A stretch of 64,000 nucleotides of DNA from NCBI GenBank assembly GCA_937902925.1, contig CALFNN010000010.1, positions 1-64,000 of the forward strand, in the 5' to 3' direction. The position numbers were made by a program, and so were the translations under genes. The stretch's first letter is position 1. The number at the start of each line of letters is the position of its first letter. The notes beneath the pieces were generated by a model, which ran no database searches, had not been told where the DNA came from, and saw nothing but the letters and a program-made list of their open reading frames with translations. The DNA is from an uncultured Opitutaceae bacterium. GTDB lineage: Bacteria > Verrucomicrobiota > Verrucomicrobiia > Opitutales > Opitutaceae. Positions 1 to 64,000 of the stretch are shown here, one piece after another.

Positions 1-750
1 GTGCCCCAGGCGGAGCCGGAGGCATCGGTGGCGCGGACGTATTTGAGGTCGCCGTTGGTGTTGTCGAAGTAGCTGATGGCCGGGTTGCCGTTGACGACGG
101 CGAGGGAGGTGTATTGGCCGACCGTGCCGGTGCTATCGAGGATGAGCGGACTGCCCCAGGTGGAGCCGGAGGCATCGGTGGCGCGGACGTATTTGAGGTC
201 GCCGTTGGTGAGGTCGTAATAGCTGATGGCCGGGTTGCCGTTGACGACGGCGAGCGAGGTATCGGAGCCGACGAGGCCGGCGCTATCGAGGGTGAGCGGA
301 GTGCCCCAGGCGGAACCGGAGGCATCGGTGGCGCGGACGTATTTGAGGTCGCCGTTGCTGGCGTCGAAGTAACTGATGGCCGGGTCGCCGTTGACGACGG
401 CGAGCGAGGTGTATTGGCCGACCGTGCCGGTGCTATCCAAGGTGAGCGGGGTGGCCCAGGCGGTGCCGGAGGCATCGGTGGCGCGCACGAATTTGAGGTC
501 GCCGTTGGTGAAGTCGTTGTAACTGATGGCCGGGTTGCCGTTCACGACGGCGAGCGACGTGTATTGGCCGACGCCGCTGGCGCTGTCGACGGTGAGTGGC
601 GTGCCCCAGGCGGTGCCGGAGGCATCGGTGGCGCGGACGTATTTGAGGTGGCCGTTGGTCTGGTCGAAGTAACTGATGGCCGGGTTGCCGTTCACGACGA
701 CGAGCGAGGGGTATTGGCCGACCGTGCCGATCGTGTCGACCGTGGTGACT
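1..750. repeat. Tandem 150-bp coding repeat, five in-window units
   Basis: The motif gccccagg with its flanks recurs at 2, 152, 302, 602 and, with one change, at 452, an exact 150-bp period. Neighbouring units are near-identical at the DNA level. A sixth, strongly diverged unit lies around 751-870. The units are contiguous with no unique spacers, and 150 bp is 50 codons, so the array encodes protein repeats in the minus-strand gene and is not a CRISPR. Confidence 0.95.
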
Positions 751-1085
751 GACCAAGTGCCGGAGCCATCAGCCGCACTGTTGCGGGCAAACATGAGGTT
801 GGTGTCGGTGTTGTTATAGTAGGCGACGGCCGGCGTGCCGTTGACGATCGCCTGGCTCGTGTAGAGGCCGGTGGAGCCGCCGGAACCCCGGTCGGCGATG
901 GCGGTGGTCACCGTTTGTCCAAACGAGGCGGCAAGGGTCGACACGACCAATGCGAGGGCCAGGCAGCGACTGAAGACGGCGCACCGAGGCGAGTTCCCGG
1001 AAAGGAGATTGCGGCGATTAGAGGCGGATCGCTCCAGCAGAATCGAGACGCTGCCAGAGAACGATTTTTGGTGGGATGATCGCAT
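1..1085 (-). CDS. Secreted 50-residue-repeat protein (C-terminus beyond the window)
   Basis: The frame is open from the ATG at 1085 to the left edge, so only the N-terminal 361 residues are visible. After about 40 polar residues there is a hydrophobic stretch (LALALVVSTLAASFG) that looks like a signal peptide with an unusually long n-region; no better start is in frame. The rest is 50-residue repeats with the core SLAVVNGNPAISYYD, then NGDLKYVRATDASGS and AWGTPLTLDS. The first repeat is diverged and the later ones nearly identical, which suggests recent tandem duplication. The pattern (hydrophobic strands, W-G turn, period about 50) is compatible with beta-propeller blades as in BNR-type proteins; this is inference. 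An extracellular or surface role is likely. No catalytic residues are recognised. Confidence 0.85.
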   Translation of the reverse strand, partial: MRSSHQKSFSGSVSILLERSASNRRNLLSGNSPRCAVFSRCLALALVVSTLAASFGQTVTTAIADRGSGGSTGLYTSQAIVNGTPAVAYYNNTDTNLMFARNSAADGSGTWSVTTVDTIGTVGQYPSLVVVNGNPAISYFDQTNGHLKYVRATDASGTAWGTPLTVDSASGVGQYTSLAVVNGNPAISYNDFTNGDLKFVRATDASGTAWATPLTLDSTGTVGQYTSLAVVNGDPAISYFDASNGDLKYVRATDASGSAWGTPLTLDSAGLVGSDTSLAVVNGNPAISYYDLTNGDLKYVRATDASGSTWGSPLILDSTGTVGQYTSLAVVNGNPAISYFDNTNGDLKYVRATDASGSAWG

Positions 1086-1098
1086 AGTGGAGCAGATT

Positions 1099-1356
1099 TT
1101 AATCGATGAGCTTGAGGCGGATTTCGCCGATGTCGGCGGTGAGTGCGCCCGCGACGTCGCGGACGGAGGGGGAGACGGTCGTGATGCCGGTCGGGTCAGT
1201 GGCGCTCGCCGCCGTGGAGTTCGCAGCACTCCCATGCACGGTGACGAAAGCGGGGAAAATGGTGCGCCCCCGCTGCACCACGAACCCTGCGAGCCGGATA
1301 ATCCGGAAATGGCAATGGTCCACGGAAAGGGGCGCGAAAGAAATGCTTAATGGCAC
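1099..1356 (-). other. Possible short CDS or decayed 3' fragment
   Basis: A minus-strand frame from a GTG at 1356 to a TAA at 1099-1101 encodes about 85 residues ending in GEIRLKLID. It has G/C-rich third positions like the neighbouring genes and stops 13 nt before the repeat-protein ATG. The frame continues upstream to about 1620, but that part has the Arg/Pro/Ser bias of non-coding high-GC DNA. No family is recognised. It could be a small gene or the remnant of a longer secreted protein. Confidence 0.25.
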
Positions 1357-1789
1357 GGTCAAATGGATCGAACCCGGGGGCCGGGGTTGACGATGGGCGT
1401 GGATCAGCCGAACGCGGAAGAACGAACAGCCGCCAAGATTGAAACTATCTTTTCGGCAAACTGATGTAGGCAAGCGGATAGTTAAATCACCCTGGTTTTT
1501 CTTTCGACTGATTACTGGTCCGGCGTCGGCCCGGGAAGAAAGCGTGCATCGTCGACCGTGGGCGTGGTCCCTCCTGATCCGAGCCGACCGCGCAAGCGGC
1601 CGGGGTTCGCTTGGCGGCACCGACGGCCGCCGCGGCAGATTTCGCCTGGACGGAATTGCCGCGGTCGCGCGGAGGCGGCGCGCTGGCTTGAACCTCGCGC
1701 TCAGGGATTCACGACGATCCGGGCGGTGACGTTGACGCCATCTTGTAACAGCACGCTTGGGGCAGAAAGCGCGCGCGAGCTGAGGAATG
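1357..1789. other. Intergenic region, no supported gene
   Basis: No reading frame here has convincing coding character on either strand. There is an imperfect inverted repeat (AACCCGG/CCGGGGTT) at 1371-1388 and a locally AT-richer patch at about 1436-1520 that could hold a promoter, but no clear -35/-10 pair could be assigned. Confidence 0.5.
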
Positions 1790-2461
1790 CTACTCGAACT
1801 GTTTGCGGAAGTCGGCGAACTGCTGTTGCAGGTCGGCGAGTTCGCGGCGAAGGGCGGCGGCTTCCTCTTCGAGTTTCACGATGCGGTCAGCATCGGAGTG
1901 GCTGGCGGGCGGGACGGGGCCTGACGGAGAGGGCGGGGCGGAGGACAGGGAAACCTCGGCGGGGCCGGCGAGAAGATGTGTATAGCGGGATTCCTTGGTG
2001 CCGGGCTGGCGGGGAAGCTTGACGACCAGCGGGGTGGGCTGGTGCGCGGCGAGGCTGGCGAGAGTGGCTTCGACCTCGGCGAGATTGTCGAAGGTGAAGA
2101 GCCGTTCGCTGCGCGTGCGGAGTTCGCCGACGGTCTGCGGACCGCGGAGCATCAGGACGCACAGCAGTGCGACCTCGGCGGGCGTGAGAAGAATCGCGTC
2201 GGTGAAGGTGTGCTTGTAACGGGCGACGCGGCTTTCGGCGCCGTGGAAGACGGTCGCGAAGTGGTGACCACGGAGTCCTTCGATGGCGCGGGCGACCCCG
2301 GCCTCGTCGAGTGACATCACGGGGTCGCGGTTCGTGAGCTGGTTGCAGGCGTTGGTGAGCGCGTTGAGCGAGAGCGGATAGTAGTCGGGCGTGGTGATCT
2401 GCTTCTCGATCAGCGAACCGAGCACGCGGGCTTCGACGGCGGTGAGCGGGGCGGACTCCAC
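1790..2461 (-). CDS. yceH: YceH/DUF480 family protein
   Basis: The 223-residue protein matches the YceH (UPF0502, DUF480) family in its opening LTAVEARVLGSLIEKQ, in the segment PDYYPLSLNALTNACNQ and in the later LTPAEVALLCVLMLRGPQT. Residues about 1-170 should form the two winged-helix units of the family. The C-terminus (about 185-223) is an acidic/Leu heptad-like coiled coil preceded by a Pro/Ser linker. The biochemical role of YceH is not established; a DNA- or protein-binding role is inferred from the winged helices. It starts 6 nt after the prolyl oligopeptidase stop region on the same strand, being the downstream gene, so co-transcription is likely. Confidence 0.9.
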   Translation of the reverse strand: MESAPLTAVEARVLGSLIEKQITTPDYYPLSLNALTNACNQLTNRDPVMSLDEAGVARAIEGLRGHHFATVFHGAESRVARYKHTFTDAILLTPAEVALLCVLMLRGPQTVGELRTRSERLFTFDNLAEVEATLASLAAHQPTPLVVKLPRQPGTKESRYTHLLAGPAEVSLSSAPPSPSGPVPPASHSDADRIVKLEEEAAALRRELADLQQQFADFRKQFE

Positions 2462-2467
2462 GGCGCG

Positions 2468-4639
2468 TTATTTGGCCGGCTGGAATTTCACCCCGAGTTC
2501 GCTGAAGAGGAAGGCGTCGATGTCCACGGTTTCCTCGATGCGCTGCGCGAGGCTGCTGCCGATGCCGTGGCCGCTGTTGGCGCTGGTGCGGAGATAGCAG
2601 GCGTCGCCGACGGCCTGGAGGCGCGCGGTCATCTTGCGGCTCTGCATCGGGTCGACGCGCGGATCGTTGGCGCCGGTGAGGAAGAGCACCGGCGGATAAT
2701 GGACGCCGTCGCTGACGTGATGATAGGGCGAGTAGGCGTAGAGCGCCTTGAACTGCGCCTCATCCTTCACGGTGCCGAATTCGGGGATGTTGAACGCGCC
2801 GTTCGACGAAAGCTCGACGCGCAGCATGTCGTAGATGCCGACCTGGCTCACGACGCAGCGGGCGATTTCCGGATGCTGGGTGAACGTGGCGCCCATGAGC
2901 AGGCCGCCGTTGCTGCCGCCGAGAATGGCGAGCCGGCTCGCCGAGGTGTAGCCGGCCTCGATCATGTGCCGGCACGCGGCGTAGAAATCGTCGAACACGT
3001 TTTGCTTGTGCGTCAGGTTGCCGGCGTGGTGCCACGCGTCGCCGAATTCGCCGCCGCCGCGGATGTTCGCCTGCGCGAACACAAAACCCTGGTCGAGCAG
3101 GATGCGGCGGCTCGCGACGTAGGCGGGCGTGATGTCGATGCCGTAGCCGCCGTAGCCGTTGACGAGGCACGGGTGCGAGCCATCGAGCGCGAGGCCCTTT
3201 TTACGGATGATGTTCACGGGGACCTTCGTGCCGTCCTTCGACGTGGCCCACTCGCGGACGACTTCGCAGTCGGCGAAGTCGACGGGCGCTTTTTGCGAGA
3301 GGTCGGTTTTCACCGTCGTGCCCGCGCTGGAATCGAAATCGAGCCACGACGAGGCATCGATGTAGCTGGTGTCGCGGAACAGGATGCCGTCGCCATCCTC
3401 CGCCGCGGCGGTGAGACCGTCGACGTCGCCGACGGGAAACTGCTTCGGCGCCGGCTGCGGATGGCCGGCGAGATCGAACACGCGGATCTCGCTCGGCCCG
3501 CCGAGCTGGTAGGTCGCATAGATGCGATGGTCGGTGATGACGAGGTTGCCGGTGTCGTTGTTGAATTCGGAGACGAGCGTGGCGTCGGCGGGCGCGAGGA
3601 CGACGGCGGCCTTCGCGAGATCGGCGCCCTCGCCGGTGTGGTTGTCGATGGTGAGCCGCAGGAGCTGGCCGTGCGGCGCATCCTTCAGCGACACGAGGTA
3701 GACGGCGGTCGATTTTCCGCCCGTCGCGCGGCCGAGCTGCGCCTGCACGACGCGGTCGGTGTAGTGCGTGAGCTGGATCCATTTGCCGTCGAGCGTGCGG
3801 AGGTAATGCTGGAACTCGCCGCCGTCGCCCTTCTGCATGCTCGCGAGCGCCACGCCGTCGCGCGTGGTCTCGACGACCACCTCGGCGATTTTCGGGAAGT
3901 CCTTGCCGACCTCGTAGGTGTCACTGGACGGCGGAGTGCCGAGCTCGTGCCGGTAAAGCTGCATGTAGAAATCGCGATCGTCGGCGGGGCGCTCGCTGCC
4001 CTGCGGATAGCGGGTGTAGAAGAGCGATTTCGAATCGGGCAGCCACGCGGCGGCGCCGCCGCCGGTGCCGTTCTGGGCGCGCGGGATGACCTCGTAGACC
4101 TGCTTGCCGGTCGCGACGTCGAAGATGTGGAGGTCGCCCGCCTCGCTGCCACCTTCCGAGAGCGACACGGCGACGAGTTTGCCGTCGGGGCTGGGCTCGA
4201 ACCAGTCGATGGCGGTGGTGCCCCGCGGATCGAGGGCGTTCGGGTCGACGACCACGCGGGCTTCGTCGGGATGCTGCGCCGAATCCATGACGACGATGAA
4301 CGGCTGCTGCTTCGGCGGCTGGCGCTTGAGCGTGAACAACCGCCCGCCCGCAACGTGCAAGCCGCCGTAGGATTCGGTCTGGGCGGAAAGCACCTCGGTG
4401 ACGCGCTGGCGGATGGCGGCGACATCGGGGAGGTTGTCGAGGAAGTCGCGCGCGTGCGCATTCTGCGCGTTGGACCAGGACTTCACGGCGGGGTCATCCC
4501 AGTTTTCCAGCCAGCGATACGGGTCGGTGACGGACACGCCATGGTAGGTGTCGGTCACCGGCTTTTGCGGTGTCGCTGGCGGCGGCGCGGCGAAGGTGGC
4601 GGTGGCGAGCAGGGCGGGGGCGAGGAGGAGAATGCGCAT
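2468..4639 (-). CDS. Secreted prolyl oligopeptidase (peptidase S9A)
   Basis: This 723-residue serine peptidase of the prolyl endopeptidase type cleaves proline-containing oligopeptides. The start at ATG 4639 gives a signal peptide (MRILLLAPALLATATFA) and the S9A opening PVTDTYHGVSVTDPYRWLEN; the longer open frame upstream has no family similarity. Residues about 70-430 are the seven-bladed propeller that restricts access, and the C-terminal alpha/beta hydrolase carries the triad: Ser576 in GGSNGG, Asp659 in ANDPRVDP and His691 in SGHG. The length is normal for the family. A secreted form suggests peptide scavenging in the periplasm or outside the cell. The yceH gene follows directly. Confidence 0.96.
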   Translation of the reverse strand: MRILLLAPALLATATFAAPPPATPQKPVTDTYHGVSVTDPYRWLENWDDPAVKSWSNAQNAHARDFLDNLPDVAAIRQRVTEVLSAQTESYGGLHVAGGRLFTLKRQPPKQQPFIVVMDSAQHPDEARVVVDPNALDPRGTTAIDWFEPSPDGKLVAVSLSEGGSEAGDLHIFDVATGKQVYEVIPRAQNGTGGGAAAWLPDSKSLFYTRYPQGSERPADDRDFYMQLYRHELGTPPSSDTYEVGKDFPKIAEVVVETTRDGVALASMQKGDGGEFQHYLRTLDGKWIQLTHYTDRVVQAQLGRATGGKSTAVYLVSLKDAPHGQLLRLTIDNHTGEGADLAKAAVVLAPADATLVSEFNNDTGNLVITDHRIYATYQLGGPSEIRVFDLAGHPQPAPKQFPVGDVDGLTAAAEDGDGILFRDTSYIDASSWLDFDSSAGTTVKTDLSQKAPVDFADCEVVREWATSKDGTKVPVNIIRKKGLALDGSHPCLVNGYGGYGIDITPAYVASRRILLDQGFVFAQANIRGGGEFGDAWHHAGNLTHKQNVFDDFYAACRHMIEAGYTSASRLAILGGSNGGLLMGATFTQHPEIARCVVSQVGIYDMLRVELSSNGAFNIPEFGTVKDEAQFKALYAYSPYHHVSDGVHYPPVLFLTGANDPRVDPMQSRKMTARLQAVGDACYLRTSANSGHGIGSSLAQRIEETVDIDAFLFSELGVKFQPAK

Positions 4640-4713
4640 GGAGGTAGAATGGGGGGCGAATCGGGAATCGACAAGGCCGCCGATGCGGGTGGAACGCCGG
4701 CCGTGGGCTGGCG

Positions 4714-6537
4714 CTATTTTTTGGCCCAAGTATCCTTGAGCGTGATGGTGCGGTTGAAGACGAGGTGGCCGGGCTGGCTGTCCTTCGCGTCCAGGGCGAA
4801 GTAGCCGAGGCGCTCGAACTGGACGCGGTCGTCGACGGTCGTGCTGGCGAGCGCGGGTTCGAGTTTGGCGGTGATGACTTCGAGCGAGGCGCGGTTGAGG
4901 TGCTGCATGAAGTCGCCGTCGGCGTTGGGCTCGGGCACGGTGAAGAGCCGGTCGTAGAGGCGGACCTCGGCGTCGAGGCACTGCGTGGCGCTCACCCAGT
5001 GAATCGTGCCCTTGACCTTGCGGTCGACGTTCGGGCCGCCGGCGCGGGTCGAGAGATCGGCGGTGCAGCGCAGCTCGACGAGCTGGCCGGCGGCGTCCTT
5101 CACGACCTCGTCGCACTTGACGATGCAGGCGTATTTGAGCCGGACCTCGCCGCCGGGCTTCAGCCGGAAATATTTCGGCGGCGGCACCTCGGCGAAGTCG
5201 TCGCTTTCGATGTAAACCTCGCGCGTCAGCGCAACCGGACGCGTCGTGGGATGCTCGTCCTGCGGATTGTTGGTCGCCGTGCACTCAATGACCTCGCCGG
5301 CGGGAATATTGGTGAGGACGATTTTGACCGGCTTCAGGACCGCGAGGCGACGGACGGCCTTGGCGTTGAGGTCCTCGCGGACAGCGTGTTCGAAGACCGC
5401 GATGTCGATGATGCTGTTGAAGGTCGTGACGCCGACACCGATGACGAACTGGCGCAGCGCGCTGGCCGGAATGCCGCGCCGGCGGAGGCCGGAGAGAGTG
5501 GGGAGGCGCGGGTCGTCCCAGCCGTTCACGACTTTTTCCTGCACGAGGCGGAGGATGTTCCGCTTGCTCAGCACCGTGTAGGTGGGGAGCAGTTTCGCGA
5601 ACTCGTATTGGTGCGGCAGCGGCCGCGGCAGGTCGAGATTCTCCAGGATCCAGTCGTAAAGCGCGCGATGGGGGACGAACTCGAGCGAGCAGATGCTGTG
5701 CGTGACGCCCTCGAGGTAGTCGCTGAGGCAGTGGGCGTAGTCGTAGAGCGGGTAGATGCACCACTTGTCGCCGGCGTGGTAGTGCGGGACGTGGCGGATG
5801 CGGTAGAGCAGTGGATCGCGCAGCCACATGTTGGGCGAGGCCATGTCGATCTTGCTCCGCAACGTGCGGGCGCCGTCGGGAAACTCGCCAGCTCTCATCC
5901 GCGCGAAGAGATCGAGATTTTCGGCGACGGTGCGGTTGCGGAAGGGGCTGTCCTGGCCCGGCCGGTCGGGGGCGCCACGGAGCCGCTCGGTATCCTCCGG
6001 GCTCAGGTCGCAGACATACGCCTTGCCGCGTTTGATGAGCTCGACGGCGTAGGCGTGGAGCTGGTCGAAGTAGTCGGAGGCGAAGAAGGGTTCGACGGAG
6101 GCTGAGAGCTGCGAGCCCAGAGCCGAGGGCTGAGAGCTGAGAGCTGAGAGATCGGCGGGCGCGAGATAGTGGTCGGGTTTGCCGTTGCTGGTGATCGGGG
6201 CGGGGTGGGCGCCCCTGGCTTTGAAACCGAGGCAGTGGTCGGCCCAGCCGGCGATGAGCCAGCGAACGTCGGCGACGATGGACTCGACGTATTCGATCTC
6301 CTCCTTGGCGGGATTGGTGTCGTCGAAACGGAGGTTGCAGGTGCCGCCGTTTTCGCGGGCGATGCCGAAGTTGAGGCAAATGGACTTGGCGTGGCCGATG
6401 TGGAGGTAGCCGTTGGGTTCCGGGGGAAACCGCGTGACGATTCGCGGGTAGCGTTTTTCCACGACATGCTGGGCGACGATGTCGCGAATGAAGTCGCCCG
6501 GGGCCGGCGCGGGTGAATCGGTTTTCTCAACGCTCAT
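4714..6537 (-). CDS. glnS: Glutaminyl-tRNA synthetase with an insertion
   Basis: This class I synthetase charges tRNA-Gln directly. The 607-residue protein shows FPPEPNGYLHIGHAKS (HIGH at 46-49), the dispersed RFDDTNPAKE motif and a VLSKRNIL version of KMSKS, followed by the beta-barrel anticodon-binding domains. The ATG at 6537 was chosen because family similarity starts about 15 residues later. Compared with E. coli GlnRS there is an extra block of about 50 residues at 95-149, between VRWL and FFASDYFDQL; residues 130-147 of it are a Ser/Gln/Leu/Ala repeat encoded by a low-complexity DNA tract. Bacterial GlnRS is generally considered an acquisition from eukaryotes; species lacking it use the GatCAB route. 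Confidence 0.97.
   Translation of the reverse strand: MSVEKTDSPAPAPGDFIRDIVAQHVVEKRYPRIVTRFPPEPNGYLHIGHAKSICLNFGIARENGGTCNLRFDDTNPAKEEIEYVESIVADVRWLIAGWADHCLGFKARGAHPAPITSNGKPDHYLAPADLSALSSQPSALGSQLSASVEPFFASDYFDQLHAYAVELIKRGKAYVCDLSPEDTERLRGAPDRPGQDSPFRNRTVAENLDLFARMRAGEFPDGARTLRSKIDMASPNMWLRDPLLYRIRHVPHYHAGDKWCIYPLYDYAHCLSDYLEGVTHSICSLEFVPHRALYDWILENLDLPRPLPHQYEFAKLLPTYTVLSKRNILRLVQEKVVNGWDDPRLPTLSGLRRRGIPASALRQFVIGVGVTTFNSIIDIAVFEHAVREDLNAKAVRRLAVLKPVKIVLTNIPAGEVIECTATNNPQDEHPTTRPVALTREVYIESDDFAEVPPPKYFRLKPGGEVRLKYACIVKCDEVVKDAAGQLVELRCTADLSTRAGGPNVDRKVKGTIHWVSATQCLDAEVRLYDRLFTVPEPNADGDFMQHLNRASLEVITAKLEPALASTTVDDRVQFERLGYFALDAKDSQPGHLVFNRTITLKDTWAKK
6101..6150. repeat. Low-complexity gctgagag tract inside glnS
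   Basis: Three head-to-tail copies of ctgagag-like units plus diverged relatives (gagagctgcgag, agccgagg) fill this segment. On the glnS strand it is in frame and reads LSALSSQPSALGSQLSA. It encodes the variable part of the insertion in an essential enzyme, so it must be tolerated structurally. Confidence 0.85.
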
Positions 6538-6797
6538 GGATAAACCCGGCAAAATGCGGGGCACCCGCGAGGGAGGCAAGGACGCGATTGACCGGGCAAC
6601 GGGCTTCGCGGTGGCCGGCTGCCATGCTCTGCCGATTACAAGGTGGCGCGATTGCCGAACACGATAACGCGGGTCATGTCGCGGGGCGGCTGACAGGTCG
6701 GGAAGCGTTTTCGCAGCAGGTTCATTGAAGTCGCGGCTCGATCTCCCAGCCAAGGCAGCCGTTGCGCCGACCTTTCCCTGGGCACCGGGGATGCGCC

Positions 6798-9560
6798 CTA
6801 ATTGATGGTGATGACGTAGTCGGGCGAGCCGGAGACCGTGGCATTGCCGTTGGCATCCTGCACGACGATCTTGAATCGATAGATTCCCGCGGTCGTCGGC
6901 GTTCCCCGCACCACGCCGCGGGCGGAGTCCAGCGTGAGTCCTGGGGGCAGTTTGCTGGTGGCGCTGTTCACGGCCGCCCATGAGAGCGGCAGCGGCGTTG
7001 TGGTGCCAAGCTTGTTGCCCGCGCTGCCGAGCGACACAAACACGGTGGCGGCGTAGGCCGAGCCGACCTGGCCCGAGATCAAGGTGTAGGACGCAAGATT
7101 GAGCTGCGAAAAGACCGACACGCCCTGCGGCGAACTGATCCCGTTGCTGTCCGGGGCGGTGCTTTCGGTGTCGGCGGTGAAGGAGACGTTCCCGGTGGCG
7201 GTGCGGCTGCCGTCGGACACGGTGACATTGAACACATAGTTGCCCGGTATGACCGTCCCGCCGTTGTAAGTGATCAGCCCAAAAGGCTGCAGCGCGACAC
7301 CGGGCGGCAGGGTTGAACCGGTCGTGACCGTCCACGTGTAACCGGAGAACGGCGTGCCGCCGTCGGCCATGAGGGTGCCGCCGTCGACGACGCTGCCCTT
7401 TCCGTAGGGGTCGTAGCTGCCGTAGAATCCGTTGCCCGGCACCACGCGCAAGTTGGAAGAGGCGCCGCCTCCGCCTCCACCTCCGCCGCCCGGGTTCGAC
7501 GTGAAGGTGGCCGTTACGGACAGGTTGTCGGTCATCGTGACGGCAACACTGGCGCCGCTGCCCGAAGCCGCTCCGCCCCAGCCGGAAAACGTGGATCCTG
7601 AACCGGCGGCTGCCGTGAGCGTGACCACCGTGCCGGGGGCATAGCTCGTGGCAGACGGACTGCGGGAGATTGTTCCCTGCCCCGTGCCGGCGGTGGACGT
7701 CGTCAGACTGAATGAACTCGCAGTGAGGGCAGTGCTGACATCGGTGCCGTTCTGTTGGAGTTGGGCGGCGTTGGTCTTGGCGGGCAGGATCTGTCCGTGG
7801 GACGTGCTGCCGTCGCTGAATGTAAGATGCGAGATGCCATTCACGACGACCGCGCGGCCGTTTGCCTGCTGGAGATCGCCGCCCGTGATGCGGACGTCGC
7901 TGGCCGAGCCAAGCACGAGCGCCGATGTGGCCAGGTCGAATGCGTCGATGTCACCCACGTAGACCGGCCCCGTGAACTGCACTCCGGGGGCCCAGATGCC
8001 GGTGAGGCCCGACGAGGCGTAGAAGCTCGCGTTGGCGGCCCGGATGCCGCCGAATTTTCCGTCGCTCGACGAAATGGCAATGAAGGAAAGGTCGGCGAGG
8101 CCGTCGTAGGTGATGTCTTTGAACAGAGCCTGGTTGACCGCGGTGATCCGACCGACGCTGAAGACGGACACGTTGGTGGTTTCGTCCGCCCCGGTAATCA
8201 CGATCCCGACGTGACCTTTCATATACAGGATCGACTGGTTGTAATTTGCCGGCAGCGCGGGCCCGGATGGATTGTCGAGGACGAGAGAGAGGGCGCCCGC
8301 ACCGCTGAACTCCACTTGAACGATGTCGTTGGTCAGGTCGACAAATGACGTGCGGGTGATTTTGCCGGCCTCGGCGGTCACGGTCGCCGCGGCGCCGTTG
8401 AGGAGGACTTGGTCGAACGTGTTGCCGTTCGCGGCCACATAGACGCCGTGAGCGATTTCTTCGCCGGCGCCAATCACCTTGCTGGTCGTGGTCACTCCCA
8501 CGATGGCAGGGTCGCTGGTCAGGTTCCCGGCCGGCGTCGTGATCAGCGCCGTATAGAGACCGGCCTTTGCGGGCTGGAGGTTGCTGACGGAATAGGTGGA
8601 TCCGGTGGCGCCGCCGATGGCCGCCCCGTTCAGGCGCCATTGGAAAGCGGGAGTCGTCGCTCCCGTGGCGCTGACCGACAATGAAACGGTCTGACCGGCC
8701 GCGGCGGCCTGGTTTTGCGGCTCGCTGGTGATGTGCGGGGCGGCCCCGGAAGCCTGCTGGAGCGCATCGAGCAGAACCTGGGGGCCGTGGACGAGGTATC
8801 CGCCCGTGCCATAGAGGATGACATAGGTGTCGTCGCTGCTGCCGATCGCAGCCCCGGTGACGCCCTGCGTTTGGACCGAGGCCAGTTGGGCGTTCATCGC
8901 ACTGGGCGCGAAGGAACGGTAGCCGCCATTGCCGTAAAAAATGATCCAGCTCTGGCCATTGCGGGCGAGGGTGACCCCGTTGATCGTCTTGCCCGCACCG
9001 GAGACGGCGTTGAGGTCGTCGATGAACTGGGTCGGCCCGCGCGCATACCAGCCCGTGCTGCCGTAGCGGACGAACCAAGTGGTGGTGCTGTCCGTCAGCA
9101 CAATGTTCGAGATGGCCCCGCCCGCTGCGGAGATGGCATTCAACTGGCTCGTCAGTTGCGAGTCCGACACCCGCGCAGTCCATCCCGACGTTCCATACGT
9201 GATGGCCCATTCGTTGATCGTTCCGCCCAAGCTCACCGATTTTATCGGCAACCGCTGGGAATTAATGGAAGAAAATGCATCCAACATCTGGTTGTCGCCG
9301 CGGGCAGCATAGCCGTTGGTCCCGTAAACGATGGCCCAGTTGGTCGTCGTGGCGCCCAATGCCACGATCTGGGGGGCACTGGACCCCGCGCTGATCGACT
9401 GGAGCGCCGTGATCATCTGAGAGTCTCCGTTTGCGACCCAGCCGCCAGCCGACGTCAGCACCACAAAGTTGGTTCCAGACTCTCCCATCACGAACCCGGA
9501 CACCTCCCCGAACGCGTTGAATCCAGTCAGGGCCAATCCGACCAATCCAATCAGTATCAT
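6798..9560 (-). CDS. Large modular secreted protein (repeats, Ig-like, putative-Ig domains)
   Basis: With the ATG at 9560 the product is 920 residues and begins with a signal peptide (ILIGLVGLALTGFNAFG). Residues about 31-270 hold six repeats of about 43 residues with the consensus W-x-[IV]-x-Y-G-x-x-G-[YW] (at 31, 75, 118, 162, 205 and 246). Residues 276-356 look like an Ig-like domain (SEPQNQAAAAGQTVSLSV, then FQWRLNG). Residues about 363-590 form an unrecognised beta-rich region with a GADETTNVSVFSVG segment. Residues 617-687 resemble a divergent bacterial repeat (ISRSPSATSYAPGTVVTLTA, then FSGWGG), followed by a nine-Gly linker and two putative-Ig modules with LPPG motifs at 751 and 871. 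Such architecture suits a surface adhesin or extracellular binding protein. No catalytic site was seen, and the start codon lacks a clear ribosome-binding site. Confidence 0.8.
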   Translation of the reverse strand: MILIGLVGLALTGFNAFGEVSGFVMGESGTNFVVLTSAGGWVANGDSQMITALQSISAGSSAPQIVALGATTTNWAIVYGTNGYAARGDNQMLDAFSSINSQRLPIKSVSLGGTINEWAITYGTSGWTARVSDSQLTSQLNAISAAGGAISNIVLTDSTTTWFVRYGSTGWYARGPTQFIDDLNAVSGAGKTINGVTLARNGQSWIIFYGNGGYRSFAPSAMNAQLASVQTQGVTGAAIGSSDDTYVILYGTGGYLVHGPQVLLDALQQASGAAPHITSEPQNQAAAAGQTVSLSVSATGATTPAFQWRLNGAAIGGATGSTYSVSNLQPAKAGLYTALITTPAGNLTSDPAIVGVTTTSKVIGAGEEIAHGVYVAANGNTFDQVLLNGAAATVTAEAGKITRTSFVDLTNDIVQVEFSGAGALSLVLDNPSGPALPANYNQSILYMKGHVGIVITGADETTNVSVFSVGRITAVNQALFKDITYDGLADLSFIAISSSDGKFGGIRAANASFYASSGLTGIWAPGVQFTGPVYVGDIDAFDLATSALVLGSASDVRITGGDLQQANGRAVVVNGISHLTFSDGSTSHGQILPAKTNAAQLQQNGTDVSTALTASSFSLTTSTAGTGQGTISRSPSATSYAPGTVVTLTAAAGSGSTFSGWGGAASGSGASVAVTMTDNLSVTATFTSNPGGGGGGGGGASSNLRVVPGNGFYGSYDPYGKGSVVDGGTLMADGGTPFSGYTWTVTTGSTLPPGVALQPFGLITYNGGTVIPGNYVFNVTVSDGSRTATGNVSFTADTESTAPDSNGISSPQGVSVFSQLNLASYTLISGQVGSAYAATVFVSLGSAGNKLGTTTPLPLSWAAVNSATSKLPPGLTLDSARGVVRGTPTTAGIYRFKIVVQDANGNATVSGSPDYVITIN

Positions 9561-9789
9561 TCGGAAAAAAGCAGCGGAATGATACCCCAAGACGGTCGAT
9601 TTCCCGGAATATGGACCGTTCGAGATCACCGTTGGAATTTGGGCGGCACTGCGTCCTGCGGCAATTCTAAATCCACGGTGCGGGTCACGTGGCCGCCCCT
9701 GGGAAGATGAGGCTCGATCAAGTCGCCGGCACAATGACGCGGATTCTCCCCGCACGCCGCGACCGCGGGAGCCTCACCTCTGAGAAACC

Positions 9790-9864
9790 TGGTGCGAATG
9801 CCGGGAGTCGAACCCGGATCAACGGCTTCGGAGGCCGCCACACTATCCATTGTGCTACATTCGC
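9790..9864 (-). tRNA. tRNA-Arg (anticodon CCG), CCA encoded
   Basis: On the minus strand the sequence folds into a full cloverleaf: acceptor GCGAATG/CATTCGC, D stem GCAC/GTGT, anticodon stem GCGGC/GCCGT with loop CTCCGAA (anticodon CCG, reading CGG), and T arm CCGGG-TTCGACT-CCCGG, with discriminator A and encoded CCA. It lies between the large secreted protein and the pectin locus. Confidence 0.97.
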
Positions 9865-9937
9865 GATGGCAGGTTGGGGATGAAGCGCGCCGGGGCGGGG
9901 CGCGTCAAGCCAACGCAAACCTGAATTGCCAGACTGA

Positions 9938-11872
9938 TCAGCGGGGCGAGGCGGCGGCCTGCAGGACGGCACGGTCGAGGCGGACGGCGAAGGGGACGGC
10001 GGGCTCCTCGATGATCTTCGTGGCGCTGCCGACCTCGGTGATTTTCGGGGCGTCGTGCAACTCGAGGATCTGGATCTCGTTCTTGCCGGGCTTCAGGAAC
10101 CCGGCGGGGAGAAACAGCGAGCGCAATGCGCCGCGGTCCCAATAACGGCCGAGGTTGTGGCCGTTGATCCAGACGGCGCCCATGCCCCAGTTGCGCAGGT
10201 CGAGGAACGTGTTCGCGGGCTGATCGACCGTGAACTCGCCGCGATAAAATGCCGGGCCGGTTGGAGTATCGGCGGACGCCTTGAATGCGGTCCCGTGTTC
10301 GAACGGCAGCGAATAATTTTCCCAGCCCTCCAGTTCCTTGCCGTCAAGCCACGCGCCATCGAGCAGGCCCTTGCGGGCGCGGTCTTGGCTTTGCGCGCTG
10401 ACGATCACGCTGATCCGGCCGAGATTGTGGACGAGAATGTCGAGCGTGACCGGTCCGGATTCGTTGAGCTCGATCCTGTCGCTCGCCGGTCCGTAGCCGT
10501 CGAAGCACCGGCCGACGGTGCGGCCGTTCACCATGACGACGGCGTAGTCCATCGCCTTTTTCAGCTCGAGCGTGCCCTTGAGGCCGTCGGCGAATTTTTT
10601 CCGGTAGAGGACGAAACCGTAGTCCTGATCGAGTGCCTCCATCGAGGCGGGCTTGACGGAGGCGAGCGTCGGCTGGGCCGGCAGCGTCGCGAGGAGCGGT
10701 TCCGATTGCGTGAGCTTGATCACGGGCAGGGCAACGACCGCAGGATCGGCCGGCGGGGCGGGCGGAGTGATCTTCAACCGCGCGCTGAGCAGGTCGCGCA
10801 GGGCGCGGTATTTTTCGGTGATGCGGCCGGCCTCGTCGATCGGGGCGCCGTAGTCGTAGCTCGTCTGCAGCGGCAGATGCTCGTTCGCCCCGGTGGAGAA
10901 GCCGTAGTTTGTCCCGCCGAAAAACATGTAGTAGCAAAACGACGCGTTCTTATCGAGGAGCGAGGTCGTCCAGTCGACGATCTGCGGGATGCTGGCGTTC
11001 CGGGTGGCGATGGGCTGGCCCCAGCCGCTGAACCACGCGGTGTAGACCTCGGGTGCGTAGGGCGGCAGGTCGCCGTTGGCGGCGATGGTTTGCTGGTAGT
11101 CGCGATCGTTCTTGAGGCCGTTGCGACCGCGCAACACGCCGGGCAACGCCTGGGCGGGATCGCGGACCGGCGCGAGAAAAGGATCGCAGGTGAAGAGCGG
11201 CACGTCGAAGCCGGCGTCGCGGAAAATCGTCTGCAGCGAGTGCAGGTAGTCGTTGTTGCCGCGCGAGACCATGCCATATTCGTTTTCCATCTGCACCATG
11301 AGGAGCGGTCCGCCATGGGTAACCTGCAGATCGCCGACCTCGCGGCCGACCCGCTCGATGTAGCGCCGGCTCCACTCGACGTATTTCGGGTCATTCGTGC
11401 GGATTTTCACGTCGGGATATTTCAGCGTCCACCAGGGGATGCCGCCGTAGTCGACCTCGGCGCAGCAATAGGGACCGGGGCGGAGGATGGCCCACATGCC
11501 GTATTTCTGGCAGAGCTGGAGGACGCGGCGGACATCGTTGGCGCCGGTGAAATCGAACTGGCCCTCGCGCGGCTCGCTCCGGTTCCAGAAGAGATAAAAG
11601 CTGAGCGTGTTCAGGCCCATCGCCTTCGCCTGACGGATGCGGAGATCCCAATCGCCGGCGAGCACGCGCCCGAAGTGCATCTCGCCGGCGACGAGGAGCG
11701 TGGGCTGGCCGTCGAGGAAGAATTGTTTGTCGCGCAACTCGAACTGGTGCGGCTTGCCGTCGGGGACGATAGACGTGACGGATTGGGCGGCGGCGGTGGC
11801 GGCGAGGGCGATCGTCGCGACGATGGAGGCGAACCGGAGGATCGAAGGGCGGTGGGGGCGAGGGCGGAACAT
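9938..11872 (-). CDS. Secreted GH35 beta-galactosidase
   Basis: A 644-residue glycoside hydrolase family 35 enzyme that removes terminal beta-galactose, here probably from galactan or arabinogalactan side chains of rhamnogalacturonan I. The start at 11872 gives a signal peptide ending ATAAAQS. The TIM barrel shows the family landmarks FFLDGQPTLLVAGEMHFGR and RPGPYCCAEVDYGGIPWW, the acid/base Glu198 in QMENEYG, the nucleophile Glu275 in APEVYTAWFSGWG, and FFGGTNYGFSTGAN. The C-terminal part holds galactose-binding-like beta domains (WINGHNLGRYWDRG). It is the last gene of the six-gene pectin unit, 35 nt after the acetylesterase gene. Confidence 0.95.
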   Translation of the reverse strand: MFRPRPHRPSILRFASIVATIALAATAAAQSVTSIVPDGKPHQFELRDKQFFLDGQPTLLVAGEMHFGRVLAGDWDLRIRQAKAMGLNTLSFYLFWNRSEPREGQFDFTGANDVRRVLQLCQKYGMWAILRPGPYCCAEVDYGGIPWWTLKYPDVKIRTNDPKYVEWSRRYIERVGREVGDLQVTHGGPLLMVQMENEYGMVSRGNNDYLHSLQTIFRDAGFDVPLFTCDPFLAPVRDPAQALPGVLRGRNGLKNDRDYQQTIAANGDLPPYAPEVYTAWFSGWGQPIATRNASIPQIVDWTTSLLDKNASFCYYMFFGGTNYGFSTGANEHLPLQTSYDYGAPIDEAGRITEKYRALRDLLSARLKITPPAPPADPAVVALPVIKLTQSEPLLATLPAQPTLASVKPASMEALDQDYGFVLYRKKFADGLKGTLELKKAMDYAVVMVNGRTVGRCFDGYGPASDRIELNESGPVTLDILVHNLGRISVIVSAQSQDRARKGLLDGAWLDGKELEGWENYSLPFEHGTAFKASADTPTGPAFYRGEFTVDQPANTFLDLRNWGMGAVWINGHNLGRYWDRGALRSLFLPAGFLKPGKNEIQILELHDAPKITEVGSATKIIEEPAVPFAVRLDRAVLQAAASPR

Positions 11873-11907
11873 GGAATGAAGACGAGTCGGGGAGGTAATC
11901 GGCCGGC

Positions 11908-13347
11908 TCACTTGCGGCCGGCGTCGCCGGGATTCGGAGAAGGGGTGGCGCCGCCGCGACCGCGGCCCGGGCCGGCGCCCGGCGGACGTGGCGGGCGGGG
12001 CTCGAGCGGAAGCTTGAAATCGTCGGGCATCGGTTGCGGGTGCTTCGGGTCGAAGGTGCCGGCGTCGTCGACGAGATAGTCGGCGAGGCCGAGCTTCGCC
12101 TGCCTGATGCCCTCGACGAGGCAGCGGGAAAAAAGATAGCCGCCGTAGCTGTCGCTGTGGAGGCCTTCGACGTAGGCCTTGGGCGCGAGTTGCGGGCCAA
12201 GGGAGGTCGCGAGGTCGATGCTCATCGCGTTGAGATCGATGCAGGCGACGTCGGCGAGCTTGGCGGCCTCGACGGCGGCCTTGGGATAGTCGCCGAGACC
12301 GGTGGTGTTGAGCTCGCCGGTGCGCATGTTGATCTTCGTCATCGGCGAGACGATGACGGGAATCCCGCCGCGGCGCTTCACCTCGACCGCGTAGGCGGCG
12401 AGGAGCCACTTGTAGTCGGTGTTCGCCTCGGAGTAGGTGTTGACCCAGTCGCCCAGCGTGTCGTCGCGCGGCCAGATACCGTCGTGGCCGCGCTGGTTGA
12501 GGTCGTTGTGGCCGAACTGGAGGAAGACATAGTCGCCCGGCTTCATTTCGCTCATGACCTTGAACCAGCGACCCTGCATGCGAAATGCCTTCAACGTCTC
12601 GCCCGACTCGGCGTGATTGGCGATGACGACGGGCGGCTTGAACCAGCGAGCCAGCATCTGGCCCCACGTGCCGTAGGGCTCGCTTGCCTGGTCGGTGACG
12701 GTCGAATCGCCGATGAGGAAGACCGTGATCGCATCCTCGACGCGCTCGATTTCCACGCCGCAGACGCACGGGTGCGCGCCGCTGAATTGGAGGGTGAGCT
12801 TGTCGTCCCATGTCGTGGTCACCGATGTGCCGAGGCCAGGAGTAGTCTCGCGACTGTCGAGCTTGAGCGTGTTGCCCGGCGACAGCGCGGCCGTGCGGAC
12901 GTTGACGAGGAATGATCGAGTCTCGAACTGGCCGGCGGTCGTCCGGACTTGCTCGAGCTCGAGCCGGCGCGTCTCGGCCTTCACGGTCGTGATGGATTCG
13001 CCGGAGGGGTCGCCAAGCGTGACAGTCACGCGATAGTTGCCCTCCGGCACGACAACGGAAAACCGGAAGAACGGATCGGTGGTCGTGGCGAAATCAGAGC
13101 GCAAAGCGTCGGCGCCGCCACGGTCGACGTCGCTGATCGCGGCGCCCGGCTCGAAACCATAGCCGCGGTCCTGAGCGAAGACCGTTTCAGCACGGACGCC
13201 AGCGTAGCCCGGAGCGACCGCACCGCTGCCGAAATCAAATTTGAAAGCGGTCGCGGCGGGTGCGGTCGTGGCGGCAAGCACGGCACCGGCGACCAGCGCG
13301 GCTAGTCGGCCGGCAAGAGGCGTTCGCGGAGCGCCGAGGGTGTTCAT
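11908..13347 (-). CDS. SGNH rhamnogalacturonan acetylesterase with N-terminal beta domain
   Basis: The 479-residue secreted protein has a signal peptide (to about residue 33), an N-terminal beta-sandwich of the kind often fused to these esterases (KFDFGSGAVAPGYAGV, about 35-200) and a C-terminal SGNH hydrolase. Catalytic blocks are GDST (Ser215), the Gly block at 249, GHND (Asn281) and the block V His397 in EGLHSDSYGG. Block V normally reads DxxH; here the acid position is Glu394. It should remove acetyl esters from the galacturonate units of rhamnogalacturonan so that lyases can act. The C-terminus is a Pro/Gly/Arg tail of about 40 residues. Its ATG overlaps the stop of the upstream PL4 gene (ATGA, 13347-13344), suggesting translational coupling. 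Confidence 0.93.
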   Translation of the reverse strand: MNTLGAPRTPLAGRLAALVAGAVLAATTAPAATAFKFDFGSGAVAPGYAGVRAETVFAQDRGYGFEPGAAISDVDRGGADALRSDFATTTDPFFRFSVVVPEGNYRVTVTLGDPSGESITTVKAETRRLELEQVRTTAGQFETRSFLVNVRTAALSPGNTLKLDSRETTPGLGTSVTTTWDDKLTLQFSGAHPCVCGVEIERVEDAITVFLIGDSTVTDQASEPYGTWGQMLARWFKPPVVIANHAESGETLKAFRMQGRWFKVMSEMKPGDYVFLQFGHNDLNQRGHDGIWPRDDTLGDWVNTYSEANTDYKWLLAAYAVEVKRRGGIPVIVSPMTKINMRTGELNTTGLGDYPKAAVEAAKLADVACIDLNAMSIDLATSLGPQLAPKAYVEGLHSDSYGGYLFSRCLVEGIRQAKLGLADYLVDDAGTFDPKHPQPMPDDFKLPLEPRPPRPPGAGPGRGRGGATPSPNPGDAGRK

Positions 13348-15260
13348 CGCGCGATAACGACCGACTTGGCGGCCTCGTCGAGCTCGAGGCGGAGGTAGTC
13401 GTAGATGATGCCGTTGTTCACGGGGCCGGCGGGGACCGTGATCGTGAGCGTGTTGGCGCCGCGTTTCAGCAGGGTGGCGTCGAAGACGAGTTCCTTCTCA
13501 TACCAGAGGCCCTGGATCGAGTGACGGGTGATGGCGCCGTCGCCCATCGGGAGTGCGACGTGGCCGGCAGGTTGGTCGTTGACCGAGAGGTCGAGCGTGC
13601 GCGTGCCGGTGCCACAGAGCGCGAGGCGAAGCGTGGCTCGACCGTGAGGAGCGGTGGCCAGGTCGAACGAAACGGTGAACGGTGTGGCGCGGCCGGGAGT
13701 GCGCACGCCGAAGTAGGGCTCGGCCTTGGCGGCTGGGTTTTCGTTGTGCGGGACCTGCTGGAAAAACCAGTCTTTGCGGAAATCGCCTTTACCGATGGCG
13801 TAGTTTACGTCGTCCGGAAACCGTTTCGCGTAGAGCAACGAGATTTCCGGGTCGGCGTATTCGTCGCCGCCGGCGAACTCGGAGCCGTTGCGATTGGGAA
13901 TGCCGATCTCCCAGACCTGTCGGCCACGGCGCGCGGGCGTCCACGTGAGCTGGCCGAGATCGAGCGCCTTGCCGGCGACGACGGTGACATCGGCCTGCGC
14001 GTATTCGCCGAGGATGCCGTCGGCGAACGCGCGCAGCGTGTAGGTGCCGGGCCGGACTTCCGGAATGACGAATGAGCCGTGTTCGTCGCCGCGCGCCCAA
14101 AATTCATAGTGTTTCGCGTCGGTCTGCCAGTCGATCTCGCGTGGCGTGGCGTCGGGGCGCGCGAACGGCGAGGTGTAGGCGGCGGGCGTGAGGCCGACGA
14201 GGAGGTTGGGCGTAGTGGCGCGCGGCGCCTGTGGATCCACGACGGCCAATCGGCCGGTAACGGTCGCCCGCTGGTTGCTACGGGGATAATCGACGCCCGA
14301 GACCCAGTCGTAGGGCCACTGCGCGGTTTCTTTTTTGCGCTGCGTTTGTGCGTCCTGCCAGAGCGCGTGGGTGTCGCCGCCGGAATTCACGTAGAGGAAG
14401 AACGGTCCGACGACCTTGGTCCAATGCTCGCCGGCGCCGACCTCGACCGCGGCGCCGCCATAATGCGAGCTGCGCCAGTAGTTCAACACGATGGGCGCGG
14501 CGACCGGCGTGGTGTCGCGGTGGCAGAGGAACTCCACCTTCGTTGGCCCGCCGCTGAGATATTCGACGGACGGGTTGATGAGCCAGAAGCCGGTCTGTTT
14601 TGCGGGGCTCGACCAACCATAGACGGGATGATCGAACTGGACGGCGGTGTAGATGTATTTGTCGCCCTCGTGAAGGTTGGCGGGGAAGGCCTTGTCGCGC
14701 TGCGCGTCGATCGTCATCCAATCGAACATGTCGGCGAGTTTCGCGGCGAAGCGCGCCTCGGTCATGGTCGCCGCGGGATATTCCGGCCGATGGTCGAACG
14801 TGCAATAGGTGTAGATGCCGTGGTCGCCGCGACCGAGCGCGTAGCGGATCTCGATGTCCATGGGGAAATCGCCACCCTGCGCCGCGCCGGGACCGTGGCC
14901 CATTTTTTTACCGCCGGAAATGCCCTTGACCGAGACTTCGCCGCGGTCGCCGTCGTTGTCGGCCGGATCGATCGTGATTTTCGTGAGCGTCTGCACGCCA
15001 CCGGTCGTGTCATGCGACCAATAGGCTCCGACATGGCCGGAGTGGAAGTTGAGCATCTCCGTGTCGCGATACGTGAGTGATTGAAGGTCTCCGGTGCGCT
15101 TGCTCACGCGCGCGGTCATGACGCCGTTGGCGAGCGTGAACGTGGCGTCGTCCTCCGTGACGGTGACGCGAGGATTCTGGGCGAAGGCGGTCGGGGACGC
15201 GACGGCGAGTGCGAGCGCGGCGGCGGTCGCGATGAACGTGGAGCGGCGAAGCAGGGACAT
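13344..15260 (-). CDS. Secreted rhamnogalacturonan endolyase, PL4 (copy A)
   Basis: This 638-residue protein cleaves the alternating rhamnose-galacturonate backbone by beta-elimination. It has a signal peptide (ending AFAQ), the catalytic beta-sandwich (about 30-345; RYALGRGDHGIYTYCTFDH, LNYWRSSHYGGA), an FnIII-like middle domain (about 345-440; PGTYTLRAFADGILGEYAQA) and a C-terminal carbohydrate-binding-like sandwich (about 450-630; WEIGIPNRNGSEF, VNNGIIYDYLRLELD). This is the three-domain order known for fungal RGL4. It is a clear paralogue of the PL4 gene two genes upstream. It ends in an ATGA overlap with the acetylesterase start and begins 15 nt after the CE7 gene. Confidence 0.94.
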   Translation of the reverse strand: MSLLRRSTFIATAAALALAVASPTAFAQNPRVTVTEDDATFTLANGVMTARVSKRTGDLQSLTYRDTEMLNFHSGHVGAYWSHDTTGGVQTLTKITIDPADNDGDRGEVSVKGISGGKKMGHGPGAAQGGDFPMDIEIRYALGRGDHGIYTYCTFDHRPEYPAATMTEARFAAKLADMFDWMTIDAQRDKAFPANLHEGDKYIYTAVQFDHPVYGWSSPAKQTGFWLINPSVEYLSGGPTKVEFLCHRDTTPVAAPIVLNYWRSSHYGGAAVEVGAGEHWTKVVGPFFLYVNSGGDTHALWQDAQTQRKKETAQWPYDWVSGVDYPRSNQRATVTGRLAVVDPQAPRATTPNLLVGLTPAAYTSPFARPDATPREIDWQTDAKHYEFWARGDEHGSFVIPEVRPGTYTLRAFADGILGEYAQADVTVVAGKALDLGQLTWTPARRGRQVWEIGIPNRNGSEFAGGDEYADPEISLLYAKRFPDDVNYAIGKGDFRKDWFFQQVPHNENPAAKAEPYFGVRTPGRATPFTVSFDLATAPHGRATLRLALCGTGTRTLDLSVNDQPAGHVALPMGDGAITRHSIQGLWYEKELVFDATLLKRGANTLTITVPAGPVNNGIIYDYLRLELDEAAKSVVIAR

Positions 15261-15275
15261 GGCAATTCCTTGGGA

Positions 15276-16607
15276 TTAGTTTTTCGCGTCAACCGGCATC
15301 CCGACTCGCTTGAGGAGCCACTCGCGCTCGACCACGGTGAGTCCGGGCACGCGCGGGTGGCCCATCTCCTTGAAAATATCGAGGGTCTTCGAGGCCGTGA
15401 TGACGTTGTAGGCGGAGAAGGTCGAGTCGGGCGGGCAGGTTTCGTCGTTGTAGCCCCAGCCGTAGTGGCCGGGGACCTTGATGCGGCGCGCGAAATTCAC
15501 GCTGTCGAAGTAGGCGGTCGTCGCGATCTTCGCGGCGCGACCCGGCTCGTTCGGATCCGCGAAACGCAGGCCGGGCCAGCCGCCGGCGCGGCCGTGCACG
15601 TAGCCGGTTACATCGCAGAAGGCGGGAAACGCGACGACGCAGGCCGTCACGCGCGGATCGAGCGCGGTGGTGGTGATCGTGAGGTAGCCGCCCTGGCTGC
15701 CGCCGAAATCGATCAGGTTTTTGTGATCCCACTTCGGCTGCGTGACGAGGTAGTCGTTGGCACGCAGGCAACCCATCAGCACGCGGCGGAAGTAGTAACG
15801 CCCGGGATCGTCGAGGTTGAGCGTCGGGTAGTTGCCGAGGGCGCCGTTGAGCGAGGTGTAGAGTTCCTGCGGGAGAATCACGGGAATTCCGTGGACACCG
15901 ACCTCGAGCGTGATGAAGCCGCGCTCCGCCCACTGGACCTGGCCGCGGAGTTTGCGGATGCCGGCGCCGGGCGGGATCATCATCGTGGGAAACGGACCTG
16001 CGCCGCGCGGCACGCAGAGGACGCCGTAGAAACGGCTCGTGCGCGACGGCGGCGTGCCGATGTTTTGCAGGCTGACTTGGAAGACCTCGATCTTGTCGGT
16101 GGTTTCCTCGGGCATCGGTGTGAGACGGGGGTCGAGGGGCAGCGCGGCGAGTTCGGCTTTGGCCTTGTTCCAGAACGCATCGAAGTCCGGTGGCTCGATT
16201 TGCGTCGGCTTGATTTTTTCCGGCGAGAAACCGGCGGTCGCGAGTCCACGCTGGGTGCGGCCGTCGCGGTCGATCGTGGCGATGCAGCGCAGGAAACCGG
16301 GTGCGGGCAAGGTGCCGCCGTCGAGGACGACGGTGCCGTCGGCGCCCGTGACGGCGGTCTTCTTCTCGGCGGGCATCATCTCCAATCCGATGGAGTAAGT
16401 GACGGTCGCGCCGGCAGTCGGAGCGTCGCCCGACATGACCGACACGGTGAACTTCACTGGCTCGCCCGGAAGATAGTTCCAATCGGCGTGGTCGCAGGTG
16501 ACGCGGACAGGCGACGTTGCGGCTGGCTGCGCATCCGCGCCGCGCCAGCCGAGCGCGAGCGCGACCAGCGGCAGAAGGAGGCGAACAGCGCGAAGGCGTG
16601 GCATCAT
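15276..16607 (-). CDS. Secreted CE7-type acetyl esterase (AXE1 family)
   Basis: A 443-residue alpha/beta hydrolase of the acetyl xylan esterase/cephalosporin-C deacetylase type. The first of two adjacent ATGs (16607) overlaps the upstream PL4 stop as ATGA and is chosen for that reason; the product then has a signal peptide (LLLPLVALALGWRGADA). Residues about 35-150 form an extra beta domain, then the catalytic domain opens with KIKPTQIEPPDFDAFWNKAK. The predicted triad is Ser304 (GGSQGG), Asp388 (YNDETCPP) and His417 (EMGHPRV). In this locus it most likely removes acetyl groups from pectic oligosaccharides; xylan is the alternative substrate. The classical RGQ motif is not obvious. Confidence 0.9.
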   Translation of the reverse strand: MMPRLRAVRLLLPLVALALGWRGADAQPAATSPVRVTCDHADWNYLPGEPVKFTVSVMSGDAPTAGATVTYSIGLEMMPAEKKTAVTGADGTVVLDGGTLPAPGFLRCIATIDRDGRTQRGLATAGFSPEKIKPTQIEPPDFDAFWNKAKAELAALPLDPRLTPMPEETTDKIEVFQVSLQNIGTPPSRTSRFYGVLCVPRGAGPFPTMMIPPGAGIRKLRGQVQWAERGFITLEVGVHGIPVILPQELYTSLNGALGNYPTLNLDDPGRYYFRRVLMGCLRANDYLVTQPKWDHKNLIDFGGSQGGYLTITTTALDPRVTACVVAFPAFCDVTGYVHGRAGGWPGLRFADPNEPGRAAKIATTAYFDSVNFARRIKVPGHYGWGYNDETCPPDSTFSAYNVITASKTLDIFKEMGHPRVPGLTVVEREWLLKRVGMPVDAKN

Positions 16608-18613
16608 GTCCGGGGCGTGCTCGCGGCGGACGCCGAGTCGTCGAGTTCGAGCCGGACATAATCGTAGAGGATGCCGTTGTTGATCGGGCCGGCGGGGACG
16701 ATGATCTTCAGGACGTTGGTGCCGGGCTTGAGCAGTGCCGCGTCGAACGGAAGATCGCATTCATACCAGAGGCCCTGGCGACCGTGGCGGGCAATCGCGC
16801 TGTCGCCGAACGGGAGCGTGATCGTGCCGGCCGGCAGGTCGTTGACCGTGACCTCGAGCTTCCGCGTCGCCGTGCCGCAGATCGCGAGACGCAGCGTGGC
16901 GGTGCCATGCGCCGCGCTGGCGACGTCAAAAGCGACGGCGAAGGGTGTGGCACGGCCGGCCGCGCGGATGCCGTAGAACGGCTCGGGCTTCGCGTCGGGG
17001 CTCTCGTTGTGCGGCACCTGCTGGAAGAACCAGTCTTTGCGATAGTCGCTTTGGCCGACGACGTAGTTCACGTCGTTCGGAAACAACTTGGCGTAGTCGA
17101 GAGGGATTTCGGGCTCCCAATACGATTCGCCCTTGAAAAGTTCGGAGCCGTTGCGGTTCGGAATGCCGATGTCCCATACCTGCCGACCGTGGCGGACGGG
17201 GGCCCAGGCGATTTTGCCGAGATCAATCTTGCCGGAGCCGATGGTCACGTCGGCCTGCGCGAACTCGCCGAGCACGCCGTCGGCAAACGCGCGCAGCGTG
17301 TAGGTGCCGGGGCGGACGTTTGGAATCATGAACCGGCCGTCGTCGGCGCCGCGCGACCAGAACTGGTAGTTCTTCGCGTCCTGCTGCCAGTCGACAGTGC
17401 GGGCGATGCCACTGGGACCGGGCGGCATCGGCGATTTCCACGCGGCGGCGGTGAGGCCGACGCGGACGTTGGTCATCTTCGCGCCGCCGGGCGCGAGCGG
17501 ATCCTTGAGCGCGAGCTGGCCGCGGACGGTCGCGCGCTGCGCCGGGCTCGGGTAGTCGACACCGGCGACCCAGGCGTAGGGCCACGCTTTCGCTTCCTTC
17601 TTTTGCTGCGCCTTGGCGTTGTCGAACATCGCCTGCGGGTCGGCGCCGGAATTCACATAGAGCATGAACGGGCCGATGACCTTCGTCCAATGCTCACCGG
17701 CGGCGACATCGACGACCGCGCCGCCGTAGTGCGAGCTGCGCCAGTAGTTCAGCACGCACGGTGCGGCGATCGCGTTGGTGTCGCGATGGCCCTCGAATTC
17801 CACCTTGGTCGGGCCGCCGCTCATGTATTCCATCGAGGCGTTGAGGATGTAGAAGCCGACGTGGTCGGTGCTGCTCGCCCAGCCGAACCCGGGATTGTCG
17901 GTCTGGTTGATGGTGTAGACGTATTTGTCGCCCTCGCGCAGCTCCTTCGGGTAGTGTTTGAAATGGTGTGGATCGTCGCCGACGCTCAGCCAGTCGAAGA
18001 ACGCGGCAAGCTTCGCGCAGAAACGCGCCTCGCCGAGCGAGGTCGTGGGATAGTCCGCCGGATGCTCGAACTGGCAATACGTGTAGACGCCGGAGTCGCC
18101 GGCACCGAGGGCGTAACGAATCTCGATGTCGGAGGCGAACTGGCCGGTCTTCTGGCCCTCGCCGGTCACGCCGGGTCCGGTGCCCATCTTGCGATCCTTG
18201 GAAATGCCCTTCACGGAAACCTCGGCGCGGGTGCCGCCATTGGACTTCGGATCGATCGTCACGCGGTCGATGGCTTCGCCAGCGCCCCGCACGCCCATCG
18301 CGTCATGCGACCAGAAGGCGTATTGGTGATCGGTCATGCCGCGATTGAGGCCGGTGAGATTCTGGCCCGGCGGATCCTTCACGAGATCCGGCAGGCCGTC
18401 CGGCTTCAGAAACGTGGCGAGCATCTCCTTGTCCTTGTAGCGCAGCGAAACGAGATCGCCCGAGGCTTTCGCGACCCGGGCGGTGACGATGCCGTTGTCG
18501 AGCGTGTAGAGATCGGCGTCCTCGGTGAGAGTGACGGGCGACGCAGCGGAGGCGGAGCCGGCGATGACGACGGCGGCGCCGGTGAAGAGCAGGGCGGCGA
18601 GGAGATTTTTCAT
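16604..18613 (-). CDS. Secreted rhamnogalacturonan endolyase, PL4 (copy B)
   Basis: This 669-residue paralogue of PL4 copy A has a signal peptide (LLAALLFTGAAVVIAGSASA) and the same three-domain order, with shared landmarks such as EIRYALGAGDSGVYTYCQFEH, LNYWRSSHYGGA, PGTYTLRAFADGVLGEFAQA and WDIGIPNRNGSE. It is longer by about 30 residues, mostly an insertion after LATFLKPDGLPDL in the N-terminal sandwich, near where substrate clefts are formed. It starts 39 nt after the CE15-like esterase gene and ends in an ATGA overlap with the CE7 gene. Two PL4 enzymes in one unit may split endo- and oligomer-directed activity; that is inference. Confidence 0.94.
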   Translation of the reverse strand: MKNLLAALLFTGAAVVIAGSASAASPVTLTEDADLYTLDNGIVTARVAKASGDLVSLRYKDKEMLATFLKPDGLPDLVKDPPGQNLTGLNRGMTDHQYAFWSHDAMGVRGAGEAIDRVTIDPKSNGGTRAEVSVKGISKDRKMGTGPGVTGEGQKTGQFASDIEIRYALGAGDSGVYTYCQFEHPADYPTTSLGEARFCAKLAAFFDWLSVGDDPHHFKHYPKELREGDKYVYTINQTDNPGFGWASSTDHVGFYILNASMEYMSGGPTKVEFEGHRDTNAIAAPCVLNYWRSSHYGGAVVDVAAGEHWTKVIGPFMLYVNSGADPQAMFDNAKAQQKKEAKAWPYAWVAGVDYPSPAQRATVRGQLALKDPLAPGGAKMTNVRVGLTAAAWKSPMPPGPSGIARTVDWQQDAKNYQFWSRGADDGRFMIPNVRPGTYTLRAFADGVLGEFAQADVTIGSGKIDLGKIAWAPVRHGRQVWDIGIPNRNGSELFKGESYWEPEIPLDYAKLFPNDVNYVVGQSDYRKDWFFQQVPHNESPDAKPEPFYGIRAAGRATPFAVAFDVASAAHGTATLRLAICGTATRKLEVTVNDLPAGTITLPFGDSAIARHGRQGLWYECDLPFDAALLKPGTNVLKIIVPAGPINNGILYDYVRLELDDSASAASTPRT

Positions 18614-18652
18614 GGGGTGATGGAGAGGAGCAGGGCGGTGGTGGAGAGGGGA

Positions 18653-20944
18653 TTAGTTGGCGCGCAGCCAGTCGATGGCGCGGTTTTGGGTGGCGGCAGG
18701 GAGGCGCTGGTAGTCGTCGGGCTCGTCGAGTCCGAGTTTCGTCGCGGCGTCGCGCAAGGCGTAGGCGGCGCGGGCGCGGTCGACGGCTGCGTGGACATCG
18801 GCGGGCGTGGCGTCGCGATCCATCGAAGGCTGGACGACGAGCACGGGGCGCGGGGCGATGGCGGCGAGCAAGTCGTCGTAGTCATAAGGCACCTGGGCCT
18901 CGTGGCCGATGAAGAAACCGAGCCGCGGCGCAACCGGGCGTTGCAGGCTGAGGCGCGCGAGGCCGCCGTCGGGTTTGTCGGCGGTGTCCGTGCGCATCGG
19001 CGTGAACCCGGAAATCGAGACGACGCTTTTCACGCGCGAATCGAGCGCGGCGGTGTGCAGCGCGACGGCGCCGCCGATCGTATAGCCGAAAAGCGAGATG
19101 CGCTGCGGATCGACGTTGGCGTCTTTTTCGAGGGCGTCGATGGCGGCGCGCGCGTCCTCGACCATCCGGCCGAGTTGCGAATAGTGCGGCGTGCGTTCGT
19201 AGAACGGCCCGATCTCGCTCGCGCGCGAGCCAAACCCGCACTGGTCGTAGGCCAGCACGGCATAGCCCGCCTTCACGAGCGCGAGCACCGGGTGCAGATC
19301 GCGGCGATAAACCCACATGTAGCCGAGCGGATAACTGTAGCCGTGGAGCCAGACGACCGTGGGCAGCTTGGCGTTGGCCGGCGTGCCGGCGGGAAAATAG
19401 AGATCGCCGGTCAGACCGTTGCTGAAACGGATGCGGCGCGTATCGGCGGCGGAGCGGTCGGGGTCGTTCCAACCGAATTCGATGCTGTTGCGCGCGATGA
19501 CCCAGGCGGGCACGTCGGGGCCGAGCTGGCCGGGATTGGCGACGGGCTTCATCGAGGTCGGGCTCGGGCCGCGTCCCGGGAACCCGCGAAAACCACGGCC
19601 CGCGGCGGAGTAGGAAGGCGGCGTGGCGCCGAGCAGCCAAGTGACGGCTTTGAGAGTGGCGGCGTTTTGCTGGTCGAGTTCCGCGACGGAGGCGGGCGCC
19701 GCGGCGACCTGGTGCGCGGGAAATTTTGCGAGGTCGACCGACTCGCCGCTGTTTTCCTTCCACGCGGCGAAGTCCCACGGAAACAGGATATCGTTGTGCC
19801 ATTTCCGCGCGGTCCGGCCGAACTGGGTGTCGAGCCAGTCGATGCATTGCTCGACGTCGTTCGCGCCGTGGAACCCGGGCACGCGCAAGACGCCGAGGCC
19901 GTCGGGGCGGCCGAGAGCCTCGTAGACCTTGAGGGCGGAGTGATAGGTTTGCTCGTCGCCCCAGACATTGGAGACCTCGTCGTTGAGGCCGTATTCCATC
20001 AGGCAGCCGCGCGGCGCGACGAGGGCGACGAGAAGATTCGCATCGACCGGCAGCCGGTCCTCGCGACCGGAAAAGAAACGGAGTTGCGGCGCGAACCAGA
20101 GCGGAAACATCCGCGTGGTCGATTCGATGCCCTCGCCCATGCCGCGTTCACCGGAGAGCCGCCACGGCAGCACGCCGCCGACGCCGGTGCTGCCGGCCAC
20201 GACGGCGGCGATGCGCTCGTCGAGCGCGGCGGCGATGGTGGCCATCTTGCCGCCGCGCGAGTAGCCGGTGATGGCGATGTGCGCCTTGTCGATTTCCGGG
20301 AGGGTGTAGAGATAATCGACCACGAGTTGGGCGGTCCAGGCCCGCTGGCCCATCGTGGCGAAATCGCTGGTGGGATAGAGCTCGGGAAGATTGGTCGTCT
20401 GGTCGACGCTGGACGGATATTCGCACGCGCCATAGCCACGGCGGAGAAGCGATGAAAGCCAGCCGCCGCCGCCGATCACGACCGGGAACGGACCGTTGCC
20501 CAACGGAAGCGTGAGCGTGACCTCGCTGGTGGCCTTGTCGTCCGGGCCGTATTCCAAGCGGACGACACGGGTGACATAGCCGTCGCCCTTGGTTTCGCTG
20601 ACAGGGACGATGCGATCGAGCTTGGGCTTCGGCGGGATGGTGCCGATGTCGTATTGCTCGAACAGCCGGCGGATCTCAGCGCGGCGGGCCGTCCAGTCAC
20701 CGGGCATCCTGACGGCGCGACCGTCCTGGAATTTGAACGGGTCGGGCAGGAAATTCGCGCTGGGCAGCGCATCGAAGTCGGGCGGAAGCGCGTGGGTTTT
20801 GGCGGCCCATTCGTTCCACGTCGGAACTTCGGGCAGGTTTTTCTGCATCCACTCGAGGTGGGCCCGCCGCCGGTCGGTCGACATGGCGTCGAGCGGGCGG
20901 GCCGCGAGGGCGAGAAGGATGCCGGCAACGGCGAGTGTCTTCAT
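18653..20944 (-). CDS. Two-domain esterase: CE15-like domain plus degenerate alpha/beta-hydrolase domain
   Basis: The 763-residue protein starts with a signal peptide (TLAVAGILLALAARPLDA). Residues about 70-395 resemble glucuronoyl esterases (CE15): nucleophile Ser229 in GYSRGGK, the family segments LPWR and DRLPVDANLLVALVAPR, and His359 in VPGFHG. Residues about 480-760 are a second alpha/beta hydrolase (VVWLHGYSYPLGY, YDQCGFGSR), but the nucleophile elbow reads GYTIGG with Thr622 instead of Ser, and no obvious catalytic His follows near 742-748. The first domain probably cleaves ester-linked uronates or O-acyl groups in pectin; the second looks inactive or repurposed. It is the first gene of the pectin unit. 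Confidence 0.85.
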   Translation of the reverse strand: MKTLAVAGILLALAARPLDAMSTDRRRAHLEWMQKNLPEVPTWNEWAAKTHALPPDFDALPSANFLPDPFKFQDGRAVRMPGDWTARRAEIRRLFEQYDIGTIPPKPKLDRIVPVSETKGDGYVTRVVRLEYGPDDKATSEVTLTLPLGNGPFPVVIGGGGWLSSLLRRGYGACEYPSSVDQTTNLPELYPTSDFATMGQRAWTAQLVVDYLYTLPEIDKAHIAITGYSRGGKMATIAAALDERIAAVVAGSTGVGGVLPWRLSGERGMGEGIESTTRMFPLWFAPQLRFFSGREDRLPVDANLLVALVAPRGCLMEYGLNDEVSNVWGDEQTYHSALKVYEALGRPDGLGVLRVPGFHGANDVEQCIDWLDTQFGRTARKWHNDILFPWDFAAWKENSGESVDLAKFPAHQVAAAPASVAELDQQNAATLKAVTWLLGATPPSYSAAGRGFRGFPGRGPSPTSMKPVANPGQLGPDVPAWVIARNSIEFGWNDPDRSAADTRRIRFSNGLTGDLYFPAGTPANAKLPTVVWLHGYSYPLGYMWVYRRDLHPVLALVKAGYAVLAYDQCGFGSRASEIGPFYERTPHYSQLGRMVEDARAAIDALEKDANVDPQRISLFGYTIGGAVALHTAALDSRVKSVVSISGFTPMRTDTADKPDGGLARLSLQRPVAPRLGFFIGHEAQVPYDYDDLLAAIAPRPVLVVQPSMDRDATPADVHAAVDRARAAYALRDAATKLGLDEPDDYQRLPAATQNRAIDWLRAN

Positions 20945-20992
20945 GGGGTTCGAGGAGGGGCGGGCGACCGGTCCGCCGCGACGTGGGCAAAC

Positions 20993-21004
20993 CGACACGT
21001 GTCG
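20993..21004. promoter_or_regulatory. Candidate operator: perfect palindrome CGACACGTGTCG
   Basis: A 12-bp perfect dyad centred between 20998 and 20999 lies 49-60 bp upstream of the first ATG of the pectin unit, in the only sizeable non-coding gap before it. Even-length dyads with a central CG are typical of LacI-family operators, but no regulator gene is present in the window and no second copy was found before the other pectinase genes. Confidence 0.4.
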
Positions 21005-21137
21005 AAAACGAACGACCCTAGCCTTGCCCGGAAGCCTGCGGCGACGAGCAGAAAATTGGACAGTTCGAACGGGGCCCGGCCCGTTCGCCCGGTGCGGGCG
21101 GCGGACGGAATCGTTCCGGCCCGCGGGCGCACGCGGC

Positions 21138-21797
21138 TCAGGCCGCGGGGTTGCGCCGGGAGGCGCGCCAGCCGCGAAGCGCCTCGACCGCGATCGGCAG
21201 CACGGAGATCACGATGATCGCGACGATGACGAGGCCGAAGTTTTTACGGACCAGCTCGGTGCCGCCAAAAAAATACCCGAGATAAGTGAGGAGATAGATC
21301 CACGCGCAGCCGCCGGCGAGATTGAAGCCGAAGAACCGCGGCCAGGACATCCGGCCGACACCGGCGACGAACGGCACGAAGGTTCGCACGATGGGCACGA
21401 AGCGCGAGAGGACGATGGAGCGGCCGCCATATTTCTCGAAGAAAGCATGGGCACGCTCGAGGTGCTTTTTGCGGAGCAGCCACGAATCCTCCCGGTGGAA
21501 GACCTTCGGACCGAGAAAGGCGCCGACACCGTAGTTGACGAGGTTGCCGAGCACCGCGGCCACCGCGAGGGTCAGGGCGAGGAGATGGACGTTGAGGACG
21601 CTCCCCGCGCACAGGGCTCCGGCCGCGAACAGCAGCGAGTCGCCGGGCAGGAAGGGGGTCACGACAAATCCCGTTTCGGCAAAGATGACGACGAACAGCA
21701 GCGCATAGGTCCACAGCCCGTAGTGGGCGATGATATCCTGCAAGTGGCGGTCGATGTGCAGGACGAAGTCGATCAGGTGGTGCGCGAGTTCGATCAT
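21138..21797 (-). CDS. DedA family membrane protein
   Basis: The 219-residue protein has the DedA/SNARE-associated pattern: an early ETGFVVTPFLPGDSLLFAAG helix region, then FFEKYGGRSIVLSRFVPIVRTFVPFVAGVGRM with the key Arg residues, and C-terminal membrane helices around 165-205. Members act in the inner membrane as flippases or transporters of polyprenyl phosphate or phosphatidylethanolamine and support envelope integrity. It lies downstream of the small basic protein gene but is separated from it by a strong terminator, and the pectin unit begins about 190 nt beyond it. Confidence 0.93.
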   Translation of the reverse strand: MIELAHHLIDFVLHIDRHLQDIIAHYGLWTYALLFVVIFAETGFVVTPFLPGDSLLFAAGALCAGSVLNVHLLALTLAVAAVLGNLVNYGVGAFLGPKVFHREDSWLLRKKHLERAHAFFEKYGGRSIVLSRFVPIVRTFVPFVAGVGRMSWPRFFGFNLAGGCAWIYLLTYLGYFFGGTELVRKNFGLVIVAIIVISVLPIAVEALRGWRASRRNPAA

Positions 21798-21808
21798 CGG
21801 GTGGGGTC

Positions 21809-21841
21809 AAAAAAAAGGCAGGCAGCGAAAAACTGCCTGCC
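21809..21841 (-). terminator. Rho-independent terminator after the small basic protein gene
   Basis: On the minus strand a perfect 9-bp stem (GGCAGGCAG/CTGCCTGCC) with a 7-nt loop is followed by eight T residues. It sits 20 nt after the stop of the small basic protein gene and just before the DedA start. Confidence 0.92.
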
Positions 21842-21861
21842 GGGAAAGGGGAGGGCCGGAC

Positions 21862-22017
21862 TCAGACGTCGGGCTTGGTCTTGCGGAGGCCCTGGACGCG
21901 GTCGCCGACCTTCCACTGCCCGCGCTTTTTGAGGATCGCGACGCGCTCGAAGCGTTTCAGAACGTTGCGTTTGATGACGAGGCCGGAGACGCCCTGGAGG
22001 CTTTTATGCTGTGACAT
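21862..22017 (-). CDS. Small basic protein (Chlamydiae/Verrucomicrobia type)
   Basis: The 51-residue Lys/Arg-rich product runs from MSQHKSLQG through HRNVLKRFERV-type sequence (here KRNVLKRFERVAIL) to WKVGDRVQGLRKTKP. It matches my recollection of the short, highly basic protein family restricted to Chlamydiae and Verrucomicrobia (TIGR04137 type), whose function is unknown and may involve nucleic acid or ribosome binding. The ATG at 22017 is the start that fits that family; a longer in-frame extension upstream has no similarity. It is followed at once by a strong terminator, as expected for an abundant short transcript. It is the best phylum marker here. Confidence 0.88.
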   Translation of the reverse strand: MSQHKSLQGVSGLVIKRNVLKRFERVAILKKRGQWKVGDRVQGLRKTKPDV

Positions 22018-22046
22018 GACGGATGAAAGGAGAGGGTGGTGAGTTG

Positions 22047-22370
22047 CTAAAAGGGAGGAGTGTGAGAGTTCGCCTCCGCCCATGACAAGTATTTTTCTCC
22101 CACGCGTTCCGCGGCGACCACGAGCCATTCCGGGGTTTCGTAGGGATGCCGGTCAAGGATCCAGCGCTCGAGTCCATCGAGTTGGTGCGGCAGGCACTTG
22201 AACGCGATCCGGTATTCCCTGGCGGTCTTCGTTTCGCCCTCCCACCAATAGACGGACACGATCGGCGTCACGTCGACCTGGGCGCAAACCGCGAGCTTCT
22301 CGGCGACGGCATCGAAGGCGAGTTGCTCGGCGATCTCCTGATCGTCCAACGATGTCCAGGCGACGAACAT
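22047..22370 (-). CDS. cutA: Divalent-cation tolerance protein CutA
   Basis: The 107-residue protein has the CutA pattern of a trimeric ferredoxin-like fold: LAVCAQVDVTPIVSVYWWEGE (the Cys and the W-G-E strand), the later FKC strand, and HPYETPEWLVV near the end. CutA proteins bind copper and have been linked to metal tolerance, although the precise role in bacteria is uncertain. The gene is divergent from rpoZ, with about 110 nt between the two starts, which must hold both promoters. Confidence 0.93.
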   Translation of the reverse strand: MFVAWTSLDDQEIAEQLAFDAVAEKLAVCAQVDVTPIVSVYWWEGETKTAREYRIAFKCLPHQLDGLERWILDRHPYETPEWLVVAAERVGEKYLSWAEANSHTPPF

Positions 22371-22479
22371 AGGCCACTTTCCGTCACTCGGAGCGATCGC
22401 GCAAGCCGGGAATTCACCCTTGACGCCCGGGGACCGGAAGTGTGCTCTTGCCGGTTTTCACCACCGCAGCCTCCCAGCC

Positions 22480-22680
22480 ATGAGAGACGATTACATCAAA
22501 GAAGCGCTCAAGTCGGTCGCCGACCCGAACATCCTGATCAACGTGGTTTCCCGCCGCGTCAAACAGCTCAAGCGGGGCAACCGCCCGCTCGTCGAGTCGC
22601 TCGAGAAGCTGACCCCGGAGGACACCGCGCTCCGCGAGATCATCGAGGGGAAGATCACCCACGAGCTGGCCGGCGCCTGA
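22480..22680 (+). CDS. rpoZ: RNA polymerase omega subunit
   Basis: With the ATG at 22480 the product is 66 residues. Its ADPNILINVVSRRVKQLKRG segment matches the omega pattern in which a helix with VxxRARQL-like residues packs on the beta-prime C-terminus, followed by LTPEDTALREIIEGKI, the conserved EIxxGKI helix. Omega chaperones beta-prime and stabilises core polymerase. An upstream in-frame ATG at 22420 would add 20 residues without similarity. A strong terminator follows. Confidence 0.93.
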   Translation: MRDDYIKEALKSVADPNILINVVSRRVKQLKRGNRPLVESLEKLTPEDTALREIIEGKITHELAGA

Positions 22681-22704
22681 GCGCACGCCGCGTTGGCAAC
22701 TTTG

Positions 22705-22748
22705 GGCGGCCCCGCTCTGCTGGACAGCAGAACCGGGCCGCCTTTTTT
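22705..22748 (+). terminator. Rho-independent terminator after rpoZ
   Basis: An 8-bp GC stem (GGCGGCCC 22705-22712, GGGCCGCC 22735-22742) encloses a second hairpin (TCTGCT/AGCAGA) and is followed by six T residues. It lies 24 nt after the rpoZ stop and before smpB. Confidence 0.9.
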
Positions 22749-22771
22749 ATTGGCGAACAACCTCCCGCACC

Positions 22772-23248
22772 ATGGCCGCCCAGAAGAAAGACGCGAAACG
22801 CTACACGGAAATCCGCAACGCGAAGGCGCTGCGCGATTACTTCGTGAACGAGCGCTTCGAGGCGGGCATCCAGCTTCGCGGCACGGAGGTGAAATCGATC
22901 CGCGCGGGCAAGGCGCAGATCAACGATGCGTTCGGCCGGATGGAGCACGGCGAGGCCTGGCTCCACGGTGCGCACATCGAGCAATACGCGTTCGGCAACA
23001 TCCACAACCATGACGCCCGGCGCATCCGCAAGCTGCTCCTGCACCGGCACGACCTGCGCAAGATCCAGCTCGCACTCGACGCCGGCGGCCGCGCGCTGGT
23101 GCCGTTGCGGATGTATTTCAAGGGCGCGCTCGTGAAGGTCGAGGTGGCGCTTGGCACCGGCAAAAAGCTTTTCGACAAGCGCGACGTCCTCAAGAAAAAG
23201 GCCGAGATGCGCGAGGTGAACAAGGCGCTGAAGTTTCGCCGCGGGTGA
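22772..23248 (+). CDS. smpB: SsrA-binding protein SmpB
   Basis: The 158-residue protein binds tmRNA and brings it to stalled ribosomes for trans-translation. Family signatures are FEAGIQLRGTEVKSIRAGK near the N-terminus, the FNIHNHDARRIRKLLLH-like segment (GNIHNHDARRIRKLLLHRH), LVPLRMYFKGALVKVEVALG and the basic C-terminal KKLFDKRDVLKKK tail that folds in the decoding centre. The length is normal. The tmRNA gene itself was not found in the window. Confidence 0.96.
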   Translation: MAAQKKDAKRYTEIRNAKALRDYFVNERFEAGIQLRGTEVKSIRAGKAQINDAFGRMEHGEAWLHGAHIEQYAFGNIHNHDARRIRKLLLHRHDLRKIQLALDAGGRALVPLRMYFKGALVKVEVALGTGKKLFDKRDVLKKKAEMREVNKALKFRRG

Positions 23249-23312
23249 GCGGCCGTGCGGCTGCCAGATTCCGCGCTCCAGCCCCGCGAACGCACCGGAC
23301 GGCCGCGCGTCC

Positions 23313-23735
23313 CTAAAGCGACGTCGCGTCGGCCTTGTGCATCGGAGGCGTGCTGCCCTCCGGCCAGACCCGGAGGATTTCATCGGCGAGTTTCCGCCAG
23401 CCAAACGGCTTGGCGAGGAATCCCTTCAAGGAAGCGAGCCGTTCCATCTTGTCCTGCTCGGCGGAGAGATTGTGTCCCGTGATGAGGACGAACGCCGCGC
23501 GCGGCACGACGGCCGACGCCTGGCGGATGAATTCCAATCCGTCGAGCTGGGGCATGTAGTAATCGGTGACGACCACGCCCGGCTGCAATTCCGGGAGGGC
23601 CTTGAGCGCCTCCAACGGCCGCGAAAACGCATGCACCGCGCAATCGAGGTTCTCCGCCAGCATCTGCGTCAGGAGGTCCGTGTAGGATTTCTCGTCGTCG
23701 ACGAGCACAATCGATTTGAGCGGGGCGGGGTTCAC
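23313..23735 (-). CDS. Single-domain response regulator
   Basis: The 140-residue protein is a lone receiver domain: acidic pair Asp13-Asp14, phospho-acceptor Asp58 in VVVTDYYMPQ, Thr86 in LITGH and Lys109 in FLAKPF. There is no output domain; the last 15 residues are a short tail. Such CheY- or Spo0F-like proteins relay phosphate or bind partners directly. No histidine kinase is nearby, so the partner is unknown. It is convergent with smpB and divergent from trmL. Confidence 0.93.
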   Translation of the reverse strand: MNPAPLKSIVLVDDEKSYTDLLTQMLAENLDCAVHAFSRPLEALKALPELQPGVVVTDYYMPQLDGLEFIRQASAVVPRAAFVLITGHNLSAEQDKMERLASLKGFLAKPFGWRKLADEILRVWPEGSTPPMHKADATSL

Positions 23736-23830
23736 GGCTGGACGCCCGGGAAAATGACGAGCGGCCGGACCGAACGCAATCTGCCAGCGCGCACTTGATT
23801 TGCGGGTGTTGCGTAGCGGAGACTTCGTAG

Positions 23831-24295
23831 ATGCTGCATGTCGTGCTCTTCCAACCCGAGATCGCGCCCAATACCGGCAATGTCGGACGGATGTGCGCGC
23901 TCACCCGATGCCGGCTGCACCTGATTCATCCGCTCGGTTTCGTGATCAACGACCGTAACCTGCGGCGGGCGGGGATGGATTACTGGAAGTCGCTCGATGT
24001 TCACGAGCACGCGGACTGGGCCGCGTTTCGCGCGAGCGCGAGCGCGCCGCGGCGGCTCTGGCTGTTCACGACGAAGACCGAGCGGAGTTACTGGGACGCG
24101 CGATTTGCCGAGGGGGACGGCCTGGTGTTCGGCAACGAAAGTTCGGGCGCGCCGGCCTGGCTGCACGAGGAGATCGGCACGGCGCAGCGCGTGACGATCC
24201 CGCACGCGAACCCGGCGTTGCGCTCGTTGAATCTCAGCACGGCGGCGGGCATCGCGACCTACGAGGCGCTGCGGCAACTGCGCCTGACGCCCTGA
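23831..24295 (+). CDS. trmL: tRNA (cytidine/uridine-34-2'-O)-methyltransferase TrmL
   Basis: The 154-residue SPOUT enzyme 2'-O-methylates the wobble base of tRNA-Leu isoacceptors with S-adenosylmethionine. Seen here are the N-terminal QPEIAPNTGNVGRMC motif, IHPLGF with RRAGMDYW, the knot segment GDGLVFGNESSG and the C-terminal SLNLSTAAGIATYEALRQ that completes the trefoil knot. The length is typical. Confidence 0.96.
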   Translation: MLHVVLFQPEIAPNTGNVGRMCALTRCRLHLIHPLGFVINDRNLRRAGMDYWKSLDVHEHADWAAFRASASAPRRLWLFTTKTERSYWDARFAEGDGLVFGNESSGAPAWLHEEIGTAQRVTIPHANPALRSLNLSTAAGIATYEALRQLRLTP

Positions 24296-24394
24296 GTTCG
24301 TCCGACTGGCCGGACAGATGGAGCTTTTCCACCGGCGGCGGGTCGCATAGCAACTTGCCTCCGGTAAAAAAATGCAGGCCGCGAACCTAAATTC

Positions 24395-25306
24395 ATGAAG
24401 CTGGCGACTTCCGCACTGGGCCGCGTCGTTTGCCTCCTGCTCGCCGCGCTCCCCGCCCGGCTGGGGGCGCAATGGGGCGAATATGTCACCGTGAGTTCGA
24501 CTGCGGCGAAGGACTACGTGCGGCCGGTGGTGGGGAAGAACGGCGAACTGCGTCCCGAGAGTTACGTGGTGGCCGAGGGTTCTTTTTTTGGTGGCTCGAC
24601 CCGGGACGCCGGCCTGGAAAAGGTTCCGTTCACCGAGGTCGTCGCCACCGTGGGGCGCAGCCTCGCGCGGCAGAACTATTTTCCCGCCCGGGATCCCAAA
24701 CTTTCGGATCTGCTGATCCTCGTCTACTGGGGCACGACGACCGTGGAGGAAGATCCGAACAAACAGCTCAACACGGAGATGTTGAATGGCGCGGTGGCCG
24801 GGTATAACGCGGCGGTCGCCGCCGCGGCGGAGGGTGGCCCGCCGCCGGACCCGGGGCCGTTGAACCAGATCCTGAGCGAGCGGGACAACGACGTGACGTC
24901 CGCCAACGCGGTCGCGGCCTACAACGCGAAGCTGCTGGGTTACGCGACGACGCTCCGCAAAAAAGAGGATGACGTCAACGTGAGCACGCAGGAGCGGACG
25001 TTGCGCGAAGACCTGGCCGAGGAACGGTATTTTATCGTGCTGCTGGCCTACGACTACAAGGCGCTGATGCAGGATCATGTGCGGCGGCTGCGCTGGACGA
25101 CGCGCATGAGCGTGAGCGCGTCGGGCGTGAATTTCCGGGCGTCGCTGGTCGCGATGAACCAGATGGCGGCGAATTATTTTGGGAAACAGCTCGACGACCT
25201 GCAGCGGGCGCCGGTTTCGACAAAAGAGGGCAAGGTGGAGATCGGCGAGATGAAGGTCGTCGACGGCCCGGCCGCGGGACCGACTCCGCCGGCAGTCAAG
25301 AAATAG
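24395..25306 (+). CDS. Secreted protein of unknown function
   Basis: The 303-residue product has a signal peptide (VCLLLAALPARLGAQ) and is otherwise soluble. It contains a strand-rich N-terminal half (YVVAEGSFFGGSTRD, LLILVYWGTTTVEEDP), an Ala-rich helical middle with NAVAAYNAKLLGYATTL, and a helical/strand C-terminal part (RYFIVLLAYDYKAL, RRLRWTTRMSVSASGVNF) ending in a Pro/Ala tail. The WTTRxSVxxxGxNF sequence near 235-252 looks like the most conserved element. I do not recognise a family. It stands alone between trmL and the enolase-type gene, and the AT-rich stretch just before its ATG could be a promoter. Confidence 0.75.
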   Translation: MKLATSALGRVVCLLLAALPARLGAQWGEYVTVSSTAAKDYVRPVVGKNGELRPESYVVAEGSFFGGSTRDAGLEKVPFTEVVATVGRSLARQNYFPARDPKLSDLLILVYWGTTTVEEDPNKQLNTEMLNGAVAGYNAAVAAAAEGGPPPDPGPLNQILSERDNDVTSANAVAAYNAKLLGYATTLRKKEDDVNVSTQERTLREDLAEERYFIVLLAYDYKALMQDHVRRLRWTTRMSVSASGVNFRASLVAMNQMAANYFGKQLDDLQRAPVSTKEGKVEIGEMKVVDGPAAGPTPPAVKK

Positions 25307-25361
25307 CGCGATGGCGGGTGGCCATGCGCCGCGCGAGCGGTGCAATCGGAGCGGCGCAGCC

Positions 25362-26663
25362 CTACTCGCCGGAGCCCGAGCCGGTGCCACCGCCGCGGGC
25401 GGCTTTGTCGATGTGGGCGACGACCGTTGACTGCTTCAGGTAGTCGGGATCGATCTCGAGGCCCATGCCGGGAGTGGTCGGCACCTTGATCTTGCCGTTC
25501 ACAATCTTGAAATCGGGTTTATACCACGTCGGCGTCTGTTGCGGCGCGCGCCAGGGATACTCCATGTAGGGCGCCGCGTTCTTCGTGCACGAGGCGAATT
25601 GGAGGATGTTCACGGACGTCGCACCGGTCTGCGTGTTGTGTGGCACGATGGTCTTGCCAAGTTTTTCCGCCATGCGTGCGACGCGTTTGGCCCGGATGAT
25701 GCCGCCGTTGTAGTTCATGTCGGGCTGCACGATCTGCATGACGCCGTTGCGCAGCATCCACTCGAATTGCCACAGGCTGAAATTCTGCTCGCCGAAGGCG
25801 AGCGGGATCTTCAGCGCCCTGGCCACGGCCTGCGTCTCGGAAAGTTCCTCGAACGGGCAGGGCTCCTCGTAGAACGCGTAGTTGAGGCTCTCGAGCAGGC
25901 GGCCGATGCGGATCGCGTTGGGGACGTCGTAGGAACCGTTGGCGTCGGCCATGAGGATCGCGTCGTCGCCGAGTTTTTCACGGGCGCGGACGAGCAGCGT
26001 CTCGGACCGGCCGGGATAGGTGTCGACGTTGCGGCTCATCCGGCCGCCCATGTGGAATTTCACGGCCTTGGAACCGGTCGCGGCCATGCCGCGCACATAG
26101 ACATCGACCTCCTCCTCGGCGCTGAGGACGCGGGCGGAACCGGAAAGATAGACGGGAATCTCGGGGCGGATCACGCCGCCGAGCAGCGCGCCGACGGGTT
26201 TTTGCGCGGTCTGGCCGAGCAGGTCGAGAAGGCTCTGCTCGACGTAGGCGATCGGGCACCAGAGCGGGATGCTGGCGAGCTTGTAGTTTTCGCGGTAGAC
26301 GTAGTCGATGAGCGACTCGAGATCGCGGGCATCCTTCCCGATGAAATGAGGCGCCACCAGGTGTTGGAACATCGGGATGAAATCCTCCACCTGCTTCGTG
26401 CCGGTGATGCCGACGGCGCCGTCCTTGGAGCGGGTCCGGACGAAATAGTTGTTTCCGCGTTTCAGCATCTCGACGGACTCGATGATGACGGGCGACTTGA
26501 TCTGCCCGGGCAGGTCGAACATCGGCTGCTCGCCCTCGCGAATGAACGGATGCACATCGTGGGGATAGTCGATGCTCGCGGCGGCGGCGAGGGAGCGGGG
26601 CAGGGAGGCGGCGAGGGCGGCGCCGCCGGTGAATTTGATCCAGTCACGTCGGGTGATATTCAT
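25362..26663 (-). CDS. Tat-exported enolase-superfamily protein (mandelate racemase/MLE type)
   Basis: The 433-residue protein starts with a twin-arginine signal (TRRDWIKFTGG) and then the two-domain enolase fold. Predicted metal ligands are Asp240 (LMADANGSYD), Glu266 (YEEPCPFEE) and Glu292 (FGEQNF); candidate catalytic residues are Lys202 in KFHMGG and His342 in PHNTQTG. This set fits sugar-acid dehydratases or racemases of the mandelate racemase subgroup. Export of such an enzyme is unusual, because most members are cytosolic, but Tat-exported versions are common in Verrucomicrobia and Planctomycetes as far as I recall. The substrate is unknown; an aldonate or uronate would fit the pectin theme. 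It follows two ABC ATPase genes. Confidence 0.88.
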   Translation of the reverse strand: MNITRRDWIKFTGGAALAASLPRSLAAAASIDYPHDVHPFIREGEQPMFDLPGQIKSPVIIESVEMLKRGNNYFVRTRSKDGAVGITGTKQVEDFIPMFQHLVAPHFIGKDARDLESLIDYVYRENYKLASIPLWCPIAYVEQSLLDLLGQTAQKPVGALLGGVIRPEIPVYLSGSARVLSAEEEVDVYVRGMAATGSKAVKFHMGGRMSRNVDTYPGRSETLLVRAREKLGDDAILMADANGSYDVPNAIRIGRLLESLNYAFYEEPCPFEELSETQAVARALKIPLAFGEQNFSLWQFEWMLRNGVMQIVQPDMNYNGGIIRAKRVARMAEKLGKTIVPHNTQTGATSVNILQFASCTKNAAPYMEYPWRAPQQTPTWYKPDFKIVNGKIKVPTTPGMGLEIDPDYLKQSTVVAHIDKAARGGGTGSGSGE

Positions 26664-26753
26664 GGGGGAGTCTGGAGAATGACGCAGAAGCGTTCGATTC
26701 GTTGCGGAGGTTGAGCCATGGTGCGCGAGCGCACGCCGCGCAAAACCGGCCGC

Positions 26754-27746
<993 letters not shown>

Positions 27747-27790
27747 GGCGGGCGGTGTGACCAGTGATGGGGGGCGGGGTGGCGAGTTTC

Positions 27791-28765
27791 TCAGATCTCG
27801 CCCGCCTGCACCCGGAGGCAGGCCTGGGCATGGGTGGCGTTGACGGCCGCGAGCGCGGGCACGGTGGTGGTGCAGCGCTCCGCGGCGTGCTCGCAGCGCG
27901 GGGCGAAGGCGCAACCGGGAATCGGTTTCGAGACATCCGGCGGCATGCCGGAGATCGTGTAGAGCTCGGCGCCCTTCGGCTGCAGCGATGGGATCGAGCG
28001 CTGCAGCGCGCGGGTGTAGGGATGCTTCGGCGAGTAGAACAACGTGCGCGTGTCCGCCGTCTCCACGATGCGGCCGGCATACATCACCTGCACGCGGTCG
28101 CAAAGGCCGGAGACGACGCCGAGGTCGTGCGTGATGAAGATCACCGCCATGCCGAGCTCGCGCTGCATTTTTTTTATGAGTTCGAGGATTTGCGCCTGCA
28201 CGGTCACGTCGAGCGCGGTCGTGGGCTCATCGGCGATGAGCAGCTCGGGTTTCGTGATGAGGGCCATCGCGATCATGACGCGCTGCCGCATGCCGCCGGA
28301 GAATTCGTGCGGGTAAAGGTGGATGCGTTTTTGCGCATCGTTGATGCCGACGGCATCGAGGGCGGCGAGGCCGCGCTTGAGCGCGTCGGCGCGGGAAATC
28401 TTCTCGTGGATCAGCAGCGGCTCGATCAGCTGGTCGCCGATGCGCGCATAGGGGTTCAGCGACGTCATCGGATCCTGGAAGATCATCGCGACGCGCTTGC
28501 CGCGGATGGCGCGCGACTGGGCCGGGGTGCAATGGAGCAGATCGGTGCCGTCGAACACCGCCGTGCCGCTCTCGATCCGGCCCGGCGGCTGCGGGATCAG
28601 GCCCATGATCGAGTAGCAGGTGACGGATTTGCCGGAGCCGGACTCGCCGACGATCCCGAGGGTCTCGCCACGATCGAGGGAGAAGCTCACCCCGTCGACC
28701 GCCCGATAGACGCCGCTGCGCGTATGAAAGTAGGTGCGGAGATCGGTGACGGAGAGAAGTGGCAC
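27791..28765 (-). CDS. Oligopeptide/dipeptide-type ABC transporter ATP-binding protein (OppD/DppD-like)
   Basis: The start is a GTG at 28765: the product then begins [15 protein letters not shown], exactly where the family does, and no ATG lies nearby in frame. The 324-residue ATPase has Walker A GESGSGKS (40-47), [10 protein letters not shown], signature EFSGGMRQR, Walker [13 protein letters not shown] and the C-terminal [15 protein letters not shown] extension. It should pair with the downstream ATPase 44 nt away. The membrane partners are not in the window. Confidence 0.93.
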
Positions 28766-28799
28766 GTGGAAGGACGAGTGAAGGCTGGGCCGGGACGAG

Positions 28800-30722
28800 T
28801 CAAACCGGGTGTGTGACGGGCGGGACCGCGAGAAGGTTCCGAACGGTGCCGGCCACCGCGGCGGGCGCGAGGCCGGCGAGCGCCGCCCCGCCCGTCGACG
28901 GGCAGCCTGGCGGCTGAAGGAGCGAGGCGGGCGATGCAAAAACCGGGCCAGTGCGAATGGGATTCGTGGGGCCGAAGAGCGCGACCAGCGGGACGCCGAG
29001 GGCGTTGGCGAGATGCATGCCGCCGGTGTCGTTGGTGACCAGGAGCCGGCAGCCGGCGAGGCGCGTGGCGAAAGAGGAGAGGTCGGTCTTGCCGGCGAGA
29101 TTCTCGACGCGGGCGGGATCGAATCCGGCGGCGACGGCGGCCGTGATCGCGGCGTCGCCCGCAGTGCCAAGGAGGAGGAATTCTTCCGCCGGGAGCGACT
29201 CGATCAGCGCGCGCCAATGGGCGATGGGCCAGCGTTTCCCGGGGTTGTTCTCGGAGCCGCAGATCAGGCCGATCGGGTGTGGAGTGGGACGGGTGACGGT
29301 GACAGGTGGCGGGTTGAGCGGAGCGAGATCGGGCGGGGCGGCGAGGCCGAAGTGGCGGAGATAGTTTGCCCAGAGTTCGAGCTGATGGTGGGTGCGCTCG
29401 TCAAAATCGCCGGGCACCTGAAAGGCGTGGGAGAGCAACGGGCGCGGCCGGCCGGGGCGGACGAGGCCGAAGCGCTGGCGGCAGCCGGTGCACCAGGCCT
29501 CGAGGTCGCCGCGCAGCGAGTTGGTGAAGAGCAGCCAGACGTCGGGATACTCTTCGCGCAGCCGGCGGAAATGCAGAAAATAGCCGGGCCCGCGGGGTGG
29601 AAGCGCGTGGAGACGGTCGGCGAGGTGCCACGCCTCGAGCAACGGGAGAAATTGTTTTTTCGCGACGAGCGTGAGTTCGGCATCGGGACGCGCGACGCGG
29701 AGCGCGCGCAGCAGCGGCACCGCCATGACGACGTCGCCGAGCCAGTTGGGCAGCCGGATCCAGATCCGGGTGCGGCGCGGCGGCGAGGTGAGTTGGCGGG
29801 CACGGAGGTCGGCGGCGAGCAGATCGCGCTTCGCCTCGAGGCGAAGGCGTTTCTCCGGCATGTCCTGGTGCCGCCAGCGGTCGTGCGCCCAGAGCCACGA
29901 GGCGCACAGGTTGTCGTCGCCCCGGAGCAGGTCCTCGAGCCAGCGGTTGAGCCCCAGCGTGACCGAGTCACTTTCTCCCCCCGTGGCCACGAGATGGACG
30001 CTGATCTCGACGCGCCAGAATCCACGCCGGCGGGGAAAGATCCCATAAACGCGCGCACCGAATTTTTCCGCCATGAGGCCGGGTAGTTCCGTGGTCGAGC
30101 ACACGCGGCCGAAGAGCGTCGTGAGCGCGCCCTGCAGGCCGGCATTCTGATCAAAGAGCACGCCGACGAATCCCCGGCGGCGCAGGATTTTCTGCGCCTC
30201 GGCGAAACCGCTCCGGCGCGAAAGCAGTTTCATGCCGAACCGCTCGCGGGAGCGTTTCACGAACTCGTCCGCCGCGGGGTTGTCCAGCGGCCGGTAGATT
30301 GTGCCGAACTCGGGAAACGGCGCGGGCACGACGAGCGACATCGCGGTCTGCGCCTCCCAATAGGCGAGATGGGGGGAGCAGATGAGTGTCGCGAGCGGTG
30401 CGGTGTGGTGCGTGGTGAACGCGGCGACGAGTTCCGGCGACGCGGCGATGATCCGGCGGTAGCGGCGCTCGCCGAGGAACGGCGTCGCGAGGGAGAGCAG
30501 GCCCGTCTCGATCACGCGACGGCAGCTCTCGCGTCCGATGGCGTGGTGCCACGCGGCGGGTTTTTCGGGAAACGCATGGTGAAGGTTCGCCAACGCCAGC
30601 CGGCGGCGGCGCGGCAGGCACCGGAAGACGAAGTCGCCGAGGGCGGCGGCCAGCACACGCAGCAGCGATTCGGGGGTGTGGGCGAGGAGCCAGCCGAGTA
30701 TTTTTAGGAGAAAAAGCAGCAC
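28800..30722 (-). CDS. Fusion: LpxL-type lipid A acyltransferase + GT9 heptosyltransferase
   Basis: The 640-residue protein joins two enzymes of lipopolysaccharide synthesis. Residues 1-about 300 are a late acyltransferase (LpxL/HtrB type) with an N-terminal membrane helix and the active-site HX4E motif at His118-Glu123 (SPHLAYWEA), plus FDQNAG and the conserved Arg region. Residues about 318-640 are a GT9 heptosyltransferase beginning IWIRLPNWLGDVVMAVP and ending with the donor-binding NDTGGMHLANALGVP and FGPTNP. The short linker (about 300-317) is Arg-rich. The reading frame is continuous with no internal stop. Putting the two activities in one chain would tie secondary acylation to core glycosylation at the inner membrane. 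The neighbouring divergent gene is another GT9 enzyme. Confidence 0.93.
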   Translation of the reverse strand: MLLFLLKILGWLLAHTPESLLRVLAAALGDFVFRCLPRRRRLALANLHHAFPEKPAAWHHAIGRESCRRVIETGLLSLATPFLGERRYRRIIAASPELVAAFTTHHTAPLATLICSPHLAYWEAQTAMSLVVPAPFPEFGTIYRPLDNPAADEFVKRSRERFGMKLLSRRSGFAEAQKILRRRGFVGVLFDQNAGLQGALTTLFGRVCSTTELPGLMAEKFGARVYGIFPRRRGFWRVEISVHLVATGGESDSVTLGLNRWLEDLLRGDDNLCASWLWAHDRWRHQDMPEKRLRLEAKRDLLAADLRARQLTSPPRRTRIWIRLPNWLGDVVMAVPLLRALRVARPDAELTLVAKKQFLPLLEAWHLADRLHALPPRGPGYFLHFRRLREEYPDVWLLFTNSLRGDLEAWCTGCRQRFGLVRPGRPRPLLSHAFQVPGDFDERTHHQLELWANYLRHFGLAAPPDLAPLNPPPVTVTRPTPHPIGLICGSENNPGKRWPIAHWRALIESLPAEEFLLLGTAGDAAITAAVAAGFDPARVENLAGKTDLSSFATRLAGCRLLVTNDTGGMHLANALGVPLVALFGPTNPIRTGPVFASPASLLQPPGCPSTGGAALAGLAPAAVAGTVRNLLAVPPVTHPV

Positions 30723-30827
30723 GCAGGCGGGAGAGCGGGATTTGGCGTTTGATTTTCGCCGGGAAAAACCATGAAACGTAACGCTTCCGCGGTTAAAAGC
30801 AGATTCTGCCCGGCCGCGCCATGCTCA

Positions 30828-31784
30828 ATGACCGAAATCCTCATCATCAAGCCCTCCTCGCTCGGCGACATCGTGCACGGCCTGCAGGTGGCGACCTCGA
30901 TGAAGGCGCAGCGCGACGACCTGCGGATCTCGTGGGTGGTGCGGGAGATTTTTGCGCCGATCGTGCGGGCCTGCCAGGCGGTCGACCACGTCTACGTGTT
31001 CGAGCGCAACGCCGGGGCCAAGGGGTTCCTCCGGCTGATGAAGGAAATCCGGAAGACGAACTTCGACTATGTCTTCGACCTGCAGGGACTCCTGCGCACG
31101 GGACTGATGACCTCGCGCGCCCGGGCGAAAAAGAAGATCGGCCGGAGCGATGCCCGCGAGTGGTCGGGGATGTTCTACGACGAAAAGGTTCCGCTGCCGC
31201 CCGACGGCAAACGCAGCCACGCGCTGGATATCCTGCTGCAGTTCTGCACGGTGCTCGGGGCGAAGCCGGAGTTGCGCGGCACGCTGAAATTTCGCGAGGT
31301 CGACAGCCTGCAACTGCGGTTCGCCGACGGACGCGGCGGGCGGCGGCCGATCGTGATGTTCCCCGACAGCCGGCGCGCGGAGAAATGCTGGGGCGGCTTC
31401 AAGCAGCTCACCGAGCTGCTGCTGCGCGACGACAAGGCGCGAAAGATCGTCTGGGCCGGGAGCAACTACGTGCACGACCGCGGGGCGTTTCCGCCCGCGC
31501 AGTTCTTCAATCTCACGGGCAACACCAGCCTCGTGTCGCTGCCGGCGCTCATCAAGCGCGCGGACTGGGTCATCTCCAACGACAGCGGCCCGATGCACCT
31601 CGCCGCGGCGCTCGGCGTGAAAACCCTGGGCATCTTCGGCCCGACCGACCCGCGGCTGTTCGGCCCCTATCCGCTGCGCGGGCCGACGAACTTCGTCATC
31701 CAGGCGCCGGTCGGCGACCTGAAGCTGCTGCCGGTGAAAGATGTTTACTCGCGCTTTCAGCGGGCGCGGGCACGCTTCAAGTGA
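30828..31784 (+). CDS. GT9 heptosyltransferase (WaaC-like)
   Basis: The 318-residue enzyme begins MTEILIIKPSSLGDIVHGLQ, the N-terminal heptosyltransferase I pattern, and has FDLQGLLRTGLM, the nucleotide-sugar site SNDSGPMHLAAALG and the closing FGPTDPRLFGPY. It likely adds heptose to the Kdo region of the lipopolysaccharide inner core. The ATG at 30828 is preferred; an in-frame ATG at 30771 adds 19 residues without similarity. It is the first gene of a run with serS, tilS and ftsH, 31-46 nt apart, which may be one operon. Confidence 0.93.
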   Translation: MTEILIIKPSSLGDIVHGLQVATSMKAQRDDLRISWVVREIFAPIVRACQAVDHVYVFERNAGAKGFLRLMKEIRKTNFDYVFDLQGLLRTGLMTSRARAKKKIGRSDAREWSGMFYDEKVPLPPDGKRSHALDILLQFCTVLGAKPELRGTLKFREVDSLQLRFADGRGGRRPIVMFPDSRRAEKCWGGFKQLTELLLRDDKARKIVWAGSNYVHDRGAFPPAQFFNLTGNTSLVSLPALIKRADWVISNDSGPMHLAAALGVKTLGIFGPTDPRLFGPYPLRGPTNFVIQAPVGDLKLLPVKDVYSRFQRARARFK

Positions 31785-31815
31785 ATCCGGCGGCGCGCCG
31801 ATAATCTCCCGTTCC

Positions 31816-33087
31816 ATGCTCGATCCCAAACTCATCCGCGAATCGCCGGACCTCGTCCGCATCGCGATCGCCAAGAAACATCTCACCGTCGACCTCGACG
31901 CCGTGCTCGCGATCGACGCGACGTGGCGCGCGCAATTGCAGGAGGTCGAGGCTCTCCGCAGCAGGCAAAAGGCGGCCAACACCGCGATGGCGGCGCTCCC
32001 GAAGGGCTCGCCGGAATTCATTGCGAAGGTCGCCGAGATGAAGGCCGTGTCCGCGCAGGTGAAGGAACGCGAGGCGCAGCTCAAGGAGTCCGAGGAAAAA
32101 TTCCGCCAGGCGATGCTGTCGATCCCGAACCTGCCGCACGCGAGCGTGCCGGAAGGCAGGACGCCGGAGCAGAACGTGGTGTTTGCACTGCACGGCGCAC
32201 ACGCCGAGCCGCGGCCGCACGCGATCCCGCACTGGGAAATTCCGGGCTTCGACAAGCTGTTCGACTTTGCCCGCGGCGCGAAGGTCACGGGCGCGGGGTT
32301 TCCGTTTTATGTTGGCGACGGCGCGCGGCTCGTCCGGGCGCTGCTGCATTTCTTTTTGGACGAAAATGCGCAGGCGGGCTACGTGGAGGTGAATCCGCCG
32401 ATCTTCGTCAATGCGGCGAGCGCCACCGCGACCGGCGCGCTGCCCGACAAGGAAGGGCAGATGTATGAGACGACGATCGACAAGCTCTACGCGGTGCCGA
32501 CGGCGGAGGTGCCGCTGACCAATTTCTTTCGCGACGAGATTGTCGACGAGGCGACGCTGCCAATCTACCGCTGCGCCTATACGCCGTGTTTCCGCCGTGA
32601 GGCCGGCAGTTACGGCAAGGATGTGCGCGGACTGAACCGGCTGCACCAGTTCGACAAGGTGGAGCTGCTCAAGTGGGTGCATCCCGCCACGAGCTACGAG
32701 GAACTCGACAAGCTGCGCGGCGACGCCGAGCGGCTGCTGCAAAAACTGGACCTACCGTATCGCGTGCTGCTGATGTGCGGCGGCGACCTCGGTTTCGCGC
32801 AGTCGAAGAAATACGATCTCGAGGTCTGGTCAGCCGGCCAGAAACGCTGGCTGGAGGTGTCGAGCTGTTCGAACTTCGAGGCGTTCCAGGCGAGGCGCGC
32901 GCAGATCCGTTTTCGGGCGAAGGATTCGGGCAAACCCGAACTCGTGCACACCATCAACGGCTCCGGGCTCGCGGTGCCGCGGGTGCTCGCGGCGCTGCTG
33001 GAAAACAACCTGCAGGCGGATGGCCGGGTGAAGATTCCCGCGGCGCTCGTGCCGTATTTCGGGAAGGAATTCCTGGGTTTTGCGTGA
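31816..33087 (+). CDS. serS: Seryl-tRNA synthetase
   Basis: The 423-residue class II enzyme charges tRNA-Ser (and tRNA-Sec where present). It has the N-terminal coiled-coil arm (about 30-100; LRSRQKAANTAMA, VKEREAQLKESEEKF), the TxE loop VPTAEVPLTN, motif 2 CFRREAGSYGKDVRGL, and motif 3 NGSGLAVPRVLAALLENN. The ATG at 31816 gives the canonical MLDPKLIRESPDLVR start. The length is normal. Confidence 0.98.
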   Translation: MLDPKLIRESPDLVRIAIAKKHLTVDLDAVLAIDATWRAQLQEVEALRSRQKAANTAMAALPKGSPEFIAKVAEMKAVSAQVKEREAQLKESEEKFRQAMLSIPNLPHASVPEGRTPEQNVVFALHGAHAEPRPHAIPHWEIPGFDKLFDFARGAKVTGAGFPFYVGDGARLVRALLHFFLDENAQAGYVEVNPPIFVNAASATATGALPDKEGQMYETTIDKLYAVPTAEVPLTNFFRDEIVDEATLPIYRCAYTPCFRREAGSYGKDVRGLNRLHQFDKVELLKWVHPATSYEELDKLRGDAERLLQKLDLPYRVLLMCGGDLGFAQSKKYDLEVWSAGQKRWLEVSSCSNFEAFQARRAQIRFRAKDSGKPELVHTINGSGLAVPRVLAALLENNLQADGRVKIPAALVPYFGKEFLGFA

Positions 33088-33088
33088 G

Positions 33089-33117
33089 GGTGGGCCCGGC
33101 CGCGGGGCGGGCCCACC
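33089..33117. repeat. Perfect 10-bp inverted repeat between serS and tilS
   Basis: GGTGGGCCCG (33089-33098) pairs with CGGGCCCACC (33108-33117) around a GC-rich 9-nt loop. It starts 2 nt after the serS stop. There is no T tract, so it is more likely an mRNA-stabilising or REP-like hairpin, or a partial attenuator, than a full terminator. Confidence 0.75.
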
Positions 33118-33133
33118 GGCGCTCGGCCGCGCA

Positions 33134-34219
33134 ATGAAACGGAAAACCAAGATCGACTGGCCGGCGGTCGCCGCCGCGTTCGTGGCGCGGATTTCGCACG
33201 GGGAGCTGCATCCGGGCGCCATGCTGGCCGCGCGTGCGGACGACATGAGAGAAAGGCGGAAGGGCGCGCGCAAGCCGTCGCGCTGGGCGGTGGCCTTTTC
33301 CGGCGGGGCGGATTCGCTGGCGCTGCTGTTGATTTTTTGGGCGGAGGGTCCGGGGCGCTGGGGACGGGATTTCGTCGTGCTGCATTTCAACCACCGGCTG
33401 CGTGGGCCGGCCGCGGGAGCGGATGAAAAATTCTGCGCGCAGGTCTGCACCGCCCTCGGCGTGAAGTTTGTCGCCGGGCGGTGGCGGGAAGCGCGGACGG
33501 GCGCGAGCGAGGCCGAGGCGCGCGCGGCGCGCTTCGAGTTCTTCGGCCGCGAGATGAGGCGGAGAAAAATGCGGCTGCTCTGGCTCGGACACCAGCAGGA
33601 CGATATTGCGGAGACAATGTTGATGCGGCTGGCGCGCGGCAGCGGGACGGCGGGGCTCGCGGCGCCGCGTCCCGCGCAGGCGATGCCGGGCGGCCGGTGG
33701 CACCTGCGACCGATGCTCACGTTGAAGAAGGCGGAGATCGTGGCGGCGCTGCGCGCGGCGGGAGCGACTTGGTGCGAGGACGCGACGAACGCGGGGAACG
33801 ATTTTTTCCGCAACCGCATCCGCCGCGCCGTGCTGCCCGCTTGGACCCGTGCGGCGCAACGCGACGCGCTCGCCGGTGCCGCCCTTGCGCGCGAACTGCT
33901 CGAGGAGGATGATGCGGCACTCGAGGCCTGGCTCGACGCAATCCGGCCATTGCGGGCGGACGGGGCGCTCGATTTGGGGAAAATTTCGCAAAAACCGCGG
34001 GCGTTTGTGCGCCGCGCCCTTCACCGTTGGCTCCGCGGGCAGCCGCGGGCGGGCGACCTCGCGAGGCAGGGATTCGAGGCGCTGCTGAGGGCGGTCGAGC
34101 GGGGCACGCCGACCCGGCACAGTCTTGGCCGGGAGGGCTTTGCGGTGATTCGCGGCGGCGCGCTCCGCTTCGAGCGAACTGGAAAGAAACGCGGCAAATT
34201 CCTGCGGTCCGTCAATTGA
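33134..34219 (+). CDS. tilS: tRNA(Ile)-lysidine synthetase TilS
   Basis: The 361-residue enzyme converts the wobble C of tRNA-Ile(CAU) to lysidine. The PP-loop SGGADS is at 56-61; downstream are HFNHRLRG, ARxARFEFF, LGHQQDDIAETMLMRLARG and the DATNAGNDFFRNRIRR segment of the family. The region before the PP-loop (about 50 residues, basic) is longer than usual. The start at 33134 is the first ATG after the hairpin; an upstream alternative would overlap serS. Confidence 0.94.
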   Translation: MKRKTKIDWPAVAAAFVARISHGELHPGAMLAARADDMRERRKGARKPSRWAVAFSGGADSLALLLIFWAEGPGRWGRDFVVLHFNHRLRGPAAGADEKFCAQVCTALGVKFVAGRWREARTGASEAEARAARFEFFGREMRRRKMRLLWLGHQQDDIAETMLMRLARGSGTAGLAAPRPAQAMPGGRWHLRPMLTLKKAEIVAALRAAGATWCEDATNAGNDFFRNRIRRAVLPAWTRAAQRDALAGAALARELLEEDDAALEAWLDAIRPLRADGALDLGKISQKPRAFVRRALHRWLRGQPRAGDLARQGFEALLRAVERGTPTRHSLGREGFAVIRGGALRFERTGKKRGKFLRSVN

Positions 34220-34265
34220 CTTGTGAGCCGGGAACATCCACATTCCCCTCTAAGTCCAACACTCG

Positions 34266-36290
<2,025 letters not shown>

Positions 36291-36314
36291 GCGGCGCAGC
36301 AGCACGCCAGGACC

Positions 36315-36345
36315 AAAGGCGCGGAAGATCCCGCGCCTTTTTTTT
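36315..36345 (+). terminator. Rho-independent terminator after ftsH
   Basis: A 7-bp stem (GGCGCGG/CCGCGCC, extended by flanking A/T pairs) with a 6-nt loop is followed by eight T residues, 24 nt after the ftsH stop. It closes the waaC-like/serS/tilS/ftsH run. Confidence 0.93.
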
Positions 36346-36520
36346 GCGGCCGAAGGGGCGGGCGGGAGCGGACGGGTTTGCCGCGAAGCCACGAGGACAA
36401 CGGACGAACGAATGCGGCCGTGGACTGTGCGACGCGATTGCGCGCCCGGTTGAAGCAGGGGAAAACTAAATCGTCCTTGGATTTGCCGCGGCATCCCGCC
36501 AGTGTGCCGGGCTTCCCTGC

Positions 36521-37879
36521 ATGAAAATCTGCTGCATTGGTGCCGGTTACGTTGGCGGGCCGACGATGGCGATGATCGCCCTCAAGGCCCCGAACATCGA
36601 GGTGCGCGTGGTCGACATGAATGCCGCCCGGATCGCCGCGTGGAATTCCGGCACGCTGCCCATTTATGAGCCCGGCTTGGAGGAGGTCGTGAAAGAGCGG
36701 CGGGGAAAGAATCTCCACTTCTCGACCGATGTGCACGACGCCATCAAGGCGGCGGACATTATCTTCGTGGCGGTGAACACGCCGACCAAGACCTATGGAG
36801 TCGGGGCGGGCCGGGCAGCGGACCTGCGGTTCATCGAATCGGTCGCCCGCACCATCGCGGAGCAGGCGAACGGCCCGAAGATCATCGTGGAAAAATCGAC
36901 GATCCCCGTGAAGACGGCGGAGACGATCAAGGACATCCTTGCGGCGAATTCCAACGGCTACAAATTCGAGGTGTTGTCGAACCCGGAGTTTCTGGCGGAG
37001 GGCACGGCGGTGGCCGACTTGCAGATGCCCGACCGCGTGCTCATCGGCGGCGAGCGCACGCCCGGCGGGGAAAGGGCGATCCAGGCGCTGGTCGATGTCT
37101 ACGCGCACTGGGTGCCGCGCGACCGGATCATCACGACGAACCTCTGGTCGAGCGAGCTCTCGAAACTCGTGGCGAATGCGTTCCTCGCGCAGCGGATTTC
37201 CTCGATCAATTCCATCTCGGCGCTCTGTGAGGCGACGGGCGCGGATGTCGACGAGGTGGCCAACGCCATCGGCAAGGACTCGCGCATCGGGCCGAAATTC
37301 CTGAAGGCGTCGGTGGGTTTTGGCGGCTCGTGCTTCCAGAAGGACATCCTGAACCTCGTTTACCTGTGCCAGAGTTTCGGCCTGCCGGAGGTGGCGGCGT
37401 ATTGGGAAAGCGTCGTGCAGATGAACGACTGGCAGAAGCACCGCTTCGCCGCCAAGCTCGTGAAGTCGCTGTTCAACTCGGTGGCCGACAAGAAAATCGC
37501 CGTGCTCGGGTTCGCGTTCAAGAAGGACACGAACGACACGCGCGAGTCGGCGGCGATTGCGGTGTGCCGCGATCTCCTCGCCGAGCAGGCGCGGGTGGTG
37601 GTCTACGACCCGAAGGTGCCGGCGGAGGAAATCCGCGCCGACGTGCTGGGCAAAGGCAAGGAGGACGCGCGCCTCGTGATTGCGAAGAGCGCCTACGAGG
37701 CGGCGGAAGGCGCGCACGCCCTGGCGGTCGTGACGGAGTGGGACGAGTTCAAGCAGCTCGATTACGCGAAAATATACGACGCGATGAACAAACCGGCGTT
37801 CGTCTTTGACGGCCGCAATATCCTCGACCTCGCGAAACTTAGCGCGCTCGGCTTCCGCACACGCGGGATCGGGAAGTGA
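36521..37879 (+). CDS. ugd: UDP-glucose 6-dehydrogenase, animal-like type
   Basis: The 452-residue enzyme oxidises UDP-glucose to UDP-glucuronate with two NAD+. It has the Rossmann motif GAGYVGG (7-13), the substrate region [10 protein letters not shown] and catalytic Cys271 in [10 protein letters not shown]. Its closeness to animal UGDH is striking: from memory the human enzyme shares NTPTKTYG with [43 protein letters not shown] and LGFAFKKDT with DTRES nearly unchanged. The usual bacterial Ugd/TuaD type is much more distant. UDP-glucuronate would feed capsule or exopolysaccharide synthesis, consistent with the glycan locus at the right end. It follows a terminator, so it is probably transcribed from its own promoter. 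Confidence 0.97.
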
Positions 37880-37932
37880 GCGAAGCGGTTGAAATCCGGC
37901 GCTGAAAACCGACGGTCGGGAGCGATGCGCGC

Positions 37933-38643
37933 GTGACGCCCGGCGCCTTGCCCGCTGACTACGCCCGCGTCCGTCGGGTGGGAAGCTTCCACGAATTGGT
38001 CACGACGCCATTTGCCGGCGGCGTCAACGCCCTCTGCTGGCAGCGCAGTCTGACCGGGGATTTCGCCGAGGTCGTCGGGCGGCTGGGCGCCGGGGAGGGT
38101 ATCGTGACGATCGACGATGCCCGTCTGCTCGCGCTGCCGGTGAGCGCAGCGGGCCGGGCCGCCATCGCAGTCCTGCGCGAAGACCAGCGATTGCTGCGGG
38201 AGCGCGAGCTCGATCCCGTGCTCAACTGCATTTACGGCTACGCTCGCGATGAGGAATCGGGGGACGCGCCGACGGATGTTTACTCATTCCACGCCGACAG
38301 CGCACCGGTCGCGGCCGACACGTGGCTTTGCACTTATCACGGCCCGCCGAGCGAGGGCCTGCGCAATGAAGACGCGCGGCGGCGCGTGGACATCGCTGAA
38401 ACCCGCGCCAGACTTCTGCAGCGATTTGGCGGGAAGGATGACGACGCGTTCCGCGAATACCTGCAGGAGAACTGCCACGACCTGCACTATGCCGCGGTCC
38501 CGGGAGCGCAGCCTTTTTCCTTCGGGGTCGGAAATCTTTGGCGCATCGCGGTCGACTACCCCGACAGTCCCGTGCCTCCGTGCATTCACCGCGCGCCCGC
38601 GACGGCGCCCGGGCAGTCGCCGCGATTATTGCTAATCAGTTGA
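37933..38643 (+). CDS. DUF1826-like protein of unknown function
   Basis: A GTG start gives 236 residues. The pattern CWQRSL near the N-terminus, YSFHADSAPV with LCTYHGPPSE in the middle and CIHRAPA...PRLLLIS at the C-terminus resembles the DUF1826 family as I recall it, including the His residues that could bind a metal. The assignment is from memory and the function is unknown. It is probably co-transcribed with ugd (53-nt gap) and converges on the GH28 gene. Confidence 0.65.
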   Translation: MTPGALPADYARVRRVGSFHELVTTPFAGGVNALCWQRSLTGDFAEVVGRLGAGEGIVTIDDARLLALPVSAAGRAAIAVLREDQRLLRERELDPVLNCIYGYARDEESGDAPTDVYSFHADSAPVAADTWLCTYHGPPSEGLRNEDARRRVDIAETRARLLQRFGGKDDDAFREYLQENCHDLHYAAVPGAQPFSFGVGNLWRIAVDYPDSPVPPCIHRAPATAPGQSPRLLLIS

Positions 38644-38700
38644 TGAGTTGGCCCCGGTCCGGCGTGGGATGTTTTGCCGGCTTGCGCGGTATCAGAACGC

Positions 38701-38724
38701 AGCCGGGGTCAACGACCCCGGGCT
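38701..38724. repeat. REP-like hairpin between convergent genes
   Basis: AGCCGGGGTC and GACCCCGGGCT form a stem with a single bulged base around an AAC loop. It lies between the convergent DUF1826-like and GH28 genes and has no T tract. The GGGGTC-AAC-GACCCC core resembles dispersed intergenic palindromes seen in related genomes (recollection). Confidence 0.6.
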
Positions 38725-38742
38725 ACAACATGCGAGAGCGCG

Positions 38743-40572
38743 CTAAACTTTCGGCGCGACCGGTGTGGCGGCGGGTGGCGCACCGCGCGGGATGGGGGTG
38801 TTCGCGCTTTCCGGGACATTTTCGGCTGGCGCCGCAGGCGTGTAGGTCGAACCGGGGAGCGGCGCGCCTTCACCGGCGATCGATTCATCGTCCGACCGGG
38901 CGCGCTGCTGGTCGGGAAGGCCAGTAAATTTCTCGGTCGCGAAATCCGTCACTTGGTTGAGCTTGAACACCGGCGTGCCGGCGGCGGCCTGCACGGTGGT
39001 GTGGCGGAAGTTCAAGCCGGCGACATCGAACGCCATGATGGGTGGGCGCGTGTCGTCGGCCATGGTGCTCAGGTCCATCTGGTCGACGGTCACGCGACGG
39101 GCGTGACGGATATAAAAGCCATAGGCCGGGAGCGTGCCGAACATCGTGGGCTCAGGATAACCGTCCTCGATTTCCTCGATGCCGAACGCATCCGGCGGAG
39201 CCGGCGGCAGGCCCGTGCCGCGGCCGTCGGCGCGCCGGCGGTTGCCGCCGCGTCCGCCGCGCGGTGCCGGGGCCGCGCCGGCACCGCTGCGGGGAGTGGC
39301 CGCAGCGAGGTTTTCGTTTCCGCCGCGCCGAGCCCCGGCGACGTTGTCGCCGCCGCGGTAGAGAATGCGGATGTTGCTCAGGTTGACGTCCTCGACCGGA
39401 TGGCCGGGGATGCCGCTGATGATCGAGGCGGCGCGCGAGGCGGCGTAGCCGACGACGACATTGCTGATGTTGACGCGGCGGATCGCGCCGATGGCAACGC
39501 CCTCGGGCCCGCGCATGCGGGCGCCGAGGCGGATGAAGATGGGCGGGTTCGAGATGTGCTCCATCGTGATGTTGCTGATTGCGATATCCTCGATGATGGA
39601 GCCGTCGACGCTCTCAAGCGCGAGGCCGTTGCAATGGATGAACACGCAGTTGGAAATCGAGATGTTGCGGAAGCCGCCGTTGGATTCGGTGCCGAACTTG
39701 ATGCGCCCGGTGCCGCCGCCGCTCGGCGGGACCTTGTAGGTGCCGTCGAGGAACGAGCCCATCGTGTAGCCGCTAACCTGGCAGCCCGTGATGATGACGT
39801 TGTCGGTGGAGCGGGCGAAGCCGAGACCGTAGGAGCTCTTCAGCACGATGGCGTCGTCCTGCGGCGAGTTGACGGAGCAGTCGAGCACGCGGACGTTGCG
39901 GCAGCAGTCGATGTCGAAGCCGTCGCGGTTGGTGTCGATCTTGAGGTTGCTCATCGTGAGGTTGTCGACGCCGGTGACGAGGACCGCGAACCAGCCGCCC
40001 TGCAGGACGGTAAAGTCCTTGAGCGTGACGTTGCGGCAGAGTTTCAGGGAAATGGTCTTGTTGCCCTGGCCGGGATTCATGCCGCCGGCGCGGAGCAGAC
40101 CGCGGCCCCAGATGCGGCCGAGGCCGGTGATGGCGATGTTCTCGAGATTCTCGCCCCAGATGAGGCTGTTGTGCCAGTGGCTGTGGCCGTAATCCTGATA
40201 GGCGAGGTCGCCAAAACGGTTGGGTTCGGCGGGATCGTAACCGGGCTGGCCTTGCGCCGGCTGGTCGGCGGCGAGGAGCGTGGCGCCGAAGGCGAGGTGG
40301 AGCTCAATATTGCTTTTAAGCCGGACCGAGTAGGAGAGATAGGTGCCGGGCGGGAGCAGGACCGTGCCGCCGCCCGCGGCGGCGGCGGCTTCGATGGCTT
40401 TGTTGATGGCGTCGGTATCGAGGGTCTTGCCGTCGCCGGTCGCGCCGTAGTCGCGGACATTGTAGGCGACCGGCGGCTGGTCGGCGGCGCGGACGACGCC
40501 GGCGAGAGCAAAAACGAGGGCGAGCGCGCAGGAGAGTCGGAGCGAAGACAGAAACGGGAGGAGTGATCTCAT
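38743..40572 (-). CDS. Secreted GH28-like pectinase with altered active site
   Basis: The 609-residue protein has a signal peptide (ALALVFALAGVVRAA), then the pectate-lyase-superfamily opening YNVRDYGATGDGKTLDTDAINKAI and a right-handed beta helix. Compared with canonical GH28 (NTD, DD, GHG, RIK) it has NRD (215-217), QDD (238-240) and RIK (290-292), but the GHG position is not evident (region GCQVSGYTMGSFLDG). Residues about 410-465 are a Gly/Arg/Ala/Pro-rich low-complexity insertion and the C-terminus is Pro/Ala rich. It probably acts on polygalacturonan or rhamnogalacturonan, but the active-site change makes the specificity uncertain. The ATG at 40572 gives the signal peptide directly; a hairpin (GCCGGCG/CGCCGGC, 40582-40599) lies just upstream. 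Confidence 0.85.
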   Translation of the reverse strand: MRSLLPFLSSLRLSCALALVFALAGVVRAADQPPVAYNVRDYGATGDGKTLDTDAINKAIEAAAAAGGGTVLLPPGTYLSYSVRLKSNIELHLAFGATLLAADQPAQGQPGYDPAEPNRFGDLAYQDYGHSHWHNSLIWGENLENIAITGLGRIWGRGLLRAGGMNPGQGNKTISLKLCRNVTLKDFTVLQGGWFAVLVTGVDNLTMSNLKIDTNRDGFDIDCCRNVRVLDCSVNSPQDDAIVLKSSYGLGFARSTDNVIITGCQVSGYTMGSFLDGTYKVPPSGGGTGRIKFGTESNGGFRNISISNCVFIHCNGLALESVDGSIIEDIAISNITMEHISNPPIFIRLGARMRGPEGVAIGAIRRVNISNVVVGYAASRAASIISGIPGHPVEDVNLSNIRILYRGGDNVAGARRGGNENLAAATPRSGAGAAPAPRGGRGGNRRRADGRGTGLPPAPPDAFGIEEIEDGYPEPTMFGTLPAYGFYIRHARRVTVDQMDLSTMADDTRPPIMAFDVAGLNFRHTTVQAAAGTPVFKLNQVTDFATEKFTGLPDQQRARSDDESIAGEGAPLPGSTYTPAAPAENVPESANTPIPRGAPPAATPVAPKV

Positions 40573-40792
40573 GACAATGATGCCGGCGGGATCGCCGGCG
40601 AGGGGTTGACGAAGGAGACTGACGGATAACGGGGAAAAAGGATGGAAGAATTTCGAGAACCAGGACAAGGCGACAAAGGAGTGCCCCGATGGGGTCACGG
40701 TGAAGCTGAATGACGACGTCAACTCCCGGCGCCACGCACCGGCGCCCGGTGGCGGCGCGCAAGAAGGAGCCGCAGGGAACCAATGGGCTCGT

Positions 40793-42058
40793 TCAGACGA
40801 TGGGCAGCGGTTCGAATTTGCCGCCGAGGACCGTTTGCGAGGGGCAGTCGAGCCAGCGGTCGAGTGCGGTGGCATACACCTGGCGGAAATCGGTGCTGAA
40901 AGTGAGGTCCTGATTCCGTTCCAGCTTCAGTGACGGCGCGGTGCCGTGGAGTCCGCCCTTCACCCGCGAGCCCATCACGAACAGCGGCGCCGCGGTGCCG
41001 TGGTCCGTGCCCTGGCTCTGATTCTCGCTGGGGCGGCGGCCGAATTCGGAGAACGTCATCGTCGCGACCTGCGAATCGAGCTGGTGCGCCTCGAGGTCGC
41101 GCTGGAACGCGGCGAGGCCGTCGGAGAGCTGCGTGAGGAGGTTGGCCTGCTGCCGGACCTGGTTGGTGTGCGTGTCGAAGCCGCTGAGCGAAACGAAATA
41201 GACGCGGGTGGGCAGGCCCGCGGAGATCAGCGCGGCGACGTTGCGCAGCGAGGCGGCGAAGGGATTGCCAGGATAATTGGCGCCGGCGCCAGGGCGATAG
41301 ACGTCGAGCACGCGCTGGACTTTTTTCTCGGTCACGAGTGCGTCCATCAACGTGTGCTTGAGAAACGTGGCGTTGGCGTTCTCGGTGCCCTCGGCGGGCT
41401 TGCTGATCATGGTCTCGAGGAGCTGGCGGGTTTCCTCGTTATCGCGACGGTTGCCGCCGCCGGGAAGCAGGCCGAAAGTCGGGTGCTCGTGCTCGCCGAC
41501 GAAGGATTGAGGCACGCCGTTGGTGATGTGAACGGCGACGGGGTCGTGCGAATCGGCCGGCGCGCCGGTGCAGGCGTTGTCCAGGTAGCGGCCGATCCAG
41601 CCGGTGGAAATGAAGGCGTCGCTGGCGCTGGCGGTCTCCCAGATCTCCGAGGAGCGGAAGTGACTGCGGTTGGGATTCGGATAGCCGACGTTCTGGACGA
41701 TCGCGAGTTTGCCGTCCTGCAGGAGCTGGTGCATCGCGGTGCAGGACGGGTGCAGGCCGAGCGTGTCGCTGGCGCGCAGCACCTGGTCCTTGGCAATGCC
41801 GAGCGTCGGGCGGAGCCGGTAGTAATCCGGATCCTCGAAAGGGATGAGGGTGTTCAGGCCGTCGTTGCCACCGGCGAGTTGCACGAGCACGAGGATGCTG
41901 CGGTCTTTTTCCGGCGCCGGCGTCGCGGCGAGCGTGGACTGCACGAGGAACGAGGGGGCGAACCGGCTGAAGGCGAGGAGCCCGAGGCCGCCGCCGGAAC
42001 GACGGAGAAACTCGCGGCGCGTGGTGGGCAGGAAAGGTGTCGTGGGATTCGAGGACAT
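40793..42058 (-). CDS. DUF1501 family exported protein
   Basis: The 421-residue protein has a twin-arginine signal (TRREFLRRSGGGLGLLAF) and the DUF1501 pattern: ILVLVQLAGGNDGLNTLIPF, LHPSCTAMHQLLQDGKLAIVQNVGYP, RSHFRSSEIWET, FVSLSGFDTHTNQ, FSEFGRRPSENQSQGTDHG. The fold is related to sulfatase/alkaline-phosphatase enzymes, with conserved Asp/His that could bind metals. The family is nearly always paired with DUF1800 and is abundant in Planctomycetes and Verrucomicrobia; its role is unknown, though secretion or polymer use has been suggested. It lies 11 nt after the DUF1800 gene. Confidence 0.93.
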   Translation of the reverse strand: MSSNPTTPFLPTTRREFLRRSGGGLGLLAFSRFAPSFLVQSTLAATPAPEKDRSILVLVQLAGGNDGLNTLIPFEDPDYYRLRPTLGIAKDQVLRASDTLGLHPSCTAMHQLLQDGKLAIVQNVGYPNPNRSHFRSSEIWETASASDAFISTGWIGRYLDNACTGAPADSHDPVAVHITNGVPQSFVGEHEHPTFGLLPGGGNRRDNEETRQLLETMISKPAEGTENANATFLKHTLMDALVTEKKVQRVLDVYRPGAGANYPGNPFAASLRNVAALISAGLPTRVYFVSLSGFDTHTNQVRQQANLLTQLSDGLAAFQRDLEAHQLDSQVATMTFSEFGRRPSENQSQGTDHGTAAPLFVMGSRVKGGLHGTAPSLKLERNQDLTFSTDFRQVYATALDRWLDCPSQTVLGGKFEPLPIV

Positions 42059-42069
42059 GGCCGGGTCGT

Positions 42070-43569
42070 TCAGCAGAGTTGATACTCGGGGGACTGGAGG
42101 AGGGTGACGGCGGCGCGCCGGAGCCGGCGGAGGCGCGGGGTGGGCTCGGGATCGCTGGCGGCGATAAATTGCGCGACGCTGTCGCGAAACGCGGGGGCGA
42201 CGGGCACGGCGAGGAAACGATTCACGAGGCGCCCTGCGGCCGCGCCGGGATCGAGTGGCGTGAATCCCTCGAGCAGGCGGTCGGACACGGAGAAATCCGT
42301 GACGCCGTTGGTGCGCGCGGCCACGAGTTCGATCTGCTCGTCGGCATTGAGACTGTCCTCGTTGACGGGTGCGAACAGCGATTCGACGAGCTGGCGGCGG
42401 GAGGCGAGGGTGGCGGAGTTGATCCAGTTGCGGCCACCGACCCAGCCGCGGACGTTCGGCGGATAGTAAAGCCACTGGCCCATCTGCCGCAGCGGGTTCA
42501 AGGTGAAGCGCGCCAGCGGGGTGACGTCGAGCGCCAGATCCTGGACGAGCCCGAGGTAAAACTGGACGGGGCTCTTGATAAAGTTGCCGCGAAACTCCGG
42601 CGCAAAGAAAATCCGGCTGCCGAAAAACCGCTGGGCGAGGTCGCGCAACTCGTAGCCGTGGGCGCGCCAGTCTTCGCCGAGCGGGGCGAGGTAGTCCACG
42701 GGGAGCGGACTGTCGCTGAGGTAGAATTTGACCAGCTCGTGCGGCAGGAAGGTCGAGGCGGCTTTCTGGCGATAGGCGAGGTCGATGACGTCGTCGCCCG
42801 TGAAGCTGCCCGTCTCGCCGAAAATCGTCTTGGGTCCGGGGTCGTGCTGGGCGGGGGCATAGCGAAACTCGCCGCCCTGAAACGGCTGGGCCCGGTAGCC
42901 GGTGAATGCGCGCGCAGCCTCCTTGATGTCCTGTTCCGAGTAGTTGCCCTCGCCGAGCACGAAGAGCTCGAGCAGTTCGCGCGCAAAGTTTTCGTTGGGC
43001 GCGCGGCGCTGGTTTTGGTTGAGATCGAGATAGATCACCATCGCGGGCGAGCGCGAGACGGCCTTCGAGAGGACGGGGGCGGGGCCGAGGCCGTGGCGGG
43101 CGAGGAGGTCGAAATGATCGTAGATGAGCGCGGCGCTTTTGACCTTGTCGGCGGAGACGACGTAAACGTCGCTCAGGAAAAGCACCCACTTGGCGAGCGC
43201 GGCCTGCCCGGGCCGGGCGGCGTATTGGAGCCACTTGATGCTCAAGTCCTGGACCGCCATCCGGGCGCGTTCCTGCGATTCGCGCTGGGCGCGGACCTTG
43301 TCGTCGCCGGTCATCTGCTGCGCGGCGCGGATGAGCTTGGGGCCCTCTTCTTCGAGGCGGGCGACGGAGCGCGGCTTGGGCAGCAGCGAGGCCTCGGCGG
43401 GAAAAAGTCGATCGAGCGTGGCGGCGAGGCCGTCGTGCACGGCACGGTCGACATCCTCGGGCCGGGCGGTCCAGCCGGTGCGCCGCAACAAATGGGCAGC
43501 GGCGGCCGCGTTCCAATCGCGATCAGGCAGCGGCTGCCAGGCTTCCGTGGCGGGGAACGAAAGGGTCAT
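42070..43569 (-). CDS. DUF1800 family protein
   Basis: The 499-residue protein shows the DUF1800 pattern: AAHLLRRTGWTARPEDVDRAV, a long helical middle, NENFARELLELFVLGEGNYSEQDIKEAARAFTG, FGSRIFFAPEFRGNFIKSPVQF, and LYYPPNVRGWVGGRNWINS. The function is unknown; it works with the following DUF1501 gene in all genomes I recall. The ATG at 43569 is preferred over one at 43590, because the upstream one lies inside a perfect hairpin and adds only seven residues. Confidence 0.92.
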   Translation of the reverse strand: MTLSFPATEAWQPLPDRDWNAAAAAHLLRRTGWTARPEDVDRAVHDGLAATLDRLFPAEASLLPKPRSVARLEEEGPKLIRAAQQMTGDDKVRAQRESQERARMAVQDLSIKWLQYAARPGQAALAKWVLFLSDVYVVSADKVKSAALIYDHFDLLARHGLGPAPVLSKAVSRSPAMVIYLDLNQNQRRAPNENFARELLELFVLGEGNYSEQDIKEAARAFTGYRAQPFQGGEFRYAPAQHDPGPKTIFGETGSFTGDDVIDLAYRQKAASTFLPHELVKFYLSDSPLPVDYLAPLGEDWRAHGYELRDLAQRFFGSRIFFAPEFRGNFIKSPVQFYLGLVQDLALDVTPLARFTLNPLRQMGQWLYYPPNVRGWVGGRNWINSATLASRRQLVESLFAPVNEDSLNADEQIELVAARTNGVTDFSVSDRLLEGFTPLDPGAAAGRLVNRFLAVPVAPAFRDSVAQFIAASDPEPTPRLRRLRRAAVTLLQSPEYQLC

Positions 43570-43581
43570 GGGGACAATGAC

Positions 43582-43604
43582 GAAACCCACGCTCCGTGGG
43601 TTTC
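43582..43604 (-). terminator. Perfect 10-bp hairpin between alr and DUF1800
   Basis: GAAACCCACG and CGTGGGTTTC pair perfectly around a 3-nt loop. It lies 14 nt after the alr stop and 13 nt before the DUF1800 ATG on the same strand. The A/T base pairs at the foot give only a three-residue U run, so termination may be partial; an attenuator or REP-like role is also possible. Confidence 0.6.
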
Positions 43605-43617
43605 ATCGCGATCGATA

Positions 43618-44772
43618 TCAGGTCCCGAGCGCGGTTTTGTAGAGGCGCGGCACGCGTTTTGTCACGGAGGTCAGCGTTTCCCACGGGATCGTGTCGGCGT
43701 TGTGACTGAACTCCGCGAGGGTAATCTCGGCGCCGCCCTGCCGGCCGACGAGCACGGCGTCGTCACCCACGGCCACGCCCGGCACATCGGTTACGTCGAC
43801 GATCGTCTGGTCCATCGTGACACGGCCGAGCACGGGGCAGCGACGGCCGCGGATGAGGACCGAGGCGCGATTGCTCGCGGAGCGCGGGAGGCCGTCGGCA
43901 TAGCCGGCGCAGAGAATGGCGACCGTGGTGGTGTGCGGGAGCGTGTGGGTGCGGCCGTAGCTCACGGTCGTGCCGGCGGGAAGCGATTTCACGAGACCGA
44001 CGCGCGTAGAAAAACTGAAAACCGGCTCCGTGTGCACCTGCGCAAGCAGCGAATGCGGGTGGGGCAGGACGCCGAACTGAAGCAAGCCGACGCGCACGGC
44101 GTTGAACGGGCTCGTGCCGGGCATGGTTTCGAGACCAGCGCTGTTGTCGGCGTGGACGAAGATTTCGTTGAGTTTCAGGCCGGGACAGCGCTCCAGCGCG
44201 GCAAGGAACCGGCGCCGCTGCTCCGCGGTGAACGCGAGGTCGTCATCCGGGCTGGCGAAATGCGTGAACACGCCGGCGAGCCGCAGGTGCGGCGCGGCGA
44301 GGATCGTCTGGCAAAGCGCGGGCGCGTCCTCGTGCCAGACGCCGAGGCGGCCCATGCCCGTGTCGATCTTGAGGTGGACGGGGACGGGCCGGCCGGCGGC
44401 GTGGCCGACGGCGTCGAAGCGGGCGACTTCGTCGGCGCTGGAGACGGTGGCCGCGAGATCGTTTTCGGCGAGCGCGTGGTCTTCCTCGGGCAGGAGCGGG
44501 CTCAGCACGAGAATGGGCCACCCGGGACCGAGTTCGCGGAGCGCGGCGGCCTCGGTGACATTGGCGACCGCGAAGAGATCGGCACCGGCGTGCATCAGCC
44601 GCGCGGCGGTGTGGTGCAGGCCGTGGCCATAGGCGTCGGCCTTGACGACCGCGACATAGCGGATGTGCGGCGGCAGCGAGGCGCGGATGAGCTTGAGATT
44701 GCGTTCGAGCGCGGCGAGGTCGATCTCGGCCCAGCAGCGCAATGGATGGGAATTGACGGCGTTGGAACTCAT
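43618..44772 (-). CDS. alr: Alanine racemase
   Basis: The 384-residue PLP enzyme interconverts L- and D-alanine for peptidoglycan. Lys44 in VVKADAYGHG binds PLP; other landmarks are the KIDTGMGRLG segment, FTHFASPDD, FVHADNSAG, the catalytic Tyr in TTVSYGRTH, CAGYADGLPR and RVTMDQTIVDV. The ATG at 44772 overlaps the tsaB stop (ATGA), which decides the start and implies translational coupling with tsaB. Confidence 0.97.
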   Translation of the reverse strand: MSSNAVNSHPLRCWAEIDLAALERNLKLIRASLPPHIRYVAVVKADAYGHGLHHTAARLMHAGADLFAVANVTEAAALRELGPGWPILVLSPLLPEEDHALAENDLAATVSSADEVARFDAVGHAAGRPVPVHLKIDTGMGRLGVWHEDAPALCQTILAAPHLRLAGVFTHFASPDDDLAFTAEQRRRFLAALERCPGLKLNEIFVHADNSAGLETMPGTSPFNAVRVGLLQFGVLPHPHSLLAQVHTEPVFSFSTRVGLVKSLPAGTTVSYGRTHTLPHTTTVAILCAGYADGLPRSASNRASVLIRGRRCPVLGRVTMDQTIVDVTDVPGVAVGDDAVLVGRQGGAEITLAEFSHNADTIPWETLTSVTKRVPRLYKTALGT

Positions 44773-45431
44773 CGCGGGGCGGGCGCGCGGTGGATCTGCG
44801 GCGTCCACGCAGCGTAGTTCGGCTCCTCGTGGAGAAACGCGTCAGGAGCATCGGTCGGGCGGAACAAGTCCGCGTCGGCGACGCGCGGCAGCAGGTCGGC
44901 GAGCGAGTAGGGAACGCGAGTCAAGTTCGGCGGCGACTGCGACCAGTGGCGAAAATTTTCCGGCATGACGAGTTCGCCCGCGAGGCCGGCTGTCGGCACA
45001 CGACGGAGCGTGCCGCCGAGTTGGAAATGGTGCCACGCATCGCGGCGGGCGTCGGCGATGACGGCGATTTCACGGCGGCCGAGCGACTCGGCGACGACGG
45101 CGAGACTGCAATACGCGAAGATGGGCCGGGGCGCCACCACGCTCCAAGTGCGCAGTGCCATCGCGACCGTCCGGATGCCAAGGACGGAACCCGGGCCTTC
45201 GCAGAACACGAAGCCGCGGACGGCGTTCAGGTCCACCTCCAGCGCCTCGATGCCGCGGAACACGCCGATGCCGGCCTCTTCGTCGGAGGTTTGCCAGCGG
45301 GCCGGAAACGGCGAAAGCGGAAGGTTGGAGGCCGGCCCGGCGTCGAAGACGCCGACCTGCACGCGGGCTGACGCCGCGTCGAGGAGCAACAGCGGGGAAT
45401 GCGCGGCAAGGAGTTGGCGGAGGCTGGGCAT
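44769..45431 (-). CDS. tsaB: tRNA threonylcarbamoyladenosine protein TsaB
   Basis: The 220-residue ASKHA-fold protein partners TsaD in t6A37 synthesis. Conserved elements are LLLLDAASARVQVGVFD, the pocket motif FCEGPGSVLGIRTVAMALRTW (canonical GPGSFTGLR) and AVIADARRDAWHHF. The L-R pattern is slightly diverged: Val-Leu replaces Phe-Thr in GPGSFTG. Its stop overlaps the alr start. It is divergent from tig. Confidence 0.88.
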   Translation of the reverse strand: MPSLRQLLAAHSPLLLLDAASARVQVGVFDAGPASNLPLSPFPARWQTSDEEAGIGVFRGIEALEVDLNAVRGFVFCEGPGSVLGIRTVAMALRTWSVVAPRPIFAYCSLAVVAESLGRREIAVIADARRDAWHHFQLGGTLRRVPTAGLAGELVMPENFRHWSQSPPNLTRVPYSLADLLPRVADADLFRPTDAPDAFLHEEPNYAAWTPQIHRAPAPR

Positions 45432-45599
45432 CCGGGTTCACGAAACGGCGGGGGGCGCGACCGTGCAAGCACGGAGGGCAGGGCCGCCCGGACGTTGCGC
45501 CGAGGCCGTGGGCGGCGGGCAGAATCCGGCATTGACCAGAACTGCCCGCGGCCTAGGGTGCCCGATTCTCTTCATTTCAACCTCTCCACACTCCTGTTC

Positions 45600-46922
45600 G
45601 TGAATGTCCAATTGAACACCGTCTCCGCCACCCGCAAGAGCCTCACGGTCACGCTTGACCCGGCCGAGGTCGACACCGAGCACTCGGCGGTCGTGGGCGA
45701 AATCACCAAGTATGCGCGGATCCCGGGGTTTCGTCCTGGCAAGGCGCCGGCCGCGATGGTGGCGAAGCGTTTCGCCAAGGAGATCGCGGACGATTTCAAG
45801 CAGAAGGTCGTTGCCAAGGCCTACCGCAGCGCGCTCGAGAAAGAAAAGATCGACGTGCTGAATGTCGTCAATCTCGAGGAGGGCAAGATCGAGATTGGGC
45901 AGCCCGCGGCGATCACGGTGACCGTCGATGTGCGGCCCGAGTTCACGCTGCCGGACTATGCCGGGCTCCCGACGGAAATCGCGCCGGTGGAGGCGACCGA
46001 GGAGGAAGTGGACAAGGTGATCCAGGACTTGCGCGCGGAGCGGGCCGATTTCAAGCCGGCTGACCGCGCGGCGCAGAAGGGCGACTACGTGAAGCTGGGT
46101 TACGAGGGCACGATCGACGGCAAGCCGATCGCGGACCTCGCGCCGGACAAGCAGCTTTACGGCAAAGTCCCGCAGACGTGGGAGGAAGTCGACGGAACGC
46201 AGGAAGGCGTCATTCCGGGCCTCGGCCAGCAACTCGCCGGGCTCAAGGCCGGCGACAAGAAGGATGTGGCGATCACGTTCCCCGCGGAGTTCGCGGCGGT
46301 GCCGGCGCTTGCGGGCAAGGCGGCGGTCTATGCGGTCGACGTTCAGGAAATCCGCGAGCGTGTGCTGCCGCCGATGGATGGGGAGTTTTTCAAGGCGCGG
46401 CGCGTCGCAGACCTCGCGGCGCTGCAGGACCAGGTGCGTTCGAACCTGAAGGCGCAAAAGGAATATCAGAACCGCGCGGCGCAACGCCGTCAGGTGACTG
46501 AGGCCCTCGGGGCGAAGGTCGATTTCCCGGTGCCCGACTCGCTGGTCGAGTCGGAGACGCAGGGCGTGCTCCGGCAGTTCATCGAGGAGAACATGCGCCG
46601 CGGCGTGCCGCAGGAACAGTTCGAAAAGGACAAGAAGGAACTCTTCGAGAGCGCCCGGAAGGCGGCGACGAATCGCGTGAAGATGCAGCTCATCTTCGCG
46701 AAGATCGCCGAGGCCGAGAAAGTCAGCGTGACCGACAAAGACATCGACGCCTTCATCTATCGCGAAGCAATGCGCACGCACCAGAAGCCGGACAAGCTCG
46801 TGAAGGTGCTGTCGAGCGACCGCGACCAGCTCCGCTCGGTGCAGCAATCCATCATTTTCGACAAGGCGGTTGATTTCCTGGTGTCCAAGGCTACCGTGAA
46901 GACGGTTCAGCCCAAGGCCTGA
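45600..46922 (+). CDS. tig: Trigger factor
   Basis: The 440-residue ribosome-associated chaperone and prolyl isomerase has the ribosome-binding signature [10 protein letters not shown] near residue 45, the FKBP-type domain (about 150-245; [33 protein letters not shown]) and the helical C-terminal arms. A GTG at 45600 gives [19 protein letters not shown], where family similarity starts; no ATG is suitable. It opens the conserved tig-clpP-clpX order. Confidence 0.97.
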
Positions 46923-46947
46923 CCGGCCGATATACCAACACCACCAC

Positions 46948-47568
46948 GTGAGCTACTACGTCCCAATCGTTCTCGAAAACACCGGCCGCGGCGAGCGGTC
47001 GATGGACATCTATTCCCGCCTGCTGAAGGACCGGATCATCTTCATCGGCACGCCGATCGACGACAACGTCGCCAACGTGGTCATCGCCCAGATGTTGTTC
47101 CTCCAGATGGAAGACGCGAAGAAGGACATCCACGTTTACATCAATTCGCCCGGCGGCGTCGTGACGGGTGGCATGGCCATCTACGACACGATGAACTTCC
47201 TGCAGTGCGACATCGTCACCTACTGCATCGGCATGGCGGCGAGCATGAGCACGGTGTTGCTGGCGGCGGGGACGAAGGGCAAGCGTTTCGCGCTGCCGAA
47301 CAGCCGCGTGATGATCCACCAGCCGAGCGGCGGTGCGGGCGGCCAGGCGGCCGACATCGCCATCGCGGCGAAGGAAATCCTCCGCTGGCGCCGGACGCTC
47401 AATGAGACGATTGCCAAGCACACGGGCAAGACCACGGAGCAGGTCGAGAAGGACTCGGATCGCGATTATTATATGAGTGCGCCGGAGGCCAAGGACTACG
47501 GCATTGTCGATCACGTGGTGGCCTCGACCCGTGAGGCGCAGGCGATCGCCGTGCAAACCGCGGCCTGA
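46948..47568 (+). CDS. clpP: ATP-dependent Clp protease proteolytic subunit
   Basis: The 206-residue serine peptidase forms the Clp degradation chamber. The triad is Ser99 (GMAASM), His124 (MIHQPSGG) and Asp173 (DRDYYMSA). The N-terminal [14 protein letters not shown] and the [17 protein letters not shown] oxyanion region are canonical. The start is GTG, 25 nt after the tig stop, and the clpX start follows after 61 nt. Confidence 0.98.
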
Positions 47569-47629
47569 GCGGCCGACCTGGGCAAACTCCGCCCTCGACT
47601 CGCCCCGGGCGACCTTCAAGCTCCGCGCC

Positions 47630-48925
47630 ATGGCCAAATCCGCGCGCATGACCCTCTGCTCGTTCTGCGGCAAGTCGCAGGCCGAGGTGAAGAAAATCAT
47701 CGCGGGGCCCGGCGTCTATATTTGCGATTCGTGCGTCAACGTCTGCAAGACGATCATCGACCGCGAGGTGAAGGCGCCCGCGGTGGAGGCGAAGCCGGCG
47801 ATCCGGCTCGTCAAGCCATCGGAGATCAAGAAGACGCTGGATGACTATGTCATCGGCCAGGACCACGCGAAGAAGGTCCTCTCGGTGGCCGTCTACAATC
47901 ACTACAAGCGGCTGATGTTCGATTCCGGCCAGTCGGTGAAGGACCCGGCGGCGCTGTCGCCCGAGTTCAACGACGTCGAGGTCGAGAAAAGCAACATCAT
48001 GCTCGTCGGCCCGACCGGTTCCGGCAAGACGCTCCTCGCGCGCACGCTGGCGAAGATCCTCGACGTGCCGTTCGCCATCTCCGACGCGACGACGCTGACC
48101 GAGGCGGGCTATGTCGGCGAAGACGTGGAGAACGTGGTGCTGCGGCTGTTGCAGGCGGCGAACTACGACGTGAAGAAGGCGGAGAGCGGCATCATTTACA
48201 TCGACGAGATCGACAAGATCGGCCGGAAGACGGAGAACGTTTCCATCACGCGCGACGTTTCCGGCGAAGGCGTGCAGCAGGCGCTGCTGAAGATTCTCGA
48301 GGGCACGACGTGCAACGTTCCCCCGCAGGGCGGCCGCAAGCACCCGAACCAGGAATACATCCAGATCAACACGTCGAACATCCTGTTCATTTGCGGTGGC
48401 GCGTTTGTCGGGCTCGACGCGATCGTGCAGCGGCGGATGGGCACGCGGAGCCTCGGGTTTTCGTCCATCGCGGCCCAGCAGGAGGCGGCGCTCAAGCCCG
48501 AGCAGATGATGAAGGCGCTGGCGCCGGAGGACCTCATCCGTTTTGGCATGATCCCCGAGTTCATCGGGCGGCTGCCGGTCGTTTCGGTGCTCGACCAACT
48601 GTCCGTCGCCGACCTCGAAAAGATTTTGCTGCGCACCAAGAACGCGATGGTGAAGCAGTATTCGAAGCTCTTCGCGATGGATGGCGTCCGCCTGCGGTTG
48701 ACGCCGGACGCGGTGAAAGCGATCGCCCAAAAGGCCATCGAGCTGAAGACGGGCGCGCGGGCGCTCCGGGCGATCATGGAGAATCTCATGCTCGAGGTCA
48801 TGTATGAGCTGCCGCAGCGCGACGACGTGACCGAGGTCGTGATCGACTCCGCGGTCGTCGCCGGCCGGCGCAAACCCACGCTGCGGCGCACGGGCAAATC
48901 CGAGCCGAAGCAGGACGCAGCCTGA
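47630..48925 (+). CDS. clpX: ATP-dependent Clp protease ATPase subunit ClpX
   Basis: The 431-residue AAA+ unfoldase feeds substrates to ClpP. It has the N-terminal zinc finger (Cys10, Cys13, Cys32, Cys35), Walker A GPTGSGKT, the GYVGED pore loop, Walker [11 protein letters not shown], the ClpP-binding region and sensor 2 [13 protein letters not shown]. The ATG at 47630 places the zinc finger at the usual distance from the start. Confidence 0.98.
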
Positions 48926-49073
48926 GGTCGCGGAGCCTGGCCACGGTGGACGCGTGCCGCCGGGGATTGACCCGCTCGCCCCGGCTGACGAACTCGTTTT
49001 TACTTCAGCGGACTGTCCATGCGGTTTGCGCTTCCCTCGCGCGGACGGGTGCATTGCGCTGAGGGAAATCCCC

Positions 49074-52000
49074 ATGAAAATCCCTGTCGCTCATCTGCCC
49101 GGGTTCCTGGCTGCTGCGTTGTCGGTATTCGCCTCGGTCGCGTTCACCGGTGCCGCCGAGCCGAAAACCGAGGTGCGTTTCCTCTCCGGCCACGGCCCCG
49201 CGGACGCGGTGCCATGGGATTTCAGTATCACGGGTGGCCGGCGCGCAGGCGAGAAAACGACGATTCCCGTGCCCTCGAACTGGGAACTCCAGGGATTCGG
49301 CACCTACAATTACGGCCAGGAGCAGAACAAGTCCGACGAACACGGGCTTTACCATTTGAAGTTTGCCGTGCCGCCGGAATGGAAAGGTCGCCGCGTCCGC
49401 CTTGTGTTCGATGGCGTGATGACGGACGCCAAGGTCACCGTCAACGGTCGTCCGGCCGGTCCGGTTCACCAAGGCGGGTTTTTCCGCTTTCGCTTCGATG
49501 TCACCTCACTCGTCAAATATGGCGCGGGCAACGACAACACGCTCGACGTCGACGTCGCGAAAGTCTCGGCCGATCCGAATACCGAAAGCGCCGAACGCGG
49601 CGGCGACTACTGGGTCTTTGGCGGGATTTACCGGCCGGTTTGGCTCGAGGCGCTCCCCGCGCAGGCGATCGACCATCTGGCGATCGATGCGCAGGCGGAC
49701 GGCGCGCTGACGGCGGATGTGACGTTGAGTTCGCTGACCGGCGGACGCGTGGATGGGCTGAACGCTCCCGCGCTGCACCTCGACGCCCAGGTGCTCGATG
49801 CGGAGGGCAAACCGTTCGGCGTCGCGTTCACGCAGAAAATTTCCGCCGGCGGCGCCGGGCGCGTGCGGATCGCCGGCCGCGTCGAATCACCGCGGCAGTG
49901 GACGGCGGAGACGCCCAACCTCTACACCCTGCGCGTCGCGCTGCGCCGCGGTGACGAAACGCTGCACGTCGTCGACCAGCGCTTCGGCTTTCGGACGTTC
50001 GAAGTGCGCGAGGGGCAGGGACTGTTCCTCAATGGCCAGCGGATTCTCCTGAAGGGCGTCGATCGCCACAGCTTCCGCCCCGAGACCGGCCGGTCGCTCA
50101 ACCGCGCGGATTGCTATGAGGACGCCAGGGTCATCCGGTCGATGAATATGAACGCGGTCCGGATGTCGCACTATCCGCCCGACGAGGCCTTCCTCGAGGC
50201 CTGCGACGAGTTGGGGCTCTACGTGCTCGATGAAATCAGCGGCTGGCACCATGCGCACGACACGCCGGTCGGCCGGATTCTGGTGCGCGAGATGGTCGAG
50301 CGCGACGTCAACCACCCGAGCATTCTCTTTTGGGACAACGGCAACGAAGGCGGCTTCAACCGCGATCTCGATGGCGACTACTCGCTCTACGATCCCCAGA
50401 ATCGCCACGTGCTGCACCCGTGGGACACGTTTGGCGGCGTCGATACGAAACACTATGTGAGCTACGACGACTTTGTGCGGCGGCTGCACGGGCCGAACCT
50501 CGTCATGCCGACGGAAATCCTGCACGCGCTCTACGACGGCGGCGGGGGCGCGGGGCTGGACGATTACTGGCGCGCGGTCGAGGCGTCGCCGGTCGGCGGC
50601 GGGATGTTCATTTGGGATTTTGCCGACGAAGGCGTCGTGCGGACGGATCAGGGCGGCCGGATCGATGTCCACAGCACGTTTGCGCCGGACGGGGTGATCG
50701 GGCCGCATTTCGAAAAGGAAGGCAGTTACTACGCGATCCGCGACGTCTGGTCGCCGGTGCAGATCGATGCGCCGACGCTGGGCGACCAATTCGACGGCAC
50801 GCTCGCGGTGCACAACCACTACGATTTCACGTCACTGGCGGCATGCGGTTTCGCGTGGAAACTGCTAGGCTTCGAGGGCGCGGAAAAAACCCTCGCGCAG
50901 GGGCGCGCGGTGGCTCCGACCATCGCGCCGCATGCGGCGGGTAAACTTGCGCTCTCGCTGCCCGCCAACTGGCGGGATGCCGATGCGCTCGCGTTGAGCG
51001 TCACCGATCCCGCCGGGGCCGATCTCTGGACGTGGACGTGGCCGACGGCGGAACTGGCGAAACGCACTGCGGCGGCGGCGGCGGGAAAAATGATGGCGGC
51101 GCCCGCGGTTGAGACGGCCGGTAGCGAGATCCGGCTGCGTGCCGGCGATGTGACTGCCGCGTTCGATGCGACGACTGGCCTGCTTCGCTCCGTGCGCCGG
51201 GGGGAGAAAGCCCTGCCGCTGACCGACGGGCCGAGATTGTCCTTTGCGCGTCCGCCGGTGGCGAATCCCGCCGCGACGACGTGGCTGCCGGTCGTCGAGA
51301 CCGACGCGGCTGCACTCACCCGGCATCTGGCCAAGCCGGCCGAGGCCAGCGTCGTCGAGGCAGAAGTCGACAACCTGCACGGCGGAGCCGCGTTCGCGGG
51401 ATTCAAGCTCGAGCTGTCGCCCGATGGGACGACATGGAAGACGATCTTCGACGCGACGCGCCGCCAGCAAGACGGCACGCGTTACGAGTTCCCGCCGCAG
51501 ATGGTCGCGGCCGTGCGGCTTTCGAACGTGTTCCGTTACGATGGCGCGCCCGCCGTGATAAAAACCTTCCAGATCGGCGTAACGCCGGCCCGTTTTCCGG
51601 TGGCCGTCACGACGGCGGCCACCGTCACGTCGGGCGCCGGTCGCGACCCGGCGACGGGTGGAGCGGTCGCATGGATCGAGAGCCGTGGTGCGGGCGGACT
51701 GGAGAACTTTCGCTGGACGCTGTGCGCCGACGGGGCGCTGCGGCTCGACTACGCCTATTCGCTCGATGGCGCGTTCGCCTATCACGGGATTACGTTCGAT
51801 TGCCCGGAGGCCAAGATGACTTCACTTCGCTGGCTGGGCGAAGGTCCGTATCATGTCTGGCAAAACCGGCTGCGCGGCACCTGGCTGGGGATTCACGAGA
51901 CGCCCCGCCACGATCTGCAGCCGGGCGAGTCGTGGGTCTATCCGGAGTTCGAGGGTTACTATGCCGGCGTGCGCTGGGCGAAACTTGCGACGACCGACGG

Positions 52001-52232
52001 CACGTTTACGGTCTTCAATAACACCCCCGGCACCTACCTCCGCGTCGGCACGCCGCGGATCAGCCACGTGAGCACCACGATCGATTTTCCGGCGGGCGAC
52101 GTTTCGTTCCTCCACGCGATTCCCGCCATCGGTTCGAAGGGCAAACCCGCCGAGCAGGCCGGCCCGGAGAGCCAATGGGCGAAAGCCGCGGGCCGCTACG
52201 AGGGCTCGGTCGTTTTCCGCTTCGACGATTAG
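49074..52232 (+). CDS. Secreted GH2 beta-galactosidase
   Basis: The 1052-residue protein has a signal peptide (LAAALSVFASVAFTGAAE) and the GH2 order: sugar-binding domain (VPSNWELQGFGTYNYGQEQ, KVTVNGRPAGPVHQGGF), immunoglobulin-like domain, TIM barrel (LKGVDRHSFRPETGRSLN) with acid/base Glu425 in GNEGG and probable nucleophile Glu481 in MPTEIL, and a long C-terminal part whose last third resembles the small-chain beta-sandwich (WLGEGPYHVWQNRLRGT). It likely removes galactose from galactan or related side chains. The segment around 695-830 is a separate beta domain. Its stop overlaps that of the convergent GH28 gene. Confidence 0.93.
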   Translation: MKIPVAHLPGFLAAALSVFASVAFTGAAEPKTEVRFLSGHGPADAVPWDFSITGGRRAGEKTTIPVPSNWELQGFGTYNYGQEQNKSDEHGLYHLKFAVPPEWKGRRVRLVFDGVMTDAKVTVNGRPAGPVHQGGFFRFRFDVTSLVKYGAGNDNTLDVDVAKVSADPNTESAERGGDYWVFGGIYRPVWLEALPAQAIDHLAIDAQADGALTADVTLSSLTGGRVDGLNAPALHLDAQVLDAEGKPFGVAFTQKISAGGAGRVRIAGRVESPRQWTAETPNLYTLRVALRRGDETLHVVDQRFGFRTFEVREGQGLFLNGQRILLKGVDRHSFRPETGRSLNRADCYEDARVIRSMNMNAVRMSHYPPDEAFLEACDELGLYVLDEISGWHHAHDTPVGRILVREMVERDVNHPSILFWDNGNEGGFNRDLDGDYSLYDPQNRHVLHPWDTFGGVDTKHYVSYDDFVRRLHGPNLVMPTEILHALYDGGGGAGLDDYWRAVEASPVGGGMFIWDFADEGVVRTDQGGRIDVHSTFAPDGVIGPHFEKEGSYYAIRDVWSPVQIDAPTLGDQFDGTLAVHNHYDFTSLAACGFAWKLLGFEGAEKTLAQGRAVAPTIAPHAAGKLALSLPANWRDADALALSVTDPAGADLWTWTWPTAELAKRTAAAAAGKMMAAPAVETAGSEIRLRAGDVTAAFDATTGLLRSVRRGEKALPLTDGPRLSFARPPVANPAATTWLPVVETDAAALTRHLAKPAEASVVEAEVDNLHGGAAFAGFKLELSPDGTTWKTIFDATRRQQDGTRYEFPPQMVAAVRLSNVFRYDGAPAVIKTFQIGVTPARFPVAVTTAATVTSGAGRDPATGGAVAWIESRGAGGLENFRWTLCADGALRLDYAYSLDGAFAYHGITFDCPEAKMTSLRWLGEGPYHVWQNRLRGTWLGIHETPRHDLQPGESWVYPEFEGYYAGVRWAKLATTDGTFTVFNNTPGTYLRVGTPRISHVSTTIDFPAGDVSFLHAIPAIGSKGKPAEQAGPESQWAKAAGRYEGSVVFRFDD

Positions 52233-53551
52233 TTGTCGCGGGTAAGACCCTGAACGGAACCGTCGGCGATCACATCCGGGCCGCTGGCCGCGGTGATGTG
52301 GACGTTTTTCAAGATAATGCCCTTGGTGTTCGCCACGCGCAGCCCCGTGGGGGCCTCGATCGAGACGTTGTCCAAGGTGATATTCCCGGCGGGCATTTCC
52401 GGGAGGCCGGCGATCAGGCCGGCGCGCGTCCGGCCGGCGGTCGCGGTGAGATTGCGCACGGTGATGTTGCGCCACTGCGGCGTCGTGTCGGTGACGGGCT
52501 GCGCCTTGTCCTCGGCGAGGGCGGAGTCGATCGTGGTATTTGCGTAATAGCTGGTGATGCCGATGGCCACGCCGACGTTCTTCATCGTCAAGTCGGCGTA
52601 GGTGACGTTCTCGACGAGCCCGCCGCGTCCACGGCCCGACTTGAACCGCACGCCCGTGTCGGTGCCGTCGAAGGTGCAGCGTTGGACGAGCATGTTGCGC
52701 ACGCCGCAACCCGTGCCACTGCCGATCGAGCAGCCGTGGCCGTGGAGAAACGTGCAGTCGGTGACGAGGATGTCTTCTTCCAATGGGCCGCCGCTGCCAC
52801 CGAGGGCGATGTTGTCGTCGCCAGTGTCGATGTAGCAATGGGCGATGCGGACGCGCTGGCAGCACTTCGGGTCGATGCCGTCGGTGTTCGGCGCGATGGC
52901 CGGATTGAGAATCCTGATGCCCTCGACGGTGACGTCCGAGCACGCGTTCTGCGTGATGTTGAAGACCGGCGCATTCGTGAGCGTGACGCCCTCGAGGCGG
53001 ATGCGCTGGCAGCCGCGGAACGACAGCATGACGGGACGCGGACTGGTGTTGCCGCTGGCATGGCGGGCGTTGGCCTCGGCCTTGAACCGGCGCGCCTCGG
53101 GCCACCAGGCCTCGCCGTTGCCGTTGATCGTGCCCGCGCCGGAGACCAGGACATCGTGGGCGTTGTTGATCAGGATGAGTGGGCGGTAACCGCGCGCGGT
53201 GGCGCCGGTGCGATAGTCGTCGAACTTCGGGGAAAACAGGATCGTGGCGCCGGCCTCGAGGTGAAGGTTCGTGTTGTTGCCGAGGTCGAACGGGCCGGTG
53301 AAATACGTGCCCGGCGGGACGACGAGCGTGCCACCGCCGGCGGCGTTGACGGCGGCGAGCGCACTGTGGAACGCCTCGGTGTTGAGCGTGGCGCCGCTGT
53401 CGCCGACTGCGCCAAAATCCTTCAGGTTGAAGCTGTGATCCGGGATGACCGGCTGGGCGGGCATGAGGTCAGCGAGCGAGTCGGCGCCGAGTGCGGCACC
53501 GGCGGAACTGAGCATCATCGCAGCGAAGAGAATCGAGGTGCGTGGGTTCAT
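52229..53551 (-). CDS. Secreted GH28 polygalacturonase-type hydrolase
   Basis: The 440-residue protein has a signal peptide (ILFAAMMLSSAGAALGA) and a complete GH28 active site on its beta helix: NTD (222-224), DD (245-246), GHG (271-273) and RFK (302-304, for RIK). The N-terminal FNLKDFGAVGDSGATLNTEAF is typical of the family. It should hydrolyse homogalacturonan or rhamnogalacturonan; endo or exo mode cannot be told. It is convergent with the GH2 gene and overlaps it by 4 nt at the stop codons, a compact arrangement that links two pectin-related activities. Confidence 0.95.
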   Translation of the reverse strand: MNPRTSILFAAMMLSSAGAALGADSLADLMPAQPVIPDHSFNLKDFGAVGDSGATLNTEAFHSALAAVNAAGGGTLVVPPGTYFTGPFDLGNNTNLHLEAGATILFSPKFDDYRTGATARGYRPLILINNAHDVLVSGAGTINGNGEAWWPEARRFKAEANARHASGNTSPRPVMLSFRGCQRIRLEGVTLTNAPVFNITQNACSDVTVEGIRILNPAIAPNTDGIDPKCCQRVRIAHCYIDTGDDNIALGGSGGPLEEDILVTDCTFLHGHGCSIGSGTGCGVRNMLVQRCTFDGTDTGVRFKSGRGRGGLVENVTYADLTMKNVGVAIGITSYYANTTIDSALAEDKAQPVTDTTPQWRNITVRNLTATAGRTRAGLIAGLPEMPAGNITLDNVSIEAPTGLRVANTKGIILKNVHITAASGPDVIADGSVQGLTRDN

Positions 53552-53574
53552 GGGGTATTGGGGCGGTTCAACGA

Positions 53575-54201
53575 TTACGGTTTAACGGTGATTTTCTTGA
53601 TGACCGGCGGCGCGAGAGGCTCGCTCATGCCACCGTCACGGCCCATCCGGGTAGGCGTGGCGGCGAGCGCGTCGACGACCTCCATGCCGTGGATCACTTT
53701 CGCAAAAATGACATAGCTCGGCGGCAACGGATAGTCCTGATGCATGATGAAAAACTGGCTGCCGTTCGTGTCGGGGCCGGAGTTGGCCATCGCGACGAGG
53801 CCGCGCTTGTAACCACCGCGGTAGAGCGGGGAGTCGCGATTGATATCGTCGGCGAACAGACCGCCCCAAGCGCTCTCGCCACCGGAACCGTCGCCCGCCG
53901 GATCGCCACCCTGGATCATGAACCCCTTCACGATGCGATGAAAGGTCAGGCCGTCGTAATAACCATGCTCGGCGAGCAGGCGGAAGTTTTCCACGGCTTT
54001 CGGCGAGTCCGCGGTGAGGAATTCAAGCTCGATCGCTCCCTGGTCGGTCTCGATGACCGCATGCGCGCCGCCGGAACTTTTTGCGCCGGCCGGAACCTTG
54101 GGATTGCCGCCGCCGGTCGACGGGCGGCAGCCGACGACCACCCAGGCGGCCAGAATGGAGAGCAGAAAAGCGCGGGGGTGGGTAAAACGACGGTGAGTCA
54201 T
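53575..54201 (-). CDS. Lipoprotein cyclophilin-type peptidyl-prolyl isomerase
   Basis: With the ATG at 54201 the 208-residue protein has a lipoprotein signal (FLLSILAAWVVVGC, lipobox near residue 24), so the mature form should be anchored in a membrane facing the periplasm. The cyclophilin core follows: TDQGAIELEFL, FRLLAEHGYYDGLTFHRIVKGFMIQGGDP, GLVAMANSGPDTNGSQFFI, and VIFAKVIHGMEVVDAL. It would assist folding of exported proteins, for example the many secreted hydrolases. It is 28 nt downstream of the M42 gene and 23 nt before the GH28 start. Confidence 0.95.
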   Translation of the reverse strand: MTHRRFTHPRAFLLSILAAWVVVGCRPSTGGGNPKVPAGAKSSGGAHAVIETDQGAIELEFLTADSPKAVENFRLLAEHGYYDGLTFHRIVKGFMIQGGDPAGDGSGGESAWGGLFADDINRDSPLYRGGYKRGLVAMANSGPDTNGSQFFIMHQDYPLPPSYVIFAKVIHGMEVVDALAATPTRMGRDGGMSEPLAPPVIKKITVKP

Positions 54202-54229
54202 GGGACAATGGGCAACGAGATGCGGCCGT

Positions 54230-55303
54230 TCACCAATGCGCGTAGTCGCCTTTTTCAAGGCCCTTGGCGAACTCGACGAAAAGCTGGACGCAACGTTCCA
54301 CGTCCTCCAGATCGACGACCTCGCTCGGTGTGTGCATGTAGCGCAGCGGAATGCTTACGAGACCGGTGGCGACACCGCCTCGGCCCATTTGAATCGCGCG
54401 CGCGTCGGTGCCGGTGGGACGCGGGTCGGCTTCGATCTGGTAGGGGATCTTGAGCTTTTTCGCGGCGCGAAGAAGGCGGTCGTAAATTCTCGGGTTGATA
54501 TTGGCCCCGCGGCAGAGAATCGGGCCGCCGCCGAGCCTGGTCTCGCCGAACTTGCGGTTGTCGCAATCGGGATGATCGGTGGCGTGACCCACGTCGACGG
54601 CGAGGGCGATGTGCGGGTTGACGGCGTAGGCGGAGGTCGTCGCGCCGCGGACGCCGATTTCCTCCTGGGCGGTGGCGACACTCACGACCTTGGCGGCGAG
54701 CTTTTTCCGGTCCTTGTCCTTCGCGAGGCGGATGATGGTTTCGCCGACGACGTAGGCGCCGACCTTGTTGTCGAAGGCGCGGGCGGTGCCGATGCTGCCG
54801 TGGATCAGTTCCAACTCGTGGTCGTAGGTGGCGACGTCACCGATGCCGACGCGTTCAAGGGCGGCTTTTTTCGACGCTGCGCCAATGTCGATCCAGATCT
54901 CGTGTTTCTTCGGGACCTTCTTCCGATCCTCATCGTCCATGAGGTGAATGGCGCGTTTGCCGGTGACGCCTTTGACCGGGCCGTTGGCTGTCTGGATGAT
55001 CACGCGGCGGCCGGAGATGACGCTGAGGTCGTGGCCGCCGATGGTATCGAAATAAAGAAAGCCTTCCTTGTTGACGTAGGTGATGATGAGTCCGAGTTCG
55101 TCCATGTGGCCGGCGAGCATCAGCACGGGATCGCCGGCGGGGTTCAGGGTGGCGAGGCGGTTGCCGAGGGCGTCGCCCGTGTAGGCGTCGGCGACGGGCT
55201 TCACGTGGCGGTCGAAGACAGCCTGGGCCTCGCCCTCGTAGCCGGAGGGCGAGCGCGCGTGGAGCAGTTCGGAGAGAAAGGCGGGAACTTGATAAGTCGA
55301 CAT
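54230..55303 (-). CDS. M42 family aminopeptidase
   Basis: The 357-residue protein belongs to the M42 (glutamyl aminopeptidase/endoglucanase M) family of di-metal tetrahedral aminopeptidases, which trim peptides in the cytosol. Seen are metal ligands His66 and Asp68 in LAGHMDELG, the bridging Asp in RAFDNKVGAY, the Glu pair in ATAQEEIGVRG, and the later DVGHATDHPDCD and TGTDARAIQMGRGGVATG with HTPSEVVDLED. ATG 55303 gives the natural start MSTYQVPAFLSELLHARSPSGYEG. Confidence 0.95.
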   Translation of the reverse strand: MSTYQVPAFLSELLHARSPSGYEGEAQAVFDRHVKPVADAYTGDALGNRLATLNPAGDPVLMLAGHMDELGLIITYVNKEGFLYFDTIGGHDLSVISGRRVIIQTANGPVKGVTGKRAIHLMDDEDRKKVPKKHEIWIDIGAASKKAALERVGIGDVATYDHELELIHGSIGTARAFDNKVGAYVVGETIIRLAKDKDRKKLAAKVVSVATAQEEIGVRGATTSAYAVNPHIALAVDVGHATDHPDCDNRKFGETRLGGGPILCRGANINPRIYDRLLRAAKKLKIPYQIEADPRPTGTDARAIQMGRGGVATGLVSIPLRYMHTPSEVVDLEDVERCVQLFVEFAKGLEKGDYAHW

Positions 55304-55431
55304 GGGGCAAGGCTCGCGCAAAGGCGGAAAGGCGCAAAGCAGAAAAGCACGAAAGGGCCGCGCGCCGCGGCGCGGGAAGGTTAAAAAACTCTTTGCGACT
55401 TGGCGGGATTGCGCGAATCTCCCCGGCGTTC

Positions 55432-56160
55432 ATGAACATCTATCCTGCCATCGACATCAAGGGCGGCCGCTGCGTGCGGTTGACCCAAGGACGCGCCGAC
55501 CAGGAGACGGTTTACGCCGAGGACCCGGCGGCGGTCGCGGTGGAGTTCAAGGCGGCCGGTGCCGGGTGGGTGCACGTGGTCGATCTCGACGGCGCGTTTA
55601 CGGGCGAACCGCAGAACCTCGCCGTGGTGCAGAAGATCGTCGCGCTTGGCCTGAAGGTGCAGCTCGGCGGCGGACTGCGAACGCGGGCGGCAATCGAGCG
55701 GGCGCTGGGTGCGGGCGTGAGCCGGGTGGTCGTCGGCACGCGCGCGGTGGAGAGCGAACATTTTGTCGGTCAGGTTGTGGAGGCGTTTGGTGCAAAGATC
55801 GCCGTGGGCTTGGATGCGAAAAACGGCATCGTTGCCGTGAAAGGCTGGGTCGCGAGCTCGGGCATGAGTGCGCTGGAGGCGGCGCGGCGGATGGACGTGC
55901 TGGGCGTGCAGACGATCATTCACACGGACATCGGCACGGATGGCATGCTGACGGGCCCCAACCTGCGCGCGCAGGAAACCATGCTGCGCGTCGGGAAGTT
56001 TCGCGTGATCGCGAGCGGCGGGATCAGCCGGCGCGAGGACGTGATCGATCTGGCGAAGCTGGCGCAGGGTCACGCAAACCTTGACGGCGTGATCGTGGGC
56101 AAGGCGCTTTATGAAAAGCGGGTGGAGCTGGGCGACCTGCTGGCGATCGCTCGCGCGTAG
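55432..56160 (+). CDS. hisA: Phosphoribosylformimino-5-aminoimidazole carboxamide ribotide isomerase
   Basis: The 242-residue (beta/alpha)8 barrel enzyme catalyses the Amadori step of histidine synthesis. The start MNIYPAIDIKGGRCVRLTQG has catalytic Asp8; the second acid is Asp128 in VGLDAKNG; the phosphate loops are LGGGLRT and the GTDGML and ASGGIS segments. It is the only histidine gene in the window, so the pathway is not in one operon here. It is divergent from the M42 gene. Confidence 0.97.
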   Translation: MNIYPAIDIKGGRCVRLTQGRADQETVYAEDPAAVAVEFKAAGAGWVHVVDLDGAFTGEPQNLAVVQKIVALGLKVQLGGGLRTRAAIERALGAGVSRVVVGTRAVESEHFVGQVVEAFGAKIAVGLDAKNGIVAVKGWVASSGMSALEAARRMDVLGVQTIIHTDIGTDGMLTGPNLRAQETMLRVGKFRVIASGGISRREDVIDLAKLAQGHANLDGVIVGKALYEKRVELGDLLAIARA

Positions 56161-56250
56161 GCGCGCCTCTGTCCGCCGCCGTCGCCGGGCCTCGGCCTGC
56201 CCGCGGCGCAAGTCGGCCGTTCGAGGGACGGCGCCGGCAAGACTGGTCCG

Positions 56251-57411
56251 CTATCTCGGAAGTCGAGAAGACAAGCTAACGACCGTGGCCGGCGTCGTCC
56301 GGCTTGGCCGGGCCTTCGCTTTTCCCGAGATGAAGGGAGCCTCCAGAAAGCGATAGGTCAGGCCCGCTAGCGGAAACGAAACAGCCAGCGTGGCCGCCAG
56401 CGCGAGGTAGTGCGCCCAAACGGTCTCACCCAGCAGTGTCCGAAACATCTGGCCAAATTTGGCGGAGGGCAGCCAGTGCCACAGGTAGAGGCCATAGGAA
56501 AGGCGCCCCGTGAGCTGCATGACGGGAAGCGAGAGCCAGCCGAGCAGCGGATTCGATGCCTTCAAGGCGCTGAGCAGGACCAAGGCGTAACCCAGCGTCA
56601 GTATCGGCTCGGAAAATGTTTTGCACAGGCTGCCGAAGGGACCGGCGAGGTAAAATATCTCGGTCGATTCCATCCCGCGTCCGAAAAAAACAAGTCCGGC
56701 GCCGCCCAGGACGGCCGGGACCGCTGGGATCCGGGCGAGCCATGCCGGATGATTAAGCCAGCACTCCGCCGCCAGAATGCCCCAGGCGAAAGGTAGAAAG
56801 TGCGCTAACAAATGTCCCGTCCCGAAGGTCGCAATGCCGTCGGCTGCATCGACGACGGCCCAGAAACGCCAGGCGAGACAGCCCGCCACCAAAAGAACCA
56901 GCCAGCCGAACCGCATGCGACGCCCGGGACCGCTGAACAGCAATGGCAGGGCGAGGTAGAATTCCCATTCGACCTCCAGGGTCCAAAAAACCGGGGAGAG
57001 TATCTCGCACCCGGGGATCCAGTAGAACAACCACGTGATGTGACCGACGAGGGTCAGGCCGGAGAAATGACCCTGAGGGATCCACAGCATGGCGGCGGTG
57101 CTGAGGCTGACAAAATAGAACGCCGGCGACAGCCGCCACCACCGGCGGCGCACGAAGCGCCGATAGGTCTGCCACGCCGAGAATTCCCGCAGGCGCTGGT
57201 AGCTCAGATACAGGCAGAAGCCACTGAGGACAAAAAAAAGTTGAAAGCCCGTTCCGAGTGGAACGAGCAGGCGTTCGAAATTCAGTCCAAAGCAGATGAC
57301 GGCGGGATTGCCGGTGTGAATCCAAGTATGCCACCAGATTACGCCGAGCACGGCGACGGCACGGAGTCCATCCACCGGGGCCAGGCGATTGGGCGGAGGG
57401 GCGACGCTCAA
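56251..57411 (-). CDS. Acyltransferase family 3 membrane protein (OafA-like)
   Basis: The 386-residue protein has about ten predicted membrane helices and the family's opening RLAPVDGLRAVAVLGVIWWHTW with the conserved His, plus FFVLSGFCLYLSY and the later SYGLYLWHW. It should O-acetylate or otherwise acylate an extracytoplasmic glycan. No ATG fits; a TTG at 57411 overlaps the stop of the upstream oxidoreductase gene (TTGA) and starts just before the conserved region. The surface-polysaccharide genes upstream suggest the acceptor. The C-terminus is Arg/Pro/Ser rich. Confidence 0.85.
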   Translation of the reverse strand: MSVAPPPNRLAPVDGLRAVAVLGVIWWHTWIHTGNPAVICFGLNFERLLVPLGTGFQLFFVLSGFCLYLSYQRLREFSAWQTYRRFVRRRWWRLSPAFYFVSLSTAAMLWIPQGHFSGLTLVGHITWLFYWIPGCEILSPVFWTLEVEWEFYLALPLLFSGPGRRMRFGWLVLLVAGCLAWRFWAVVDAADGIATFGTGHLLAHFLPFAWGILAAECWLNHPAWLARIPAVPAVLGGAGLVFFGRGMESTEIFYLAGPFGSLCKTFSEPILTLGYALVLLSALKASNPLLGWLSLPVMQLTGRLSYGLYLWHWLPSAKFGQMFRTLLGETVWAHYLALAATLAVSFPLAGLTYRFLEAPFISGKAKARPSRTTPATVVSLSSRLPR

Positions 57412-58796
57412 GGTTTTCGCACCAGATCTGCCAGTTCCTCGAGCGGGTAGGTGACGATTTCGGCGAGCGTCGGGTGATACCACGGCGCCCGGAGCAAATC
57501 GAAAACGGTTGCGCGCATCGCGAGCGGGCCGCTGAACGCATGAATGAGTTCGCCGGCGTCCTTGCCCACGATCTCGGCGCCGAGGATCCGGCCGCGGCGC
57601 GGCTCCGCGATCACCTTCACGTAGCCGTAGTTCGCGTCCATGAGGATGGACTTGCCGTGATCGTTGAAGGGATAGGTGGCCACGAGGTATTTCGCGCCGC
57701 GTGCAGCGAGATCGCGTTCGAGCACGCCGATCGTGGCGAGCTGCGGATCGGTGAAGACGACGTTGAGCAGCAGCGACCAGTCGACGGGCGCCAGCTTCCT
57801 GGCCCCGGCGGCGTGCCGGGCGGCAAGGACACCCTGCTCGATGGCGACGTGGACGATTTCGGCGGGGCCGGAACAATCGCCCGCCGCATAAATATGGGGC
57901 GCGCTTGTTTGCTGCCAGCGATTGATGACGATCTGCCCGTTGGGGCGCGTGCGCACGCCGGCGGCGGCGAGATTAAGGCCGGCGGTGTTGGGTTCGCGGC
58001 CGAGTGCGTTGAACAGGTGCGCCGCGCGGCGCGCGATTTTTTTCCCATCGTGGAGAAAAGTCACGATCGTGCCGCGGCGGTCCTGGGCGATGGACTGGAT
58101 CTGCGTGCCCGCGAACAGCTCGATGCCCTCGTCGACAAATGCGCGCTGGACCACGCTCGACGCATCCTCGGAATGATCGCGCAGGATATTCCGGCTGCGT
58201 TGCACGAGCGTGACGCGCGTTCCGATGCGGTTGAGAAACTGCGCGAGCTCGCAGGCGACGATTCCGCCGCCGAGGACGATGACGCTCCGTGGGATGAAAT
58301 CGAGATCGAGCACATCGTCGCTCGTCCAGAATTTCGCCGCGGCGAGGCCGGGCACCGGCGGCACGCTGACTTTGGAGCCGGTGCCGATGAGAATGTGCCG
58401 GGCGCGGAGCCGGCGGCCGTCGGAAAGTTCGACCGTGTGCGGATCGACGAAACGCGCCCGGGCGCGGATGAGGTCGAATCTGCCCGATTCGAGTGCGTGC
58501 ACGCGGTGGCGGGCGAAGTCGGCGATGATTTTTTTCTTCCGGGCATGAATCGCCGTCAGGTCGGCGCGGGCCATCGGAATCTTGAGGCCGAAGGTCTTCG
58601 CTTTCTGGGCGAGATGCAGCACCTCGGCCATGTAGAGGAGGGTTTTCGAGGGCATGCACCCGCGCAGGATGCAAAGGCCGCCGAGATCGCGGGCGCCGTC
58701 GACGACCGCCACGCGTTGCCCGAGCTCGGCCGCGGTGCGGGCCGCGTTGAAGCCGGCGGAACCGCCGCCAATGACAAGAAAATCGCAGGATTTCAC
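57408..58796 (-). CDS. FAD-dependent pyridine nucleotide-disulfide oxidoreductase
   Basis: The 462-residue flavoprotein resembles mercuric reductase and dihydrolipoamide dehydrogenase: FAD motif VIGGGSAGFNAAR, redox Cys42 and Cys47 in GGLCILRGCMPSK, NAD(P)H motif VLGGGIVACELAQFL, FAD-ribityl site IYAAGDCSG and the interface HPTLAEIVTYP with the His-Glu pair. There is no heavy-metal domain and no C-terminal Cys pair, so true mercuric reductase activity is unlikely. The substrate is unknown. It overlaps the acyltransferase start, an odd pairing with a glycan gene. Confidence 0.9.
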   Translation of the reverse strand: MKSCDFLVIGGGSAGFNAARTAAELGQRVAVVDGARDLGGLCILRGCMPSKTLLYMAEVLHLAQKAKTFGLKIPMARADLTAIHARKKKIIADFARHRVHALESGRFDLIRARARFVDPHTVELSDGRRLRARHILIGTGSKVSVPPVPGLAAAKFWTSDDVLDLDFIPRSVIVLGGGIVACELAQFLNRIGTRVTLVQRSRNILRDHSEDASSVVQRAFVDEGIELFAGTQIQSIAQDRRGTIVTFLHDGKKIARRAAHLFNALGREPNTAGLNLAAAGVRTRPNGQIVINRWQQTSAPHIYAAGDCSGPAEIVHVAIEQGVLAARHAAGARKLAPVDWSLLLNVVFTDPQLATIGVLERDLAARGAKYLVATYPFNDHGKSILMDANYGYVKVIAEPRRGRILGAEIVGKDAGELIHAFSGPLAMRATVFDLLRAPWYHPTLAEIVTYPLEELADLVRKP

Positions 58797-58814
58797 GGAG
58801 CGGAAAAAGCGGAT

Positions 58815-60185
58815 CTAACGACCTTTGCCAAACAGCATGATGTGAATCGTCTTCAGGACGATGGAGGCATCGAGCACGAAGGAGAAGTGCCGGATGTAGT
58901 AGAGGTCGTATTCGAGCTTGCGGACGGTGTCCTCCATGTTTTCGCCGTAAGGGTAGTTCACCTGCGCCCATCCGGTGATGCCGGGTTTCACGAGATGCCG
59001 GAAATAGTAACAGGGGATCTCGCGTTCGTAATTCTCCACGAGCCGGTCCCATTCGGCACGCGGTCCGATCAGGCTCATTTCACCGCGCAGGACGTTCCAC
59101 AATTGCGGCAGCTCGTCGAGCCGGCTCGAGCGGAGGAACTGGCCCACGCGCGTGATTCGCGTGTCGCCGGGGCGGGTGTAAAGATCTCCGCCACCCGGCC
59201 GCATGGTGCGGAGCTTGAGGAGCGGAAACGGCGCGTGGTTCTTACCGACGCGCCGTTGAATGAAAAAGACGGGACCGCGATCCTCCAGCCACACGCAGAG
59301 CGCGGCGATGGCAATGAACGGGGAGGCGAGCACCAGGCCGACGAGGGACAGGGCGATGTCGCTGGCGCGTTTGAGCCGCTCGAAGACCGGTTCGCGGGCG
59401 ATTTGAAAGCCCTCTTGGAACAACCAGGTCTGGTTGAGACGATAGAGGGGGATTTTACGCCAGAACACCTGATGGAACAATTCGAGGGTGTAGGTGGGCA
59501 CGCCCGTGAAATATAGCTCGACCAGCCGCTGGGAAATCGCCGGCGAGAGATCGCGGGCCGATTCGCGGAGAACGATGGCCTCCACCTCCAGCCGCCCGGC
59601 CTGCATTTCTGCGAGCACTTCGCCGAAGGGTCGCAGTGGAGCGCCGCCTTGCACGTTCTCGGACCGGTCCGGGTCGTCGCTCGCGGTGGAATAGATCACC
59701 TTTTGGGCGGCCCCCATCTTCTGGCATTCCTCGGCGAACAGGCTGCAGCTGGCCGGATCTCCGACAAAAACCAGCCGGCGTTCACCCTTGGCCGCGAGGT
59801 TCTTCAGGTAAAAAAGCCGCCGGTAACTCAGCGTGACCGGAATCAGCGTGAGAAAACTCATCCCGATTACAATGCGGCTGGATTGCAGCTCGTAGCCGGC
59901 CGGAATGACGACGAACGTGAGCAACAGCATAAAGAGCATCGCGCCGACGAGTGCGATGCTGTGCTGGCTGGTGTAGTCGAGGCTGAGCATGTCGGTGCGC
60001 GCCCGGTAACCCTCGATCAGGTAGATCGAAAACATGATCGCCCCGATCGGAGCCGCAAGCGGGACTAGCAGCAGGCGGTCGAAACTGCCGAGGCCGCGAA
60101 AGTCGCTGACGAGATTGAACACCGCAATGGCCGCCGCCACGTCAAGTGCCATCAGGCCGGCGGTGGTGGTGCGGGTGGAATTCAT
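58815..60185 (-). CDS. Polyprenyl glycosylphosphotransferase (WcaJ/WbaP-like)
   Basis: The 456-residue inner-membrane enzyme starts exopolysaccharide or O-antigen synthesis by moving a sugar phosphate to undecaprenyl phosphate. The N-terminal half has four to five helices (about 10-115) and a nucleotide-binding-like domain ([18 protein letters not shown]); the catalytic C-terminal sugar transferase domain has [62 protein letters not shown] and the ending segment [14 protein letters not shown]. It heads the glycan genes from the left on this strand. Confidence 0.95.
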
Positions 60186-60221
60186 GGCGGGGCGCGCCCA
60201 ATGTTCGGGGCCGGGCGCGCC

Positions 60222-61415
60222 TCAGCAAGCCTGCAACTCGCGGAACCAGGCGTCCCACTGCGCCGCGGCGTCGGCCGGTCCGGCGTGTTCCGCGGCAAAA
60301 ACCAGCGCCGCCGCGCCAAGCTGGTCCCGCTGCGCGGCGTCGTGCGAGAGGTCGCGCACCGCGGCGGCGAAGGCGGCGTCCTCGGTGCGCTCGAAAACGA
60401 GACCGAATTGCCGGTCGATCACGAGCCGGGCCAGCTCGCAATCGCGAGGGCCGAGAAAAATAACCGGACGGCCGACGGCGGCCGCACCATAGAGTTTGCT
60501 GGGAAAGACCAAGGCTTCACAACCCGGCCGGAGCGTAACCAGATGCACGTCACCCAAAGCGAGAACCTCACCGAGATGCGCCCGCGGTTGCGGCGGTTTA
60601 AAAAGCACATTCCGCAGCCCGCGATGTCCGACGGCGGCCTCGAGTGCGGCGCGTTGCGGGCCGGCGCCGACGAACAGGAAAACCGTGCCGGTCGCATCGC
60701 GCAGCGCCTCCGCCGCGGCCAGCACTGGTTCGAGGTCGTGCACCCGGCCGAGGTTGCCCGAATATTCGACGATGAATTTTCCCTGCAGTCCCCACTCGTC
60801 GCGCAGTTTTCCCGCGATGGATCCGGCCGGGGGCGCGAGGCCGGCTGGCGCCCAGTTGGGCACGAGAGAAATCTGTTCCCCCGGCACCCCCGCGTGGGAC
60901 AACACTGCGCCCATGTCCGCGCCCAGCGTGACGCAGCGGCGGGCCCGGCGCCACGCGTGGTTGCGCAGTGCGACCGTGATACCCAGCCAGCGATGGCCGG
61001 CGAGCGTGATGGCAAGTTCGGGATAGATGTCCTGGACCCAGTGGAAGAGGCGGGCGCCACGGCCAGCGGCAACGAGCCAGGCGCCAATTCCGATCAAGGG
61101 CGGATCGGTCAGGGCGACCACGATATCGCCCCGCCGCACCATCCGCGCGAGACACCAGAGCGCCCCGAGGAAAAAGGTTGCGTAGTCGGCGGCCTTGCCG
61201 GCGAGGCCGGCGCGAGACCAGCGGGTGCCACGGATCCGATGGATCGCGACAGCGTGGTGAAACTCAAACCGGGGCACCTCGTCGCGACCGGGGTGACTGG
61301 CGATGATGCTAACCCGATGGCCCCGCGCCACGAGTTGCTCCGCGAGATCGGTCAACAGCTGGGCGGTGGCCGGCTCATCCGGCCAGTAGAAGCGATTGAG
61401 GAAAATCACCCGCAT
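60222..61415 (-). CDS. Glycosyltransferase family 4 (WcaI-like)
   Basis: The 397-residue GT-B enzyme starts MRVIFLNRFYWPDEPATAQLLTDL, the WcaI/fucosyltransferase-like N-terminus, and has VALTDPPLIG, LFHWVQDIYPELAI, EYSGNLGRVHDLEPVL, and the donor-binding PSKLYGAAAVGRPVIF. It adds a sugar to the lipid-linked repeat unit. The start overlaps the GT2 gene by 10 nt and the sugar transferase gene follows after 36 nt, so the genes are likely co-transcribed. Confidence 0.93.
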   Translation of the reverse strand: MRVIFLNRFYWPDEPATAQLLTDLAEQLVARGHRVSIIASHPGRDEVPRFEFHHAVAIHRIRGTRWSRAGLAGKAADYATFFLGALWCLARMVRRGDIVVALTDPPLIGIGAWLVAAGRGARLFHWVQDIYPELAITLAGHRWLGITVALRNHAWRRARRCVTLGADMGAVLSHAGVPGEQISLVPNWAPAGLAPPAGSIAGKLRDEWGLQGKFIVEYSGNLGRVHDLEPVLAAAEALRDATGTVFLFVGAGPQRAALEAAVGHRGLRNVLFKPPQPRAHLGEVLALGDVHLVTLRPGCEALVFPSKLYGAAAVGRPVIFLGPRDCELARLVIDRQFGLVFERTEDAAFAAAVRDLSHDAAQRDQLGAAALVFAAEHAGPADAAAQWDAWFRELQAC

Positions 61416-62227
61416 GAGTGCGAGGCGGCGAGGCGCGCCCGACGGAGTTCCTCGGTGGTGAAGCCCTCATAGCGGGCGAGCAGCCGGCAGTAGCGCAGAC
61501 CCGGGCGACCGTCGAGAAAACCGCGGCGCAGGATGTATTGGTAGAAAAAGCGGAGTGTCGGCCGGCACGGCAGGGCATAGCTGGCCTGCTTCAAGGCGCG
61601 CCGCCGGCGCAAACGGTCCGCGGAGAAAAGGTCGCCCCAGTCGAGGCGGTCCGCCCGGGACAAGTGCTGTGCGGCCTCCGCCCGCGCGTAACGGCGGTGT
61701 TTCCCCAGCCATTCCGCTTCGCCGCCGGAAGAAAGGTCGTGGAGATAGCTGGCGCGCAACCGGTCGAGACGCATGTGTGGTGCCTCGCGCTGCCCGTGCC
61801 CGACCTCGACAAATTCAAACTGCGGTGCCCGGACGAAGCGCGCCTGCCACGCGGGATAGTCGGTGCAATGGGGAATCCAACGGCCCATGAACATCATTTT
61901 CGGGGCCACGAGGCAGCCGTCGATGTCGGAGCGGGCGGAAGCCGCCCGACATTCGACGTCGAGTTCCGGAGTCAGTTGCTCGTCGGCATCGAGGTGGAGA
62001 ACCCACGGATGGCGGAACGGAATCGTCCGCTGCGCGTGATTGCGCTGGGCGGCAAAATTGTCGAACGGCCGCTCGAAGACCCGCGCCCCGGCCGAGCGAG
62101 CCAGTTCGGCCGTCCGATCGGTCGAACCCGAGTCGAGCACCACGATGTCGTCACGGCCCGCGAGCGAGGCGAGGCAGCCCGGCAGATCGCGTTCTTCGTT
62201 CAGCGTGAGAATCAGGACGGAATACAT
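61406..62227 (-). CDS. Glycosyltransferase family 2 (WaaE/KdtX-like)
   Basis: The 273-residue GT-A enzyme has VLILTLNEERDLPGCLASL, DSGSTDRT, the DxD-like HLDADE and a C-terminal region (about 215-255) with FFYQYILRRGFLDGRPGLRYC typical of the WaaE/KdtX beta-1,4-glucosyltransferase group in lipopolysaccharide core synthesis. In this locus it could act on core or on an exopolysaccharide. It is 34 nt after the O-antigen ligase-like gene. Confidence 0.92.
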   Translation of the reverse strand: MYSVLILTLNEERDLPGCLASLAGRDDIVVLDSGSTDRTAELARSAGARVFERPFDNFAAQRNHAQRTIPFRHPWVLHLDADEQLTPELDVECRAASARSDIDGCLVAPKMMFMGRWIPHCTDYPAWQARFVRAPQFEFVEVGHGQREAPHMRLDRLRASYLHDLSSGGEAEWLGKHRRYARAEAAQHLSRADRLDWGDLFSADRLRRRRALKQASYALPCRPTLRFFYQYILRRGFLDGRPGLRYCRLLARYEGFTTEELRRARLAASHSCG

Positions 62228-62261
62228 GCCAGCGGGCGGGTGCGGACCGGGAGATTACCTC

Positions 62262-63788
62262 CTAGATGGGACTGGTCCCGGCTTCCGTGGACGGCGAAAG
62301 GGATGGGGCTTTGGCGGCGGGCGCCTCCCGGTCGTGCAGGCGGCAGTATTGCACGGCGCAGAAAAAGCACAGCCACCACGTCAGGACGACGGCGAGGTTG
62401 CCAAACGGAAATTCCACCCAGGCATAGATCAGAATCAATCCGCAGCCGCCGAGCAGATAGCAGGGCAGGATGCTCGCCAAATGCCGGCGGCGGAGACTGA
62501 GCAGCGGCAGGAGGCCACAGAGCCCGAGCAGGGTCGTGCCCACGAATCCCTGCTCGGCGAACGCCTGCAGCCAGTCGCTATGGGCGTCGCGATAGAAGAC
62601 CGGCAGTTTGTCGATGGACTGGCGGGTGTTGTAGAGAGTGAAAACGTGCGGGTAGGAGCCCATGCCCCAGCCGAACCAGGGCTTGGCCTGCGCCATCGTC
62701 CAGGTGTTGCGATAGAGTTCGGCGCGCGAGCCGATGTCGCCGCGGGCGCGGATTTCCTGGATCTGTTGCTCGGTCTTGGCGAAGCGCATCGCGATGGTGT
62801 CCCGCGCGACATACCAGATGCCCGCAGCCGCCACCGCGACCGTGGCGAGACCGCCGCATAAAGGGAGGATGATCGATTCCCGGAAACGCCGGCGTTTCCG
62901 CGCGAGTCGGGCGAGCCAGTGGCACCATGCGAGGCCGAGCAGTCCGGCTGTCAGCACGGTGCAGGACCGCGAGGTGCTCAGGGGAACCGAGAGCGCGAGG
63001 AAAAAGACGGCGATGAGGCCGCCAAACGCCGGTGAATGAAAAAAACCGCGGGTATCGTGACGACGGGCGAAGTGCCACACGAGGCCGAGGCACGCCGCCA
63101 TCATCAACACGGCAAAGGATCCCCAATGGTTGTGGTAGACGAACGAGGCGAAGAAATACGGCTGCGGCGAAGCCTGGGCGCCGAAGAAAATGCCCTTGGC
63201 GCCGGCGAGCTTTTGCACGGTGCCGAAGACCGCCAGGGCCAGCGCATTCGCGCCCCCGACCAGGAGCAGGCCGCGCACGGCCCGCCGCTGACGGACGACG
63301 AGCACGAGGTTGAAGCAGGAGATCCAGATCGCGTCGAAGAGCCAGAGCGCGTTCAGCCCGATCAGGGGGCGGGCCGAACTGGGAAACCCGGCCCGCCCGC
63401 CGTCGTTCACCAACAGGGTCTCGGCGCCGAACTTGACGTCGCGAAAACTCGGATTGAGACAGCCAGCCACGACGAATGCGTTGAAGGCCAGCCACGGCAG
63501 CAGCCACCACGCGGAGCGCAACCATCCGTCCCGGAGGGACTCGCAGTCCTGCAAGGCCGTCAGGGTGAGCAGGGCACCGAGGCTGCCCCACCAAGCCAGC
63601 TCGGGCCGCAGCCATTCGGCGCCGCCGCCAAATGCCCACGTGATGCCGACCAGAAAAATCCCGAGATGACAGAGGACCACCCGTTCCAGCGGGCGTAGCG
63701 GCCGTTGGTGGGGAGGAATTCGCGCCCCGACGCCCGGCGGAAACTTGATTTCATCGCGAGCCGGGACGGTGCGTTCGCGACGACTCAC
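62262..63788 (-). CDS. O-antigen ligase-like membrane protein (Wzy/WaaL family)
   Basis: The 508-residue protein has about 12 hydrophobic segments and, around 350-400, the Wzy_C-type stretch RAELYRNTWTMAQAKPWFGWG followed by an extracellular loop with DAHSDWLQAFAEQG, typical of polymerases and ligases that handle lipid-linked glycans in the periplasm. A GTG at 63788 overlaps the upstream stop (GTGA) and is preferred to the longer frame, whose first 59 residues are Arg-rich and unlike the family. Polymerase and ligase cannot be told apart. Confidence 0.88.
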   Translation of the reverse strand: MSRRERTVPARDEIKFPPGVGARIPPHQRPLRPLERVVLCHLGIFLVGITWAFGGGAEWLRPELAWWGSLGALLTLTALQDCESLRDGWLRSAWWLLPWLAFNAFVVAGCLNPSFRDVKFGAETLLVNDGGRAGFPSSARPLIGLNALWLFDAIWISCFNLVLVVRQRRAVRGLLLVGGANALALAVFGTVQKLAGAKGIFFGAQASPQPYFFASFVYHNHWGSFAVLMMAACLGLVWHFARRHDTRGFFHSPAFGGLIAVFFLALSVPLSTSRSCTVLTAGLLGLAWCHWLARLARKRRRFRESIILPLCGGLATVAVAAAGIWYVARDTIAMRFAKTEQQIQEIRARGDIGSRAELYRNTWTMAQAKPWFGWGMGSYPHVFTLYNTRQSIDKLPVFYRDAHSDWLQAFAEQGFVGTTLLGLCGLLPLLSLRRRHLASILPCYLLGGCGLILIYAWVEFPFGNLAVVLTWWLCFFCAVQYCRLHDREAPAAKAPSLSPSTEAGTSPI

Positions 63789-64000
63789 GATTGCTGCCCT
63801 TTCAACCCGGCGTAGAAACCGGCGAGCTGTCGTGCGGAGTGCTCCCAAGAGAACTGCCGCAGCACCCAGGCGCGCGCGTGTTGGCCGCGGGCGCGCAGAC
63901 GCGCCGGACCCTCGGCCGTGGCCGACCGGAGAGCGGAGGAAAAGTCCGCCCACGGAACGCACCAACCGCGGTTGTCGTGGTTGAGTTCACCCCAGGGGGT
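63785..64000 (-). CDS. Glycosyltransferase C-terminus (GT4-like), cut by the window edge
   Basis: This minus-strand frame enters from beyond the right edge and ends at a TGA (63787-63785), giving 71 residues. The visible TPWGELNHDNRGWCVPW resembles the C-terminal donor-site region of GT4 enzymes that decorate surface glycans, and is followed by helical RAWVLRQFSWEHSARQLAGFY. The stop overlaps the GTG start of the next gene. Only the C-terminus is seen, so the exact family is provisional. Confidence 0.8.
   Translation of the reverse strand, partial: TPWGELNHDNRGWCVPWADFSSALRSATAEGPARLRARGQHARAWVLRQFSWEHSARQLAGFYAGLKGQQS

Follow-up and report, generated by a model that had tools for sequence, protein, structure and literature searches.

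Short overlaps between neighboring genes are generally associated with translational coupling, according to the available sections of two studies (PMC10666635, PMC6728339). The ATGA termination-reinitiation pairs treated there are the closest described counterparts of the junctions analyzed here, with which they share a four-base co-directional overlap within an operon. As far as the available text of PMC10666635 goes, short overlaps occur preferentially where the two genes specify subunits of a heteromeric complex, whereas the products of our junctions, read from sequence alone, are separate secreted enzymes. In the available part of PMC6728339, one of five E. coli pairs tested was uncoupled, and equal amounts of two products would require a coupling efficiency of 100%, which is still to be quantified. 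The accessible portion of PMC9487903 describes modifications, including acetyl groups, as a hindrance to rhamnogalacturonan hydrolases and CE12 enzymes as removing the acetyls, so that a pairing of backbone cutting with deacetylation makes general sense. Clostridium thermocellum has an RGAE-Doc-CBM35-RGAE protein with two RGAE modules per polypeptide, like the tandem SGNH proteins described below, and one sigma factor recognizes both the promoter of its gene and that of a rhamnogalacturonan lyase (PL11) gene. In the available description (PMC4711584) no lyase is fused to it, whereas relatives of our locus join a PL4 lyase directly to two SGNH domains.

The window (the whole stretch of DNA analyzed, 64,000 nucleotides) contains a minus-strand run of six genes, with gaps in gene order of 39, −4, 15, −4 and 35 nt:

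18653..20944, minus strand: two-domain esterase, glucuronoyl-esterase-like (CE15-like) plus dienelactone-hydrolase/AXE1-like, hereafter CE15/DLH (Pfam PF22244, 2.4e-43; PF01738, 1.1e-12)
16604..18613, minus strand: PL4a, rhamnogalacturonan lyase of family 4, with a signal peptide (by eye) and Pfam PL4 domains I–III
16604..16607, minus strand: ATGA overlap of the PL4a stop (TGA 16606-16604) with the ATG at 16607-16605 that opens the CE7 frame
15276..16607, minus strand: CE7-like acetyl esterase with an N-terminal extension and a signal peptide (by eye) (PF05448, 2.4e-38)
13344..15260, minus strand: PL4b, with PL4 Pfam domains, 57% identical to PL4a; Shine-Dalgarno (SD)-like AAGGA upstream
13344..13347, minus strand: ATGA overlap of the PL4b stop (TGA 13346-13344) with the ATG at 13347-13345 that opens the SGNH frame
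11908..13347, minus strand: CE12-like SGNH esterase with a YxiM-type galactose-binding domain (PF21254; PF13472, Lipase_GDSL_2)
9938..11872, minus strand: GH35 β-galactosidase, the final gene of the operon, after a gap of 35 nt (PF01301, 2.4e-89)

The start of the CE15/DLH gene is the ATG at 20944, and its Pfam scan was run from 20938. No match to a sigma-70-like promoter was found across 9500-21900 (shuffles give 1.1); such scans are weak evidence, and the result makes a single transcript plausible. From their families, the PL4 lyases would cleave the rhamnogalacturonan I backbone, the CE15/DLH-like, CE7 and CE12-like esterases would strip acetyls or other esters that stand in the way of cleavage, and the GH35 enzyme would trim galactan side chains. 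We consider it highly probable that the operon is a set for secreted enzymes degrading acetylated rhamnogalacturonan I, of an ordinary kind and with ordinary overlaps. Named relatives place the genome in the Verrucomicrobiota, probably within the family Opitutaceae.

All three PL4 domains (I, PF06045; II, PF14686; III, PF14683) exceed the curated cut-offs in both PL4a and PL4b. They are common to the Aspergillus aculeatus PL4 lyase (1nkg, 2xhn), from which domain I of the window lyases differs in being barely alike in sequence; PL4b used alone matched no solved structure. Lys150 and His210 of 1nkg, which we take to be the catalytic pair, align with K230 and H295 of PL4a, in a segment whose match lacks significance on its own. 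Both residues are invariant in an alignment of 20 PL4 homologues, which supports their assignment as counterparts. The CE7 protein matches the solved acetyl xylan esterase 6agq (9.8e-32), with whose Ser, Asp and His its Ser304 (GGSQG), Asp388 (YNDE) and His417 (GHP) align, presumably as the catalytic triad; it has both the AXE1 domain and the Ser-Asp-His triad motifs that define the family. The CE12-like protein resembles YxiM (2o14, 3.6e-27), with which it shares the galactose-binding domain, and the rhamnogalacturonan acetylesterase RGAE (1deo, 6.6e-9), and has the Ser and His motifs of both. Its GDS and GHND blocks are present. Unlike both structures, it has Glu394 at the position of the triad Asp, giving ExxH where DxxH is expected; the residue is Asp in 10 of 10 aligned relatives.

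The earlier note had placed an overlap of each PL4 stop with the next ATG at 16607-16604 and 13347-13344, which proved exact to the base, and it had called the partners esterases of unrelated families, as the Pfam matches bear out (AXE1/CE7, PF05448, versus SGNH, PF13472). It had further proposed that selection for a fixed stoichiometry of backbone cleavage and deacetylation produced the arrangement twice. That part is not supported: the overlap rate is the ordinary one of the genome, none of the 45 other PL4 genes examined that have a co-directional next gene overlaps it, and the partners vary.

Overlap frequencies were counted with a home-made, unbenchmarked hexamer-based gene caller on 322 kb of the window's genome, a non-random sample of 15 stretches (the window, neighboring stretches of three contigs, and PL4 loci). 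Four-base overlaps account for 30 of 177 same-strand neighbor pairs, a count that includes only one of the window junctions, since the caller put the CE12 start at a GTG in that run. This is 17% for the four-base class alone, compared to ~15% for overlaps of any length among gene pairs of most prokaryote groups, as given in the available part of PMC6728339. Pooled with two relatives, the count is 45 of 318. Among close same-strand pairs (gap up to 50 nt), with the operon excluded, the rate is 29/90, or 25/89 without the caller's bonus for short spacing; it is lower in the relatives G002 (6/31) and G001 (9/37). At these two rates, the probability that at least two of the five operon junctions overlap by four bases is 0.52 or 0.43, and that both PL4 junctions do so is 0.10 or 0.08. 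Thus, two overlaps among five junctions are expected from the genome's own rate. The overlapped junctions are both PL4-to-esterase ones and no others, a 1 in 10 outcome for random placement of two among five. Typical operon compaction would account for the ATGA overlaps, with the start of a newly adjacent gene having settled on the PL4 stop.

Further PL4 genes were sought in 252 family genomes (matches at 1e-60 in 22 and 27 of them) and in the phylum (7 of 387 genomes with matches at 1e-80), with at most 3–4 candidates per genome scored, so that all PL4 counts are lower bounds. Among the family genomes listed, none is of the window's own genus. On the examined stretches 56 PL4 genes were called, of which only the two in the window overlap their downstream neighbor. 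Of the other 54, three are cut by the contig end, six have a neighbor in the opposite orientation and 45 have a co-directional next gene; by the home-made caller, 0 of these 45 overlap it, the smallest gaps being 14, 14, 16 and 17 nt. The 54 include at least five further PL4 genes of the window's own genome. The check that the earlier note had suggested, for overlaps in PL4 genes of relatives, therefore went against its proposal. Contigs L008, L009, L011-L014, L017 and L018 are equal in length to G-named family contigs and were counted once. Outside the 56 stand L015 and L016, the former serving as outgroup in the PL4 tree, and the Planctomycetota contig L010, which is in the tree; a PL4 end fragment on G017:C138 and the fragment G184:C201:62-922 were omitted from it. 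PL4a groups with G123a, G002 and G001, and PL4b with G017, G123b and the Planctomycetota MAG, each with support 100/100. As the only overlapped rows in these two distinct clades are those of the window, the overlaps arose separately, each most likely in the window's own lineage, and the statement that the lyase-esterase overlap arose twice stands.

The in-group of the tree comprises 21 rows, with the downstream side readable in 19. An esterase lies directly downstream of PL4 in nine of these, or in 7/17 without the window: as a tandem SGNH gene after 14 nt in G002 and G061, 17 nt in G001 and 260 nt in G017, and fused to the lyase in G086, G221 and G223. The other rows have another PL4 (6), a TIR-TPR protein (2), GH35 (1) or no co-directional gene (1). 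The lyase-esterase partnership in relatives is real. Its partners turn over (tandem SGNH, another PL4, TIR-TPR, GH35), which comes near the random shuffling of pairings that the earlier note had named as speaking against itself. A steadier lyase-esterase neighborhood is found upstream. Of the 12 loci with that side visible, 10 have the CE15/DLH esterase gene immediately before the first PL4 (the window, G001, G002, G010, G017:C138, G061, G123, G184, G373 and L010), at gaps of 8–155 nt and with an overlap in none of the 10. The other two are G086, which lacks this order, and G221, in which it is not direct.

The window's own partners are found in other settings. The seven near-full relatives of the CE12-like protein that were examined (57–70% identity; L082, L083, L085, L169-L172) include four that follow a carboxylesterase (in G221, G086, G017 and G222) and three that do not; in G221 the relative is joined by ATGA to the carboxylesterase, not to a lyase. 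No PL4 lies on the stretches examined around the nearest CE7 relative (73%, G081) or around seven weaker ones (L176-L180, L184, L185), which argues that CE7 is not a regular companion of PL4. A 66% relative, G017:C343, shares its 3.5-kb contig with a single further gene. CE7 matches at 1e-30 occur in 121 of 252 family genomes. The tandem SGNH family, found at 1e-80 in 74 of the 252, is not tied to PL4 either.

In G061, CE7 and CE12 genes lie behind a carboxylesterase and match in parts only (CE7 residues 19–102 and 313–438; CE12 residues 18–157 and 441–473), so that they look internally deleted.

In three relatives the lyase and esterase form one polypeptide. In G221 and G223, Pfam shows a single frame that encodes the PL4 domains and, after them, two SGNH domains; G086 has the same fusion (BLAST). 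One unaligned residue separates the two parts in G221 and G086, and the esterase part corresponds to the free-standing G002 protein from residue 49 onward, so that the esterase signal peptide is missing; in G223 a proline-rich linker intervenes and the esterase part starts at residue 30. The first SGNH domain of the G002 protein matches the rhamnogalacturonan acetylesterase 1deo (1e-30). As the fused rows share one 100/100 clade, a single fusion event is possible; the clade also holds two unfused genes and its inner order is open. In G001 the tandem SGNH protein is fused to GH35 instead. Assembly error is made less likely by the size of the G221 and G001 contigs, 7.8 and 6.1 Mb. No PL4-esterase fusion or overlap is described in the titles and abstract starts searched, a scope with most subscription journals outside it. 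The PL4-SGNH-SGNH proteins are ready-made candidates where an efficient enzyme for acetylated pectin is wanted.

The fusions suggest some pressure to keep lyase and esterase activities together. It is conceivable, though we think it unlikely, that a lasting pressure in the clade to deliver PL4 together with a rhamnogalacturonan deacetylase was solved differently in each lineage: by ATGA coupling in the window, by spacing of 14–17 nt in G002, G061 and G001, and by in-frame fusion of PL4 with an RGAE-like and a second SGNH domain in G086, G221 and G223. If so, the overlaps would be one of several answers on the way from neighboring genes to a fused enzyme.

A narrower proposal, that coupled lyase-esterase pairs were made twice because backbone cleavage and deacetylation were selected to stay in fixed proportion, can draw on two separately arisen overlaps, each of a lyase followed by an esterase, on the three PL4-SGNH-SGNH fusions, all from one clade of relatives, on the tandem SGNH genes 14–17 nt behind PL4 in three other relatives, and on the enrichment of short overlaps among heteromeric complex subunits in the available text of PMC10666635. 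We nevertheless regard it as doubtful, because the background overlap rate suffices, the 45 other PL4 genes lack the overlap and partners change between relatives; conservation of overlap and partner, expected under a selected stoichiometry, is not seen. Moreover, both enzymes have signal peptides of their own (by eye). We know of no complex between a PL4 lyase and its partner esterase, and with separate signal peptides the ratio of synthesis need not equal that outside the cell. The sequence can be explained without selection on the lyase:esterase ratio. Had stoichiometry been selected, overlaps in carbohydrate operons could reveal which enzymes act as pairs; the background rate and partner turnover suggest instead that an overlap in a single genome is a poor guide. 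Adjacency kept across species, as for CE15/DLH and PL4, and in-frame fusions are better ones.

Under our preferred reading of ordinary compaction, coupled translation at both PL4-esterase junctions is plausible. Termination-reinitiation would be likely at both sites, as at ATGA pairs generally, and translation of the esterases would probably depend on that of the lyases. Such coupling is a generic property of ATGA overlaps and so shows no selection for a fixed ratio. The −4 or −1 stop/start overlap that marks termination-reinitiation pairs is present at both junctions, with an ambiguous CE12 start. SD pairing at the esterase starts is −2.2 (CE7) and −3.0 (CE12) kcal/mol; it is also weak at PL4a (1.3), GH35 (0.1) and the CE15 gene (−0.1 kcal/mol). 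Across the four main junction classes of the genome, 12–30% of starts reach −4.4 kcal/mol, somewhat more often at −4/−1 overlaps (30%) than elsewhere (12–19%); a fifth class, of longer overlaps with 3 starts, has 67%. The weakness at CE7 and CE12 is thus not special, and a Shine-Dalgarno signature of coupling was rejected, as other operon starts equally lack strong sites. One structural feature is predicted at the CE7 junction:

16603..16662, minus strand: 11-bp stem whose 3′ arm holds the CE7 start codon, in the fold of 16575-16670

With the start codon within its arm, this stem would fit a dependence on PL4a translation. The fold is not significant (z −1.47; matched by 15 of 200 shuffles) and the CE12 junction has no such stem (fold z 0.03), so RNA structure was likewise rejected as evidence of coupling.

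One or both overlaps might be merely apparent, with the true esterase start farther downstream. A GTG at 13281, 66 nt downstream, scores as well for CE12 as the ATG at 13347 (244.3 versus 243.3 by the home-made caller), and CE7 carries two adjacent ATGs, the second of which, in frame at 16604-16602, would give a one-base TGATG overlap instead. A later CE12 start would truncate the signal peptide, which by eye is complete with the ATG only and so favors 13347, and for CE7 any start beyond 16604 falls short by 5 units or more (220.0 versus 225.2, same caller). We judge it improbable that either overlap is lost in this way.

Descent of both overlaps from one ancestral PL4-esterase unit, duplicated whole and with one esterase later replaced, is very improbable and is disfavored by the PL4 tree: the paralogues PL4a and PL4b (57% identity) end at matching C-termini in their alignment, but they belong to different supported clades, each with members from other genomes lacking the overlap, and their partner esterases match unrelated Pfam families.

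One low-GC genome, G179, lies outside the 56 genes, as the caller detected no PL4 gene in it; a PL4 at 6953-8899 shows among its ORFs, with an ORF of 706 aa beginning 6 nt further on.

In relatives of the Opitutaceae bacterium, a PL4 lyase is fused in frame with two SGNH esterase domains in three genomes, which represent two genera.

L083 5558-9130, minus strand: PL4 and two SGNH domains, one frame
L082 10185-13709, plus strand: PL4 and two SGNH domains, one frame
L089 1681-5487, minus strand: PL4 and two SGNH domains, one frame

The esterase signal peptide is wholly absent from the L083 and L082 fusions. The tandem SGNH protein is also found joined to a glycosidase, on a contig of 6.1 Mb, and PL4 units are joined to each other in a Planctomycetota MAG.

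L081 8319-11804, plus strand: GH35 beta-galactosidase, replacing PL4, fused with the tandem SGNH protein
L010 5195-8914, plus strand: two PL4 units, single 1239-residue frame

In six further genomes (G187, G188, G190, G192, G193 and G194), matches to the tandem SGNH and CE12-like proteins lie close together on the same contig, within long open frames (934–972 residues for frames with a listed length), possibly representing a triple SGNH fusion.

Other neighborhoods of PL4 genes contain the following:

L080 4185-11624 (G123), minus strand: TIR-TPR proteins interspersed among the PL4 genes
L181 2487-3778 (G061), minus strand: relatives of CE7 and CE12, partial matches only, downstream of a PL4-SGNH-carboxylesterase arrangement

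Within the window, the CE12-like esterase of the operon differs from 10 aligned relatives at the catalytic Asp position, which is occupied by Glu394. Two other genes of the window are listed below it.

11908-13347, minus strand: CE12-like SGNH esterase
28800-30722, minus strand: single 640-residue frame with a lipid A acyltransferase domain and a GT9 heptosyltransferase domain
38743-40698, minus strand: GH28/rhamnogalacturonase-like protein

The GH28-like gene is located ∼18 kb away from the operon and adjoins a DUF1501 gene.
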